DNA from: Corallococcus carmarthensis
GTDB lineage: Bacteria; Myxococcota; Myxococcia; Myxococcales; Myxococcaceae
DNA: 49,027 bases
Assembly (NCBI RefSeq): GCF_003611695.1
Contig: NZ_RAWE01000055.1
Coordinates: 1-49,027 of the forward strand
Direction: 5' to 3'
The position numbers and the translations under genes were made by a program. Under the pieces are notes generated by a model. It did no database searches. It was not told the DNA's origin and saw nothing but the letters and a program-made list of their open reading frames with translations. Positions within the stretch are counted from its first letter, which is position 1, and every line of letters begins with the position of its first letter. Positions 1-49,027 of the stretch are shown here, in pieces.

Positions 1-69
1 CGGCGGGACAGCCGGCTCCTGCGGGCGGGGCGTGGTCGTGGGGCGCGGGCCGATCTTCGGAGGAGTCAT
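1..69 (-). CDS. Partial N-terminus of a gene following pxpC
   Basis: An ATG on the minus strand at 69-67 overlaps the TGA stop of pxpC in an ATGA arrangement, and the frame stays open for 23 codons to the window edge. The peptide starts MTPPKIGPRP and is rich in Pro and Thr. A G-rich stretch just upstream inside pxpC can act as a ribosome binding site. The four-base overlap is the usual sign of translational coupling in this operon, since pxpAB and pxpC are joined the same way. The product cannot be recognised from so few residues. Confidence 0.4.
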   Translation of the reverse strand, partial: MTPPKIGPRPTTTPRPQEPAVPP

Positions 70-992
70 GCCCCCAGTATCGGCCGGACCGGGTCCGAAG
101 TTGCCCCGGCGGGCCGGGCGGGGTGGGTCCTCCAGGCGTCGCGGGCGACCTCCAGGGTCACGGCCTGGAAGCGCACCGGAGCGCCCGGACGGCGGGCACC
201 CAGGCGTCCCCAGTCCGCGCGGATGACGGCGGCGATGAGCGGGTAGCCGCCGGTGGTGGGGTGGTCCGGGCCCAGCACGATGGGGGTCCCGGAGAGGGTG
301 ACCTGGATGGCGCCGCGCACCATGGGCCGGGAGGTGCCCGAGCCCTCGTCGCCGTGGGGCACGGGAGGTCCGTCCAGGCGCTGGCCCACGCGGTCGCTGG
401 AGGGCGACACGGCGAAGGTGCTGCCCAGCAGGAGCGCCACGGCCGCGCCGCCAAAGCGGGCCGCATCCGGGCCCAGGAGCACCCGCAGCGGAGCGGAGGG
501 GTCCAGGGCTTCGGTGAGACGTGAGAGGTCGGCTTCGGAAGGAGCGGCGTCCGGCGGGGTGGGAGGTCCCAGCGGGAGCCGGTCACCGGTGCGCAGGGGC
601 CGGCCCTCCCAGCCGCCCAGGCGGGCCACCCACAGCGTGCCCTGGCCTCCAAGGACCTCGGGGACGGCGAGCGCGCCATCCACGGCCACGTAGCGCACGG
701 CGTACCGGGTGGGCGCGGGCACGGTGAGCGTGGCTCCGTCCGCGAGCAGGCTGGGGGCCGCGCCATCCACGGACACGCGCACGTCGCGGCCCCGGGCGCG
801 CAGTTCCATCCGGCCGAAGGCTTCGAACGCCGCTGCGCCGGGCGCATTGCCCACCGCACGGTTCGCCGCGACGAGCAGCTCCGGCACCCACGCGCCACCG
901 GGCGGAACGCCGTGGTGCATGACTCCAGGCCGTCCACCGTCCTGCACGGTGACGGGAGCGCCCAGGCCGACGACCTCGAGCCACGCCGTCAT
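66..992 (-). CDS. pxpC: 5-oxoprolinase subunit PxpC (biotin-dependent carboxyltransferase/KipA family)
   Basis: The 308-residue product is the PxpC (KipA, allophanate hydrolase subunit 2) component of the ATP-dependent 5-oxoprolinase, which opens 5-oxoproline (pyroglutamate) to glutamate in the cytoplasm. Family signs are the N-terminal block with TVQDGGRPG and the HHGVPPGGA segment, an internal SDRVGQRLDG stretch, and the late GPDHPTTGGYPLIAAV motif. Length matches the family. The start at 992 is chosen because MTAWLEVVG fits the family N-terminus and the ATG overlaps the stop of the upstream PxpA-PxpB gene (ATGA), giving translational coupling. The open frame continues upstream to 1193, but that extra sequence is an Arg/Ala-rich shadow of the neighbouring gene. 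The three subunit activities are thus encoded by two adjacent genes. Confidence 0.9.
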   Translation of the reverse strand: MTAWLEVVGLGAPVTVQDGGRPGVMHHGVPPGGAWVPELLVAANRAVGNAPGAAAFEAFGRMELRARGRDVRVSVDGAAPSLLADGATLTVPAPTRYAVRYVAVDGALAVPEVLGGQGTLWVARLGGWEGRPLRTGDRLPLGPPTPPDAAPSEADLSRLTEALDPSAPLRVLLGPDAARFGGAAVALLLGSTFAVSPSSDRVGQRLDGPPVPHGDEGSGTSRPMVRGAIQVTLSGTPIVLGPDHPTTGGYPLIAAVIRADWGRLGARRPGAPVRFQAVTLEVARDAWRTHPARPAGATSDPVRPILGA

Positions 993-2278
993 GGATGCAC
1001 CTGCTCGAAGCGCACGCGGTCGTCCAGGTGCAGCACCGCGCCGCGCGTCGGGTCGAACGCGGTGAAGTCCAGCGCGGTGCCCACGAGGTTCCAGCCACCC
1101 GGCGACGCGAAGGGATACACGCCCGTGCGCTCCCCGGCGATGCCCACCGCGAGCGCCGGCACCCGCGTGCGCGGCACCGGCAGCCGGGGACACGCGATGC
1201 GCGGATCCACGTCCCCCAGGTACGCGAAGCCCGGCAGGAAGCCCACGCAGCGCACCGTGTACTCGCGCGCCGTGTGACGCCGCACCACCTCGTCCACTGT
1301 CAGGCCCGCGTGCTCGGCCACCTTCGGCAGGTCCTCGCCGTCGTAGCGCACGCGGATGCGGATGAGCGGATGCTCCACCCTGGCGACAGGCGCCACACGC
1401 AGCCGCGTCAGCACGAGCGCCGGAGACTCAGGCGGTGTCTCCGGGTCGAAGTACACGCACGCGTGGGCCTCGGTGATGACCGCGTCCCGCACGCCCGGCA
1501 GCGCGCACAGGGCCTCTCGCGCCAGGCCCCGGTCCACCGCCTCTGGCAACACCAGCCGCAACGCGCTGTCCCCCAGCGGTTCCGGCGGCTGCTCCAGCGC
1601 GTCCAGCATCGCGCGCACCTCGCGGGCCAGCGTCACCGCGCCCGGCGTGTCGCCGTGCACGCACAGCGTGTCCACCGTGCCACCCGTGGCCAGCCGCACC
1701 GTGTTCTCGCGTGCCTGCGCCACGTCCGTCAGCACCGCGCCGGGCTGGCCTCGCGGAATCAACGACCCGTCCGGCAGCGTGCCCCGGTCCGCGAAGCCCT
1801 CGCGCGCGTACCCGAGCCCCGCCGCGCGCGCCGCGTCCCTCAACGCCCCGGCACCGGGCCCCACGACCGTGACGCCCGTCCCCAGGGCCTCCACCACGCC
1901 GTCCACCACCGCGCGCGCCAGCGAGGGGGACTTGTTGGCCGCGTGGTACAGCGCCCCATGGGGCTTCGCATGGCGCACCGGCACGCCGCGCTCGCGGGCC
2001 AGCGCGGCCAGCTGTCCGCACTGCTCCGCCACCTGCGCGCGCAGCACCTCCGGTGCCACGTCCAGCGCCTTGCGCCCGAAGCCCTCGCGGTCCGCGTACG
2101 ACGGGTGCGCGCCCGCCAGCGTGCCGTGCCGTTCGCACAGCTCCAGCGCCCGCCGCATGGACGCCGCATCCCCCGCGTGTCCTCCGCAGGCGATGTTCGC
2201 CAGGTGCGCGAGCGCGTAGAGCTGTTCGTCCTCCCCGGGCAGCTCCCCCAGGTCGATGTTGAGCAGGCACCGCGTCAT
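989..2278 (-). CDS. PxpA-PxpB fusion, 5-oxoprolinase
   Basis: The 429-residue protein joins two normally separate 5-oxoprolinase subunits. Residues 1 to about 235 are PxpA (LamB/YcsF family), seen in NIDLGELPGEDEQ, ANIACGGHAGD, AHPSYADREGFGR and KPHGALYHAA. Residues from about 240 to 429 are PxpB (KipI family), seen in GDSALRLVLPE, VEHPLIRIRVRYDGEDL and GFLPGFAYLG followed by PRLPVPRTRVPALAVG. PxpA and PxpB act with PxpC to hydrolyse 5-oxoproline to glutamate with ATP, a repair route for a damage product of glutamine and glutamate metabolism. The PxpA N-terminus is shorter and more divergent than the common DLNCDLGES form. The gene follows a histidine phosphatase gene with a 27-nt gap and overlaps pxpC by 4 nt. 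No stop or frameshift separates the halves. Confidence 0.9.
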   Translation of the reverse strand: MTRCLLNIDLGELPGEDEQLYALAHLANIACGGHAGDAASMRRALELCERHGTLAGAHPSYADREGFGRKALDVAPEVLRAQVAEQCGQLAALARERGVPVRHAKPHGALYHAANKSPSLARAVVDGVVEALGTGVTVVGPGAGALRDAARAAGLGYAREGFADRGTLPDGSLIPRGQPGAVLTDVAQARENTVRLATGGTVDTLCVHGDTPGAVTLAREVRAMLDALEQPPEPLGDSALRLVLPEAVDRGLAREALCALPGVRDAVITEAHACVYFDPETPPESPALVLTRLRVAPVARVEHPLIRIRVRYDGEDLPKVAEHAGLTVDEVVRRHTAREYTVRCVGFLPGFAYLGDVDPRIACPRLPVPRTRVPALAVGIAGERTGVYPFASPGGWNLVGTALDFTAFDPTRGAVLHLDDRVRFEQVHP

Positions 2279-2305
2279 GGGCCCACGCTACGCGAGCCCC
2301 ACCCG

Positions 2306-2998
2306 TCAGCGGTAGGTGATGAGCGAGCGGTGTTCGCCCTCGAAGTGACCGTGCTCGTTGAGCGTGGACAGATACCGGCCCCGGTCGCTGTAGATGACCT
2401 TCGTGATTCCACAGTTCGACAGCGTCCAGTTCGTCCGGAACGCGTGTTCGTCCGGGATGCCCAGCAGGTCCTGGCTGATGGCCGTGATGGGGCCGCCGGA
2501 AGTGAACACCAGCGCCGTCCGGGAGGGCCCCAGCGAGCCCACCAGCGTCGCCAGCGCCTCCAGGCAGCGCGTCTTGAAAGCCGGCCAGGACTCCCGGTAC
2601 TCGGTGTCGTGTCCGCCCGCGACCCAGCGCCCCACGGCCTGCGTGAAGAGGTCCTGGTACGCGCGGCGCGGATCCTTCGCCGTTGCCAGCTCCTCGCGCA
2701 GCACGGCGAAGTCCGCGTAGCGCGGCGTGTGCCGGTGCACGACCTCTTCGTGGTCGAACTCGTTGAACCCTGGCGTCCGCACGGGCTCCACCTGCTGGCC
2801 CAGCGCCGCAAGGCACGCGTCCGCCGTCTCGCGGTGGCGCAGCATCGTGCCCGTCACCACGGCGTCCACCTTCGGCAGCCGCGCACGGAGCGCTTCGCCC
2901 AGGACGCGCGCCTGCTGCACGCCCACGTCCGACAGCTTGTCGTAGTCCTTCGCGCCGAAGGACGCCTGCCCATGGCGGATGAGGTAGAGCGCGCCCAC
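2306..2998 (-). CDS. Histidine phosphatase family protein
   Basis: A 230-residue member of the histidine phosphatase (phosphoglycerate mutase-like) superfamily. The N-terminal LIRHGQASFG carries the RHG motif whose His takes up the phosphate, and TGTMLRHRETADA supplies the following Arg. The second His lies in FTSGGPITAI-type sequence, where the usual GHG form is not obvious. The start codon is GTG at 2998, one base after the stop of the upstream phosphotransferase gene. The position in a run with an APH-type kinase and an acyl-CoA dehydrogenase suggests it works on a phosphorylated metabolite of that pathway, but the substrate cannot be read from sequence. No signal peptide is present, so it is expected to be cytoplasmic. 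Confidence 0.85.
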   Translation of the reverse strand: MGALYLIRHGQASFGAKDYDKLSDVGVQQARVLGEALRARLPKVDAVVTGTMLRHRETADACLAALGQQVEPVRTPGFNEFDHEEVVHRHTPRYADFAVLREELATAKDPRRAYQDLFTQAVGRWVAGGHDTEYRESWPAFKTRCLEALATLVGSLGPSRTALVFTSGGPITAISQDLLGIPDEHAFRTNWTLSNCGITKVIYSDRGRYLSTLNEHGHFEGEHRSLITYR

Positions 2999-2999
2999 T

Positions 3000-4079
3000 T
3001 CAGCCCCCTGCCTTCTTGATCAGCTGCCGGCAGCGGTAGGCCAGGTAGTTGACGATGAGCCAGTAGTTCTTGAACGCCGGGTTGCGCGTCTGCTTGTGGT
3101 GGTAGCGGTAGTAGATCTGCTGCGCGATGACCGCGAGCCGGAACACGCCGTAGACCTCGTAGAAGGTCCAGTTGGCGGGCTTCAGGCCGGTGCGCTCCAG
3201 GTAGTACGCGACCACCTCCTCGCGCGTGAGCATGCCGGGCAGGTCCGTGGGCTGCCGGCGCGTCATGCGCAGGAACGCGTCGTCATCCGCCTGGACCCAG
3301 TAGGCCAGCGTGTTGCCCAGGTCCATCAGCGGGTCGCCCAGCGTGGCCATCTCCCAGTCCAGCACCCCGATGACCTGCGTGGGGTCCTCCGGCTTGAGCA
3401 CCACGTTGTCGAAGCGCCAGTCGTTGTGGATGACGCACGTCTTGATGTCCGGCGGGACGTGCGCGGCCAGCCACTCGCGCGTGCGCTTCATCCGGGGCAC
3501 GTTCCAGGTGCGCGCCTTCTCGTAGCGGTCGGACCAGCCGGAGATCTGGCGCTGCGGATAGCCCGGCCCCTTGCCCAGCGACTGGAGGCCCACCGCCTGC
3601 GCGTCCACGCCGTGCAGCGCGATGAGCTGATCCACGACGTTGAGGCACAGCTGGCGCGTGCGGGCCTTGTCCAGGTTCAGCCCCTTGGGCAGGTGCTTGC
3701 GCGGGATGAGGCCGGGGATGCGCTCCATCACGTAGAACTCCGCGCCCAGCACTCCTGGGTCCTGGCACAGCCCCACCATGGTGGGCACCACCGGGTACAC
3801 GGGCTTGAGCGCCTGCTGCACCGTGTACTCGCGCGCCATGTCGTGCGCGGACTTCGCCTTGGTGCCCGAGGGCGGCCTGCGCAGGATGAGGTCGCGGTTC
3901 TCGTACTTGAGCCGGTAGGTCCAGTTGGAGGCGCCGCCCGTGTACTGCGTCACCTCCGGCGTGCCCTGGAGCGAGGGCACCTGGGCCTTCAGCCACGCAT
4001 CCACCGCGTGCACGTCCAGCGACTCGCCGGAGCGCACGGCCTTCCCCTCGTCCAGCGGGATGGAGACCGGGGTCGTCAT
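3000..4079 (-). CDS. APH-type phosphotransferase (ACAD10/ACAD11-like kinase domain)
   Basis: The product (about 359 residues) is an aminoglycoside-phosphotransferase-fold small-molecule kinase. It has the catalytic-loop motif VIHNDWRFDNVV (H-N-D-x4-N in place of the common HGDxRxxN) and the metal-binding GVLDWEMATLGDP, with an N-terminal TGGASNWTYRL nucleotide-binding region and ILRRPP. The start at 4079 is preceded by GGGAGG; a TTG two codons earlier is also open. It lies 2 nt after the acyl-CoA dehydrogenase stop. This pairing matches mammalian ACAD10/ACAD11 and the bacterial LvaA/LvaC pair, in which the kinase phosphorylates a 4-hydroxyacyl substrate before the dehydrogenase-fold enzyme removes the phosphate. 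That role here is inference from gene context. Confidence 0.88.
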   Translation of the reverse strand: MTTPVSIPLDEGKAVRSGESLDVHAVDAWLKAQVPSLQGTPEVTQYTGGASNWTYRLKYENRDLILRRPPSGTKAKSAHDMAREYTVQQALKPVYPVVPTMVGLCQDPGVLGAEFYVMERIPGLIPRKHLPKGLNLDKARTRQLCLNVVDQLIALHGVDAQAVGLQSLGKGPGYPQRQISGWSDRYEKARTWNVPRMKRTREWLAAHVPPDIKTCVIHNDWRFDNVVLKPEDPTQVIGVLDWEMATLGDPLMDLGNTLAYWVQADDDAFLRMTRRQPTDLPGMLTREEVVAYYLERTGLKPANWTFYEVYGVFRLAVIAQQIYYRYHHKQTRNPAFKNYWLIVNYLAYRCRQLIKKAGG

Positions 4080-4081
4080 GT

Positions 4082-5320
4082 TCAACCTCCCTTGCTGAAG
4101 CCGCGCTTCGCGAGCTCGATGCGGGTGATGACGCCCTTGTGCACCTCATCCGGGCCGTCCGCGATGCGCAGGCTGCGCGCCTGGGCGAAGAAGCCCGCGA
4201 GCGGCGTGTCGCGCGACACGCCCGCGCCGCCGTGCACCTGGATGGCGTCGTCCACCACCTTCTGGAGCACGTTGGGCGCCACGACCTTGATGGCCGAAAT
4301 CTCCGTCATCGCGCCCATGGCGCCCACGTCGTCCAGCTTCCACGCCGCGTACAGCGTGAGCAGGCGGGCCTGGTCGATGGCGATTCGTGCCTCCGCCACG
4401 CGCTCGCGGTTGCCGCCCAGGTTGAGCAGCGGCTTGCCGAACGCGGTGCGGCCCATGCCCCGGTCGATCATCAGCTCCAGCGCCCGCTCCGCCGCGCCAA
4501 TGCAGCGCATGCAGTGGTGGATGCGGCCCGGCCCCAGGCGGCCCTGCGCGATTTCGAAGCCCATGCCCGGCCCGGAGATGAGCGCGGACACCGGCAGGCG
4601 CACGTCGTGGAAGTGCACCTCGCCGTGGCCGTGCGGGGCGTCATGGTCGCCGTACACGGGCAGCATGCGGATGATCTCCACGCCCGGCGCGTCCATGGGC
4701 ACCAGGACCATGGAGTGCTGGTGGTGGCGGTCCGCGCCCGCCTGCGTCGTGCGGCCCATGAAGATGGCCACCTTCGCGTTGGGATGGCCCAGGCCGCTGG
4801 ACCACCACTTCTTGCCGTTGAGCACCACGTGGTCGCCGTCCACTTCGGCGGTGGCCTGCATGTTGGTGGCGTCCGACGACGCGGCGTCCGGCTCCGTCAT
4901 GCAGAACACGGAGCGGATGTCGCCCGCGAGCAGCGGCTTCAGCCACTGTTCCTGCTGCTCCGGGGAGCCGTAGCGCCAGATGACCTCCATGTTGCCGGTG
5001 TCGGGGGCGCTGCAGTTGAAGACCTCCGGCGCCATGAAGCTGCGGCCCATGGCTTCCGCGAGCGGCGCGTACTCCAGCGTGCTCAGGCCCGCGCCCAGCT
5101 TCGCGTCCGGGAGGAAGAGGTTCCACAGCCCTTCGGCCTTCGCGCGGGCCTTGAGCTCCACCATCACGGGCGGCACCTTCCACTGGCGCCAGTCTCCGCC
5201 GGCCTCCATCGCGTGAAGGGCCCGGAGGTATTCGCCCTCCACCGGCTCGATGTGTTTGGACATGAAGCGCTGCACGCGCTCCAGATATTCGGTCGTCCTG
5301 GCGGAGGGCTGGAAGTCCAT
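4082..5320 (-). CDS. Acyl-CoA dehydrogenase family protein
   Basis: About 412 residues with the full acyl-CoA dehydrogenase layout: a helical N-terminal domain, a middle beta-domain with FCMTEPDAASSDATNM and NGKKWWSSGLGHP, and a C-terminal helical domain with MGRTAFGKPL and IQVHGGAGVSRDTPL, the FAD-contacting segment. It is a cytoplasmic flavoprotein acting on acyl-CoA thioesters. MDFQPSARTTEYLERVQRF resembles family N-termini, so the ATG at 5320 is preferred; an in-frame ATG at 5329 (MPR-) is possible. The following APH-kinase gene starts 2 nt after the stop. Because of that partner it may belong to the ACAD11-like subgroup acting on phosphorylated 4-hydroxyacyl-CoA rather than being a standard beta-oxidation dehydrogenase. 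Confidence 0.9.
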   Translation of the reverse strand: MDFQPSARTTEYLERVQRFMSKHIEPVEGEYLRALHAMEAGGDWRQWKVPPVMVELKARAKAEGLWNLFLPDAKLGAGLSTLEYAPLAEAMGRSFMAPEVFNCSAPDTGNMEVIWRYGSPEQQEQWLKPLLAGDIRSVFCMTEPDAASSDATNMQATAEVDGDHVVLNGKKWWSSGLGHPNAKVAIFMGRTTQAGADRHHQHSMVLVPMDAPGVEIIRMLPVYGDHDAPHGHGEVHFHDVRLPVSALISGPGMGFEIAQGRLGPGRIHHCMRCIGAAERALELMIDRGMGRTAFGKPLLNLGGNRERVAEARIAIDQARLLTLYAAWKLDDVGAMGAMTEISAIKVVAPNVLQKVVDDAIQVHGGAGVSRDTPLAGFFAQARSLRIADGPDEVHKGVITRIELAKRGFSKGG

Positions 5321-5407
5321 GCGGGGCATCCTGCGCCCCGGCGGGTTGGTGAAGCCACTGAATGTTGACTGTCTGTTCTGGGGCTGGCGCTGCGCCGCCT
5401 GCTGCCT

Positions 5408-6130
5408 TCAGCGGCGGCGCGGGCCCGGGGCCTTGCGCGGCGTACGGGGGGAACGCGTCCCACGCCGGCCCTGGGCCTTCGGCTTGCGCGCGGGCGAGCG
5501 GGGTGGGGTGGGCTGCTCGATGCTCGCGAGGATGATCCGCCGCAGGAGCGCGTACACGGGCAGCGGGTCGAAGCTCTTGTCCAGTTGGTGGTGCAGCGCG
5601 AGCCCGTCCACGCACGCCTTGATGATGACCGCGTAGTGCCCGTCCTCCGCGGAGGGGGCCGTGGCGTGGCCCGTGCGGAACTGCGCCACGGTGCGGGCGA
5701 TCTCCTCGTCGCCCTGTCCCAGCAGCTGCGCCACGGCGGGCGTCAGGTCGCGGTTGCGCAGGCCCAGCGCGAACAGCTCGTAACGCAGCCGGCACGTGCC
5801 CGGCGCGTCCGTGGCCAGCTTCTCTCCCCAGGCGAAGGCCGTCTCCGCCAGCTCCTCCGCTGGCGTCTGCGCGCGCAGCCGCTCCAGCTCCGACATGTAC
5901 TGCCGGCTCGCCTCCTGCGTGACGGCCAGGAGCAACGCGTCCTTGCTGCCGAAGTAGTAGTGCACCAGCCCCTGGTTCACCCCCGCCTCGCGCGCCACCT
6001 CCTTCACCGTCGCGGCGTCGTAGCCCCGCTCCCCCAACACGCGTTGGCCGGCGGCGATGAGGCGCGCCCGGGCGTCAGGCTCCGGGGCGGTCGGGGGAGG
6101 CGGCGTCTTGCCACGGCGGGGGGAAGGCAT
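5408..6130 (-). CDS. TetR/AcrR family transcriptional regulator
   Basis: A 240-residue regulator. Residues 20-68 form a TetR helix-turn-helix: ARLIAAGQRVLGERGYDAA followed by TVKEVAREAGVNQGLVHYYF and GSKDALL. The C-terminal ligand domain is unassigned, and the last 25 residues are a basic Arg/Pro/Lys-rich tail (KPKAQGRRGTRSPRTP). The start at 6130 gives MPSPRRGKTP; an open frame extends further but has no family similarity. The gene lies 87 nt upstream of the acyl-CoA dehydrogenase gene on the same strand and is divergent from the outer-membrane-type protein at 6264. A 13-bp dyad at 6224-6236 in the shared promoter region is the likely operator, so self-regulation and control of both sides is inferred. 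Confidence 0.9.
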   Translation of the reverse strand: MPSPRRGKTPPPPTAPEPDARARLIAAGQRVLGERGYDAATVKEVAREAGVNQGLVHYYFGSKDALLLAVTQEASRQYMSELERLRAQTPAEELAETAFAWGEKLATDAPGTCRLRYELFALGLRNRDLTPAVAQLLGQGDEEIARTVAQFRTGHATAPSAEDGHYAVIIKACVDGLALHHQLDKSFDPLPVYALLRRIILASIEQPTPPRSPARKPKAQGRRGTRSPRTPRKAPGPRRR

Positions 6131-6187
6131 CCCAGACCCATAGGGCACCGCCTCACACCCCCGCAAGGCCGGCGTCCGCTCGTCGGC

Positions 6188-6193
6188 TTGACA
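6188..6193 (+). promoter_or_regulatory. Candidate -35 element of the divergent promoter
   Basis: A perfect TTGACA lies 70 bp before the start codon at 6264. A -10 at the usual 17-bp spacing would fall at 6211-6216 (TAGTTA), which is a poor match and lies inside the dyad-containing region. The element is therefore tentative; repression by occlusion of the -10 would be a simple model. Confidence 0.4.
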
Positions 6194-6206
6194 TCCCGCG
6201 TCGTCG

Positions 6207-6236
6207 GTCTTAGTTAGTTGTGTGACTAAGTTAGTC
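6207..6236. promoter_or_regulatory. Probable TetR operator: perfect dyad plus an imperfect second copy
   Basis: GACTAAGTTAGTC at 6224-6236 is a perfect 6-bp-arm dyad around a central G. The 13 bases at 6207-6219 (GTCTTAGTTAGTT) match it at 10 of 13 positions, so two copies lie 17 bp apart. Odd-length palindromes of this kind with TTAGT half-sites are common TetR-family operators. The site lies 77 bp upstream of the tetR start and 28 bp upstream of the start at 6264, between the divergent genes. Binding by the product of 5408-6130 is inferred. Confidence 0.65.
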
Positions 6237-6263
6237 GTCCGGCTAAACCGAAGGAGACGGTCC

Positions 6264-6914
6264 ATGCGAGTCGAGTCCAAGCGGTCGATGCAGTGGGTGA
6301 AGGCTGTGGCGGTGGGTGCGGCGTTGGTGTCGGTGCCGGCGGTGGCCCAGGACATGGCGTCCTCGTCCACGGGGCAGGAGCAGCAGCGGCGCGGGGCGTT
6401 CCTTCTGGAGCTGCAGCCGCCCGCGCTGGACGGCTCGCTGTACGGCATCCGGGCGGAGGTGGCGCCGTCGCGGGATTCGCGGCTGGCGTTCGGCCTGCTG
6501 GGGCGCGCGGGCGGGTGGAACCGGTCGCTGGGCGCGAAGGCGCGCTTCACGGGCGTGGGCGGCAGTGACGTGAAGCTCAACTTCGGCGTGGGCCTGGACG
6601 GCCGCTACACGCTGGCCTTCCTGGCGGACGGCACGGTGCGCCCGTTCGTGGGGATGACGCTGGGCCTGGAGGAGTTCGTCGCGCGCCCGGACAGCGCGGC
6701 GATGCCGGACCGCAAGGACTACACGACGACCGCCTTCCTGGAGCCGACGCTGGGCGTGATGTGGCGGCCGGGGTCCGGGCGCGTGGGCCTGTCGGCTCGG
6801 GCCGGCCCGGGCTTCACGTTCACCGACGTGCGCGAGCTCCAGGTGGGCTCCAGCAACCTGGGCCTGCGCACGGTGTACCCCACGGCGTCGCTGGGCCTGC
6901 TGGTCGTCCTGTAG
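6264..6914 (+). CDS. Putative outer membrane beta-barrel-type protein, exported
   Basis: A 216-residue exported protein. The N-terminus (basic MRVESKRSMQ, hydrophobic WVKAVAVGAALVSVPAVAQ) is a signal peptide with likely cleavage after AVA. The mature part alternates polar and hydrophobic residues with many Gly and aromatic residues (KLNFGVGLDGRYTLAFL, VRPFVGMTLGLEE, GRVGLSARAGPGFTFTD, YPTASLGLLVVL), as in small outer-membrane beta-barrels, although the C-terminus ends in Leu rather than Phe. The start at 6264 follows AAGGAG at 6251-6256; an open frame from 6222 has no such signal. It is divergent from tetR and shares the dyad at 6207-6236, so it is a likely target of that regulator. The function is not recognised. 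Confidence 0.8.
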   Translation: MRVESKRSMQWVKAVAVGAALVSVPAVAQDMASSSTGQEQQRRGAFLLELQPPALDGSLYGIRAEVAPSRDSRLAFGLLGRAGGWNRSLGAKARFTGVGGSDVKLNFGVGLDGRYTLAFLADGTVRPFVGMTLGLEEFVARPDSAAMPDRKDYTTTAFLEPTLGVMWRPGSGRVGLSARAGPGFTFTDVRELQVGSSNLGLRTVYPTASLGLLVVL

Positions 6915-6977
6915 TCCGTCAGCGGGGGCCACGGGAGCTTGCGGCTCGCGGTAGGCGGGTGGCTACACTTGCTGGAC

Positions 6978-8117
6978 ATGCGTGCCCCGTTCGAGTCCTA
7001 CCGCGCCGAGTTCCCGGTCCTGAAGGAGCAGCTCTACCTCAACCACGCCGGGGTCGCGCCCACCAGCGTGCGCGCCGCCGCCGCGGTGAAGTCGTGGATG
7101 GACGACGTGGTGAATCACGGCGTCCTCCATGAGCGGGGCTGGGAGGCCCACAGCGAGAAGGTGCGAGGGCTCGCCGCGCGCATCATCGGCGCCTCTCCGG
7201 AGGAGGTGGCCTTCGTGCGCAACACCAGCCACGGACTGGGGCTGGTCGCGGAGGGCCTGGACTGGAAACCCGGGGACGAGGTCGCCGTCGCCACCAGCAT
7301 CGAGTACCCCTCCAACGTCTACCCGTGGCTGCACCTCAAGGCCCGGGGCGTGGAGGTCCGCGAGATTCCCACGCCGAACGGCGGCGTGACGCCGGAGGCC
7401 GTGGCGTCCGTGCTCACCCCGCGCACGCGGCTGGTGGCGGTGTCGTCGGTGCAGTTCGCCACCGGCCACCGCACGGACCTGGATGCGCTGGGCGAGCTGT
7501 GTGAGCGCTCGGGCGTGCTGCTGTGCGTGGACGGCATCCAGAGCGTGGGCTGCATCCCGGTGGACGTGAAGAAGAGCCGCGTGCACTTCCTCAGCGCGGA
7601 CAGCCACAAGTGGATGCTGGGCATCTCCGGCATCGGCTTCCTGTACGTGGCGAAGGACGTGCTGCCGCGCGTGCGCCCCGTGCTGGTGGGCTGGCGCAGC
7701 ACCACCGACGCGTGGAACTTCAACCGCTCGCACTTCGAGCTGCGGCCGGACGCGGCCAAGTTCGAGGAGGGCAGCGCCGCGTACCCCGGCATCTACGCCC
7801 TGGGCGCCGCGCTGGAGCTGCTGCTGGAGGTGGGGCCGGAGGCCATCGGCGCGCGGATTGGCGAGCTGCTGACCCGGCTGGACACGGGCCTGCGCAACCT
7901 GGGCTGCGAGGTGGGCCCGGAGCCGAAGGACCGCGCGGGCATCCTCACCTTCCTGCCGCCCGGCGCGAACGTCCGGGCGCTCGGCGCGTACCTGGGGGAG
8001 CAGAAGGTGTCCCACTCCGTCCGGCGCGGGCGCATCCGCCTGTCGCCGCACTTCTACAACACGCTGGAGGAGATGGACCGGCTGGTGGAGCTGGTGCGCG
8101 CGTACCGGCCCGGGTGA
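6978..8117 (+). CDS. Class V aminotransferase/cysteine desulfurase-like PLP enzyme
   Basis: A 379-residue fold-type I PLP enzyme of aminotransferase class V. Key segments are LNHAGVAPTS, FVRNTSHGLGLVAEG (phosphate-binding loop), VSSVQFATGHRTDL, CVDGIQSVGCIPVDV (the Asp contacting the PLP ring nitrogen) and SADSHKWMLGISGIGFLY, with the Schiff-base Lys at about residue 211. The loop that carries the catalytic Cys in IscS/SufS is not evident, so isopenicillin-N-epimerase-like, kynureninase-like or lyase activity is also possible. The start at 6978 gives MRAPFESYRAEFPVL; upstream in-frame sequence is non-coding in character. It faces cysK across a strong hairpin at 8106-8135. Confidence 0.87.
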   Translation: MRAPFESYRAEFPVLKEQLYLNHAGVAPTSVRAAAAVKSWMDDVVNHGVLHERGWEAHSEKVRGLAARIIGASPEEVAFVRNTSHGLGLVAEGLDWKPGDEVAVATSIEYPSNVYPWLHLKARGVEVREIPTPNGGVTPEAVASVLTPRTRLVAVSSVQFATGHRTDLDALGELCERSGVLLCVDGIQSVGCIPVDVKKSRVHFLSADSHKWMLGISGIGFLYVAKDVLPRVRPVLVGWRSTTDAWNFNRSHFELRPDAAKFEEGSAAYPGIYALGAALELLLEVGPEAIGARIGELLTRLDTGLRNLGCEVGPEPKDRAGILTFLPPGANVRALGAYLGEQKVSHSVRRGRIRLSPHFYNTLEEMDRLVELVRAYRPG

Positions 8118-8135
8118 GGCGTCCCACCCGGGCCG
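8106..8135. terminator. Bidirectional terminator-like hairpin between convergent genes
   Basis: An 11-bp perfect stem (CGGCCCGGGTG at 8106-8116 pairing with 8125-8135) closes an 8-nt loop. The left arm overlaps the TGA of the PLP enzyme gene, and cysK ends at 8152 on the opposite strand. No T-tract follows on either strand, which is common in very GC-rich genomes, so function is inferred from strength and position. Confidence 0.6.
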
Positions 8136-8151
8136 TGGCGCGCGACGACGG

Positions 8152-9072
8152 CTACTGCGCCGGGAAGAGGTTCTCCACGGAGAGGTAGCGCTCGCCGGTG
8201 TCGTAGCAGAAGGCGAGCACGCGGCTGCCGTCCGGCATCTCCGCCAGCTTCTGGTTCACCGCGGACAGCGAGGCGCCGGAGGACACGCCCACGAAGATGC
8301 CCTCCTCGCGCGCGGCGCGGCGGGCGAACTCGAAGGCGTCCTTCTCATCCACCTGGATGGTGCCGTCGAGGATGGCCGTGTGCAGGTTCTTCGGGATGAA
8401 GCCCGCGCCGATGCCCTGGATGGGGTGCGGGCCCGGCTGGCCGCCGCTGATGACGGGGGACTTCACCGGCTCCACCGCGAACACCTTCAGCTTGGGCCAC
8501 TTCGCCTTGAGCACCTCACCGCACGCGGTGAGGTGGCCACCGGTGCCCACGCCCGTGATGAGGTAGTCCAGCCCGTCCGGGAAGTCGTTGAGGATCTCCT
8601 GCGCGGTGGTGCGCTTGTGGATCTCGATGTTGGACTCGTTCTCGAACTGCTGCGGCATCCACCCGCCCGGCGTCTGGCCGACCAGCTCCTGGGCGCGAGC
8701 GATGGCGCCCTTCATGCCCAGGGCGCGCGGCGTCAGGTCGAACTGGGCGCCGTAGGCGGCCAGCACGCGGCGGCGCTCGATGCTCATGGACTCCGGCATC
8801 ACCAGGATGAGCTTGTAGCCCTTCACCGCGGCCACCATGGCCAGGCCGATGCCGGTGTTGCCGCTCGTCGGCTCGATGATGACGCTGCCTTCCTTGAGGA
8901 CGCCCCGCTTCTCCGCGTCTTCAATCATCGCCAGGCCGATGCGGTCCTTGATGCTGCCGCCCGGGTTGGCGCGCTCCAGCTTCAGGTGCACCGAGACGCG
9001 CGACGGATACAGCCGGTTGATGCGCACGTGCGGCGTGTTGCCAATGGTCTGCAGGATGTTGTCGACCTTCAT
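8152..9072 (-). CDS. cysK: Cysteine synthase A (O-acetylserine sulfhydrylase)
   Basis: A 306-residue fold-type II PLP enzyme that converts O-acetylserine and sulfide to cysteine in the cytoplasm. The PLP Lys is residue 42 in [11 protein letters not shown], the substrate loop is [12 protein letters not shown] at about 67-78, the phosphate cradle is [12 protein letters not shown], and [11 protein letters not shown] is present near the C-terminus. Length is standard for CysK. It lies 43 nt downstream of a serine acetyltransferase gene on the same strand, a cysE-cysK order in which the first enzyme makes the substrate of the second. The CysE C-terminus ends in Ile, as is typical for docking into the CysK active site. 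Confidence 0.95.
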
Positions 9073-9115
9073 GGCGTCTCCTGTGAGTGGGGAACGGGCA
9101 CTGCGTGAGGGAAAG

Positions 9116-9961
9116 TCAAATCTGGTAGTCGAGGACGTCCAGGCCTTCCTCGCCGTGGCGCGCGCGCACCTCGCTGCGGCGGGTGACGACGGACTGGGCG
9201 GGCACGCTCTGCGTCAGCCACGCGTTGCCGGCGATGATGCTGCCCTTGCCCACCACGGTGCCGCCTCCGAGGATGGTGGCGTTCGCGTACACCACCACGT
9301 CGTCCTCGATGGTGGGGTGGCGCTTCTTGTCCGCCAGGGCCTTCTCCACCATCAGCGCGCCCAGCGTGACGCCCTGGTAGAGCTTCACGTTGTCGCCAAT
9401 CACCGTCGTCTCACCGATGACCAGGCCCGTGCCGTGGTCGATGACGAACTTGCGGCCGATGGTGGCGCCCGGGTGGATGTCCACGCCGGTGCGCTGGTGG
9501 GCGTATTCGGTGAGCAGGCGCGGCAGCAGGGGGAAGTTCAGCCGGTGCAGCGCGTTCGCCACGCGGTAGATGGCGATGGCGTAGAAGCCCGGGTAGGTGA
9601 GCACGACCTCGTCCACGCTGCGCGCGGCGGGGTCCGCTTCGAAGATGGCGCGCGAGTCCTGCTGCAGCCACTCATAGATGTCCGGCAGCTTCGCCATGAA
9701 GCGCGAGGACATGCCCGCGTCCGTGACGGGGTAGTGCGGCGCGAGCAGCGCCTGGATGCGCTGGAGGCTCGCCTCCACCGCGGTGACGTCCCGGCGCACG
9801 GCGGCGGCGTTGCACTCCAGCCGCTCCGCGAAGTGGGGGAAGAGCAGCCCCAGCACCTGCGCGACGAACTCCGGCGCCGCCTTGCGCACGTCCGGGGGGA
9901 AGCAGTGGCGCTGTCGCGCCTCCAGCAGGGTGGCAACCAGTCGGGCGTTCGGATCGTCCAT
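9116..9961 (-). CDS. cysE: Serine O-acetyltransferase (CysE/EpsC type)
   Basis: A 281-residue serine acetyltransferase that makes O-acetylserine from serine and acetyl-CoA for cysteine synthesis. The C-terminal half is a left-handed beta-helix of hexapeptide repeats: [39 protein letters not shown], then [20 protein letters not shown]. The catalytic His-Asp pair lies in IDHGTG. The N-terminal helical part is long, as in EpsC-type enzymes. The chain ends LDVLDYQI; a terminal Ile is the known docking residue for cysteine synthase, made by the gene 43 nt downstream. The 224-bp region between this gene and the divergent glycosylase gene must hold its promoter, but no consensus site is clear. Confidence 0.93.
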
Positions 9962-10185
9962 GGGGCGTTGCGTCAGGATAGCGCGCCGGTACGGCGTTTT
10001 CCTTGTTTCCAGTTCGGGAAGGGCTGATGGAGGCCGGGCAGGTCTTTGCCTGGCGTCCCGGGACGTAGCGGCGGGGTTCTGGACGTGGATGCCGTTGCCG
10101 GGAAAACGTCGCGGCTGTCCGGCCGTCCAGGAACCAGGGCGGGGGGCGGACAGGCAGCGAAGAGAGGTGGGGATTACCCAGGGGG

Positions 10186-11037
10186 ATGCCTGAAGGACAC
10201 AGCATCCACCGGGTCGCCCGGGTCCACCGCCGCTGGTTGGTGGGGCGGCGCTTCACGGCCGATTCGCCGCAGGGCCGGGCGGAGGTGGCGCATGGGTTGT
10301 CCGGGCGGACGCTGCTGGGCGTGGACGCGCATGGCAAGCACCTGTTCCACGCGTTCGAAGGCGGTGTGCGGCTGCACCTCCACCTGGGCCTCTTCGGGCG
10401 CATCCGTCACTTCCGCGGGGACGCGCCCGTGCCGTCCACGGCGTGCCGGCTGCGGCTGGCTTCGGATGGAGCGACGCTGCACCTGTCGGGACCGTCCGCG
10501 TGCGAGCTGCTGTCGCCGGAGCAGGAGGCCGCGTTGCGCGCGAGGCTGGGGGAGGATCCGCTGCGCGCGGATGCTTCGCCGGACCGGGCGTATGCGCGGC
10601 TGACGCGGGGACGCATGCCGCTGGCGCAGGCACTGCTGGACCAGGGGCGCATCGCGGGCGTGGGGAACATCGTCCGGGCGGAGGCGCTGTTCGTCGTGGG
10701 CCTGCCGCCGCTGTTGCCCGCGTGTGAGCTGGAGCGGGACGCGTTCGACGGGTTGTGGCGCGCGATGCGGGCGCTGTTGCAGGACGGCGTACGTGACGGA
10801 CTCATCGTCACGCCCGGAGCGCCGCCGCTTCCGTCACCCGGACGCAAGCGGGCGGAGCGCTTCTGCGTGTACAGCCGCGCGGGCCTGCCGTGCCCGCGCT
10901 GCGGCGGGAAGGTGACGGGGCAGTCGTTGGCGGCGCGCACCCTCTACTTCTGCGCCGCGTGCCAGGGAGTGGACCGTGTGCGGCGGACACGCCGTGGGTA
11001 CGAGCGGACAGCCAGAGGCCCTGCTCCTACGCTGTAG
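10186..11037 (+). CDS. Fpg/Nei family DNA glycosylase
   Basis: A 283-residue base-excision-repair enzyme. Mature Pro is residue 2 and catalytic Glu residue 3 in MPEGHSIHR, the form seen in the endonuclease VIII (Nei) branch. The conserved Lys lies in [11 protein letters not shown], the helix-two-turn-helix segment is [20 protein letters not shown], and a C-terminal zinc finger has CPRCGGKV and [10 protein letters not shown]. The protein removes oxidised bases and cuts the strand by beta-delta elimination. A second substrate loop distinguishing Nei from Fpg cannot be resolved by eye, so only the family is named. It is divergent from cysE and 37 nt ahead of the acyl-CoA ligase gene. Confidence 0.9.
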
Positions 11038-11074
11038 CTTGCCGAGCCGGGGGCACCCTGGGGACGATGGAGTC

Positions 11075-12718
11075 ATGACGACCGCCCTGTCCTATGCCCA
11101 TGGCACCAGCACCACCCCGCTGCTGGGGGAGACCATCGGTCAGAACCTGCGCCGCACCGTCGAGCGCCACGGCGACCGCGAGGCGTTGGTGGTGGCCTCG
11201 CAGAACTACCGCGTCACCTGGCGGCAGTTCTGGGACGCGACGACGGCGGTGGCCAAGGGCCTGCTGGCGCTGGGCGTCCAGAAGGGCGACCGGGTGGGGC
11301 TCTGGTCGCCCAACCGCTTCGAGTGGACCGTGTCGCAGTACGCGCTCGCGCGCACGGGCGCCATCCTGGTCAACCTGAACCCCGCCTACCGGACGTCGGA
11401 GCTGGAGTACGCGCTCAACCAGGCGGGCGTGAGCGTGCTGTTGCTGGCGAAGGGCTTCCGGCAGACGGACTACACGCAGATGCTGGCGGAGGTGCGGCCC
11501 CGGTGCGCGGGCCTGCGCGAGGCGCTGGTGCTGGACTCGGACTGGGACCGGCTGGTGAGGGGCGGCGCGAGCATCCGCGACGACGTGCTGGAGGCGCGCG
11601 AGCTGTCGCTCCAGTTCGATGACCCCATCAACATCCAATACACGTCCGGCACCACGGGCTTCCCGAAGGGCGCGACGCTGTCGCACCACAACGTGCTCAA
11701 CAACGGCTTCTTCGTGGGCGAGGTGCTGCGCTACGGGCCGGAGGACCGCGTGTGCATCCCGGTGCCCTTCTACCACTGCTTCGGCATGGTGATGGGCAAC
11801 CTGGCCTGTACGTCCCATGGCTCGGCCATGGTGATTCCGGGCGAGGCCTTCGACCCGCTGGCGGTGCTCCAGACGGTGCAGGCCGAGCGCTGTACGTCCC
11901 TCTACGGCGTGCCCACGATGTTCATCGCGGAGCTGGACCACCCGCGCTTCGGCGAGTTCGACCTCAAGTCCCTGCGCACCGGCATCATGGCGGGGTCGCC
12001 GTGCCCGGTGGAGGTGATGAAGCAGGTGCAGTCGCGGATGCACATGGAGGAGGTCACCATCTGCTACGGCATGACGGAGACGTCCCCTGTGTCCACGCAG
12101 AACCCCCTGGATGACACGCTGGAGAAGCGCGTGGCCACGGTGGGCCGCGTGCACCCGCACCTGGAGGTGAAGGTGGTGGACCCGGACACGGGCGCGGTGG
12201 TGCCACTGGGCCAGCCCGGTGAGCTGTGCACGCGTGGCTACAGCGTGATGCTCGGGTACTGGGAAAACGCGGTGGCCACGGCTGCGGCCATCGACAGGGC
12301 GGGGTGGATGCACACCGGCGACCTGGCGACCATGGACGCGGAGGGCTACGTCAAGATTGTCGGCCGCATCAAGGACATGATCATCCGGGGCGGGGAGAAC
12401 GTGTATCCACGCGAGGTGGAGGAGTTCCTCCACTCGCACCCGGAGGTGTCCGAGGCGCAGGTCATCGGCGTGCCCAGCGTGAAGTACGGCGAGGAGGTGA
12501 TGGCGTGGGTGCGCCTGAAGTCCGGTGCCACGCTCACCGCGGAGACGCTGACGGCCTTCTGCACCGGCCGCATCTCCACGTTCAAGATTCCCCGCCACTG
12601 GAAGTTCGTGGACAGCTTCCCGATGACCGTCACCGGCAAGGTGCAGAAGTTCCGCATGCGCGAGGTCTCCATCGCCGAGCTGAGGCTCGGCGACGTGGCC
12701 GCCATCAAGACCGCCTGA
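11075..12718 (+). CDS. AMP-binding acyl-CoA synthetase
   Basis: A 547-residue member of the ANL superfamily that activates a carboxylic acid, probably a fatty acid, as acyl-AMP and then acyl-CoA. Motif A3 is [16 protein letters not shown] starting at about residue 189, A5 is [10 protein letters not shown]7/A8 is [19 protein letters not shown] leading to [18 protein letters not shown] at about 433, and the C-terminal catalytic Lys is about 522 in [11 protein letters not shown]. No N-terminal signal is present. The start at 11075 follows a GATGGAG-like site. The gene overlaps the convergent TfoX-domain gene by 14 bp at its 3' end. Chain-length specificity cannot be read; medium- or long-chain substrates are equally possible. 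Confidence 0.92.
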
Positions 12719-13187
12719 CGCGCTTCGCGGGGGCCTTCTTCACCGCGGTCTTCTTGGCCGCGGGCGCCTTCTTCGCGACAGGGGCTTTCTTCGCGGCGGG
12801 AGCCTTCTTCGCGACGGGAGCTTTCTTGGCAGCGGGGGGCTTCTTCGCGGCCTTCTTCATGGCCGCGCGGTTGGAGGCGTCCACGGCGCGGCGGGCCCAG
12901 GGCAGCAGCCGGCGGCCGTCGTCCTCCGCGTCCACGGGCGGCGTCCAGTAGCTCATCGGCTGTTCCTTGCCGCGGCTCTGGTAGATGAAGGGCCGGCAGC
13001 CCTCGGCCTCGAAGTCGGCGCGGGTGACGTCGTCCGTCTTCAGGTAGAGCTGGCCCTGGATGATGAGGCCGAACATCCGGCCCCCGAAGTACAGGCCCCA
13101 ACCGCCGAACATCGAGCGGGCCTGTACCGCGCCAAGCGGCTCCAGCAACTCCAACGTGTACTCCACGAAGCTGTCCATGCGGGGCAT
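12705..13187 (-). CDS. TfoX N-terminal domain protein with histone H1-like tail
   Basis: A 160-residue two-part protein. Residues 1 to about 105 match the TfoX/Sxy N-terminal domain ([45 protein letters not shown]). From about 109 to the end the chain is a Lys/Ala/Pro repeat ([16 protein letters not shown]), like eukaryotic histone H1 tails and bacterial HU/AlgP-type tails, and is expected to bind nucleic acid or polyphosphate. The ATG at 13187 follows AGGAGGA and comes 9 nt after the stop of the histidine kinase gene, so the two are probably cotranscribed. The 3' end overlaps the convergent acyl-CoA ligase gene by 14 bp. The repetitive DNA of the tail is prone to length change. Confidence 0.88.
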
Positions 13188-13196
13188 GGAGTCCTC

Positions 13197-15197
13197 CTAG
13201 TCCAGCGGCAGCTCGAAGTGGAAGGTGGCACCGTGGCCGGGCTCGCTGTCGACCGCGATGCTCCCGCCGTGGGCCTGGATGAGCTGCTTCGCGATGTAGA
13301 GACCGAGCCCCAGCCCGCTGACCTCGTTCGGGGACGTGGCCCGCTCGAACCGGACGAAGATGCGCTCGTGGTGCTCCGCGGGGATGCCCGGGCCTTCATC
13401 GCGCAGGCTGAACCGCACCTGGTGCCTCCGCCGCTCGACCTTCGCGTGCACGGGCCGGCCAGGCGCGTACTTGATGGCATTGATGAGGAAGTTCGTCAGC
13501 ACCTGTTCGATGCGAGTGGCGTCGAGCCGGGCCACGATGCCCGCTTCGATGTCCTGCTCCAGCGTGCAGCCCGCCGCCTCCAGCTGGGGTTCGAAGCGCT
13601 CCAGGACCGCCGCCATCAACGTGGAGACGTCCGTCTCCACCCGCGTCATGGACAGCTTCCCGGAGCTGATGCGGGACACGTCCAGCATGTCGTTGATCAG
13701 CCGGTTCATCCGGTCCACCTGGAGCAGCGTGCCGTCGAGCAGCTTCTTGAGCCTCGCCGCGGTGAACGCCGCCAGGCCCTGGTTTTCGAGGAGCCGCTGG
13801 TTCATCTGCGTCTGCAGCTTGAGCGTCGTCAGCGGCGTGTTGAGCTCGTGCGAGGCGACGCCCAGGAACGTGTCCCGCGACACGATGGCCGCGCGCAGGT
13901 TCTCCGCCAGCTGTTCGATCTCCCGCTGTTCGTTGACCTGGTCGGTCACCTCGTAGATGAGCACCAGGATGCCGTCGATGTTCCCGGCCGGGTCGCGCTT
14001 CGCCTGATAGGTGAAGTTGACGAACATCTCCCGTTCGGTGCCATCCGCCTGGACCATGGACGCGCGCTGCTTGGCGCCGTGGAAGCTCCGGCCCGTCTGG
14101 TAGACGCCGTCGAGGATCTCGTAATAGCCCTGGTCCTCCAGCTCCGGCAGCGCCTGCCGGACGGTCTTGTGGAGGAGGTCCTCCGCCGGACGGCCGCTGA
14201 ACAGCATGGACATGAAGGGCGCGTTCGCGAAGGTATAGACGTGGTGCGGTCCGCTGTGGATGGCGATGCCGAGCGGCGCCTGGGTGAGGAAGCCGTGGAA
14301 CTCCTGGCGCGCGCGCAGGACCTCCTCCTCGGCCCGCTTGCGGTCGCTGATGTCGAGCGCTGTTCCGACGAACTGGAGGGCCCTGCCTTCCGCGTCGAAG
14401 GTCACCTGCCCGCGCGCCTCCACCCAGCGGGCGAGGTGCCCCGGCATCCCCACCACCCGGTGCTCCATGACGTAGCGGCCCTGCGCCCTGCCCGCAAGCG
14501 TGGCGGTGATGGCCGCGCGCAGCGCCTCGCGCTCGTCGGGGTGGACGCACTCGAGCACCTGCTCCAGGCGGTAGGCGCCTGCTTCGGGGAGGCCAAAGAG
14601 CAGGGCCATCCGCTCGTCCATCCGCATCTGGTTGGCGCGGACGTCCAGTTCCCAGGTGCCTGCTCCGGAAGCCTCCACGACCCGGCGGAGGCGCTCCTTG
14701 CTTTGCTTCAGCGCCTGTTCGCCGAGGACCCGCGCGGTGGTCTCCGTGCAGACCACCAGCGTGCCGTGGACCCTGCCCGCGTCGTCGAAGGCGGGAGAGT
14801 AGCCATAGGTCCAGTAGACGTCCTCGATGCGGCCGTTGCGGAAGATGGGGACGAGCTGGTCTTCGTTCCAGCTGGCCTTGCCCTCGCGCATCACGTCGTC
14901 GATCTGCGGTCCGATGATGGGCCAGATCTCCGGCCAGCACTCCCGGCCTGGCATCCCCAGGGCCGAGGGATGTTTTCCCCGGCCGAAGCTGGGCACGTAG
15001 GCGTCGTTGTAGAGCTGGATGAGTCGCGGCCCCCACCAGAGGAACATGGGGTGGCGCGAGTGGAGCATCGTCCGCACCAGGGTCCGCAGTGAGACGGGCC
15101 AGCCTTCGACGGGGCCGAGCGGCGTGGTGGCCCAGTCCTTCTCGCGCATCCGGGCGGCCATCTCGCCGGAGCCGCTGAACAGTTCGTCCGCCTTCAC
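13197..15197 (-). CDS. PAS domain sensor histidine kinase
   Basis: A 666-residue soluble sensor kinase with no transmembrane segment. Three PAS-like regions are visible: residues 20-155 (PMFLWWGPRLIQLYNDAY), about 165-288 (WELDVRANQMRMDERMALLF to GTALDISDRKRAE) and about 295-420 (FANAPFMSMLFSGRPAEDLL to VLIYEVTDQ). HisKA follows with the phosphorylated His at residue 450 in VASHELNTPLTTL. The ATPase domain has N573 in FLINAIKYAPG, DEGPGIPAEHHERIF at 600-614 and GLGLGLYIAKQLI at 628-640. No receiver domain is attached and no response regulator is adjacent, so the partner is elsewhere. The tfoX-like gene follows after 9 nt. Confidence 0.93.
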   Translation of the reverse strand: MKADELFSGSGEMAARMREKDWATTPLGPVEGWPVSLRTLVRTMLHSRHPMFLWWGPRLIQLYNDAYVPSFGRGKHPSALGMPGRECWPEIWPIIGPQIDDVMREGKASWNEDQLVPIFRNGRIEDVYWTYGYSPAFDDAGRVHGTLVVCTETTARVLGEQALKQSKERLRRVVEASGAGTWELDVRANQMRMDERMALLFGLPEAGAYRLEQVLECVHPDEREALRAAITATLAGRAQGRYVMEHRVVGMPGHLARWVEARGQVTFDAEGRALQFVGTALDISDRKRAEEEVLRARQEFHGFLTQAPLGIAIHSGPHHVYTFANAPFMSMLFSGRPAEDLLHKTVRQALPELEDQGYYEILDGVYQTGRSFHGAKQRASMVQADGTEREMFVNFTYQAKRDPAGNIDGILVLIYEVTDQVNEQREIEQLAENLRAAIVSRDTFLGVASHELNTPLTTLKLQTQMNQRLLENQGLAAFTAARLKKLLDGTLLQVDRMNRLINDMLDVSRISSGKLSMTRVETDVSTLMAAVLERFEPQLEAAGCTLEQDIEAGIVARLDATRIEQVLTNFLINAIKYAPGRPVHAKVERRRHQVRFSLRDEGPGIPAEHHERIFVRFERATSPNEVSGLGLGLYIAKQLIQAHGGSIAVDSEPGHGATFHFELPLD

Positions 15198-15282
15198 GTG
15201 GTCCGGCTCCCAGTGTGAATCAGGTGGAAGGCGTCATAGGTGACAACTCCCGCGGAGAATAGAACCAGGCGTGGCCAGGCCA

Positions 15283-15298
15283 GGGAGCGACCGCTCCC
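15283..15298. terminator. Possible terminator hairpin after the first imm11 gene
   Basis: GGGAGCG at 15283-15289 is the exact inverted repeat of 15292-15298, with flanking CC and GG also able to pair. It lies 15 nt beyond the stop of the immunity gene and 86 nt before the histidine kinase start. No T-tract follows, so this is tentative. Confidence 0.35.
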
Positions 15299-15313
15299 CA
15301 GGTGTCGAGCGAA

Positions 15314-15883
15314 TCACACCTCCGTGAAGTCCATGCCGGTGGCTCCGGTGCGCTCCAGCGCCGTCTTCAGGTCCTCGGAGACGATGAGGGCGACGTTCCA
15401 ACCCCAGGGGCGGAAGATCTTCGCGTCACCCACCTTCGATTTGTCGATGCGCATGATGTCCACGGAGCGGTATTCACCGATCCGCCAGGGCTGACCGTGC
15501 CGGGGCTCCCAGAATCGGACCCCTTCCGAAGCCTGCTCGTCGATGCAGCGGATGACTCGGGTGGTGACGAGGATGACGTACTGGTCCGGGTGCTTGGGAA
15601 TGGTGACGGGGATGAGTTGAACCTCATCCGCCGCGTGCTCCATCAATACGTTGGCGAGCTTGATGTGGACGACAGGGGTCATCCCGCCGGCAATCCAGGA
15701 GAAATCCAGCGGCTTGCCTGGCTCCTCGACTGGAACGGTCAGCGTCCCTTCGATCTGGACACGGGTCCCTTGGGTGAACATCCAGGGATCTTCTTCCTCC
15801 TGACGGAGGTCATTCCTGGGCGTGTCGAGAAGCCAGATGCCTTCCTGAACGTCCATCGCAAGGTCGAAGTAACGAGCAGCCAT
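15314..15883 (-). CDS. Imm11 family (DUF1629) immunity protein, copy 1
   Basis: A 189-residue protein that resembles the Imm11/DUF1629 family of polymorphic-toxin immunity proteins. It is clearly paralogous to the protein at 20190-20765: both begin M-x-ARYF-x-L, share EDPWMF and EPGKPLD, and end with the same SEDLKTALERTGATGM plus FTEV. There is no signal peptide, so it should act in the cytoplasm by binding a toxin. It begins 6 nt after the stop of a toxin tip that has lost most of its carrier protein. The frame is intact, so immunity appears to be retained even though the linked toxin gene is damaged. It may still protect against AHH-type toxins delivered by relatives. Confidence 0.8.
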   Translation of the reverse strand: MAARYFDLAMDVQEGIWLLDTPRNDLRQEEEDPWMFTQGTRVQIEGTLTVPVEEPGKPLDFSWIAGGMTPVVHIKLANVLMEHAADEVQLIPVTIPKHPDQYVILVTTRVIRCIDEQASEGVRFWEPRHGQPWRIGEYRSVDIMRIDKSKVGDAKIFRPWGWNVALIVSEDLKTALERTGATGMDFTEV

Positions 15884-15889
15884 GGATTG

Positions 15890-16412
15890 CTAACGTCCTT
15901 GTTTCAGGGTCAGAAGCTTGTTGATGGGAGTTCCTGGCACGGTGGCTTCTTCCGCCAGTTCCCGCAGCGCGCCAGTCAGTGCTTCACGGCATTGCACCAC
16001 GGTGCGGCAATTTCTTGTGGATAGCTCCAGTCGTCGAAATACCAGGTCATGGTACGCCTTTGGATGCGGTCCCCGGTGGCCATGGACCTCGACGATGTTC
16101 TCCGGATCTTTCAGCACCATTCCGGCCTTCTTGAAGATGCGGCGGAAGAGCGGGGTCCACGGTCCACCGTTCTTCGAGGACTTCTCATTCCGGATGGTGG
16201 CCAGGTGGTGACGCTGGGGCTTCCCAGGCCGCGATGACATCCGCCTCGAACTCTTCACCCTCCAGCCGGGCCTCGGAAGGGGACGCGCCTTCCTCCTCCC
16301 GGGGCGTGACGACGATGCGCTCGCCGTCGTCCGTCTCCAGGTGCACGACCCGTGTCGTCGCGCAGCCCGACACGAGCAACCCCAGCAGCAGTGCCCACCC
16401 CAGTTGCTTCAT
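15890..16412 (-). pseudogene. SitA-like AHH toxin lipoprotein, copy 1, internally deleted and frameshifted
   Basis: The first 57 codons from ATG 16412 match the lipoprotein start of the toxin at 20762-22108 (MKQLGWALLLGLLVSGCATT, then VVHLETDDGE and TPREEEGASPSEARLE). At 16240/16241 the sequence jumps to the C-terminal AHH nuclease tip, missing about 273 codons (about 820 bp) present in the full copy. The join is out of frame: the N-terminal frame reads on for some 20 codons and stops at 16185. The tip (SRPGKPQRHHLATIRNEK to the stop at 15890) remains open in another frame, from GTG 16258 or ATG 16240, with GAGGCGG just before the ATG. It may therefore be a silent toxin tip or be made alone in the cytoplasm. 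GGAGG precedes the 16412 start, 10 nt after the peptidase stop. Confidence 0.8.
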
Positions 16413-16422
16413 GGATGCCTCC

Positions 16423-18657
16423 TTACCGGGGCTCACCCAGTTCCCGCAGGAAGAACCGGCGCACGTCGTCCTGGTAGTACCTTCCTTCAGGGCTGTGTCC
16501 CTCGCCGGGCATGAGCAACAGGTCGAAGTGCTTGTTCGCGCGCACCAGCGCCTGGGCCATCCGCATCGTCGTGGACAGCGAGGCGTTCACGTCGCTCGTT
16601 CCGTGCATCAGCTTGAGCGCCCCCTGGAGCTTGTCCGCCAGCGCTTCGTTGGAGCCCGCCGCGTAGCCTTCCGGGTTCTCCGACAGCAGGCCCATGTTCG
16701 GCTCGTTGATGATGGCTTCTTCCGTCAGGGCGCCCGGTGCTCCCGCGTAGCCCGCCTTGAAGAACTCCGGCGCCGTCAGCATGCCCCGCAGCGCGAAGTA
16801 GCCTCCCCAGGAATGTCCATGGATGCCCACCCGCTCCAGGTCCATGTAGGGCCGGCTGGCTGCCGCCTGCTTCAGCGCCGCGACGTGGTCTGGAATCTCC
16901 GTCTGGCCCACGCGGCCGTAGTTCACGTCCTGGAATGCCTTGCTTCGTCCCGGCGTGCCTCGACCGTCCAGCACCATGGCTACGAACCCGAGCTGCGCCA
17001 GCGAGTGCGCGATGCGCGACTCATACGAGCCCACGTAGCCCCAGGGCACCATCGTCGTGAACGGCCCCGCGTAGATGACGTCGATGACCGGGTAGCGCTT
17101 CTTCGCATCGAAGTTCCATGGCTTGTACAGCACGCCGTACAGGGGCGTGACGCCGTCCGCGGCCTTGACCGTGATTCCTTCCGGCGGCGTGTAGTGCAGC
17201 TCCGCCAGGGCGCTCGTGTCCGCCTTCGCGTAGCGGAAGGAGGGGCGCCCCTCCGTGGAGGTCACGTCCCAGACCCGGGGCTGCTCCCGCGTGGAGTGCC
17301 CATCCACGAAGTACCGCGTGGACGGTGACAGCACGGGCCGGTGCATCCCGGGCTCCGGAGACAGCCGCTTCAGCGCCCCGCCCGGAATCGCTGCCCGATA
17401 CACCAACCGGTCATAGGGAGCCCCGGGCTCGGCGGAGGCCAGGACGAAGCAGGCATCCGACTTCGGCGAGACACCCACCACCGCGTGGACCGGAAACGCG
17501 CCCCGGGTGACCTGGCGCACGAGCCTACCGGAATAGTCATACAGGTAGACGTGACGCCAGCCATCGCGCTCGGACATCCAGAGGAAGTGCTGGTTGTCCG
17601 GCAGTGGCTTCACCTGCTGGGCCCACCCGCCCGCCGCGAAGTCCAGTGCCCCGACAAAGGTGTCCTTCCGCTCCTCCCGCAGCACGCGGCGGCGCTTGCC
17701 TGTCGCGGGCTCCACCGCCACCAGGTCCAATCGCTTTCCATCCCGCGACAGCTGGAGCACCAGCGCTTCACCGCCGTCCGGACGCCAGCCCGCGAACCAG
17801 TCGTAGCGCTCCGTGGAGTCACCCGGCGCGGGCGTCACCTGTCCCATCTCCACCGTGACGAAGTGCAGCTCCGAGCGCATCAGCGGGGTGCCCACCTTGG
17901 AGTAGGGGGCCCACGTCACCTTCTCCAGCGCGCTGCCGTAGTCGACCAGGGGAATCCGGTGCATGCCCCGCATGTCGTCGTGCCAGACCGCCACGTACCG
18001 GCCCTGGGGGGACCACGCCGCTTCGGGCAGCCGCCAGGGCGCGTCCTCCGTGCCGGTGCGCTCCAGGCGGGTCGCGCCCTTCGCGTCCACCACCGCGAAC
18101 CCCGTGTCCCGCTGCACCGCGACCGCCCCGCCATCCGGAGACAGGATGTTGCCGGGCACGAGTGACAGCGCCGATGGATGCGTGGGCTCGAACGCCACGA
18201 GCCGCTTGTCGCTCAGCCCCAACGAGAACGTCCGGCCCTGGACGGCGAAGACGATGGCTTTCGCATCGGCGGTGAGCGTGAAGCGCATGGCGACGGGCAA
18301 CGGCACCGGCCTGCCGAACACCTGCGTGAGTTGGGAACGCAGTGACTCCGCGTCCAGCAGGGGCTGCTGGGTGCGCCGCTGCGCATCCACCAGGACCCAG
18401 GTCTCTCCAAGGGGCTCGGTCCGGGACCCATAGACGAACCGTTCGCCCTCGGGCAGCCACTGGGGCGGCGTGAAGGTGTCCCGGATGCGGTCGACCCAGT
18501 GGAGCGACGCCTCCGAAAAGTCGAGCCGCTCCTGGAGCGTTTCCCTGGCTTGCGCGCCATCCGCCATCGCCATGCAGGGGACGGTGAGTCCCGCGAGGAG
18601 GAGCGCGATGCGCACGCGCGACAGGAGTCCACCAGAGCGGAGCAGGGGAGGCGTCAT
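16423..18657 (-). CDS. S9 family peptidase (prolyl oligopeptidase/dipeptidyl peptidase IV-like)
   Basis: A 744-residue exported peptidase. An N-terminal signal peptide (SRVRIALLLAGLTVPCMAMA) is followed by a beta-propeller-type region (about 60-500) and an alpha/beta hydrolase domain. The nucleophile is Ser616 in GIHGHSWGGYFALRG. The Asp is likely in HGTSDVNASLSTTMRMA and the His in PGEGHSPEGRYYQDD near the end. DVIYAGPFTTMVPWGY and LDGRGTPGRSKAFQD lie before the nucleophile as in DPP IV. It should cut peptides after Pro or Ala in the periplasm or outside the cell. The ATG at 18657 follows GGAGA; a TTG two codons earlier is also open. The stop TAA directly precedes the ribosome binding site of the deleted toxin gene. 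Confidence 0.92.
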   Translation of the reverse strand: MTPPLLRSGGLLSRVRIALLLAGLTVPCMAMADGAQARETLQERLDFSEASLHWVDRIRDTFTPPQWLPEGERFVYGSRTEPLGETWVLVDAQRRTQQPLLDAESLRSQLTQVFGRPVPLPVAMRFTLTADAKAIVFAVQGRTFSLGLSDKRLVAFEPTHPSALSLVPGNILSPDGGAVAVQRDTGFAVVDAKGATRLERTGTEDAPWRLPEAAWSPQGRYVAVWHDDMRGMHRIPLVDYGSALEKVTWAPYSKVGTPLMRSELHFVTVEMGQVTPAPGDSTERYDWFAGWRPDGGEALVLQLSRDGKRLDLVAVEPATGKRRRVLREERKDTFVGALDFAAGGWAQQVKPLPDNQHFLWMSERDGWRHVYLYDYSGRLVRQVTRGAFPVHAVVGVSPKSDACFVLASAEPGAPYDRLVYRAAIPGGALKRLSPEPGMHRPVLSPSTRYFVDGHSTREQPRVWDVTSTEGRPSFRYAKADTSALAELHYTPPEGITVKAADGVTPLYGVLYKPWNFDAKKRYPVIDVIYAGPFTTMVPWGYVGSYESRIAHSLAQLGFVAMVLDGRGTPGRSKAFQDVNYGRVGQTEIPDHVAALKQAAASRPYMDLERVGIHGHSWGGYFALRGMLTAPEFFKAGYAGAPGALTEEAIINEPNMGLLSENPEGYAAGSNEALADKLQGALKLMHGTSDVNASLSTTMRMAQALVRANKHFDLLLMPGEGHSPEGRYYQDDVRRFFLRELGEPR

Positions 18658-18689
18658 GGGCAATCTCCGGGACGGAGTGAAGGGAAACG

Positions 18690-20075
18690 TCAGGCCAGGC
18701 GTCGCGGTGCCGGGGCGGCAAGCAGCTCCACCAGCGTCTTCAATCCCCGCTCCAATTCCTCGCGGGAGCCGGCCGCGCCCAGAGACACCCGGAGCGCATT
18801 GGGGGCATGGCCCGGCCGGGCCGAGAACAGGTGCGCGGGGCCGAGCAGCACGTCACGCGCGGCGGCTTCCTCGACGAGTCCCGCGGCGCGGCGGTGCTCG
18901 GGGATGGGCATCCACAGGAAGTACGCGCTGGCGTGCGCGACGTAGGGATGGCCCTTCAACACCTTCGCCGCCAGGGCCTGGCGTGCCGTGGCTTCAGCCC
19001 GCCGCGCGTCGCGGAGGGACTCGGCCGTGCCGTCCGTCACCCATTGCGTGGCCAGCTCGTTCAGCAGGGGCGACCCCGACCAGGCCGTGGCCGCGGCGGC
19101 CTGCTCCAGCGCCAGACGCGCATGGGCCGGCGCCCGGATGTAGCCGACGCGCAGCGCGGGCAGCACCGCCTTGGACAGACTCCCCAGGTGGTATGTCCGC
19201 TCGGGCGCCAGGGCGGCCAGGGGGGCGGGCGCCTTCGCCACGAGCGGCGCCAGCGCGCCGTTCTCGATGAGGGTGACGTCGAACTCGCGGCAGACCTCGA
19301 CCAATGCCTGCCGCCGCTTCAACGGCATGACGGCCGTGGTCGGGTTGTGGTTCGTGGGCGTGCAGTAGAGCACCCGCGCCTTGCTCCTCCGGCAGGCCTC
19401 CGCGAGCGCCTCGGGCACGAGTCCCTCCGCGTCGAGGGCCACCGGATGTGTCGGCAGCCGGAGCCACTCCGCGGCGGCGAGGACCCCGGGGTAGGTGAGG
19501 TCCTCCACCAGCAGTCCGTCCGGGTGCGCGAGCAGGGACAACACCATCAAGGTCGCGTGCTGGGCCCCGCCGCACACGGTGACCTCTTCGCTCGTGGCCG
19601 GGACCCCCGCGAGCTCCAGCCAGCGAGCCCCCGCCGCGCGCTGGGCCTCCGTGCCCGCGTGGGCCTGATAGCCACTGAGCGCGCCCAGGTCCGCGCGCTC
19701 ACCCAGGCGCCGGAGCGCGGCCGCGAGCGCGAGGTGCCCCAGGTCTCCGGGGACGATGGGCACCGCCGTGGGCCCCAGGTCGATGCGCGTCCGGTCAAGC
19801 TGGGGCGAGTAGCGGTCCCCCTCCCGCAGATCCCTCACGAACGTCCCGTTGCCCACCTGGCTCCAGATGAGGCCCCGCCGTTCCGCCTCGGCGTAGGCCC
19901 GGGTCACCGTGCCCAGCGACGCCCCCAGCGTGCTCGCGAGCTCCCGGTGCGTGGGCAGCCGGTCCCCCGCGCGCAGCCGCCCCGCGCTGATGTCCGCCGC
20001 GAGCGCCTCGACAAGCGCCCCGTAGAGGGGGCCAGCGGAGCGTTTCAGGCGCGGCTTCCAATTGGAGCGGGACAT
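18690..20075 (-). CDS. MocR-type regulator: GntR winged helix fused to aminotransferase domain
   Basis: A 461-residue MocR/PdxR family regulator. Residues 13-82 are a GntR winged helix (AGDRLPTHRELASTLGASLG, TVTRAYAEAERRGLIWSQVG). From about 95 onward is a class I aminotransferase-like domain with YCTPTNHNPTTAV, LIENGALAPLV and the PLP Lys at 302 in HLGSLSKAVLPALRVGY. Such proteins sense PLP or an amino-compound adduct and often control a neighbouring transporter or enzyme gene. It lies 32 nt upstream of the S9 peptidase gene on the same strand. The start at 20075 has no ribosome binding site and lies only a few bases after a TACAAT -10-like element, so the message could be leaderless. An 18-bp inverted repeat covers that element. 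Confidence 0.92.
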   Translation of the reverse strand: MSRSNWKPRLKRSAGPLYGALVEALAADISAGRLRAGDRLPTHRELASTLGASLGTVTRAYAEAERRGLIWSQVGNGTFVRDLREGDRYSPQLDRTRIDLGPTAVPIVPGDLGHLALAAALRRLGERADLGALSGYQAHAGTEAQRAAGARWLELAGVPATSEEVTVCGGAQHATLMVLSLLAHPDGLLVEDLTYPGVLAAAEWLRLPTHPVALDAEGLVPEALAEACRRSKARVLYCTPTNHNPTTAVMPLKRRQALVEVCREFDVTLIENGALAPLVAKAPAPLAALAPERTYHLGSLSKAVLPALRVGYIRAPAHARLALEQAAAATAWSGSPLLNELATQWVTDGTAESLRDARRAEATARQALAAKVLKGHPYVAHASAYFLWMPIPEHRRAAGLVEEAAARDVLLGPAHLFSARPGHAPNALRVSLGAAGSREELERGLKTLVELLAAPAPRRLA

Positions 20076-20081
20076 GGTTCA

Positions 20082-20099
20082 GATTGTACCATGACAATC
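20082..20099. promoter_or_regulatory. Inverted repeat over the mocR promoter, probable operator
   Basis: GATTGT at 20082-20087 is the exact inverted repeat of ACAATC at 20094-20099. A second pair, CATGGT (20073-20078) and ACCATG (20088-20093), is interleaved and includes the start codon. On the minus strand TACAAT (20084-20089) resembles a -10 and ends 8 bases before the ATG. Autoregulation by the MocR protein is inferred. Confidence 0.5.
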
Positions 20100-20189
20100 A
20101 GAGGCTTGTGCCAGGGCCCTGGGGTTTTCGCCTCGGGGTGCCTCGGTCTGGAATCTGGCGCAGGCAGCGGAGCGGGCCGGCCTGGGTCA

Positions 20190-20765
20190 CTACACCTCAG
20201 TGAACCGCATGCCGGTAGCGCCGGTGCGCTCCAGGGCCGTCTTCAGGTCCTCGGAGACGATGAGAGCGATCTTCCAGCCCCAGGTGCGGAACACCCTGGC
20301 GTTGCCCACCTTCGACGGGTCGATGCGCATGCCCACGACGGACGCGTACTGGCCTGCCTTCTCGGGCTGTTTGTGCTTGATGGGATCCCAGTACTCCACT
20401 TCCCGGGATGCCTTGTCGTCGATGCAGCGGATCAACCGGGTGGCCACGAGCATGCTGAACTGTTCGGGGTGTCCCTGGATGTCGACCGCGAAGAGCTGGA
20501 CGTCATCGGGCGCAAGCTCCGCGAAGACGGTGGCCAGTTTGACGTGAAGGATGGGCGTACTTCCGATGCCTGCTTCAGAGTAGTCCAGCGGCTTTCCGGG
20601 CTCGTCGATAGGAACGCGAAGGTGGCCTGGTGACTGGATGGGCTTCCCCGCACTGAACATCCATGGGTCCTCGACTTCCACGGCTCCTTCATCGACGAAA
20701 TCACCCAGGTACCAGCGCCCCGGTGCGTAGACGTCTTCTGACAATCTGAAGTACCGGGCTGTCAT
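20190..20765 (-). CDS. Imm11 family (DUF1629) immunity protein, copy 2
   Basis: A 191-residue cytoplasmic protein resembling Imm11/DUF1629, paralogous to the one at 15314-15883. Shared blocks include VEDPWMF, DEPGKPLDYS, HVKLATVF and RLIRCIDDKAS, and a near-identical end (WGWKIALIVSEDLKTALERT, then GATGMRFTEV). The start codon overlaps the stop of the full-length AHH toxin gene by 4 nt (ATGA), the usual toxin-immunity coupling. The expected role is to bind and block the AHH nuclease tip made by the cell or received from kin. The middle differs more between the two immunity proteins than the C-terminus does, in line with specificity for slightly different toxin tips. Confidence 0.83.
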   Translation of the reverse strand: MTARYFRLSEDVYAPGRWYLGDFVDEGAVEVEDPWMFSAGKPIQSPGHLRVPIDEPGKPLDYSEAGIGSTPILHVKLATVFAELAPDDVQLFAVDIQGHPEQFSMLVATRLIRCIDDKASREVEYWDPIKHKQPEKAGQYASVVGMRIDPSKVGNARVFRTWGWKIALIVSEDLKTALERTGATGMRFTEV

Positions 20766-22108
20766 GGTCGTGGCTGTCCGTGGCCTTGAGTCAGCAATCG
20801 ATTGAGTTCCGTGCCCTTCGTCCTGGCTTTCTCACCGAGGACCCTGAGGGCGCCGGTCAGGGCCTCGCGGCATGCCTCCACGCTGCGGCATTCAGAAGTC
20901 GCTTGCCTCAACCTGTCATAGACGAGTTGATGGTACTCGGCGGGATGAGGGCCCCGGTGGCCCGGGACCTCGACGATGTTCTCCGGATCCTTCAGTTCCA
21001 TGCCGGCCTTCTTGAAGATGCGCCGGAAGAGTGGGGTCCACGGTCCACCCGTCTTCGCGGACTTCTCATTCCGGATGGTGGCCAGATGGTGCCGCTGGGG
21101 CTTCCCAGGCCGCGATGACATGGCGACCGCGTTGGGTGCGAGCGCAATGGTGAAGCCCTCCGCTGTCATCGCCACGGAGCGCACGCCCCCAAGGGCCACG
21201 AACTGGAGGCCCGCCTGCGTCTCCACGGCGACCGCTGCCTGCGCGGAGCCCGGCAGGGTCGGGGCCTTCATCGCAAGCCCCGCGGTGTTGCCAATCGCCG
21301 CCGTGGCCAGCATCACGAAGACGCGCGCGGCGTTCCTGCCCAACACTTCTCCGTAGGCCTCGCCCGCGTCGCGCACCTGGAGGAACGTGGTGGCCTGGTC
21401 CACGTGGCGCACCAGCGTCACCCAGCCGTCGAGGATGCGCCACACCGTGTCCACGCCCAGGTAAGCAATCGCCGTGGCGGTGATGAGGGCGGCGAGTCCC
21501 TTGGACAGAGGCTCCGGCATGGCCCAGAGCAGCAGGTACATCGTCACGGTGGAGGTCATCGTGGCCATGACGGCCTGGGGACTCGCCATGCCCTCCAGGG
21601 CTTCGGCCGTCTCATGCCAGACGGAATCCATCGCGATGGCCATGGCCAGCGCATAGCGGCCATCGCTGCCCAGCAACGGGCCTTCGTCCAACAGTCGCAG
21701 GCAATCCCCGGCCTGCTTGCGCTTCTTGTCGCACCACTGCCTGTAGCCGCGCGTCAGGTCGTCCGACGCATCCAGCAGGCGCAGGTCGCGTGCCTCTTCT
21801 TCACCCAGCGGGACGATCTGCCGGGTCCGCTCCCGGAAGCCGAAGAGGCCGCTGCGCTCCGGCAGGCCGAAAAGGTCTCGCGCTTGCCTCAGCGGATGCG
21901 CGAAGGGCCGGACGTCCCGCGCGAGCGTCCTTACCGCTGCCTTGAACTCGTCCTCCTCCAGCCGGGCCTCGGAAGGGGACGCGCCTTCCTCCTCCCGGGG
22001 CGTGACGACGACGTGCTCGCCGTCGTCCGTCTCCAGGTGCACGACCCGCGTCGTCGCGCAGCCCGACACGAGCAATCCCAGCAGCAGTGCCCACCCCAGC
22101 CGCTTCAT
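20762..22108 (-). CDS. SitA-like polymorphic toxin lipoprotein with AHH nuclease domain
   Basis: A 448-residue modular toxin. Residues 1-17 are a lipoprotein signal with lipobox LVSGC (Cys17), so it should be anchored in the outer membrane. The carrier (about 18-329) contains ARDVRPFAHPLRQARDLFG, QWCDKKRKQAGDCLRLLDEG, a hydrophobic segment TVTMYLLLWAMPEPL and RNAARVFVMLATAAIGNTAG. I recognise this carrier from memory as that of myxobacterial SitA toxins, which pass between kin by outer membrane exchange. From residue 339 is an AHH-type nuclease tip: RHHLATIRNEKS, GGPWTPLFRRIFKKAGM and GHRGPHPAEYH. The gene begins 7 nt after the DACNV-like gene and overlaps its immunity gene by 4 nt. Nuclease activity and the delivery route are inferred from family. 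Confidence 0.82.
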   Translation of the reverse strand: MKRLGWALLLGLLVSGCATTRVVHLETDDGEHVVVTPREEEGASPSEARLEEDEFKAAVRTLARDVRPFAHPLRQARDLFGLPERSGLFGFRERTRQIVPLGEEEARDLRLLDASDDLTRGYRQWCDKKRKQAGDCLRLLDEGPLLGSDGRYALAMAIAMDSVWHETAEALEGMASPQAVMATMTSTVTMYLLLWAMPEPLSKGLAALITATAIAYLGVDTVWRILDGWVTLVRHVDQATTFLQVRDAGEAYGEVLGRNAARVFVMLATAAIGNTAGLAMKAPTLPGSAQAAVAVETQAGLQFVALGGVRSVAMTAEGFTIALAPNAVAMSSRPGKPQRHHLATIRNEKSAKTGGPWTPLFRRIFKKAGMELKDPENIVEVPGHRGPHPAEYHQLVYDRLRQATSECRSVEACREALTGALRVLGEKARTKGTELNRLLTQGHGQPRP

Positions 22109-22115
22109 GGGTGCC

Positions 22116-23432
22116 TCAGTCCTCCGTCAGCAGGAGGCTCCAGAGCAGCACCTTCTTCTTGCCCGGAGGCCGGTGCAGGCAGCGGAGCGGGCCGTCCTGG
22201 GACGCCACGAACACGATGGCGCCGGAGTGCTGGTTGGCGAAGACCGCCGCGGCGCGGTGGCGCGAGCCGTGCTGGCTGATGGGGTAGTGCGGCCCGGGCC
22301 GCCCCTGGAGCGTGCGCGCCTCGAAGACCTGCGGCGGGCCGCTGCGCGGGATGGCGATCTGATACCCCGCGCAGAGCACCTCCAGCTCCGGCCCCAACAC
22401 CAGCGCGTTGTCCACCGCGGTGAACTGCCCGATGCTCTCCACCAGCGCCTGGAAGTCGCTCTCCGTCACCTTGTCGTCGTGCTCGGCGGCGGCCTTCTTC
22501 AACTCCGGATCCTCTTCCTCCTCCGCCGCCTTGCCGGCCTCCGCCTGCCACGCGCCGTTGATGAGGTCCGCTCTCGCCTGGACGAAGCGCTGCAACCGCT
22601 GGCGGAGCAGCGAGCCCTGCTCCGGCGGCAACACGTACTTGCCTCGCGTGCGGAAGCGCTCCACGTCGTGCTGCTTGGGCAGCAGCGCGATGAGCCCCCC
22701 GTGGTGCAGCCCCGCCATCTTCCGGATGAGCCCCTGCACCGCGTTGGACACGTACCACTCGCGGTTGCCGCCCATCAGCGGCTGCACCTTGGGCAGGGAC
22801 TCCACCAGCGTGGAGCACATCTCCATCAGCGCCGCGCGCACCGCGCTGTCCTCGTGGAAGAGCAGGTCGTGCAACGCCACGCGACGGCCCGGCGGCACCG
22901 GCGCGCCCTGCTCGTAGCGGAACACCTCGCGCCCCTGCGTGCTCACCACCAGGTGGCCCGGCTCCGGCGCGTGCAGGATGAAGACGTCCTCCTCGCCCTC
23001 GGCGTGGAACTCCGTGTACTCCACCCGGCGCGCCAGCCCCTGGATGCGCAGCTTGCCCTCGCGCGGCCCCACCACCACCGCCGTGCGAGGCAGGTGCGCC
23101 GCGGGCGCCAGCTTCACCAGCGCCTCCACGCTGAAGTCCGTGATGCTCGACTTGGGCTCCAGGGGCAGCGTCTCCCACGCCTGCCGCTTCCCCTTCTGAC
23201 CGCCGATGTAGACCGTCTCGCGCACCGCCTGAAGGCCCTGCAACCCCTGCGCGTGGTAGGCGATGCGCACGCGCGTGGCCTCGCCTTCCTCCCGGCCCAG
23301 GCTCGCGAAGAACACCGTGTCCGCCAGGACGACCAGCAGCTTCAGCGTCGGCTCGGCCACGGGCGTCTTGGCGAACTGGCGCAGCCAGCTGCGCAGGGCT
23401 TCTCCGGGATATTGCAGGCCGGGTTCATCCAT
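22116..23432 (-). CDS. DACNV-type protein with diadenylate-cyclase-like C-terminal domain
   Basis: A 438-residue cytoplasmic protein. I recall such proteins being labelled as putative sensor domain DACNV. The last ~100 residues resemble a DisA_N/DAC diadenylate cyclase: AVDNALVLGPELEVLCAGYQ parallels the DGA block, and ISQHGSRHRAAAVFANQHSG parallels the GTRHRAA block, followed by AIVFVASQDGP. The catalytic Asp and the RHR motif are present, but DGA reads DNA. The first 340 residues hold no named domain; a charged stretch AGKAAEEEEDPELKKAAAEH is notable. The start at 23432 (MDEPGLQYPGEALRSW) has no clear ribosome binding site; the frame is open further upstream but non-coding in character. The toxin gene follows after 7 nt. 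Cyclase activity is possible but untested. Confidence 0.72.
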   Translation of the reverse strand: MDEPGLQYPGEALRSWLRQFAKTPVAEPTLKLLVVLADTVFFASLGREEGEATRVRIAYHAQGLQGLQAVRETVYIGGQKGKRQAWETLPLEPKSSITDFSVEALVKLAPAAHLPRTAVVVGPREGKLRIQGLARRVEYTEFHAEGEEDVFILHAPEPGHLVVSTQGREVFRYEQGAPVPPGRRVALHDLLFHEDSAVRAALMEMCSTLVESLPKVQPLMGGNREWYVSNAVQGLIRKMAGLHHGGLIALLPKQHDVERFRTRGKYVLPPEQGSLLRQRLQRFVQARADLINGAWQAEAGKAAEEEEDPELKKAAAEHDDKVTESDFQALVESIGQFTAVDNALVLGPELEVLCAGYQIAIPRSGPPQVFEARTLQGRPGPHYPISQHGSRHRAAAVFANQHSGAIVFVASQDGPLRCLHRPPGKKKVLLWSLLLTED

Positions 23433-23565
23433 CGGGCGGGCAGCATAATCACGGCGCCGCGCTTCCCGGTGGAAGTCACGCACGCGCCGCGATGCGGCGT
23501 CCGTTTCCCACCGTGCGCCCGGCCTGTAGCGCCGCCGTCCAACTCCACGGCCTGAAGCCCGCGCC

Positions 23566-23868
23566 TCATTCCTCGATGAGCGGCTGGAGCGTGCCGAACC
23601 GCTCCAGGCCCTGGTCCAACGCGGAGCGCACCGCGTGGAGCAGGGCGCCATCCGACAGCCGCCGCACCAGGACGATGCCGGAGGCCACGTAGGACGGCGC
23701 ACCGCCCAGCCGTGCCTCCAGCGCCTCCAGGGTGAGCACGGTGAGGACGAAGCGGCGTCCGTCGCGCAGCCGCACCACCAGGTCCCGGGAGCCCTCGAAG
23801 TGCAGCGCCGGGGGCTCCGCGATGAGCAGGGAGGCGATCCGCTCATCCTCGGTGTCGATGGACCGCAT
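23566..23868 (-). CDS. Small hypothetical protein
   Basis: About 100 residues from MRSIDTEDERIASLLIAEPP, with two further in-frame starts upstream (23898 and 23922). The chain has an amphipathic pattern (LHFEGSRDLVVRLRDGRRFV, LTVLTLEALEARLGG) and ends FGTLQPLIEE. No signal peptide, membrane segment or known motif is visible. It lies 133 nt upstream of the DACNV-like gene on the same strand, and the gap shows no clear signal. The function is unknown. Confidence 0.6.
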   Translation of the reverse strand: MRSIDTEDERIASLLIAEPPALHFEGSRDLVVRLRDGRRFVLTVLTLEALEARLGGAPSYVASGIVLVRRLSDGALLHAVRSALDQGLERFGTLQPLIEE

Positions 23869-24061
23869 GCCTGACCGTTCGCGCGTCGAGCGTCGCATGG
23901 CGGGGACGATGGCGACCCCCACCCGCGCCTACAACCCGTGCCGCCGGGAGGGCCGCATCGTCCGACAGCGCCCGGCCCTGGGGGACAGGGGGGCGGGCAA
24001 GGGAGCGGACACGCCGGACAAGACGAACGGGCCGGACCGGGTGTATGGCCCCAGGCCTCCC

Positions 24062-24535
24062 ATGCCCGCCGAGCCGTCCACCCTGTCCACCTGGGGCCTC
24101 CCCGGGATGTTCTTCGTCGCCATGCTGGCGGGCTCCGTGGTGCCGGTGCCCTCCGAGGCGATGCTCGCCGCCCTCATCTACAACGGCACCCCGCCGGTGA
24201 TGGCCACGGTGGTCGCCACCGTGGGCAACGTGCTGGGCGCCATCACGCTCTACATCCTGGGCCAGTGGGTGTCGCGCGGCGGTGGCGGGGCCGTGGGCCG
24301 GTGGGTGTCTCGCCGCCGGGAGAAGGAAGGCCCCCGCATGGCGCGCGTGGAGGCGAACCTGCGCACCTGGGGCGCCCCCGCCCTGCTCATGTCGTGGCTG
24401 CCCATCCTGGGGGACGCGTTCGTGCTCGCGGGCGGCTTCGTGGGCGTGCGCCCCTTTCCCTTCGTTGTCTTCGTCACCCTGGGCAAGGGCCTGCGCTACG
24501 CCTTCGTCGCGCTGTCCACCACGGCCGCGATGTAA
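24062..24535 (+). CDS. YqaA/DedA-like (VTT domain) membrane protein
   Basis: A 157-residue inner-membrane protein of the SNARE-associated/DedA superfamily, YqaA branch. Hydrophobic segments occur at about 8-30 (LPGMFFVAMLAGSVVPVPSE), 36-62 (VMATVVATVGNVLGAITLYI) and towards the C-terminus (ALLMSWLPILGDAFVLAGGF, PFPFVVFVTLGKGLRYAFVA). The conserved Glu after PVPS, the Gly-Asn of VGNVLGAI and the Gly-Asp of PILGDAF are as in the family. DedA relatives flip or transport lipids. The start at 24062 fits the family N-terminus; the longer open frame upstream is not coding in character. It is divergent from the small gene at 23566-23868. Confidence 0.85.
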   Translation: MPAEPSTLSTWGLPGMFFVAMLAGSVVPVPSEAMLAALIYNGTPPVMATVVATVGNVLGAITLYILGQWVSRGGGGAVGRWVSRRREKEGPRMARVEANLRTWGAPALLMSWLPILGDAFVLAGGFVGVRPFPFVVFVTLGKGLRYAFVALSTTAAM

Positions 24536-24679
24536 CAATGCGTAACATTGCGCGCCCCCGAGGGGTGGGATGCGCCGCTCACGCAGGGTTTCAAGGAATG
24601 TGACGGATAAGCGGCGTCGGCGTCGTGTACGCGGAATACTGCGTCCGCGGCGCTGCCGCGACGTCCTTGAACCCCAATG

Positions 24680-24700
24680 GCTCCCGGGTTTGCCGGGAGC
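24680..24700. promoter_or_regulatory. Hairpin abutting the ribosome binding site of the secreted nuclease gene
   Basis: GCTCCCGG (24680-24687) pairs perfectly with CCGGGAGC (24693-24700) around a 5-nt loop. AGGA of the ribosome binding site begins at the next base and the GTG start is at 24714. The hairpin could protect or modulate the message; it has no T-tract, so a terminator is less likely. Confidence 0.35.
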
Positions 24701-24713
24701 AGGATGAAACATT

Positions 24714-26429
24714 GTGAGCCTGAAACAAGACCTCTTCCGGCGGCCTGCCGCCTCCTGGCGCACGTGGTCCTTCACGCTGGTGTGCGCGGCGCTCAGCGCG
24801 TGCGGTGGCTCCGTGGAGGCGGACGCGGATGAGACGGCGCCGGAGTTCGTCGCGCGCGAGGACTCGCTGGCCAACGTGCGGCTGCGCCTGATGGCGGCCA
24901 ACCTGAGCAGCGGCACGGGCCAGGACTACGACCCGGGCCACGGCATCCGCATCTTCCAGGGGACCGACGCGGACGTCGTGATGATCCAGGAGTTCAATTA
25001 CAAGACGGACTCCGCGGCGGACATCCGCAGCTTCGTGGACACCGCCTTCGGCACGGGCTTCTCCTACTACCGCGAGGCCGGCGCGCAGATTCCGAACGGC
25101 ATCATCAGCCGCTACCCCATCATCGCCTCCGGCGAGTGGGACGACACGCAGGTGTCCAACCGCGACTTCGCGTGGGCGCGCATCAACATCCCGGGCCCCA
25201 AGGACCTGTGGGCCATCAGTGTGCACCTGCTGACGACCAGCTCCAGCATCCGCAACACGGAAGCGTCCAACCTGGTGAAGTTCATCAACGCCAACGTGCC
25301 CGCCGGGGACTTCCTGGTGATTGGCGGTGACTTCAACACCGGCAGCCGCAGCGAGGCGGCCTTCAGCACCTTCTCCAGCGTGGTGAGCACGGCGTCGCCG
25401 TACCCGGCGGACCGCAACGGCAACACCAACACCAACGCGGGCCGCAGCTCGCCGTATGACCACGTGCTGGTGGACAGCGACCTGCGCGCCTACCAGACGT
25501 CGGTCGTCATCGGCTCCAGCACCTTCGCCAACGGCCTGGTGGCGGACACGCGCGTGTACTCGCCCATCTCCGACATCTCCCCCGCGGTGTCGGGCGACAG
25601 CGGCGCGTCCGGCATGCAGCACATGGGCATCATCAAGGACTTCCTCATCCCCGGGGACGGCACCACGTCCTCCTCCGTGACGGTGCTGTCGCCCAACGGC
25701 GGTGAGAGCTGGGTGGCCGGCTCGGCGCACACCATCACCTGGTCCGCGTCCGGCGTCACCAACGTGAAGGTGGAGTACTCGCTGAACGGCTCCACCTGGA
25801 CGACGCTGACCTCCAGCGCGTCCGGCGGCAGCGTGGCGTGGACGGTGCCCTCCAGCGCCAGCACCAACGCGTGGGTGCGGGTGAGCGACGCGAGCGACGC
25901 CTCCACCAGCGACCTGTCCAACGCGGCCTTCGCCATCACCACGGGCGGCGGCTCCGGCACGGGCAACGTGTTCATCAACGAGGTGTTGATCAACGAGCCG
26001 GGCTCCGACGTGAACGGCGAGTTCGTGGAGCTGGTCAACAGCGGCACGGCGGCGGTGGACCTGAGCGGCTGGACGGTGTCGGACAGCACGAACGTGCGCC
26101 ACACCTTCGCCAGCGGCACCACGGTGGCGGCGGGCAAGGCGGTGGTGGTGTTCGGCGGCGCGGCGGGCATCCCGTCCGGCACGGTGGGCGCGGTGGCCGC
26201 GTCCACGGGCACGCTGGGGCTGGGTAACAGCGGTGACACCATCACCGTGAAGAACAGCGCCGGCACGGCGGTGGATACGGCCACGTTCGCCTCGTCGCTC
26301 GCGGGCACGGACGGCGTGTCCGCCAACCGCAGCCCGGACGCGTCCTCCACGGGCGGGTTCGTGCTGCACACGGGCGTGTCCAGCCTGAGCAGCTCGCCGG
26401 GTACGCGCGCCAGCGGCTCCGCGTTCTAG
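24714..26429 (+). CDS. Secreted endonuclease/exonuclease/phosphatase lipoprotein with lamin-tail domain
   Basis: A 571-residue lipoprotein (lipobox ALSAC, Cys30). Residues 52-312 are an EEP-fold phosphodiesterase with the metal ligand Glu93 in VMIQEFNY, VHLLTTSS, Asp206/Asn208 in GGDFNTGS, Asp249-His250 in SPYDHVLVD and a terminal His303 in MQHMGI. Residues 323-410 form an Ig-like domain (PNGGESWVAGSAHTITWSAS), and 418-530 a lamin-tail domain (NVFINEVLINEPGSDVNGEF, DLSGWTVSD). This layout occurs in extracellular nucleases, so DNA or RNA cleavage outside the cell is the best guess; phosphatase or sphingomyelinase-type activity is also possible. The GTG start follows AGGA by 9 nt, just after a strong hairpin. 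Confidence 0.88.
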   Translation: MSLKQDLFRRPAASWRTWSFTLVCAALSACGGSVEADADETAPEFVAREDSLANVRLRLMAANLSSGTGQDYDPGHGIRIFQGTDADVVMIQEFNYKTDSAADIRSFVDTAFGTGFSYYREAGAQIPNGIISRYPIIASGEWDDTQVSNRDFAWARINIPGPKDLWAISVHLLTTSSSIRNTEASNLVKFINANVPAGDFLVIGGDFNTGSRSEAAFSTFSSVVSTASPYPADRNGNTNTNAGRSSPYDHVLVDSDLRAYQTSVVIGSSTFANGLVADTRVYSPISDISPAVSGDSGASGMQHMGIIKDFLIPGDGTTSSSVTVLSPNGGESWVAGSAHTITWSASGVTNVKVEYSLNGSTWTTLTSSASGGSVAWTVPSSASTNAWVRVSDASDASTSDLSNAAFAITTGGGSGTGNVFINEVLINEPGSDVNGEFVELVNSGTAAVDLSGWTVSDSTNVRHTFASGTTVAAGKAVVVFGGAAGIPSGTVGAVAASTGTLGLGNSGDTITVKNSAGTAVDTATFASSLAGTDGVSANRSPDASSTGGFVLHTGVSSLSSSPGTRASGSAF

Positions 26430-26441
26430 TGATGAACACCG

Positions 26442-26470
26442 CGCCTCCGGACCGTGCTGGTCCGGAGGCG
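26442..26470. terminator. Strong terminator-like hairpin after the secreted nuclease gene
   Basis: A perfect 12-bp stem (CGCCTCCGGACC at 26442-26453 with 26459-26470) closes a 5-nt loop 13 bases after the TAG stop. No T-tract follows. Position and stability support transcription termination between this gene and the glutathione S-transferase gene. Confidence 0.65.
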
Positions 26471-26529
26471 TGACCTGGGACAGTGTGCCCCCGTCCGTCC
26501 CGCTTCCGGACGCGAGGAGCCCGCCCCCC

Positions 26530-27150
26530 ATGTTGAAGGTCCACCACCTCTCCGAATCCCGCTCGCAGCGCATCCTCTGGCTTCTGGAGGAGCTGGGGCT
26601 CGACTACGAGGTCGTCCGCTACGAGCGCGATCCGAAGACGGGGTTCGCCCCACCGGAGCTCAAGGCCATCCACCCGCTGGGCAAGTCGCCGCTGGTGGAG
26701 GACGGCGGAAGCGTTCTGGCGGAGTCCGGCGCCATCATCGAGTCGCTGATCCGCAAGCACGGCCAGGGCCGGCTTTCGCCCGCGCCGGAGGACCTGGACC
26801 GGTACGCGCACTTCCTCCACTACGCGGAGGGCTCCGCGATGCTGCCCATCGTGCAGCTGCTCTACGTGAAGCGGCTGGGGGAGGCCGCGGCGCCCATCAA
26901 GCCGCGCATCGACTCCGAGCTGAAGAACCACCTGAGCTACCTGGAGGGGGTGCTTCAGGGCCGTGAATACCTGGTGGGCAACGCGCTGACGGGCGCGGAC
27001 ATCCAGCTCTCCTTCGTGCTGGAGGCCGCGAAGTCCTTCCGGCTGCTCGGGGAGTTCCCGAACCTCACGGCCTACCTCGACCGGCTCCACGCGCGCCCCG
27101 CGTACCAGCGGGCCCTGGAGCGGGGCGGGCCCTACAAGATGGGCCGCTGA
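26530..27150 (+). CDS. Glutathione S-transferase family protein
   Basis: A 206-residue cytoplasmic GST. Residues 1-78 form the thioredoxin-fold domain (MLKVHHLSESRSQRILWLLE, HPLGKSPLVEDGG with the cis-Pro, LAESGAIIESL with the glutathione-binding Glu-Ser pair). The remainder is the all-helical domain with LVGNALTGADIQLSFVLEAA, the N-capping and hydrophobic-staple region. It conjugates glutathione or acts as a peroxidase or isomerase; the subclass is unclear. The active residue is likely Ser in the SESRSQR turn. The start at 26530 fits the family N-terminus. Hairpins on both sides (26442-26470 and 27159-27189) suggest it is transcribed alone. Confidence 0.92.
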   Translation: MLKVHHLSESRSQRILWLLEELGLDYEVVRYERDPKTGFAPPELKAIHPLGKSPLVEDGGSVLAESGAIIESLIRKHGQGRLSPAPEDLDRYAHFLHYAEGSAMLPIVQLLYVKRLGEAAAPIKPRIDSELKNHLSYLEGVLQGREYLVGNALTGADIQLSFVLEAAKSFRLLGEFPNLTAYLDRLHARPAYQRALERGGPYKMGR

Positions 27151-27158
27151 AAGACGAC

Positions 27159-27189
27159 GGGCCGCCCCGGGAGCACCTCGGGACGGCCC
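27159..27189. terminator. Bidirectional terminator-like hairpin between convergent genes
   Basis: GGGCCGCCCCG (27159-27169) pairs with 27179-27189 at 10 of 11 positions. It starts 8 nt after the GST stop and lies 21 nt beyond the stop of the convergent S37 peptidase. On the minus strand it is followed by a T-rich stretch (GTCGTCTTTC). Confidence 0.6.
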
Positions 27190-27191
27190 GC

Positions 27192-27214
27192 AACCTGTCC
27201 GACAGCCGGACTAG
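27192..27214. repeat. Degenerate copy of a palindromic intergenic repeat
   Basis: AACCTGTCCGACAG at 27192-27205 is identical to the left part of the perfect palindrome at 48101-48125, and the following bases match except for two changes. It abuts the 3' end of the S37 peptidase gene, as the other copy lies downstream of a minus-strand gene. A dispersed REP-like or terminator element is possible. Confidence 0.45.
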
Positions 27215-28914
27215 TTCCGCGACGCCTCGCGCAGGCGGGGCGGCACGCGGGGGCCGAAGACGGGCGGCTCCTCCGACAGGTCGACCTTGGGGGCGCGCTT
27301 CAGCGGCGAGATGCCCATCCAGCGGTTGAGGGTGGCCTTCGCCTCCGCCTGCGGGACCGCCGGCAGCTGGCTGATGCGCGAGCCGTGGTTTCCGCCCGCC
27401 ACCGTGTACAGATAGGAATCCTGCGCGTTGCCCAGCACGTAGGCCGCCGCCGTCCAGGGGTCGTAGCTGCCGTAGATGAACATCAGGCGCTGCCCCTGGG
27501 TGGACACCCAGTCCTGGATGTCCGGCATGGCCTGCGGGCGGAAGACGTACGGGATGCCCGGCGGCGAGTACACCTCACCGGTGTCGGTGTCCGGGAAGTG
27601 GATGAGCGCGCCCAGGTGCTTCTCATAGGGCTGGGGCCAGCCCAGCTCCACCGCGGCCTGGTAGTAGTAGGCGGCGTACGGCTTGATGCCCGAGTCCGCG
27701 AACGACCCCATGCCCACCTCGTAGTCCATCGCGTCGAACAGCTGCTGGTCCGTCGCGGTGGTGTCGGGGATGTTCCGGGTGCAGTTCCCCGCGCCGTCGT
27801 ACTGCCAGAAGGCGAAGTAGGTCTCGATGGCGGCGTGCTCCAGGGCCAGCTCGAAGCCGAGCTGCGAGTACGTCAGCTTCGGATTCTGCTCCTCCGCGTA
27901 GGCCTTCAGGAGCGTGAGCATGTTCTCCCGGCGCGAGAGCACTTCACGCTGGAAGGCCCACAGCCGCTCGCGGCACGCGAGCTGCGCGTCCCCGCCCACG
28001 CTGTCCTGGAACGTCACGAAACGTTCGTCGTTGCGCTTCGCGATGGGGGCCACGTACGCCACGGTGGCGTCCACGTCGTCCGGGTGGAAGCGGCGGAAGA
28101 ACACCACCGTCTCACCGCCCTTGCTGCCACCCGTGGACACCCACTTGCCGGTGTAGATGCGCTTGAGCGCCTGGGTGAGGCGGTGGAAGTCATCCGCGGA
28201 CTGGCGGATGGTGAGGTGGCTCCAGTCCGCGGGCGACGGGATGCTGGGCGGGAAGAAGCGGTGCTCCACGGCGACCTGGTTCGCGCCCAGGAGCTGCGTG
28301 GGCTCGCTGCGGCCGGTGCCGGTGGAGACGTTGTAGCCGCTGGTGGAGAGCACCATCGGGCTGGCGTCCGCCTTGTGCAGCAGCGTCATGCGCTGCTCGA
28401 AGCGCTGGCATTCCGGGTGGGCGTGGTCCGACGGCTGGTTGTACCTCAGGATGAAGAACCGGTAGCCCGCCGGCACGGTCGCGCCGTTGGGGTTCTCCTG
28501 CACGGTGAGGCCCGGGATGGCTTCCAGCCGGACCCGGATGTCCAGCGATGTGTTGGTGATGACGCTCAGGTCCGGCGTCTGCTCAACCCAGCCGCTCGGC
28601 GTGCAGGCCACGCCGCCGTCGGTGCCCGCGTCCTCGGAGCCCGTGCCCGCGTCCGTTCCGGTGCCCGCGTCGACATCGGTGCCCGCGTCCGTTCCGGAGC
28701 CGGCATCGACATCGGCGCCCGCATCGACATCGGTGCCAGCATCGGTGTTCGTGCCCGCATCCACGATCGGGGTACCGCTGTCAGGACGCGGGTCGTCCGG
28801 GTCATCCTCGCCGCAGGCCAGCGGACCGGCGAGCAGCGTGAGCAGGGGAAGGAGCAGCACCCAGCGCGACGGGGCCGCCGCGTGGGAGTGCCGGAATCTC
28901 AGGGGAGTCTTCAT
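27211..28914 (-). CDS. S37 family (PS-10) peptidase lipoprotein
   Basis: A 567-residue exported peptidase. The signal (VLLLPLLTLLAGPLACGEDD) has lipobox GPLAC with Cys34. Residues about 45-101 are a flexible linker of Asp-Ala-Gly repeats, coded by near-tandem DNA. The catalytic domain has Ser264 in STGGSKGGETVV, an Asp in YGSYDPWTAAAY and His in AGGNHGSRISQLP, the serine carboxypeptidase-like triad of family S37 tripeptidyl aminopeptidases. It is expected to act on the cell surface and supply peptides to this predatory-type organism. The start at 28914 follows GAGGAA. It lies 74 nt downstream of the decaheme gene and may be cotranscribed, though it contains no heme motif. Confidence 0.9.
   Translation of the reverse strand: MKTPLRFRHSHAAAPSRWVLLLPLLTLLAGPLACGEDDPDDPRPDSGTPIVDAGTNTDAGTDVDAGADVDAGSGTDAGTDVDAGTGTDAGTGSEDAGTDGGVACTPSGWVEQTPDLSVITNTSLDIRVRLEAIPGLTVQENPNGATVPAGYRFFILRYNQPSDHAHPECQRFEQRMTLLHKADASPMVLSTSGYNVSTGTGRSEPTQLLGANQVAVEHRFFPPSIPSPADWSHLTIRQSADDFHRLTQALKRIYTGKWVSTGGSKGGETVVFFRRFHPDDVDATVAYVAPIAKRNDERFVTFQDSVGGDAQLACRERLWAFQREVLSRRENMLTLLKAYAEEQNPKLTYSQLGFELALEHAAIETYFAFWQYDGAGNCTRNIPDTTATDQQLFDAMDYEVGMGSFADSGIKPYAAYYYQAAVELGWPQPYEKHLGALIHFPDTDTGEVYSPPGIPYVFRPQAMPDIQDWVSTQGQRLMFIYGSYDPWTAAAYVLGNAQDSYLYTVAGGNHGSRISQLPAVPQAEAKATLNRWMGISPLKRAPKVDLSEEPPVFGPRVPPRLREASRN
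28612..28764. repeat. Asp-Ala-Gly coding repeats in the lipoprotein linker
   Basis: This stretch codes for residues 51-101 of the S37 peptidase and consists of degenerate 12-18 bp units around GCCCGCGTC / GCATCGACATC on the plus strand. All length changes by whole units would stay in frame. It acts as a spacer between the lipid anchor and the catalytic domain. Confidence 0.6.
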
Positions 28915-28988
28915 CGGTCCGCGTTCCTCGGCATCCGCTTCCGCCGGGCCAGCCCCGGCGAGCGACGAAGCCCGCGCGGATTCCACTC

Positions 28989-31349
28989 TCAAGGCCGGAT
29001 CATGTTCAAGGGGGCCGTCCCGGTGAGGTCCTCCACGCTGTCGAAGAGGAGCTGCCCGATGTAGTTGAAGTTGTGTGCCCATGCGCCCGGGTCCTTCCTA
29101 CTCAACTGGTAGTTGTGGGCGGCCTTCACGAGCGCTGGAGTGAATGGCGCGAACGCGTTGGCGGAGACGGACTCGGTGGCGCTGCAGGTGCCGTCCTTGT
29201 CCGTGTCCTTGAAGAAGTAGGGATTGACCTCGCCGTTGTAGCAGAGGCCATTGCCGGTCACCCCGCGCATGGCCGTCAGCAGGCGTGCGGCCATTCCCGA
29301 GACCTCCGCGTCCAGGGGCTCCGTGGTGTTCGCGTCGCCGTCGTAGTCGGCCAGGTGGACGACGCGGATCTGCTCCGCCGCGTCCTGGTCCGCGTGGCAG
29401 GTCTCACAGCGCTCGCTCCACACGTCCGCGATGCGGAAGGTGTGGTTGCTCTTGCCCGGCACATGGCAGCTGGTGCACTGCGCCCCGCCCATGTGCGTGA
29501 GCCGGCTGGCGTAGGTCTTGTTGGGGTACTCGTAGCCAATCCGGGCCTGCGTTCCTTCACGCGTCCCCGCGGCCGGCAGGTAGTGCACGTTCTGGAACCG
29601 CGGCGTGCCGCCCGCCGCCAGCGCCGCGTCGATGGTGGCCTTGGACGCGCGGCCGATGTGGCAGTTGGCGCAGAGGTTGTCCTGGCCCGGCAGGTTCACT
29701 GTCTTGCCGTCCGGAAGCCACGTCTGGGCCGGGATGAAGACGTCGTAGTCGGGCTCGAAGTTCTCGTGGCAGGTGGAGCACTCCAGGCCGTTGGCGGTCT
29801 CCGGCACCAGCTGACCGACCCCGTACTGGACGAAGAACCGGTAGCCCTGCGCACCGCTGTGGCAGCGCGAGCAACTGGCCTGGACGGTCTCGCTCGAGTC
29901 CCAGTTGCGCGCCGCCTTGCTGGCGCCGTTGAAGTGGCCCGGGTCGTTGCGCACCAGCAGGGACGTATCGAAGGGCACGGCCAGCGCCTCGTTCATCGAC
30001 TTCGTCGAGTCATGCAACAGCTGGAGGATGTACTTGGCGTTGTGCGCGAACGCGCCCGGATCCACGCGGGACAGCTGGTAGTTGTACGCCGCCTTCTGCA
30101 AGCGGGGTGTCCAGTGGGCGAACGCGTTGGTGGCGGCGGATTCGGCCTGACTGCACGTCCCGTCCCCGTTGGTGTCCTGGAACCAGTAGGGGTGGGTGTC
30201 GCCGTAGCAGAGGGGCCAGGCCCGCTCCGCGCCGTACCGCTGGATGGCGGCGAGCAACCGGTCACGCAGCCCCTGGATCTCGAAGTAGATGCCCTCGGTG
30301 CGGTCGTGGTCCCCGTCGTAGTCCTGGTTGCGCGAGGCGATCTGCCGGATGTTCCAGGCCTTCGTGACGTCGGTCACGCCGGGATGGCAGGTGGCGCAGG
30401 CATCCCAGCGGACCCGCGTGGTGTGCGGGTCATGGCATTCGTTGCACTTGTCGAAGTTGGGGACGTGGCGGAAGCGCGAGTCGTAGACCTGGTTCGCGTA
30501 CTGGTAGCCGCCGGCGGCCTGGCTGGCGAAGAGCGTCGCGCCCGCGGGGTAGTAATGGATGTTGGTGAAGCCCAGTGCCGGTGAGGCGGTGTCCTCGCCC
30601 ACCACGCCCGCGTCCGCGACCTGCGCGTCGATGTCCTTGCCCGACGCGCGCCCCTGGTGACACACCACGCACCGCGCCTCCGGCCCCAGGCCGGTGACCT
30701 GCTTTCCCGAGGGGAAGGTGACCGCGGTCAGCCCGGAGGCCGCGCTGTCGTGGCACGTCTCGCAGCGGACCACGGACTGCGTGCGGCCGGGGGCATCCAC
30801 CCGTCCGGGGGCGGAGCCGTCGCCGCCCAGGAAGTCGATATAGCCCTCCGAGCTGTGGCACCGCGCGCAGGTGGTGGGAACCATGCCGTCCTCGTTCCAG
30901 TGGGAGAAGGCCTCGGCGGTGGTGTCCGCATGCGGCGAGCCGGACCAGGCGAGGTAATAGGGCACCTGGCTGGGATCGACGCCCGCGTCGCCCGTGAGGC
31001 CGCCCAGCACCACCACGACGTGACGCGCCTCCAGCCGGGACTGCGCGCCGGTGACCTTCACCGCGGTCTCGCCCGCGCCAACGCCTGTCACCTGTCCGGT
31101 GTCGTCCACGGTCGCGATGGCCGGGTTCTCGCTCTCCCATTGGTAGCCGTCGTCGGTGGCCTCGCGCGTGGTGGCCGTGAGCTGGAGCGTCTGACCCACG
31201 AGCACCGAGTGCGGGCCGTCGGTGATGATCTCCGGGTGGGGTGTCTCCAGTCTGGCGCAGGCGCTCAACGTGAAGGCCAGGAGCATCCGTCCGGCCAGGA
31301 GCAGGAGAGGTCGTCTCATCGAAGCCTTCTCGGGGATGAAGTGCGTCAT
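28989..31349 (-). CDS. Decaheme c-type cytochrome lipoprotein with internal duplication
   Basis: A 786-residue lipoprotein with lipobox TLSAC at Cys31, an Ig-like BIG2 domain (about 40-118, LVGQTLQLTATTREATDDGY to VTGVGAGETAVKV) and ten CxxCH heme sites at about 161, 196, 227, 302, 318, 493, 524, 560, 625 and 648. Hemes 1-5 and 6-10 are two copies of one unit about 330 residues long. Each unit ends with a Ca-loop-like DTNGDGTCS or DTDKDGTCS and then NAFAHWTPRLQKAAYNYQLS or its counterpart. The start at 31349 overlaps the stop of the monoheme gene by 4 nt; an ATG at 31319 is a weaker alternative. It is the last gene of the cytochrome operon and the likely surface-exposed electron acceptor/donor. 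Confidence 0.9.
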   Translation of the reverse strand: MTHFIPEKASMRRPLLLLAGRMLLAFTLSACARLETPHPEIITDGPHSVLVGQTLQLTATTREATDDGYQWESENPAIATVDDTGQVTGVGAGETAVKVTGAQSRLEARHVVVVLGGLTGDAGVDPSQVPYYLAWSGSPHADTTAEAFSHWNEDGMVPTTCARCHSSEGYIDFLGGDGSAPGRVDAPGRTQSVVRCETCHDSAASGLTAVTFPSGKQVTGLGPEARCVVCHQGRASGKDIDAQVADAGVVGEDTASPALGFTNIHYYPAGATLFASQAAGGYQYANQVYDSRFRHVPNFDKCNECHDPHTTRVRWDACATCHPGVTDVTKAWNIRQIASRNQDYDGDHDRTEGIYFEIQGLRDRLLAAIQRYGAERAWPLCYGDTHPYWFQDTNGDGTCSQAESAATNAFAHWTPRLQKAAYNYQLSRVDPGAFAHNAKYILQLLHDSTKSMNEALAVPFDTSLLVRNDPGHFNGASKAARNWDSSETVQASCSRCHSGAQGYRFFVQYGVGQLVPETANGLECSTCHENFEPDYDVFIPAQTWLPDGKTVNLPGQDNLCANCHIGRASKATIDAALAAGGTPRFQNVHYLPAAGTREGTQARIGYEYPNKTYASRLTHMGGAQCTSCHVPGKSNHTFRIADVWSERCETCHADQDAAEQIRVVHLADYDGDANTTEPLDAEVSGMAARLLTAMRGVTGNGLCYNGEVNPYFFKDTDKDGTCSATESVSANAFAPFTPALVKAAHNYQLSRKDPGAWAHNFNYIGQLLFDSVEDLTGTAPLNMIRP

Positions 31350-31783
31350 GGTTGAGCGCCTCCGGAGATCCACGCCAGGAGGGTCTGGTACTCCGGCGTG
31401 CTCTCTCCGTAGATGGCTCCGCCGCCGTGGCCCGCGCCGGACGCCTTGCGCAGCAGCCGGCTGGCGGAGGGATTGGATGCGTCCGTCAAGGAGCTGACCT
31501 CCGCGTAGTCAGCGTCGGCATCGCCGGTCAGCACGAAGGAGGTGCTGCCCGCGGCGCCTCCCGCGCGATGACAGGTCTGACAGCCGGTGGTGAGGAGCGG
31601 ATGGACGTCGCTGGCGAAGGAGACGGTGGTTCCACCGTCCCCGCCGCTGCCGCCGCCGTCGGTGGGCGGGACCCCCGCGTCGGGGGAGGGCGCGCCACGG
31701 TGGAGGTCCGCGCACCCAACGACCAGCGCGAACATCACGGTGAGGACCGCGGCCCGTGTCTGGATGCGGGAATCAGAACTCAT
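31346..31783 (-). CDS. Monoheme cytochrome-like lipoprotein
   Basis: A 145-residue lipoprotein (RAAVLTVMFALVVGCADLHR, lipobox VVGC) with a short Pro/Asp/Gly linker (APSPDAGVPPTDGGGSGGDG) and one heme-binding motif CQTCHR in VHPLLTTGCQTCHRAGGAAG. The pattern of one CxxCH, then SRLLRKASGAGHGGG and EYQTLLAWISGGA, is that of the planctomycete-type cytochrome c domain also found twice in the porin fusion encoded just upstream. It overlaps the porin fusion gene by 11 nt and the decaheme gene by 4 nt. A role as an electron shuttle at the outer membrane between those two proteins is inferred. Confidence 0.87.
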   Translation of the reverse strand: MSSDSRIQTRAAVLTVMFALVVGCADLHRGAPSPDAGVPPTDGGGSGGDGGTTVSFASDVHPLLTTGCQTCHRAGGAAGSTSFVLTGDADADYAEVSSLTDASNPSASRLLRKASGAGHGGGAIYGESTPEYQTLLAWISGGAQP

Positions 31784-34046
31784 ACGCCACCACCAGCCGG
31801 GTGAAGTCGTCCGGCGTTTCGTCTGTCTTCTCCAGGTTCCAGAACTGGAAGAGGCCGGCGCTCAAGCCCCGCCACCGGGCGACCACGCCCACGTTGTGGC
31901 TGGAGCCGTCCTCCCGGGTGAGCGCGTTCGAGTCCAGGATGAGGCCTCGCCGGTTTCCGAACGTGCGCAGCCCCTGCCGGTACTGGACGTAGAGCCAGTC
32001 CGTGGGGTGGTAGCGAAGCTGGAGGTAGCTGGCGAAGTGGTAGTAGTCCGCGCCCGGCCCGCCGTAGCCCTCCGCCTCGCCTCCGGAGACATCCGCGCGC
32101 AGCAGCCCGGCGCCCAGCGAGAAGTGCTCCAGCACCGGAAGCCCGCGCGGACGCCACACCGCCACGTCCAGCGCCTGGAGGAACAGGCGGCGCCCGAACC
32201 CCAGTGAATTGAAGTAGGGCGAGTACCACACGTTGATGGGCCCCCAGGAGCCGCCAAGCCTTGCTCCGACGCCCAGGCGGGTGTCCTCCAGCGGTGCCAG
32301 GTCCGACTGGAGGTTGAGCACCGCGTCGGCGCGCTTCAGCCGGTAGCCGGAGATGACGTAGGCATCGCCGGAGAGGGCGATGGGCCCCAGACGGCGCTCC
32401 ACGTTCACCGTCAGCCCTTCCCGGGCGAACACCACCGGAAGCACCCGCTGGTCGAAGCCGGCGAGCCCTCCGTAGCTGTGATGGAAGAGCGGATCCCCGC
32501 CGAAGGGCACCAGCACCTTGCCGCCCTTGGCGAACACCTTCACCGGCCAGGACGCTCCGTTGATCCGGTAGCCCACCTCCCAGAACTGCAGCGACAGCAC
32601 TTCCAGGGTGAGGGTCACCGGGTCTTCGGCGGACTGCCGCGTCAGGAAGAGGAAGTGGTGGTAGCTGCGCAGCGCGCTCTCGCCCTCGGCCTTGAAGGGG
32701 TGGTCGTTGTAGTTGATGCGCTCGTAGTTGAGGTCGAAGCGTCCGTTCAGGCTCAGCGAGCCGAGGACCGGGAAGGTTCCCAGCGGTACGCCTGCATGCG
32801 GGCCGGAGGGGACGGGAGGCGCAGCGGGTGCGGCGGCGGGCTCGGGTGCGGTGGGCGCGGGTGGGGCGGTGGCCACGGCGGTGTTCGCGGTGGCTGGCGG
32901 GGTCGTCCCCAACGCGCCCGCGTCAATCCAGCGGGCCAGGAGCGCCAGCTGCGCGCTGCCCGGTTCCCACACCGCGCCGCCCGGGTGCGAGTCACCCTTC
33001 GCTCGCTGGTACAGGAGGCTGCTGGCGGCAGCGCCGGGCACCACCAGCGGCGCCACCGACCGCAGGTGCGCGTCTGGATCCGTGTGGGTGAGGTAGCGGC
33101 TGGCTCCGGCCATCCCGTCGGAGGCATGACAGCTGGAGCAGTCCGCCAGCAGCGCCTCGTGGACCTGGGGAGCGAAGCGCGGCGCTGCCGAAGCGTCCTC
33201 GGAGGGAGCCGTGGGTGGCGTACCGGCGCTCGCGGACGCAGCCGGCGCCGTGGATGGCGGACTGGGACTCGCGGACGCAGCCGGCGCCGTGGATGATGAA
33301 CCAGCACTCGCGGACGCAGCCGGCGCCGTGGGTGATGAACCGGCACTCGCGGACGCAGCCGGCGCCGTGGGTGATGAACCGGTACTCGCGGACGCGGAAG
33401 GCGCCGTGGATGGTGAACTGGCACTCGCGGGCGCGGAAGGCGCCGTGGGAACCGGGCTGGAAGCGGAGGGCGCGGACGCAACCGGCGCCGCCTGGGTGCC
33501 AGCCCGTGCCCTGCCGGGCGGGGCGCCACCTTCAATCCACCGCAGGAGCGTCGCGTACTCCACCGACTCCACCGCGAGGACCTTCTTGCCGCCGTGAAGG
33601 GCGGTGCCGGTGCCCTTCTTGAGCAGCGGACTCTGGGCGGCGGTGGCGGTCTGCACGAAGCGGACGGTGGCGTCGTAGTCCTCCGGCCCGCCTTTCAGCA
33701 CCCAGCGGGATCTGGACGCCTTGCCCTCCGGGCTGTGACAGGACCCGCACGCCTTCTCCAGGATGGGCCGGGCGTCATCCGCGAAGCCCGGCACGCGCGG
33801 CCGTGCCGCGATGGGATTCCGGGTGGCTCTCGCGGGGGCGGCGGGTGACGGCGTCCCCGGTTCGACGACACCCGCGTCGGGCGCCGCCTGCGCATGTCCG
33901 GGAGGCTCGGGGGGCGGCTTGATGCCCAGCCGCTCCTGGAGCTGCCGCCGCTTCTCCTCCTGCGACTGCGCCCGCGTGAGGCTGGGGACGGCCAGCACCA
34001 GCGCGCAGGCAAACAGTGTCCAGGCACTGCGCTCAGCGACGCGCAT
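31773..34046 (-). CDS. Porin-cytochrome fusion: two heme domains and an outer-membrane beta-barrel
   Basis: A 757-residue exported protein. A signal peptide (LFACALVLAVPSLTRA) precedes a first cytochrome domain with CGSCHS at residue 100, an Ala-Ser-Pro-Thr linker (about 190-290, in part thirteen-residue repeats), and a second cytochrome domain with CSSCHA at 303 and the conserved SLLYQRAKGDSHPGG. From about 425 to the end is a beta-barrel with alternating aromatic strands (GRFDLNYERINYND, YLQLRYHPTDWLYVQYRQGL), ending in AYEF with the C-terminal Phe recognised by BamA. In known porin-cytochrome conduits (MtrAB, Pcc) the barrel and heme protein are separate chains. The gene overlaps the triheme gene by 14 nt and the monoheme gene by 11 nt. 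Confidence 0.85.
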   Translation of the reverse strand: MRVAERSAWTLFACALVLAVPSLTRAQSQEEKRRQLQERLGIKPPPEPPGHAQAAPDAGVVEPGTPSPAAPARATRNPIAARPRVPGFADDARPILEKACGSCHSPEGKASRSRWVLKGGPEDYDATVRFVQTATAAQSPLLKKGTGTALHGGKKVLAVESVEYATLLRWIEGGAPPGRARAGTQAAPVASAPSASSPVPTAPSAPASASSPSTAPSASASTGSSPTAPAASASAGSSPTAPAASASAGSSSTAPAASASPSPPSTAPAASASAGTPPTAPSEDASAAPRFAPQVHEALLADCSSCHASDGMAGASRYLTHTDPDAHLRSVAPLVVPGAAASSLLYQRAKGDSHPGGAVWEPGSAQLALLARWIDAGALGTTPPATANTAVATAPPAPTAPEPAAAPAAPPVPSGPHAGVPLGTFPVLGSLSLNGRFDLNYERINYNDHPFKAEGESALRSYHHFLFLTRQSAEDPVTLTLEVLSLQFWEVGYRINGASWPVKVFAKGGKVLVPFGGDPLFHHSYGGLAGFDQRVLPVVFAREGLTVNVERRLGPIALSGDAYVISGYRLKRADAVLNLQSDLAPLEDTRLGVGARLGGSWGPINVWYSPYFNSLGFGRRLFLQALDVAVWRPRGLPVLEHFSLGAGLLRADVSGGEAEGYGGPGADYYHFASYLQLRYHPTDWLYVQYRQGLRTFGNRRGLILDSNALTREDGSSHNVGVVARWRGLSAGLFQFWNLEKTDETPDDFTRLVVAYEF
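33226..33459. repeat. 39-bp in-frame tandem repeats
   Basis: Six units of 39 bp begin at 33226, 33265, 33304, 33343, 33382 and 33421. The core is GCACTCGCGGACGCAGCCGG followed by CGCCGTGGGTGATGAACCG, with the last two units more diverged. Each codes for 13 residues like AGSSPTAPAASAS on the minus strand. The unit is a multiple of three, so copy-number change alters only the linker between the two heme domains. Confidence 0.8.
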
Positions 34047-34389
34047 GGCATGCCTCGCAGCTCATGGAGCTCTGGGCCCTGGCGGCCCGTCCGTCATGGC
34101 AGCGCCCGCAGTAGCGGCCCTCTCGCATGTCTTGATGCGTGAAGCCCAGCCGGGCCTGCGGGAACGTGCCGGGGTGGCAGCTGTAGCAGTACATGGAGCC
34201 ATGCCCCCAATGGGAGAACAGCGCCGGAGCAGGCGCGGCGCGCTCCTTGAGCGGAGGCAGCCGCACGTCCTGCGGCGAGTTCACGGCGAAGATGGGCGTC
34301 GTGAACAGGAGAAGGATGGCGAGCCCGGCCCGCCACCACCCCCCGCGCGGGGAGGGGGCGCCAGGCGGATGCGAAGGGGCGGAACTCAT
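34033..34389 (-). CDS. Triheme c7-type cytochrome
   Basis: A 118-residue exported protein with one N-terminal hydrophobic segment (WWRAGLAILLLFTTPIFAVN), which is a signal peptide or membrane anchor. Three CxxCH motifs follow: YCYSCHPG, YCGRCHDG and SCEACHAR, with extra His residues (FSHWGHGSMY, GFTHQDMREG) fit to be second heme ligands. This spacing is that of the c7/triheme 'nanowire' type cytochrome domain. It would be periplasmic and carry electrons between the inner-membrane tetraheme protein and the outer-membrane fusion. The start at 34389 overlaps the stop of the small membrane protein gene by 4 nt (ATGA). Confidence 0.87.
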   Translation of the reverse strand: MSSAPSHPPGAPSPRGGWWRAGLAILLLFTTPIFAVNSPQDVRLPPLKERAAPAPALFSHWGHGSMYCYSCHPGTFPQARLGFTHQDMREGRYCGRCHDGRAARAQSSMSCEACHARR

Positions 34390-34583
34390 AGGGCCCTTTG
34401 CTCCTTCAGGATTCTCCAGACCGTGACGCCGTAGAGCAGGACCCCCAGCAGGACCAGGGGGACGCCCACGGCGGTGGAGATGACGAAGGTCAGTGGCGTC
34501 CAATACAAGAGGGCGAACAGCTGGATCAGCAGCCCCGCCAGGACGAAGAGGGCCGCCACCCGGATGCGCTTGTCGTGGCTCAT
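34386..34583 (-). CDS. Small two-helix membrane protein of the cytochrome operon
   Basis: A 65-residue protein with two transmembrane segments (VAALFVLAGLLIQLFALLYW and ISTAVGVPLVLLGVLLYGVT) and short charged ends (MSHDKRIR, RILKEQRAL). It lacks a heme motif. It overlaps the tetraheme gene upstream and the triheme gene downstream by 4 nt each, so it is almost certainly part of the same complex, perhaps as an assembly or anchoring subunit. No named family is recognised. Confidence 0.8.
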   Translation of the reverse strand: MSHDKRIRVAALFVLAGLLIQLFALLYWTPLTFVISTAVGVPLVLLGVLLYGVTVWRILKEQRAL

Positions 34584-35206
34584 GGGCGCGCTCGCTCCGG
34601 CAGCCAGAAGTTCTGGGCCTTCACGCCCTCCAGGTCGTGCGCGAGGTCATGACAGCTCAGGCACGAGCGGGCCCCGCTCTGGAGCTCCGCCTGGAGCTCC
34701 CGGTGCGGCCCGGCCTCCAGGTAGCCGCGCGCATCGTTGTGGCAGTGGAGGCAGTTGTAATTGGGATACGGCTGATAAAGCCGGGGCTCCGGGGGAATGG
34801 TCCCGAAATAGTGGACCCAGACGTGCCGCAGGCCGTTGAGCTTGGCCTTGGCGTCCCCGAAGAGCGCGTAGTCCGTGTGGCAGGAGAAGCAGGTGGAGTC
34901 GCGGTTGATCAGCCGCTTCTGGTAGTGGACCGCGGCCAGGGCATTCGGGTTGTCCACGAACAGGCTCTGCCCGTAGGGCTCCATCTCGTGGCAGCCCATG
35001 CAGAACTGGGTCTGGCTGGATTCGCGCACGCCCACCGCGACCCCGGTGCCGCTGACGGCCAGCGGCAGGAGGGCCAGTCCTCCGAGCAGCACCAGGCGTC
35101 CCAGCCGGTTCGCGGTGAGGTGGCCCGCGGCATGGGCAATCATCGCCACCAGCACGGCCACCGCGCTGACAATCACAATCATGAGGGTGGGCAGTGGGGT
35201 CTCCAT
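34580..35206 (-). CDS. Tetraheme NapC/NirT-like membrane cytochrome
   Basis: A 208-residue protein with hydrophobic segments at about 7-30 (LMIVIVSAVAVLVAMIAHAA) and 36-60 (RLVLLGGLALLPLAVSGTGV), then four CxxCH sites: FCMGCHEMEPYGQSL, TCFSCHTDYALFGD, NCLHCHND and SCLSCHDLAH. The CMGCHEM start and the order of sites match NapC/NirT-type quinol dehydrogenases, which oxidise quinol in the inner membrane and pass electrons to periplasmic cytochromes. It is the first heme gene of the operon. It starts 83 nt after the small lipoprotein gene and overlaps the two-helix membrane protein gene by 4 nt. Confidence 0.87.
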   Translation of the reverse strand: METPLPTLMIVIVSAVAVLVAMIAHAAGHLTANRLGRLVLLGGLALLPLAVSGTGVAVGVRESSQTQFCMGCHEMEPYGQSLFVDNPNALAAVHYQKRLINRDSTCFSCHTDYALFGDAKAKLNGLRHVWVHYFGTIPPEPRLYQPYPNYNCLHCHNDARGYLEAGPHRELQAELQSGARSCLSCHDLAHDLEGVKAQNFWLPERARP

Positions 35207-35289
35207 GGGGCCTGGGTCGTGAGAACCGTGCAGTGGGGCGATTCAGGAGCGCTGGGGGACCCGGAGGGCCGCCGCCACGGCGCCGCGCG

Positions 35290-35643
35290 CTACCGGGTGG
35301 GCGCCCCGGCGGAGGGCGGGAGGGGAATGGGCTCCACCTTCGCTGTCTGCCCGTCCACGCGCAGGTCCAGGGCCCCGTGGCCCGCCGGCGAGGCGTAGCG
35401 CAGCCACCAGGACGCCTCGCCTTGCTTCGCCATCACCAATTCCAGGGCGTGGTCCTGGCTCCGCGCGAACGCGGCTCCCAGCCTCACCGCCTCTTCGTAC
35501 CCCACGGTGAGCGCCACCGAGGTGGGCGGTGGCGGCAGCGGGGCAGAGGGATCCGCACGCGTCTCCCGCGCGGAGCCCGCGCACCCCGCGGCGACGAGGG
35601 CGGCGAGCAGGACGGCGCGGGGCAGGGAGTGCGAAGAGGTCAT
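35290..35643 (-). CDS. Small lipoprotein of unknown function
   Basis: A 117-residue protein with a lipoprotein signal (LPRAVLLAALVAAGCAGSAR, lipobox VAAGC, Cys21) and a Pro-rich spacer, followed by a small domain (SVALTVGYEEAVRLGAAFAR, HALELVMAKQGEASWWLRYA, LDLRVDGQTAKVEPI). The pattern of an Ala/Glu-rich helix and then strands is loosely like PepSY domains, but I would not assign it. It lies 83 nt upstream of the tetraheme cytochrome gene on the same strand and could be the first gene of that transcription unit. The start at 35643 was chosen because the upstream open frame is Arg/Gly/Pro-rich and not coding in character. Confidence 0.7.
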   Translation of the reverse strand: MTSSHSLPRAVLLAALVAAGCAGSARETRADPSAPLPPPPTSVALTVGYEEAVRLGAAFARSQDHALELVMAKQGEASWWLRYASPAGHGALDLRVDGQTAKVEPIPLPPSAGAPTR

Positions 35644-36037
35644 GGGCGCTGGCTCGAACGGAGGGGAGGAATGAAACCCGTCCGCCCTTCGACACTGCAT
35701 GCCCCGTACCGGGGTGGACTCGTGCCCCTGTGGGGGGTGGGCCCGGGCGCGGGTGCGCCTCCCGCCTGGGTGCTCCGGCGCAAACCTTGCGCCAGCCGGC
35801 GGCATCCCGCGCATTCCCTGCGTGGGCGCCCGCACGCCCCTTCCCGGAGGCTGGCGCGAGCGGTGGGCCCCGGGACCGGACCGGGCTTTCGGGCTCGGAC
35901 GCGCGGGGGCACCGGGCCACGACCACGCCGCCCCGGCGGCACACTCTGTCTGGCCGCGAGGGGCACGGCGGCGCGCGGCTTGAGTCCACCCCCGGCGCGC
36001 GGTAGCCACGTCCCGTCACGTCTCCCCGGAGCCCCCC
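35644..36037. other. 394-bp divergent intergenic region
   Basis: This gap separates the small lipoprotein gene (minus) from the M49 peptidase gene (plus) and must hold promoters for both. It is very GC-rich and has a 7-bp perfect hairpin at 35777-35793 (GGCGCAA/TTGCGCC, 3-nt loop). No consensus sigma-70 or sigma-54 site, riboswitch core or convincing gene was seen; open frames across it are Arg/Pro/Gly-rich artefacts. Confidence 0.5.
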
Positions 36038-38221
36038 ATGAAGCCCCTGCTGCTGGCCGCCGTCCTCGCCGCCGCGCCCGCCACCCCGCCGAAGTCCCTG
36101 GCGCCCGACGCCGGGCCCGCGCAGGCCGCGCAGCCCACCCTCACCGTACCCGGCGGGAAGTTCCTCCGCGCCCGCTCCGGCAACACCGCCGTCGCCCAGA
36201 TGTTCGCGCCGGGCATCGCGGAGCTGTCGCTGGCGGAGAAGCGCGTGGCGTGGTCCCTGACGCTCGCGGCGCACGCGGGCGAGGACATCGCGTTGGATCA
36301 GCTCGGCTGGAAGCTGGTGCCCGCGAAGCAGCTGCTGGAAGGCGTCTGGCTCTTCGGCCGGGATGCGCAGAGCGCCGCGTCCGGCTTCGACGCGAAGCTG
36401 GCGGACTACCTGCTGCGCTTCTACGGGCACGGCGGCAACCACGACAGCACCACCGGGCAGAAGTTCGTCCCGGGCTTCACCGCCGAACAGCTCGCCGCGG
36501 GCGCCTCGCGCGCCCTCAATGCCGGAGCACCCTGGACGGTCAAGGACGACGCCGCGCTCCAGGCCTGGCTCCAGGAGCTGAAGCCCACCCTCTTCGACGC
36601 GGGCTTCGAGCCGCAGCTCACCTCCAAGGCCCCGCCGCAGGGACAGGACCTCCTCACCGCGTCCTCCAACACCGCCTATGGCCCCGGCGTGACGGAGAAG
36701 GACCTGGTGGGCTTCACGGAGAAGTACCCGCTCAACTCGCGCGTGGTGAAGCAGGACGGCAAGCTGACGGAGCAGGTGTTCCGCGCGGGCACGCCGGACG
36801 GCAAGGTGAAGCCGGGCCTGTACGCGAAGGAGCTCTCACGCGTCATCGCGCACCTCCAGGAGGCGATGAAGTCCGCGGAGCCCGCGCAGAAGACCGCGCT
36901 GGGCAAGCTGGTGCGCTACTTCCAGACGGGCAGCCCGCAGGACTGGGACGCGTACAACATCGCGTGGCTCAAGGTGGACCCGAAGGTGGACGCCAACCTG
37001 GGCTTCATCGAGACGTACGTCGACCCGCGCGGCCACAAGGGACAGTGGGAGGCGCTGGTCAACTACCGCGACACGAAGGAGAACCAGATCATGGTGCTCA
37101 TGGGCCAGAAGGCCCAGTACTTCGAGGACCGGCTGCCCTGGCCGGAGAAGTACCGCCGCAAGAAGGTCGCGCCGCCGGTGGCCAAGGCCATCAACCTCAT
37201 CACGTCCAACCCGGAGCCGCCCGCGGGCATCAACCTGCCCAACGAGCAGCACATCCGGGAGAAGTACGGCAGCAAGAGCGTGATGATCACCAACGTCATG
37301 GACGCGGCCTCCGCCGTGACGCGGCTGCCCCTGGCGCTGGAGTTCTCCCGCACGGCGGAGGACCGCGAGCAGGCCCAGAAGTACTCCGTCACCGCGCGCA
37401 AGTGGCTGGTGGCCTTCCATGAAGTGCTGGGCCACGCCTCCGGTCAGGTGGACGCGAAGTTGAAGGGCCAGTCCCCGTCCGTCTTCCTCAAGGAGTACGA
37501 CAACACGCTGGAGGAGGCGCGCGCGGACCTGGTCGCGCTGTGGCACGCGTTCGACCCGGCGCTCGCGGAGCTGTCGCCGGACCACGAGGCCATCGCGCGG
37601 CAGATGTACCGCGACTTCCTGGTGGAGGGGCTCACCAACCTGCGCAGGGTGGAGACCGGCAACGCCTTCGAGGAGGACCACCAGCGCGGCCACCACATGA
37701 CGGTGACGTTCCTGGAGGAGAAGGGCGTGGTGAAGCAGGTGACGCAAGATGGCCGCACGTACTTGGTGGTTCCGGACTACGGCAGGATGCGCGAGGCCGT
37801 GGGCGAGCTGCTCTCCAAGCTGATGGTCATCAAGGCCACCGGCGACTACGAGGGCATCCGCGCGCTGGTGCAGGAGAAGGGCATCCACTTCGACCCGAAG
37901 CTGCGCGACGAGGTCGCCCGCCGGGTGAAGGCCGTGGACGTGCCCACGGTGCTGCTGCTCAATTCGCCGCGCGTGGTGCCGGTGCTGGACGCGAAGGGGG
38001 CGCTGGTGGACCTGAAGGAGGACACCACCCAGGCCTTCGTGGATCAGCACCTGGAGCGCAGCCTGCTGGGCCGGCTGTCTCCCGCGGAAGGCCGCCGCGT
38101 CGCCGCGAAGGTGGCGGGCTCACCGGACGCGGTGCGCGAGGCCTTCAAGGAGCTGGGGCCGGAAACGGCTCCGGCGCCGTCCCCCGTGAAGGGAGCGGCG
38201 CCGGCGAAGGTCAAACCCTGA
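36038..38221 (+). CDS. M49-like (dipeptidyl peptidase III-related) zinc metallopeptidase
   Basis: A 727-residue protein with a likely signal peptide (MKPLLLAAVLAAAPATPPKS) and a zinc site HEVLGH at residues 461-466 (the HExxGH form specific to M49), followed by the Glu ligand in LEEARADLVALW at about 491-502. The N-terminal half has the helical features of the family (ARSGNTAVAQMFAPGI, LRFYGHGGNHDSTTG). The two zinc segments are closer together than in eukaryotic DPP III. It should cleave dipeptides from oligopeptides; export to the periplasm is inferred from the N-terminus. GGAG lies before the start. The gene stands alone, with its 3' end 15 nt from the convergent AI-2E transporter gene. 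Confidence 0.85.
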   Translation: MKPLLLAAVLAAAPATPPKSLAPDAGPAQAAQPTLTVPGGKFLRARSGNTAVAQMFAPGIAELSLAEKRVAWSLTLAAHAGEDIALDQLGWKLVPAKQLLEGVWLFGRDAQSAASGFDAKLADYLLRFYGHGGNHDSTTGQKFVPGFTAEQLAAGASRALNAGAPWTVKDDAALQAWLQELKPTLFDAGFEPQLTSKAPPQGQDLLTASSNTAYGPGVTEKDLVGFTEKYPLNSRVVKQDGKLTEQVFRAGTPDGKVKPGLYAKELSRVIAHLQEAMKSAEPAQKTALGKLVRYFQTGSPQDWDAYNIAWLKVDPKVDANLGFIETYVDPRGHKGQWEALVNYRDTKENQIMVLMGQKAQYFEDRLPWPEKYRRKKVAPPVAKAINLITSNPEPPAGINLPNEQHIREKYGSKSVMITNVMDAASAVTRLPLALEFSRTAEDREQAQKYSVTARKWLVAFHEVLGHASGQVDAKLKGQSPSVFLKEYDNTLEEARADLVALWHAFDPALAELSPDHEAIARQMYRDFLVEGLTNLRRVETGNAFEEDHQRGHHMTVTFLEEKGVVKQVTQDGRTYLVVPDYGRMREAVGELLSKLMVIKATGDYEGIRALVQEKGIHFDPKLRDEVARRVKAVDVPTVLLLNSPRVVPVLDAKGALVDLKEDTTQAFVDQHLERSLLGRLSPAEGRRVAAKVAGSPDAVREAFKELGPETAPAPSPVKGAAPAKVKP

Positions 38222-38240
38222 CGGGCGCGGTGGCCGTCAG
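38218..38240. terminator. Possible bidirectional terminator at convergent 3' ends
   Basis: CTGACGG (38218-38224) is the exact inverted repeat of 38234-38240, with a 9-nt loop. It overlaps the stop codons of the convergent M49 peptidase and AI-2E family genes. The stem is short and has no T-tract, so confidence is low. Confidence 0.4.
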
Positions 38241-39412
38241 TGATTGGACGGCGTGTCCCTGTCCGTGAGGGGTGTCCCGGACTCCGTGGTGAGCACGACG
38301 CGAGCGTTGCCCGGCTGCACCGGTCCACCCGGGGTGGCCGGGTCGCCCAGCTGGCCATTGGGCCGGCCGTAGTCGCGCTCGTAGATGCGCACCACGGAGA
38401 GGAAGAAGGCGACGATGAGGGGCCCCAGCAGGAGGCCCACCGCGCCGAACGCCGCCAGGCCGCCGAGCAGCGCGAAGAAGATGATGGCGCCGTGCTGGTT
38501 CATGCCCTTCCGGGCCAGCAGCGGCTTGACGACGTTGTCCACGAGCCCCACCACGACGACGCCCCAGATGGCCAGGAAGAGCGCCGCCCACGGATGGCCG
38601 CTGAGGAACATCAGGCCCGCGGCGAACAGCACCACCACCGCGGCGCCCACGGCGGGGATGAGGGCGAAGAAGAAGGTGAGGCCCGCGAAGAACAGCGGCG
38701 CGGGCACCCCCACGATGAGGAAGCCGATGAGCGCGGCCACGGCCTGGACGCCCGCGGTGGCCACGGTGGAGACGAGCACCGACACGGAGGTGCTCTTGAA
38801 CTCGAGCAAGAGCTCCCGGGTCTGGCCCTGCCTTAGCGGCGACACGCTCTCGAGCCACTGCACCAGCCGTGCGCCGTCGGTGAGGAAGAAGAAGAGGGCG
38901 ATGAGCATCATCGTCGTCTGGAGGATGAGCGTGCCGGTGGCCGCCACCGCCCCCGTCACCGCCTTGGCGGCGGTGCCGCCCTGGGTCGTCACCTGCTCCT
39001 GGAGCTTCTGGTCCAGTTCGGCCTGCTCCAGCGGGAGCCGCTCGATGAGCTTGCTCACGGGGGCCCGGATGCCACTGGGGAGCTTGTTGACCAGTCCGTT
39101 CATTCCGTCCTTCTGCACGGTCTGCGACACGAAGCGCGCGCCCTCGGACACCTCCGCGACGACGAAGGCCGTGAGGCCGCCCAGGGGCAGGAGCAGGGCC
39201 AGCATGATGCCGGTGACGATGATGCCCGCGGACACGCTGCCGTGGCCCCGCAGCCGCCGCTTGAGCCGGCTGTACAGGCCGTAGAAGGTGCCCGCCAGCA
39301 CCGCCGCCAGGAAGAAGGCCTCCGCGAATGGCCGGATGACCATGCAGAGCAGGAGGATGGACAGAAGGATGAGACCCACGAAGACGCGTCGCGCTACCTG
39401 ATCCGAGGCCAT
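38237..39412 (-). CDS. AI-2E family transporter (TqsA/PerM-like)
   Basis: A 391-residue inner-membrane protein of the AI-2E exporter superfamily. About eight hydrophobic segments are arranged in the family pattern: two at 10-45 (VFVGLILLSILLLCMVIRPF), one near 65-90, a long soluble helical stretch (about 95-165), then paired segments through to LLLGPLIVAFFLSVVRIYE. The conserved GFLIVGVPAPLFFAGLTFFF and LIPAVGAAVV regions are present. The last 45 residues are a Pro/Gly/Thr-rich soluble tail. Family members export small molecules or act as Na+/H+ antiporters; the substrate here is unknown. It is divergent from the DoxX gene and convergent with the M49 peptidase gene. Confidence 0.9.
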   Translation of the reverse strand: MASDQVARRVFVGLILLSILLLCMVIRPFAEAFFLAAVLAGTFYGLYSRLKRRLRGHGSVSAGIIVTGIMLALLLPLGGLTAFVVAEVSEGARFVSQTVQKDGMNGLVNKLPSGIRAPVSKLIERLPLEQAELDQKLQEQVTTQGGTAAKAVTGAVAATGTLILQTTMMLIALFFFLTDGARLVQWLESVSPLRQGQTRELLLEFKSTSVSVLVSTVATAGVQAVAALIGFLIVGVPAPLFFAGLTFFFALIPAVGAAVVVLFAAGLMFLSGHPWAALFLAIWGVVVVGLVDNVVKPLLARKGMNQHGAIIFFALLGGLAAFGAVGLLLGPLIVAFFLSVVRIYERDYGRPNGQLGDPATPGGPVQPGNARVVLTTESGTPLTDRDTPSNH

Positions 39413-39549
39413 GGCCCCTCATTATTAGGGAGCCGGACCTGTCAGCGGGAGCCTGCACGGTCGGATTGTTGCAGGAACATTCCCCACGGCCCGGCTGGTT
39501 GCCTGCTCACCGGACTTGGGAGCGGCCAAGGGGGCGGTAGAGTGCGCGC

Positions 39550-39966
39550 ATGCCGCCCTTCGACTCCGCCCGCTTCACCCTCTGGCTTCCGCAGCTGCTG
39601 TGCGCCACCTTCCTGGCCATCCTCTTCCTGCAGTCCGGCCTGGACAAGGTCGTGGACTGGAAGGGGAACCTGGGGTGGCTGACGGGCCACTTCTCCAAGT
39701 CGCCCCTGAAGGGCGTGGTGACCCCGATGCTGGCCGTCATCACCCTGATGGAGCTGGCGGCCGGGGCGCTGAGCGCGGCGGGCGCGGTGGCGCTGCTGCT
39801 GAATGGCAACCCGCTCCTCGCGTACCTGGGCGCGGTGCTCTCCTCGCTGTCGCTGCTGGCGCTCTTCTTCGGTCAGCGCATGGCCAAGGAGTACGCGGGC
39901 GCGGCGGTGCTGGTGCCGTACTTCGTCGTGGCGCTCGCGGGCGTGTACCTGCTGCGGCTGACCTGA
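39550..39966 (+). CDS. DoxX family membrane protein
   Basis: A 138-residue protein with four transmembrane helices (about 10-28, 52-75, 80-98 and 115-136). The first helix carries FLQSGLDKVVDWKGNLGW, the DoxX-type signature in which a conserved Lys and Gly follow the helix. DoxX-like proteins are small membrane subunits linked to oxidoreductases or to unknown redox roles. The 137-bp divergent gap before it shows no clear promoter consensus. Its stop is 6 nt from the stop of the convergent ThrE-like gene. Confidence 0.85.
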   Translation: MPPFDSARFTLWLPQLLCATFLAILFLQSGLDKVVDWKGNLGWLTGHFSKSPLKGVVTPMLAVITLMELAAGALSAAGAVALLLNGNPLLAYLGAVLSSLSLLALFFGQRMAKEYAGAAVLVPYFVVALAGVYLLRLT

Positions 39967-39972
39967 GCCGCC

Positions 39973-41256
39973 TCAGAGCACCTTGCGCGAGGGCATGATG
40001 GCGTTGGCGGACAGCAGGCCCGCCGCCAGCGCCACCGCGACCATCAGCATGGAGAAGGCCGTGTCCACGCCGGCCACCACGTCGCGCTCCAGCAGTGACG
40101 CGAGGCTGCGGAAGCCCACGCTGCCGGGGACGAGCAGCATCAGCCCCGGCACCACGGTGGTGACGGCGGGCCGGTTGCGCAGCCGCGCCAGCGCGTTGCT
40201 CCCGATGCCCAGCAGCAGCGCGCCCGCGAAGGCGCCCAGCTGAGGCCCCAGCAGCAGCGCTCCCAACCGCGCGCCCATGAACGCGGCGGCGCCGGCCAGG
40301 GCAATCCATCCCCAGTCGCGCGGCCGGGCGCGGAAGAGCACCGCGATGGCGAAGCCCGCCACCACCAGCGCGACGACCGCGGTGCCCGGGGGCAGCACCG
40401 CGGGCAGGGGCGGCGTGGGCACGGGAGGCAGCACCGTGGCCACGCGGCTGCCCAGGGCCGCGCCGAAGCCCAGCTGGAGGAACACCAGCGCGGCGTGGGT
40501 GAGGCGCGACGTTCCGGAGATGAGGTTGCGCGTGGCCACCTCGTTGACGGCGATGGTGAGCGTGAGTCCGGGCAGCAGGACGATGAGGCCCGCGAGCGTG
40601 GCCACCTCGCCGTGCAGCGGGCCGAAGAAGTGGGCCGCGATCCCCGCGAACGCGGCGGACAGCACGGCCGCCACGGGCTCCAGCACCCGGGCGGTGGTGG
40701 GCTGCTTGCGTGTCAGGAGGTCCAGCGCGCCAATGGCCAGGCTGCTGAAGCCCGCGACGCCCATCTCCTTCCAGCCGCCGCCGAACAGCAGCGCCGCCGA
40801 GGCTCCCGCGAGCATCCAGCAGAGCAGCTGCAGGGCGGGGCCGTAGCGCGGCGGCCGGGCGAGGAGGGTCTCCACGCGGGTGGCGCCCTCGGTGGGAGTG
40901 AGGCGTCCCTGGATGACGTCGTCCGCGAGCATGTCCAGGAGGATGAGGCGCTCCAGGTCGAAGTCGCCGGGCTCCACGCGGATGAGGCTGGTGCGCAGGT
41001 CTTCCGGCGGGCCGAAGGACGCGAAGATGGAGGTGGGCGTGGAGAAGAAGCGGGCCTCCAGGCCCAGCCGCTCGCTCACCCGCTGCATCAGGCCCTCCAG
41101 GCGGTGGGCGGGCGTGCCGTGGCGGTGCAGGGCGTGGCCCAGGCGCAGCACGAAGGCCACCGCGGGACCGGGCGGTGGGGGCGCGAGCGCGGCGGCGAAC
41201 TCGGGCGGGGCTTCAGCGGTTTCGGAGGAGAGCGTGGACACGGCGGGCGCGCACAT
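39973..41256 (-). CDS. Threonine/serine exporter (ThrE family)
   Basis: A 427-residue membrane protein that combines the ThrE (DUF1212) and ThrE_2-type halves. The N-terminal part (about 30-170) is soluble and has FVLRLGHALHRHGTPAHRLE and a substrate-linked segment RVEPGDFDLERLILLDML. From about 155 there are some ten hydrophobic helices, with TIAVNEVATRNLISGTSRL as the characteristic family segment. It exports threonine and serine using the proton-motive force in characterised relatives; here the substrate is assumed. The start at 41256 gives MCAPAVSTL; an internal start is possible. It is divergent from the pseudouridine synthase gene. Confidence 0.88.
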   Translation of the reverse strand: MCAPAVSTLSSETAEAPPEFAAALAPPPPGPAVAFVLRLGHALHRHGTPAHRLEGLMQRVSERLGLEARFFSTPTSIFASFGPPEDLRTSLIRVEPGDFDLERLILLDMLADDVIQGRLTPTEGATRVETLLARPPRYGPALQLLCWMLAGASAALLFGGGWKEMGVAGFSSLAIGALDLLTRKQPTTARVLEPVAAVLSAAFAGIAAHFFGPLHGEVATLAGLIVLLPGLTLTIAVNEVATRNLISGTSRLTHAALVFLQLGFGAALGSRVATVLPPVPTPPLPAVLPPGTAVVALVVAGFAIAVLFRARPRDWGWIALAGAAAFMGARLGALLLGPQLGAFAGALLLGIGSNALARLRNRPAVTTVVPGLMLLVPGSVGFRSLASLLERDVVAGVDTAFSMLMVAVALAAGLLSANAIMPSRKVL

Positions 41257-41391
41257 GCGCAGAGCCGCCCGGGGGAGTCAAACAGCGTGGAACCCCCCTG
41301 CAAGCCTTCCTGCTCGCTCCAATGTGCGTGGTGCTCAAGGAATCCCTTGTCGTGACGCATCTGATACAGCGGGTGGAACACGGGAGGACGC

Positions 41392-42207
41392 ATGGCGCGC
41401 AAGCAACGGACGCCGCGATGGCTGGAGGCCGCGAGGCGCAGGGGACCGGAGGCCCCGGTGGGCCCGGGCGCGGACTGGCTGGCGCGAGCGCTGGGCCGGG
41501 CCGGCGTGCTGCCCCGGGCTGAAGCCGAGCAGGCGATCCGCGACGGCCGCGTGGAGGTGGATGGCCGCGTGGAGCATGAGCCCTTCGCGCCAGTGGGGGA
41601 GGGGACGCGGGTGCGCGTGGACGGCGTGGAGCACGCGCTGACGCGCCAGGCGCGGGGGCTGATGTTCCACAAGCCCGCGGGACCGGTGGTGCACGGCTCG
41701 GATCCGGAGGGCGTGGGCACCGTCTTCGAAAGGCTGCGCGCGGTGCTGCCGCCAGAGCTTCAGGGCTTCGAGTGGTACGCGGTGGGCCGGTTGGACCGGG
41801 ACACCACGGGGCTGCTGCTCTTCACCAACGACGAACGGCTGGTGCGGCACGCGACGGCGCCGGAGACGCACCTGCCCAAGCGGTACGTGGCGCGCGTGGA
41901 GGGACAGCCCACGGAAGCCGAGCTGGCGCGGCTGCGAGAGGGATTGACCTTGGAGGACGGCCCCACGCGTCCCGCGGAGGCGGTGCTCCGCGCGCCCGAC
42001 GTGGTGGAGCTCACCCTCACCGAGGGGCGGCACCACCAGGTGAAGCGGATGCTCGAGGCGGTGGGGCACCCGGTGCTCACGCTGCACCGTGAAGCGGTGG
42101 GGCGGGTGGTGCTGGACGTGGCGGAGGGGGCCTTCCGCGAGCTGACGGAGGCGGAGGTGTCGGGCGGGCTGGGATTCACCGCGACGGACGTGGACCTGAC
42201 GGACTAG
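41392..42207 (+). CDS. RsuA/RluB/RluE family rRNA pseudouridine synthase
   Basis: A 271-residue enzyme that isomerises uridine to pseudouridine in ribosomal RNA. Residues about 25-80 form an S4 RNA-binding domain (LARALGRAGVLPRAEAEQAI, VEVDGRV). The catalytic Asp is in AVGRLDRDTTGLLLFTND at about residue 134, preceded by MFHKPAGPVVHGSD, and the C-terminal segment EGRHHQVKRMLEAVGHPVLT is typical of the RsuA branch. GGAGG at 41383-41387 sits 4 nt before the ATG. Its TAG stop overlaps the TAG stop of the convergent kinase gene in one CTAG. Confidence 0.92.
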   Translation: MARKQRTPRWLEAARRRGPEAPVGPGADWLARALGRAGVLPRAEAEQAIRDGRVEVDGRVEHEPFAPVGEGTRVRVDGVEHALTRQARGLMFHKPAGPVVHGSDPEGVGTVFERLRAVLPPELQGFEWYAVGRLDRDTTGLLLFTNDERLVRHATAPETHLPKRYVARVEGQPTEAELARLREGLTLEDGPTRPAEAVLRAPDVVELTLTEGRHHQVKRMLEAVGHPVLTLHREAVGRVVLDVAEGAFRELTEAEVSGGLGFTATDVDLTD

Positions 42208-44249
42208 CGGCCGAGGTTCTTGAGCATCTCCCGCGCCTTCGCGGGGTTCGCCATGTTCCTGGGGGACATCAGCAGGTACCGGTCGTGGGCGCGCCTGGCC
42301 TTGGCCTTGTTGCCGGTCAGGGTGTAGGCGGTCTCCAATCCCAGCCAGGCTCGCCGGATGTTGGACTGGCGATGGGTGACGTCCTCCAGGAGCTTCACGG
42401 CCTGCTTGTGGTCGGCCGGGGTGCCGGGCATGAGCTGGATGAGCGTCAGGCCCAGCTCGAGCTTGGCGTCGAGCGAGCCCGGCTTCATGGCCAGCGCGTT
42501 CCGGAACGTGGCCGCCGCCTCCGGGAACTTCTCGTCCCGGAAGGCCGTGCGGCCGACGTCCATCATGTCGGCGAAGGTCTCCGGCTTCGCCACCCGGCCC
42601 GATGCCGACGAGAGGGCATTCGCGTCGTCCAGGATCTGCACCACCTTCGCGCGGCTGGGGTGCGTGGCGGGGGCGTACTCCAGGAAGCGTTGGTAGTGCG
42701 TCACGCTGGTGCGGCTGTCATTGAGGCGCGCGTACAGCATCCCAAGCAGGAGATGGCATTCCCCTTCCTGGGGGAACCGCGTCGAGCACTGATGCGCCAG
42801 GTCCACGGCCTCGCGGAGCTCTCCCCGCTGCACCCGCGCGTGGATGCGGTCCTGATAGTCGGCCAGGGACAGGGCGGACGCCGGGAGCGGTTCCACGGTC
42901 AGGGGTGCGTTGCCTGTTGCCTGGGGGCTCGGTGCGGCAATCGCAGTGGGGCTCCGCGCATCGTCGGAGAGGGATTGAACCGCGGTGGGCGGACGCTCGA
43001 TGGGACGCGGCGCTCCAAGGGGCTCGGGAGGCACATCGGTGGAGGTGAGGAGCCAGAGACAGCTGGCCCCGATGGCCAGGCCCGTGGTGCTCAATCCGAG
43101 CGCCCATTTCCTCAATGATGTCGCGGGCGCGAGCGCGGCCGGGGCTTCGTCCTCCACGCTCTCCATGTCGGATTCGGGGAGGGGGATCCTCCCTGTATGG
43201 AGCAAGGGCCTGGGACGCGGGGGCTTCTTCGCGAGTGCCGGCTCCTGCTCGCGCCAGGACTTCAGCTCCTCCTTGAAAGACGCCGGGACGGACAGCTCGC
43301 GGCCCTGAGCCAGCAGGTCCTCCCGGAACAGCATCCGCAGCAGATGGGCGGCGCTCAGCGAGGACGCTCGTGGATGGTTCGCGTACAGGAATCCTGAGAG
43401 CGCCTCCGCGAAGGCATGACTGGATTCGAAACGCTGGGACTGCTCCGGATGCAGGGCCTTGAGGACGATGCGGTTGAGCGCCTCCGGCAGGTCCGGCCGA
43501 GACTCGCTCAGCGACGGAAACTCACCGCGCGCCACGCGCATCATCACGACCTGCGGAGGCCCCTCCACGGGCAGCTTGCCGCAGAGCAGCTCGTACAACA
43601 CGACGCTGGTGGCCCAGACGTCCGTGCGCGCATCCACCTCTTCTCCACGCGCTTGCTCCGGAGAGAAGAAGAGGTACTTGCCCTTCACCACCCCGGGCTC
43701 TGTCTTGATGTCGCGGATGAGCTGCGCCTTCGCGATGCCGAAGTCGACGATCTTGACCTGGCCCTCGTAGCCCAGCAGCACGTTGTCCGGGGAGATGTCC
43801 CTGTGCACGATGCCCAGCGGTTGGCCGCTGCTGTCCGTCCGCGTGTGCGCGTAGTGCAGCCCCCGGCACATCTCGATGGCGATGAAGACCGCGATGGGAA
43901 TGGGCAGCGCGCTCATGCCGCTCTTCATCGCGCGCTTGAGGGCGTGGTGGAGGGGCTGGCCGTCCACGAACTCCATGGCCAGGAAGTACTCACCCTCCAC
44001 CCGGCCAAAGTCGAAGACCTGCGCCACGTTGCCATGGGACAGCGTGGCGGAGATGCGTGCCTCGCTTATGAACATGGAGATGAACGCTTCGTCGTTGGCG
44101 TACTCGGGCAGGACCTTCTTGATGAGCACGGGTTTGGTGACGCCCGCGTCGCCTACCAGCTGGGCGCGCCACGTCTCCGCCATGCCGCCCCGGCCCAGCC
44201 AGGACACCAGCTCATACCGCCCGAAGGTGTCACCTGCCTGGAGTGCCAT
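42204..44249 (-). CDS. Ser/Thr protein kinase with TPR-like periplasmic domain (array member 1)
   Basis: A 681-residue Hanks-type kinase. It has a glycine loop LGRGGMAETW (18-27), Lys44 in VLIKKVLPEY, catalytic loop IVHRDISPDNVL with Asp151 and Asn156, DFG at 169-171, and SPEQARGE in place of the APE motif. A single transmembrane helix is at about 385-407 (WALGLSTTGLAIGASCLWLL). The C-terminal part is a Pro-rich linker followed by TPR-like repeats (PQEGECHLLLGMLYARLNDS, SVTHYQRFLEYAPATHPSR, and a longer repeat AATFRNALAMKPGSLDAKLE) outside the cytoplasmic membrane. All catalytic residues are present. It is the last of four paralogous genes on this strand and has the longest TPR region. Confidence 0.93.
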   Translation of the reverse strand: MALQAGDTFGRYELVSWLGRGGMAETWRAQLVGDAGVTKPVLIKKVLPEYANDEAFISMFISEARISATLSHGNVAQVFDFGRVEGEYFLAMEFVDGQPLHHALKRAMKSGMSALPIPIAVFIAIEMCRGLHYAHTRTDSSGQPLGIVHRDISPDNVLLGYEGQVKIVDFGIAKAQLIRDIKTEPGVVKGKYLFFSPEQARGEEVDARTDVWATSVVLYELLCGKLPVEGPPQVVMMRVARGEFPSLSESRPDLPEALNRIVLKALHPEQSQRFESSHAFAEALSGFLYANHPRASSLSAAHLLRMLFREDLLAQGRELSVPASFKEELKSWREQEPALAKKPPRPRPLLHTGRIPLPESDMESVEDEAPAALAPATSLRKWALGLSTTGLAIGASCLWLLTSTDVPPEPLGAPRPIERPPTAVQSLSDDARSPTAIAAPSPQATGNAPLTVEPLPASALSLADYQDRIHARVQRGELREAVDLAHQCSTRFPQEGECHLLLGMLYARLNDSRTSVTHYQRFLEYAPATHPSRAKVVQILDDANALSSASGRVAKPETFADMMDVGRTAFRDEKFPEAAATFRNALAMKPGSLDAKLELGLTLIQLMPGTPADHKQAVKLLEDVTHRQSNIRRAWLGLETAYTLTGNKAKARRAHDRYLLMSPRNMANPAKAREMLKNLGR

Positions 44250-44315
44250 GGGTTGTGGGGCCTGAGTCTCGATTTGCCTGGTGCGTGACGGAGCGTCCCT
44301 GGGGGGAAGACAAGT

Positions 44316-46004
44316 CTAGGGAGGTGGATTGTTCATGGGCATTTTAGTCAAGGCATGGAGGACGAGATCCCTCTTGGGATAGCCTTCAGGCGTGAGGGTC
44401 AGAAATATCTTGTAGTGCTGTTCGCTTTCCTTGAACTCCTTGCGCCTGGCATGGACAATGCCAAGCATGAGATGACACTCGGGGACCTTGGGGACCCTGG
44501 CCTCGCAGTCCTTTGCCAGCCTGAAGGCCCCGTCGAGATCTCCCTCTCTGCTGCGCCTCAGGACCTCTGTCTGAATGGCTTTGATTGAGTCGTGAATAGA
44601 TATGGCACTTGTTCTCGAGCCAATGAACTCGTCGGCGGGCGCATCGGTAGGCGCGTCGGTGGGCGCACTGGCGACTTCCTTCTTGTCCTCGGGTGGCACG
44701 ACGGGCGCAGGAGGGCGCGTCTCGACAGTCACGGGAGCGCGAATGGGCGTGGGAGGTGGAGCCGCCGACACGGGTGTGGCCGACTGCGTATCCATCAGCA
44801 GCCACAGGCTCGCACCCACGACCATCAGTCCTCCCGCGCTCAACCCGTAGAGCAGCGGGCGTGAGGTTTCAGAAGACGCCACGATGGACCGAGGTTGGGT
44901 CGTCTCCGTTGTCTCCGTGACTGGCGGGGTGACCGCCCGGATTCGCCGCGTCTGCCGCTGGGTGACGGGAACCGGCGTCACCGGTTCCTCTGGCGCGGCC
45001 TGCGCGCGCCAGGCCTTCAGTTCCTCCAGGAAGGAGCCCGGGACGGACAGCTCACGCCCCTCTTGCGCCAGGTCGCCCCGGAACAGCACGCGCAGCAGGT
45101 GCGCGATGGTCATGGAGGAGAAGCGCGGGAAGTTCGAATACAGGAACCCCGCCAGCGCATCCCCGAAGGCGTGACTGGACTCGAAGCGCTGCTCACGGTC
45201 CGGAGTCAGCGCTTTCATCACGATGTCATTCAATTCCTTCGGGAGGTCCGGCCGGAGCACGCTCGGAGCGGGAATCTCCCCCCGGCCCACGCGCATCATC
45301 ACCATGTGCGGCGGCCCCTCCACGGGCAGCTTTCCGCAGAGCAGCTCATACAGCACGACGCCGGTGGCCCAGACATCCGTTCGTGCATCCACGTCTTCCC
45401 CGCGCGCCTGCTCTGGAGAGAAGAAGAGGTACTTGCCCTTCACCACGCCTGGCGCCGTCTTGAAGCCCCGGATGAGCTGCGCCTTGGCGATGCCGAAGTC
45501 GACGATCTTGATCTGCCCTTCGTAGCCCAGCAGCACGTTGTCCGGAGAGATGTCGCGGTGGACGATGCCCAGCTGTCTGCCACTGCTGTCCGTGCGCGTG
45601 TGCGCGTAGTGCAAGCCCCGGCACATCTCCATCGCGATGAAGACCGCGATCGGAATGGGCAGCGCCCCCAGGTCGCTCTTCATCGCGCGCTTGAGGACGC
45701 GGTGGAGCGGCTGGCCGTCCACGAACTCCATGGCCAGGAAGTACTCACCGTCCACGCGGCCGAAGTCGAAGACCTGTGCGACGTTTCCATGGGACAGCGT
45801 GGCGGAGATGCGCGCCTCGCTGATGAACATGGAGATGAAGGCCTCGTCGTTGGCGTACTCCGGGAGGACCTTCTTGATGAGGACTGGCTTGGTGACGCCG
45901 GCATCCCCTACCAACTGGGCGCGCCACGTCTCCGCCATGCCGCCCCGGCCCAGCCAGGACACCAACTCATACCGCCCGAAGACGTCGCCCGCTTGCAGTG
46001 CCAT
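44316..46004 (-). CDS. Ser/Thr protein kinase (array member 2)
   Basis: A 562-residue paralogue of the neighbouring kinases. The kinase domain is nearly identical to member 1: LGRGGMAETWRAQLVGD, VLIKKVLPEYANDEAF, GIVHRDISPDNVLLGYEGQI and KIVDFGIAKAQLIRGFKT. A transmembrane helix lies near residue 385 (LLYGLSAGGLMVVGASLWLL), followed by a short linker and one TPR-like unit (PKVPECHLMLGIVHARRKEF, SEQHYKIFLTLTPEGYPKRD). The external domain is much shorter than in member 1, so the copies differ mainly in the sensing part. 66 nt separate it from member 1 downstream and 102 nt from member 3 upstream, with no strong terminator seen. Confidence 0.93.
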   Translation of the reverse strand: MALQAGDVFGRYELVSWLGRGGMAETWRAQLVGDAGVTKPVLIKKVLPEYANDEAFISMFISEARISATLSHGNVAQVFDFGRVDGEYFLAMEFVDGQPLHRVLKRAMKSDLGALPIPIAVFIAMEMCRGLHYAHTRTDSSGRQLGIVHRDISPDNVLLGYEGQIKIVDFGIAKAQLIRGFKTAPGVVKGKYLFFSPEQARGEDVDARTDVWATGVVLYELLCGKLPVEGPPHMVMMRVGRGEIPAPSVLRPDLPKELNDIVMKALTPDREQRFESSHAFGDALAGFLYSNFPRFSSMTIAHLLRVLFRGDLAQEGRELSVPGSFLEELKAWRAQAAPEEPVTPVPVTQRQTRRIRAVTPPVTETTETTQPRSIVASSETSRPLLYGLSAGGLMVVGASLWLLMDTQSATPVSAAPPPTPIRAPVTVETRPPAPVVPPEDKKEVASAPTDAPTDAPADEFIGSRTSAISIHDSIKAIQTEVLRRSREGDLDGAFRLAKDCEARVPKVPECHLMLGIVHARRKEFKESEQHYKIFLTLTPEGYPKRDLVLHALTKMPMNNPPP

Positions 46005-46106
46005 GGGGCGGACATCCTAAGCCCAGATTCCAGGGATGGCCGAATAGAGGCTGTCTTTCTCCTGCCTGGCTGCCTGGGATGTCAGCGAGTGGAAACCACT
46101 GACTGC

Positions 46107-48002
46107 TCAATTCGCCGCGCCGGCCTTCGCCAGCATTTCAATGACGCGCGCCCGGCGGGGATGGTCCTCGGGTGCGAGCGCCAAGAACATCTCGTAGTGC
46201 TGCGTGCTCTCACGCGGATGGTTGAGCTTCGCGTGGACGTCGCCGAGCATGAGGTGACATTCCGGCACGCGCGGATTGTTCTTCGCGCAGTCATTGGCCA
46301 CTTCCAGCGCCGCGTCGTAGTCCTTGCTCTGGAGCAGGCCGGAGACCTTCTGCTGGACCTCCTGCTGCTTCGTCTTCACGAGCGAGCTGACCTTCTGCGC
46401 CACCTCCTGCCGCTTGGAGTCGAGCATCCCGAAGACGCCCTTCTTGGGCGCGGGGGCACTCTCCTCAACGACGGGAGGCGGTTGCTGGACGGCGCTGGCC
46501 ACGACGACGGTGGGCGGCGCGGGTTCCTCGACGACTGGCTCCGGATTCGCGGACTGGACCCGCTGGGTGGCGCGGACGGGCCTGGCGGAAATCTTCCGGG
46601 TGGAATGCGCGGGCCGCGTGGCTTCTGGCTCCGCGGGACTTTCAGCTGGAACCTCCGCCACGGCCTCCGGCTCCTTCACGGGGCTCGGCGCAGGCGGTGG
46701 TTCAGCCTCGACCTTCGGGGCGGGGGCTTCGACCGCGACCGCCTGCGGAACGGGCGCGGGCTGCGCGACGGGCTCTGGTGAACGCGAACCCACGAAGAGC
46801 CAGAGGCAGGCTCCCGCCACGGCCAGGCCTCCGGCCGCGCCTGCTCCGTAGATCACCTTGCGGGAACGACCCGTCGGAATCGTGGGCGCGTCGGACTGGG
46901 TCGTCTCGTCGGTGGGCGGCGGCTTCGCGACGGCGCGCACCATTCGCCGCGTTTGGACCTGCTGCGGCGGTGGGGCACCCAGGAGCTTCGCGAGCGCCGG
47001 CTCGCCCCACTTCTTCGCCTCGTCGAGGAAGGCCTCGGGCACGGACAGCTCGCGGCCCTCGTTCGTCAGGTCCGCACGGAACAGCAGCCGCAACAGGTTC
47101 GCGAGGCTCAACGAAGAGAAGCGCGGGTAGTGGGCATGGAGGAACTCCGCCAACGCATCCCCGAAGGCATGACTGGATTCGAAGCGCTGCTCCTGGTCCG
47201 GAGCCAACGCCTTCATCACCAGGTCGTTCAACTCCTTCGGCAGGCCCGGCCGGAGTGTCGTGGGTGCGGGGATCTGTCCGTGGGCGATCTTCATCATCAC
47301 CGTCTGGGGCGGCCCCTCCACCGGAAGCTTCGCGCACAGCAATGAGTACAGCACGATGCCGGTGGCCCAGACGTCCGTGCGCGCATCCACCTCTTCTCCG
47401 CGCGCCTGTTCCGGAGAGAAGAAGAGGTACTTGCCCTTCACCACGCCGGGTTCCGTCTTGAAGCCCCGGAGCAGCTGCGCCTTCGCGATGCCGAAGTCGA
47501 CGATCTTGACCTGACCCTCGTAGCTGACGAGCACGTTGTCCGGAGAGATGTCCCGGTGGACGATGCCCAGGGACTTCCCGCTGCCATCCGTGCGCGTGTG
47601 CGCATAGTGCAGCCCCCGGCACATCTCCATCGCGATGAAGATTGCGGCCGGAATGGGCAGTGCGCCCAGGCCTGCCTTCAGCGCGCGCTTGAGCACCTTG
47701 TCGAGCGGCCTACCGTCGACGAACTCCATGGCGAGGAAGTACTCGTCCGCCACCTGTCCGAAGTCGAAGACCTGCGCGACATTGCCATGGGACAGCGTGG
47801 CGGAGATGCGTGCCTCGCTGATGAACATGGAGATGAAGGCTTCGTCGTCCGCGTACTCCGGCAGGACCTTCTTGATGAGCACGGACTTGGTGACGCCCGC
47901 GGCCCCCATCAGCTGGGCGCGCCAGGTTTCCGCCATCCCGCCCCGGCCCAGCCAGGACACCAACTCATACCGCCCGAAAGTGTCGCCAGCCTGGAGTTCC
48001 AT
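46107..48002 (-). CDS. Ser/Thr protein kinase (array member 3)
   Basis: A 631-residue paralogue with the same active kinase domain (LGRGGMAETWRAQLMGA, VLIKKVLPEYADDEAF, IVHRDISPDNVLVSYEGQVK, VDFGIAKAQLLRGFKTEPG). The transmembrane helix is near residue 380 (VIYGAGAAGGLAVAGACLWL). The external part has a long Pro/Ala/Glu/Val-rich linker (APKVEAEPPPAPSPVKEPEA) and a Gln/Lys-rich helical stretch, then the shared TPR-like unit PRVPECHLMLGDVHAKLNHP, STQHYEMFLALAPEDHPRRA. The 170-bp region upstream contains a perfect 25-bp palindrome at 48101-48125. Confidence 0.93.
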   Translation of the reverse strand: MELQAGDTFGRYELVSWLGRGGMAETWRAQLMGAAGVTKSVLIKKVLPEYADDEAFISMFISEARISATLSHGNVAQVFDFGQVADEYFLAMEFVDGRPLDKVLKRALKAGLGALPIPAAIFIAMEMCRGLHYAHTRTDGSGKSLGIVHRDISPDNVLVSYEGQVKIVDFGIAKAQLLRGFKTEPGVVKGKYLFFSPEQARGEEVDARTDVWATGIVLYSLLCAKLPVEGPPQTVMMKIAHGQIPAPTTLRPGLPKELNDLVMKALAPDQEQRFESSHAFGDALAEFLHAHYPRFSSLSLANLLRLLFRADLTNEGRELSVPEAFLDEAKKWGEPALAKLLGAPPPQQVQTRRMVRAVAKPPPTDETTQSDAPTIPTGRSRKVIYGAGAAGGLAVAGACLWLFVGSRSPEPVAQPAPVPQAVAVEAPAPKVEAEPPPAPSPVKEPEAVAEVPAESPAEPEATRPAHSTRKISARPVRATQRVQSANPEPVVEEPAPPTVVVASAVQQPPPVVEESAPAPKKGVFGMLDSKRQEVAQKVSSLVKTKQQEVQQKVSGLLQSKDYDAALEVANDCAKNNPRVPECHLMLGDVHAKLNHPRESTQHYEMFLALAPEDHPRRARVIEMLAKAGAAN

Positions 48003-48100
48003 GGGGCGCGCATCCTAGTCGGAACGCGGAAAACGCCGAATGACGGCTCCCTGTCCGCCGGGCTCACGAGAGGCTCTCCCCGTCGGCGGCGCACCGCGCG

Positions 48101-48125
48101 AACCTGTCCGACAGTCGGACAGGTT
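48101..48125. repeat. Perfect 25-bp palindrome in intergenic DNA
   Basis: AACCTGTCCGAC at 48101-48112 is the exact inverted repeat of 48114-48125 around one base. It lies 48 nt beyond the stop of the gene at 48173 and 99 nt before the start of kinase 3. A degenerate copy is at 27192-27214. It could be a rho-independent terminator without T-tract, a protein-binding site or a dispersed repeat. Confidence 0.6.
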
Positions 48126-48172
48126 TGGCGGACCGCGTCGGGCGGGAGGGGGACCGCGCGAAGGTCCGAGCA

Positions 48173-49027
48173 TCAGGGGGCGGTCGCCCGCAGCTCGACG
48201 AGCTTCCGCAGGACGGACGGGCGCCGGGGATGGTCCGCGGGCGCTAACGCCAGGAAGCGCTCATAGCTTCGCGTGCTTTCCTGGACCTGGTTCATCTTCG
48301 CCAGGACGTCCCCCTGCAACAGGTGACACTCGGGCTCCCGGGGGAGCCGCGTCACGCATTGGCTGGCGGCGTCGAGCGCTTCCTTCAGGCGGCCTTGCGT
48401 CAGGTGCAGCAGGACGGCGCTTCGCGAGGACTCCAGGTCCGACTCGTTGGCGGGCGTCTGCTCCAGGGGCTTGCGCTGGGGCAGGGCCGACAGGCGCTCC
48501 GAGACCGCGCCCCGCCGCAGGTCGGTGGTGGGGGCGTTCTGCAGGAAGGCCCGGTAGTGGAGCGCGCTCTTGTCGAAGGCGCGGAGCCGTTCGTAGGTGA
48601 GGCCCGCGGCCAGCCGGCAGTCCGCGTTGTCTGGCACCGCGTCCACGCAGGTCTGCACCAGCTTCGCGGCCCGCGTCAGCTCCTTGCTGCTCTTGTTCAG
48701 GCGATACACGTCATCGACCAGCCTGGCCACCCGCGCCTCATTCCATCCATCGTCCGGAGGGGGCGGCGGTTTCACGGGAGGGACTTCCACCGTCTTCGTG
48801 CCCGCATCCGTTTCCAGGAGCTCCACCGGCGTCGGTGCTGGCGTCGGGGCAGGAGCCACCACCACGGGCGTCCTGTCCGGGCCCTCGCCCAGGGTGACTT
48901 CCGGTGCGCGCTGGAGCCATGCCCACCAGAGGCCTCCGCCCACCACGAGCAGCGCCGCGCCCCCCGCCGCGAACCCCACCCATGGCGAGCGGGCGCGAAT
49001 GGGCGGCGACACCTCGGCCGTGGGCAG
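48173..49027 (-). CDS. Partial C-terminus of a fourth kinase-array paralogue (membrane and TPR part)
   Basis: The frame is open to the window edge, so only the last 284 residues are seen. A transmembrane helix (WVGFAAGGAALLVVGGGLWWA) is preceded by basic SPPIRARSP, and the codon sometimes read as a start at 49012 is simply Val in the continuing frame. The external part has a Pro-rich linker, then two TPR-like units: DAVPDNADCRLAAGLTYERL, KSALHYRAFLQNAPTTDLRR and LPREPECHLLQGDVLAKMNQ, STRSYERFLALAPADHPRRP. The second unit matches those at the ends of the three downstream kinases, so an upstream kinase domain beyond the window is expected but not seen. Confidence 0.82.
   Translation of the reverse strand: MPTAEVSPPIRARSPWVGFAAGGAALLVVGGGLWWAWLQRAPEVTLGEGPDRTPVVVAPAPTPAPTPVELLETDAGTKTVEVPPVKPPPPPDDGWNEARVARLVDDVYRLNKSSKELTRAAKLVQTCVDAVPDNADCRLAAGLTYERLRAFDKSALHYRAFLQNAPTTDLRRGAVSERLSALPQRKPLEQTPANESDLESSRSAVLLHLTQGRLKEALDAASQCVTRLPREPECHLLQGDVLAKMNQVQESTRSYERFLALAPADHPRRPSVLRKLVELRATAP

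Follow-up and report, generated by a model that had tools for sequence, protein, structure and literature searches.

In the window, the 49,027-nt stretch of Corallococcus carmarthensis DNA (contig NZ_RAWE01000055.1) that we analysed, six overlapping minus-strand genes at 28989-35206 encode a set of multiheme cytochromes and membrane proteins (Table 1). An earlier note, made from the letters of this DNA, had described them as a 20-heme operon. We confirmed all six open reading frames, obtained the same junction overlaps on re-measuring (4, 4, 14, 11 and 4 nt), and counted 4, 0, 3, 2, 1 and 10 CxxCH motifs from gene 1 to gene 6, which add up to the 20 hemes claimed. Residue shuffles of the six proteins yielded a mean of 0.06 such motifs (maximum 2 in 2000 shuffles), and the 34 other window genes called by a simple script (13,447 residues) hold none. 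A seventh gene and a palindrome are our additions to this list. The cassette matches the rest in G+C content (69.9% each), a comparison that gives no sign of recent foreign origin, and dS is 0.27-0.35 for the decaheme gene and 0.10-0.40 for two flanking genes.

Table 1. Positions of the cassette genes and of the upstream palindrome in the window.
Feature	Description	Position	Strand	Length and remarks
Gene 1	NapC/NirT-family tetraheme membrane cytochrome	34580-35206	minus	208 aa
Gene 2	Small protein with two hydrophobic stretches that always accompanies gene 1	34386-34583	minus	65 aa
Gene 3	Triheme cytochrome c7-like, predicted periplasmic	34033-34389	minus	118 aa; N-terminus either cleaved or an anchor
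Gene 4	Porin barrel carrying two fused monoheme c domains	31773-34046	minus	757 aa
Gene 5	Monoheme lipoprotein	31346-31783	minus	145 aa
Gene 6	Decaheme lipoprotein	28989-31349	minus	786 aa; longer GTG start also possible
Gene 7	Small secreted or lipoprotein-like protein	35290-35643	minus	117 aa; between palindrome and gene 1
Palindrome	GCGCAA-N3-TTGCGC, candidate operator or enhancer	35778-35792	.	exact copies at related cassettes

The six genes travel as a strictly conserved unit, as a search for the whole set, the check proposed in the earlier note, revealed. All 15 complete cassettes share gene order and heme counts, and the heme counts stay identical down to 37-60% protein identity; four further loci in three genomes, incomplete solely through contig ends, stand outside these 15. 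The distribution is patchy, with the cassette in 9 of 16 members of the genus and in 14 of 147 genomes of the class; complete copies extend to one MAG and to two further families within the phylum, and the genomic site varies between genomes. In two Corallococcus, the cassette and a neighbouring cluster that includes cydAB are divergently oriented. Judged by dN/dS values of 0.12-0.60 in all 42 comparisons (six genes by seven relatives, own Nei-Gojobori script), the cassette frames are under purifying selection; synteny confined to one strain, with broken frames in relatives, is contradicted by these values and by the 15 cassettes. Pairwise protein distances among the six genes correlate at 0.93-0.98 across 15 loci, with shared ancestry uncorrected. 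We found no description of the cassette in the open-access literature searched, which makes it fair to call it unexpected in an aerobic predator, and it represents a real variant, apparently undescribed, of porin-cytochrome systems.

Gene 1 was rightly assigned to the NapC/NirT type (PF03264, 42.6 bits against a cut-off of 24.1). It carries four CxxCH in all 15 complete cassettes, its best solved-structure match is NrfH (an NrfH-like match to 2j7a), and its CxxCHxM at heme 1 is presumably as in NrfH. It falls below every equivalog cut-off among the NrfH, NapC and TorC models (best NrfH, 36.3 bits versus 134.2) and below that of the napC_nirT subfamily model (34.4 bits, cut-off 310.6). N-terminal hydrophobic stretches at residues 1-32 and 35-60 (hydropathy only) suggest two membrane helices instead of the family's single one, and the protein is a candidate quinol dehydrogenase. 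It resembles CymA, NrfH and NapC as a PF03264 tetraheme protein, but appears to differ from them in these two stretches and does differ in its constant two-helix partner, gene 2, which is kept in all 15 complete cassettes, shows its two stretches by hydropathy and has weak matches (31-33%) next to two NapC genes that are more distantly related (L018 and L021). Distant NapC relatives in the phylum adjoin OmcA/MtrC decahemes (in both cases tested) and 23-heme proteins, and another adjoins a NapA-like molybdoenzyme (one tested); all these neighbours are electron outlets. The c7 type of gene 3 was likewise borne out: the protein exceeds the cut-offs of TIGR04257 (50.6 versus 40) and PF14522 (42.1 versus 24.8), and has the three CxxCH and three distal His of a triheme c7, the latter being His outside the motifs and invariant in all 12 sequences compared. 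Its profile matches the multi-c7 structures 3ov0 (E=1.4e-35) and 1rwj (E=3.1e-11) as well as 3oue, which we take to be Geobacter structures. From Geobacter c7 and its multidomain relatives it differs as a single triheme unit within an operon.

Gene 4 combines heme domains at about residues 88-178 and 291-379 with a barrel at about 419-757, joined by Ala/Pro/Ser linkers. The diheme-barrel fusion of the earlier note is supported by structural matches to porins, which reach the barrel portion only: the AlphaFold2 model, of moderate confidence (mean pLDDT 62.6), matches OprP in Foldseek (E=2.2e-9), and residues 414/426-757 match OmpT, OprO and OprP in VIA (Z ~21). DSSP assigns 15-17 strand elements to the model, that is, a barrel of about 16 strands, and the heme motifs and C-terminal Phe are invariant in 12 of 12 sequences. 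Profile searches gave no MtrB/PioB family match at E<=1, and the barrel protein had no match among plasmids. As modelled, the barrel is a small OprP/OprO/OmpT-like porin and not of the MtrB type. Since a porin rule in the available part of PMC8406198 places the barrel N-terminus in the periplasm, the heme domains should be periplasmic, too.

Both lipoproteins proposed earlier were recovered, the monoheme gene 5 with lipobox VVGC and mature start CADLHRG, and the decaheme gene 6 with lipobox LSAC and ten CxxCH. The gene 5 domain is homologous to both gene 4 heme domains, as detected via gene 4 domains in other loci, and its CxxCH and HGG His are invariant in 11 of 11 sequences (last two G positions and His). 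Weak matches of its profile to solved structures were taken as motif noise. Gene 6 contains two tandem pentaheme repeats, 42% identical over 307 columns, and is a duplicated pentaheme, accompanied by a Big_2 domain (PF02368, 45.8 versus a cut-off of 22.8). Ten candidate distal His are conserved in 11 of 11 sequences; one at each heme is as would be expected of a pure electron carrier. The protein has no match at E<=1 to the OmcA/MtrC model TIGR03507 and reaches no cut-off of the NrfA, HAO and OTR models, while PF22113 scores 34.4 against a cut-off of 30 with a best stretch of 38 residues; its AlphaFold2 model is poor (mean pLDDT 53.8). Alphaproteobacterial plasmid pentahemes ('cytochrome c3 family / polyheme membrane-associated') are 35-40% identical to the gene 6 repeat and share its five motifs and five distal His, but they consist of one repeat where gene 6 has two, and they adjoin Nqr genes in 4 of 5 cases, with no porin or NapC annotated nearby. 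Inner-membrane lipoproteins of M. xanthus carry a +2 Lys, according to the accessible part of PMC3222651, and this residue is absent from both lipoproteins here. Gene 7 is 80-87% conserved, solely with Corallococcus cassettes at the same site, and has no match at L124 and L125, two sites that lack the cassette, or in other cassettes; its N-terminus ends in AAGC, and the strict lipobox pattern is unmatched.

An exact copy of the palindrome precedes 9 of 9 Corallococcus cassettes; outside this genus, just one of seven genomes has the exact sequence at its cassette. Among 29 other exact copies, 13 lie 95-120 nt before one of five gene types (CBS-domain 5, D-2-hydroxyacid or lactate-type dehydrogenase 4, bacterial globin 2, protoglobin kinase 1, DksA-type 1), and 16 have no such target, many of them lying within called open reading frames. 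The own genome holds 2 exact copies, versus 1 for the reversed control, and the second of these stands 95 nt upstream of a dehydrogenase gene, its start set at the conserved MRIAFF; a protoglobin histidine kinase and a response regulator of the sigma-54 type are encoded no more than about 4.5 kb away. These targets hint at an oxygen-responsive regulon and lend some support to the microaerobic role suggested in the earlier note, whose placement in biofilms or fruiting bodies would be a further step. Between palindrome and gene start, matches to the sigma-54 pattern TGGCAC-N5-TTGCW average 7.9 of 11, versus 6.7 in shuffles, over 23 mutually related sites, three of whose starts (L100, L153, L154) are no start codon; 8 of the 23 sites reach p<=0.05, the window's own scores 8/11 (p=0.15), and sigma-54 promoters after the palindrome are thus a hint only. 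Scans for sigma-70 promoters, terminators and Rfam families gave nothing useful.

One distant cassette (L109, genome G189) is headed by a decaheme gene of the OmcA/MtrC family (TIGR03507, 396.7 bits versus a cut-off of 209.3) placed 7 nt upstream of the NapC gene, with an exact palindrome about 38 nt upstream of the cassette. This arrangement speaks for a connection with the cell surface.

The closest architectural parallels are Cyc2 and the porin-cytochrome clusters. Like gene 4, Cyc2 of iron oxidisers joins an N-terminal c-type heme portion to an OprO/OprP-like barrel of about 16 strands, and its cytochrome domain is argued to plug the periplasmic barrel mouth without spanning the membrane (both from the available part of PMC8406198). 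Cyc2 has one heme, however, whereas gene 4 has two heme domains on long linkers and five partner genes, and the Cyc2 motif A-x-P-x-F-A-R-[QK]-[TY] before CxxCH is absent here. The cassette shares with MtrCAB, PioAB/MtoAB and OmbB-OmaB-OmcB a porin gene accompanied by periplasmic and lipoprotein multiheme genes and, within the cluster, a NapC/CymA-like quinol dehydrogenase. Its barrel of about 16 strands with fused heme domains differs from their porins of 18-26 strands (PMC4245776, PMC8406198), and the definition of such systems includes a neighbouring periplasmic c-cytochrome of 5-14 hemes that fills the porin (PMC4245776), each as stated in the accessible portions of these sources. The cassette has no MtrA/OmaB-like periplasmic heme rod; besides the lipoprotein decaheme it encodes only the c7 (3 hemes), the fused diheme and the monoheme protein. 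Because the barrel appears not to be of the MtrB type and a gene for an MtrA-like rod is absent, the classical porin-cytochrome conduit of the earlier note is unsupported as it was put, while its porin fold and multiheme set stand.

Families, hemes, candidate ligands, lipoboxes, porin fold, linkage and the shared palindrome are all read from the sequence, and electrons probably pass from quinol towards the outer membrane. On balance, we lean towards the cassette providing the cell, when oxygen is short, with a complete electron outlet of its own, leading from quinol to an extracellular oxidant. We infer that the NapC-like protein, together with the small membrane protein of gene 2, would oxidise quinol at the inner membrane, that the triheme c7 would ferry electrons over the periplasm to the two tethered porin heme domains, and that the lipoproteins of genes 5 and 6, sited at the outer membrane and most likely on its surface, would pass them on. 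The exchange between quinone pool and surface proposed earlier agrees with the NapC/NirT and c7 proteins and the OmcA/MtrC-led cassette; its outward direction, the exposure of the decaheme and control by low oxygen are presumed, as is, above all, electron passage through so narrow a barrel. The small barrel and the missing rod count against an electron outlet, as do the 7 of 16 genus members without a cassette and the decaheme, which is not OmcA/MtrC and whose single-repeat plasmid relatives mostly adjoin Nqr genes. The hosts, moreover, are aerobic heterotrophs. The view that the Cyc2 cytochrome domain merely plugs its barrel, the 16 palindromes lacking a target of the five types and the scarcity of the exact palindrome at cassettes of other genera weigh on the same side.

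All hemes could instead face the periplasm, where a small soluble oxidant that enters through the porin would be reduced at the porin mouth by the decaheme and the tethered heme domains. NapC and c7 would supply their electrons, in effect a reversed Cyc2. The barrel does resemble the ordinary solute porins OprP/OprO and OmpT, and both heme domains should lie on the periplasmic side (PMC8406198, in its available part). There is no heme rod for the lumen, and the inner leaflet is equally possible for the lipoproteins. The OmcA/MtrC gene heading one cassette nevertheless suggests a surface step, and gene 6 has its Ig-like Big_2 domain at the N-terminus, an arrangement commoner on surface proteins; we regard such a porin-gated reductase as rather unlikely.

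Electrons could also flow inward: Fe(II) or another extracellular donor would be oxidised at the porin or the decaheme, and c7 and the NapC-like protein would relay the electrons to oxidases or the quinone pool. The iron oxidase Cyc2 likewise combines a porin of similar size with a fused cytochrome (PMC8406198), CymA has been proposed to reduce quinone in an iron oxidiser (PMC6295460), both in the sections available, and two cassettes adjoin cydAB. This flow is improbable, however: the Cyc2 motif is missing, the hosts are heterotrophic, the conserved His ligands suggest low potentials, poor for Fe(II) oxidation at neutral pH, and the lactate-type dehydrogenase and globin targets of the palindrome suit oxygen shortage. 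A periplasmic detoxifying or respiratory system, with the decaheme as catalyst for nitrite, nitric oxide, hydroxylamine or peroxide, would suit the NrfH match of gene 1, as NapC/NrfH-type proteins often supply such enzymes, and the palindrome shared with globin genes would also fit nitric oxide stress. We place it very low because a candidate distal His is conserved at every decaheme heme, leaving no obviously open catalytic site, and the NrfA, HAO and OTR cut-offs all remain unreached. The patchy distribution in the genus could finally reflect a functionless set, decaying or a strain-specific curiosity, but the dN/dS values and the constant heme counts already contradict this, and it deserves hardly any credence.

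A more far-reaching form of the electron outlet, less likely than not, would be a third build of outer-membrane conduit: a Cyc2-sized porin with tethered hemes, plugged by the homologous monoheme lipoprotein and connecting a quinol dehydrogenase to a surface decaheme, governed by its own enhancer and a protoglobin-kinase/sigma-54 pair, and serving extracellular respiration in oxygen-poor swarms or fruiting bodies. If the small barrel does pass electrons, a trans-outer-membrane circuit needs no MtrA-like heme rod, and the cassette would join the solutions represented by Cyc2 and MtrCAB. Cassette-free relatives, a candidate enhancer and a candidate sensor make the question directly testable. Myxobacteria such as Corallococcus have been studied as aerobic predators; a dedicated chain of hemes from quinol to the outer membrane, seemingly linked with an oxygen-responsive regulon, would revise this view of their life in wet, crowded or oxygen-poor soil.

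The six genes of the proposed 20-heme operon were all found at 28989-35206, together with the five junction overlaps (4, 4, 14, 11 and 4 nt) and the 20 CxxCH motifs that the earlier note had read from the sequence. This motif number is well above random expectation, as judged by shuffling the residues of the six proteins (mean 0.06, maximum 2 in 2000 shuffles) and by the window's other genes: CxxCH is absent from the 34 others called there (0 in 13,447 residues) by a simple codon-position script, which chooses the farthest start codon and gives approximate boundaries. The synteny of the six genes as a set is likewise conserved. Nineteen loci were laid out, including the window, and the 15 complete cassettes, each from its own genome, are identical in gene order and heme counts (4/0/3/2/1/10). 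Contig ends break the other four, namely L006 (C. sicarius), L103 (genome G106), L008 (the fen MAG) and L101 (genome G039), of which L006 and L103 are two halves of a single cassette. The 11-nt overlap of the barrel and monoheme genes is kept in both other families, and dN/dS is 0.12-0.60 across all 42 comparisons.

Our contig search with gene 1 returned seven loci, from four Corallococcus, Myxococcus dinghuensis and the MAGs Chersky_194 (labelled Proteobacteria) and fen_1088 (labelled Myxococcales). Of 147 genomes of the class, 14 carry the decaheme gene (80-100% identity), 9 of them among the 16 genus members; gene 1, at no less than 59% identity, occurs in 15 of 195 genomes of the phylum, including two from other families. 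In the window, an entire 49-kb contig of a 10.8-Mb genome, the cassette is flanked on either side by what we take to be peptidase-like genes. In two single-contig genomes that lack the cassette, G102 and G110, these flanking genes are direct neighbours and no gene was called between them; the window-type site of G106 is likewise empty of the cassette. Another site is occupied in C. sicarius and strain CA053C: here the cassette lies divergent from a cluster that holds an amidase gene, a gene of beta-lactamase fold, cydAB (identity tested in CA053C only) and two more genes that look like cydCD. Since it lies at different sites and is missing from the window-type site in relatives, the cassette is gained, lost or relocated as a unit; its G+C content equals that of its surroundings, and synonymous divergence gives no clear signal on which of these took place or on transfer between species. 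The divergent arrangement with a cytochrome bd oxidase cluster (locus L005) was seen in two Corallococcus. Elsewhere in the window, three tandem genes, presumably protein-kinase-like, have near-identical N-termini.

Coordinates of features and targets of non-cassette palindromes
Sequence	Feature	Coordinates (strand)	Remark
Window	Gene 1, NapC-like	34580-35206 (-)	
Window	Gene 2, two-helix protein	34386-34583 (-)	
Window	Gene 3, triheme	34033-34389 (-)	
Window	Gene 4, diheme barrel	31773-34046 (-)	
Window	Gene 4, residues 29-41	33924-33962 (-)	
Window	Gene 5, monoheme lipoprotein	31346-31783 (-)	
Window	Gene 6, decaheme lipoprotein	28989-31349 (-)	
Window	Gene 7, 117 aa	35290-35643 (-)	
Window	Palindrome GCGCAA-N3-TTGCGC	35778-35792	about 135 nt upstream of gene 7
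Window	Three tandem genes	42204-48002 (-)	
L005	Cassette, cytochrome bd oxidase cluster	8965-15041 and 3374-5818	
L033	NapC unit	3861-7045	
L035	NapC unit	4636-7414	
L169 (G189)	4Fe-4S gene pair	1967-3651	
L138 (own genome, contig C7)	Dehydrogenase	3170-4186	
L138	Palindrome	4282-4296	95 nt from dehydrogenase
L138	Candidate regulators	6138-8784	
L138, L145, L148, L150	D-2-hydroxyacid (lactate-type) dehydrogenase target		4 palindromes
L152, L159, L162, L165, L153	CBS-domain protein target		5 palindromes; L153 start uncertain
L158, L161	Bacterial globin target		2 palindromes
L154	Protoglobin histidine kinase target		1 palindrome; start read by eye
L166	DksA/TraR-type zinc finger target		1 palindrome

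Gene 1 belongs to the NapC/NirT family and has two hydrophobic stretches, as does gene 2; among the family models searched, gene 1 stays under every equivalog cut-off and no family reaches its cut-off for gene 2. Gene 3 is assigned as c7, in keeping with the earlier reading. Gene 7, with a lipoprotein-like N-terminus, occurs only with Corallococcus cassettes at the window-type site and is possibly part of the operon.

In the gene 4 protein, Ala/Pro/Ser linkers connect a barrel to two heme domains that are homologues of gene 5. In the predicted model, which is of moderate confidence (mean pLDDT 62.6), the barrel comprises 15-17 strand elements at residues 420-757; its best matches are OmpT (VIA Z 21.5, rmsd 3.0, 260 aligned) and, by Foldseek, OprP/OprO (E 2.2e-9 to 1.2e-8). 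A conserved short helix at the mature N-terminus (residues 29-41), with invariant Arg33, Arg34 and Gly41, is a possible docking segment. Genes 5 and 6 carry lipoboxes, neither with the +2 lysine that PMC3222651 connects with the retention of M. xanthus lipoproteins in the inner membrane. Two pentaheme halves, 42% identical over 307 columns, make gene 6 a tandem duplication; in its heme region ten non-motif histidines, five in each half, are kept in all 11 sequences, and an eleventh conserved histidine lies ahead of this region. Single pentaheme relatives of gene 6 occur on alphaproteobacterial plasmids: the five proteins (L139-L143) are 35-40% identical to it and share five matching histidines. 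Four of their genes are divergent from Nqr genes, and the fifth has genes for cytochrome b, PepSY and FMN-transferase in its vicinity.

The earlier note took the cassette for a conduit between the quinone pool and the cell surface. In genome G189, gene 1 is preceded on the same strand by an OmcA/MtrC-family decaheme gene, whose end is 7 nt away. Other NapC relatives of the phylum (about 31-37% identity) adjoin porin-like genes, 23-heme proteins and OmcA/MtrC decahemes (an HMM search agreed for both of the two tried), or else a molybdopterin oxidoreductase that resembles NapA, under its cut-off (one tested, at L033). Given the G189 gene and these neighbours, an outlet for electrons from quinol is the likeliest role of the cassette. 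A further myxococcal locus type (L029, L030, L031, L037, L038) combines an OmcA/MtrC-like decaheme and NapC with a 23-heme protein and a small membrane protein; some of these loci have a porin-like gene close by. At L033 and L035, NapC and a two-helix protein lie directly 3' of a molybdopterin oxidoreductase-like gene, apparently as an oxyanion reductase unit.

Passage through the outer membrane is the weak step of the electron-outlet reading. Porin-cytochrome clusters, as described in PMC4245776, have porins of 18-22 strands and periplasmic cytochromes of 5-14 hemes, whereas our cassette matches neither the strand count nor the heme number, and for this reason we regard electron transfer outward to the surface as only slightly favoured. 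A periplasmic, porin-gated version is a rather unlikely rival, and inward electron flow is improbable. The Cyc2 barrel, as described in PMC8406198, has 16 strands and is similar to phosphate porins such as OprO. The cassette as an outlet for quinol electrons would work similarly to known porin-cytochrome systems, yet it shows the full defining features of neither Pcc/Mtr nor Cyc2; our search of the open-access literature on cytochromes and electron transfer found no description of it.

The exact palindrome lies upstream of all nine Corallococcus cassettes. In G039 it was found next to gene 7 on a separate contig, and in C. sicarius and CA053C two copies, 31 nt apart, lie near gene 1 despite the different site. 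Among seven genomes of other genera, one (G189) has an exact copy at the cassette, about 38 nt upstream of the OmcA/MtrC-family gene, and three have one mismatch; both MAGs have copies with two mismatches only, and at L044, L108 and L110 the 800 nt ahead of gene 1 contain no palindrome with up to two mismatches. Four of the seven cassette-free genus members were examined: three are without an exact palindrome and one has it elsewhere. The window's own genome holds two exact copies versus one match to the reversed pattern, and chance expectation in the window is 0.29 matches at one mismatch. In G189, a gene pair encoding 4Fe-4S domains (L169), which we take to be NapH/NapG-like, has a further palindrome near its start.

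We inspected all 29 exact non-cassette palindromes from the own genome and 15 of 19 others searched. Thirteen sit 95-120 nt upstream of a predicted start (see table), and 16 lie within called ORFs or ahead of unrelated or unclear genes. Because the four dehydrogenase sites are orthologous to one another, as are four of the CBS sites (L152, L159, L162 and L165, beside ThiC) and the two globin sites, the independent targets number about five. The sites before the CBS, globin, protoglobin kinase and DksA-type genes, in other Myxococcaceae genomes, look like a shared regulon, and a sigma-54 promoter signal at the palindrome sites is faintly suggested. The only other exact copy in the own genome is that ahead of the dehydrogenase on C7. 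Two proteins of interest are encoded within about 4.5 kb past it: a response regulator of the sigma-54-activator type that carries a Fis-type HTH (PF00158, 245.5 bits), and a histidine kinase of the protoglobin type (PF11563, 121.6 bits). The ligand of protoglobin kinases is oxygen or nitric oxide. This pair could read the palindrome as a candidate enhancer and is a candidate for the regulators of a low-oxygen or NO regulon, and the heme operon may belong to such an oxygen- or NO-responsive regulon.
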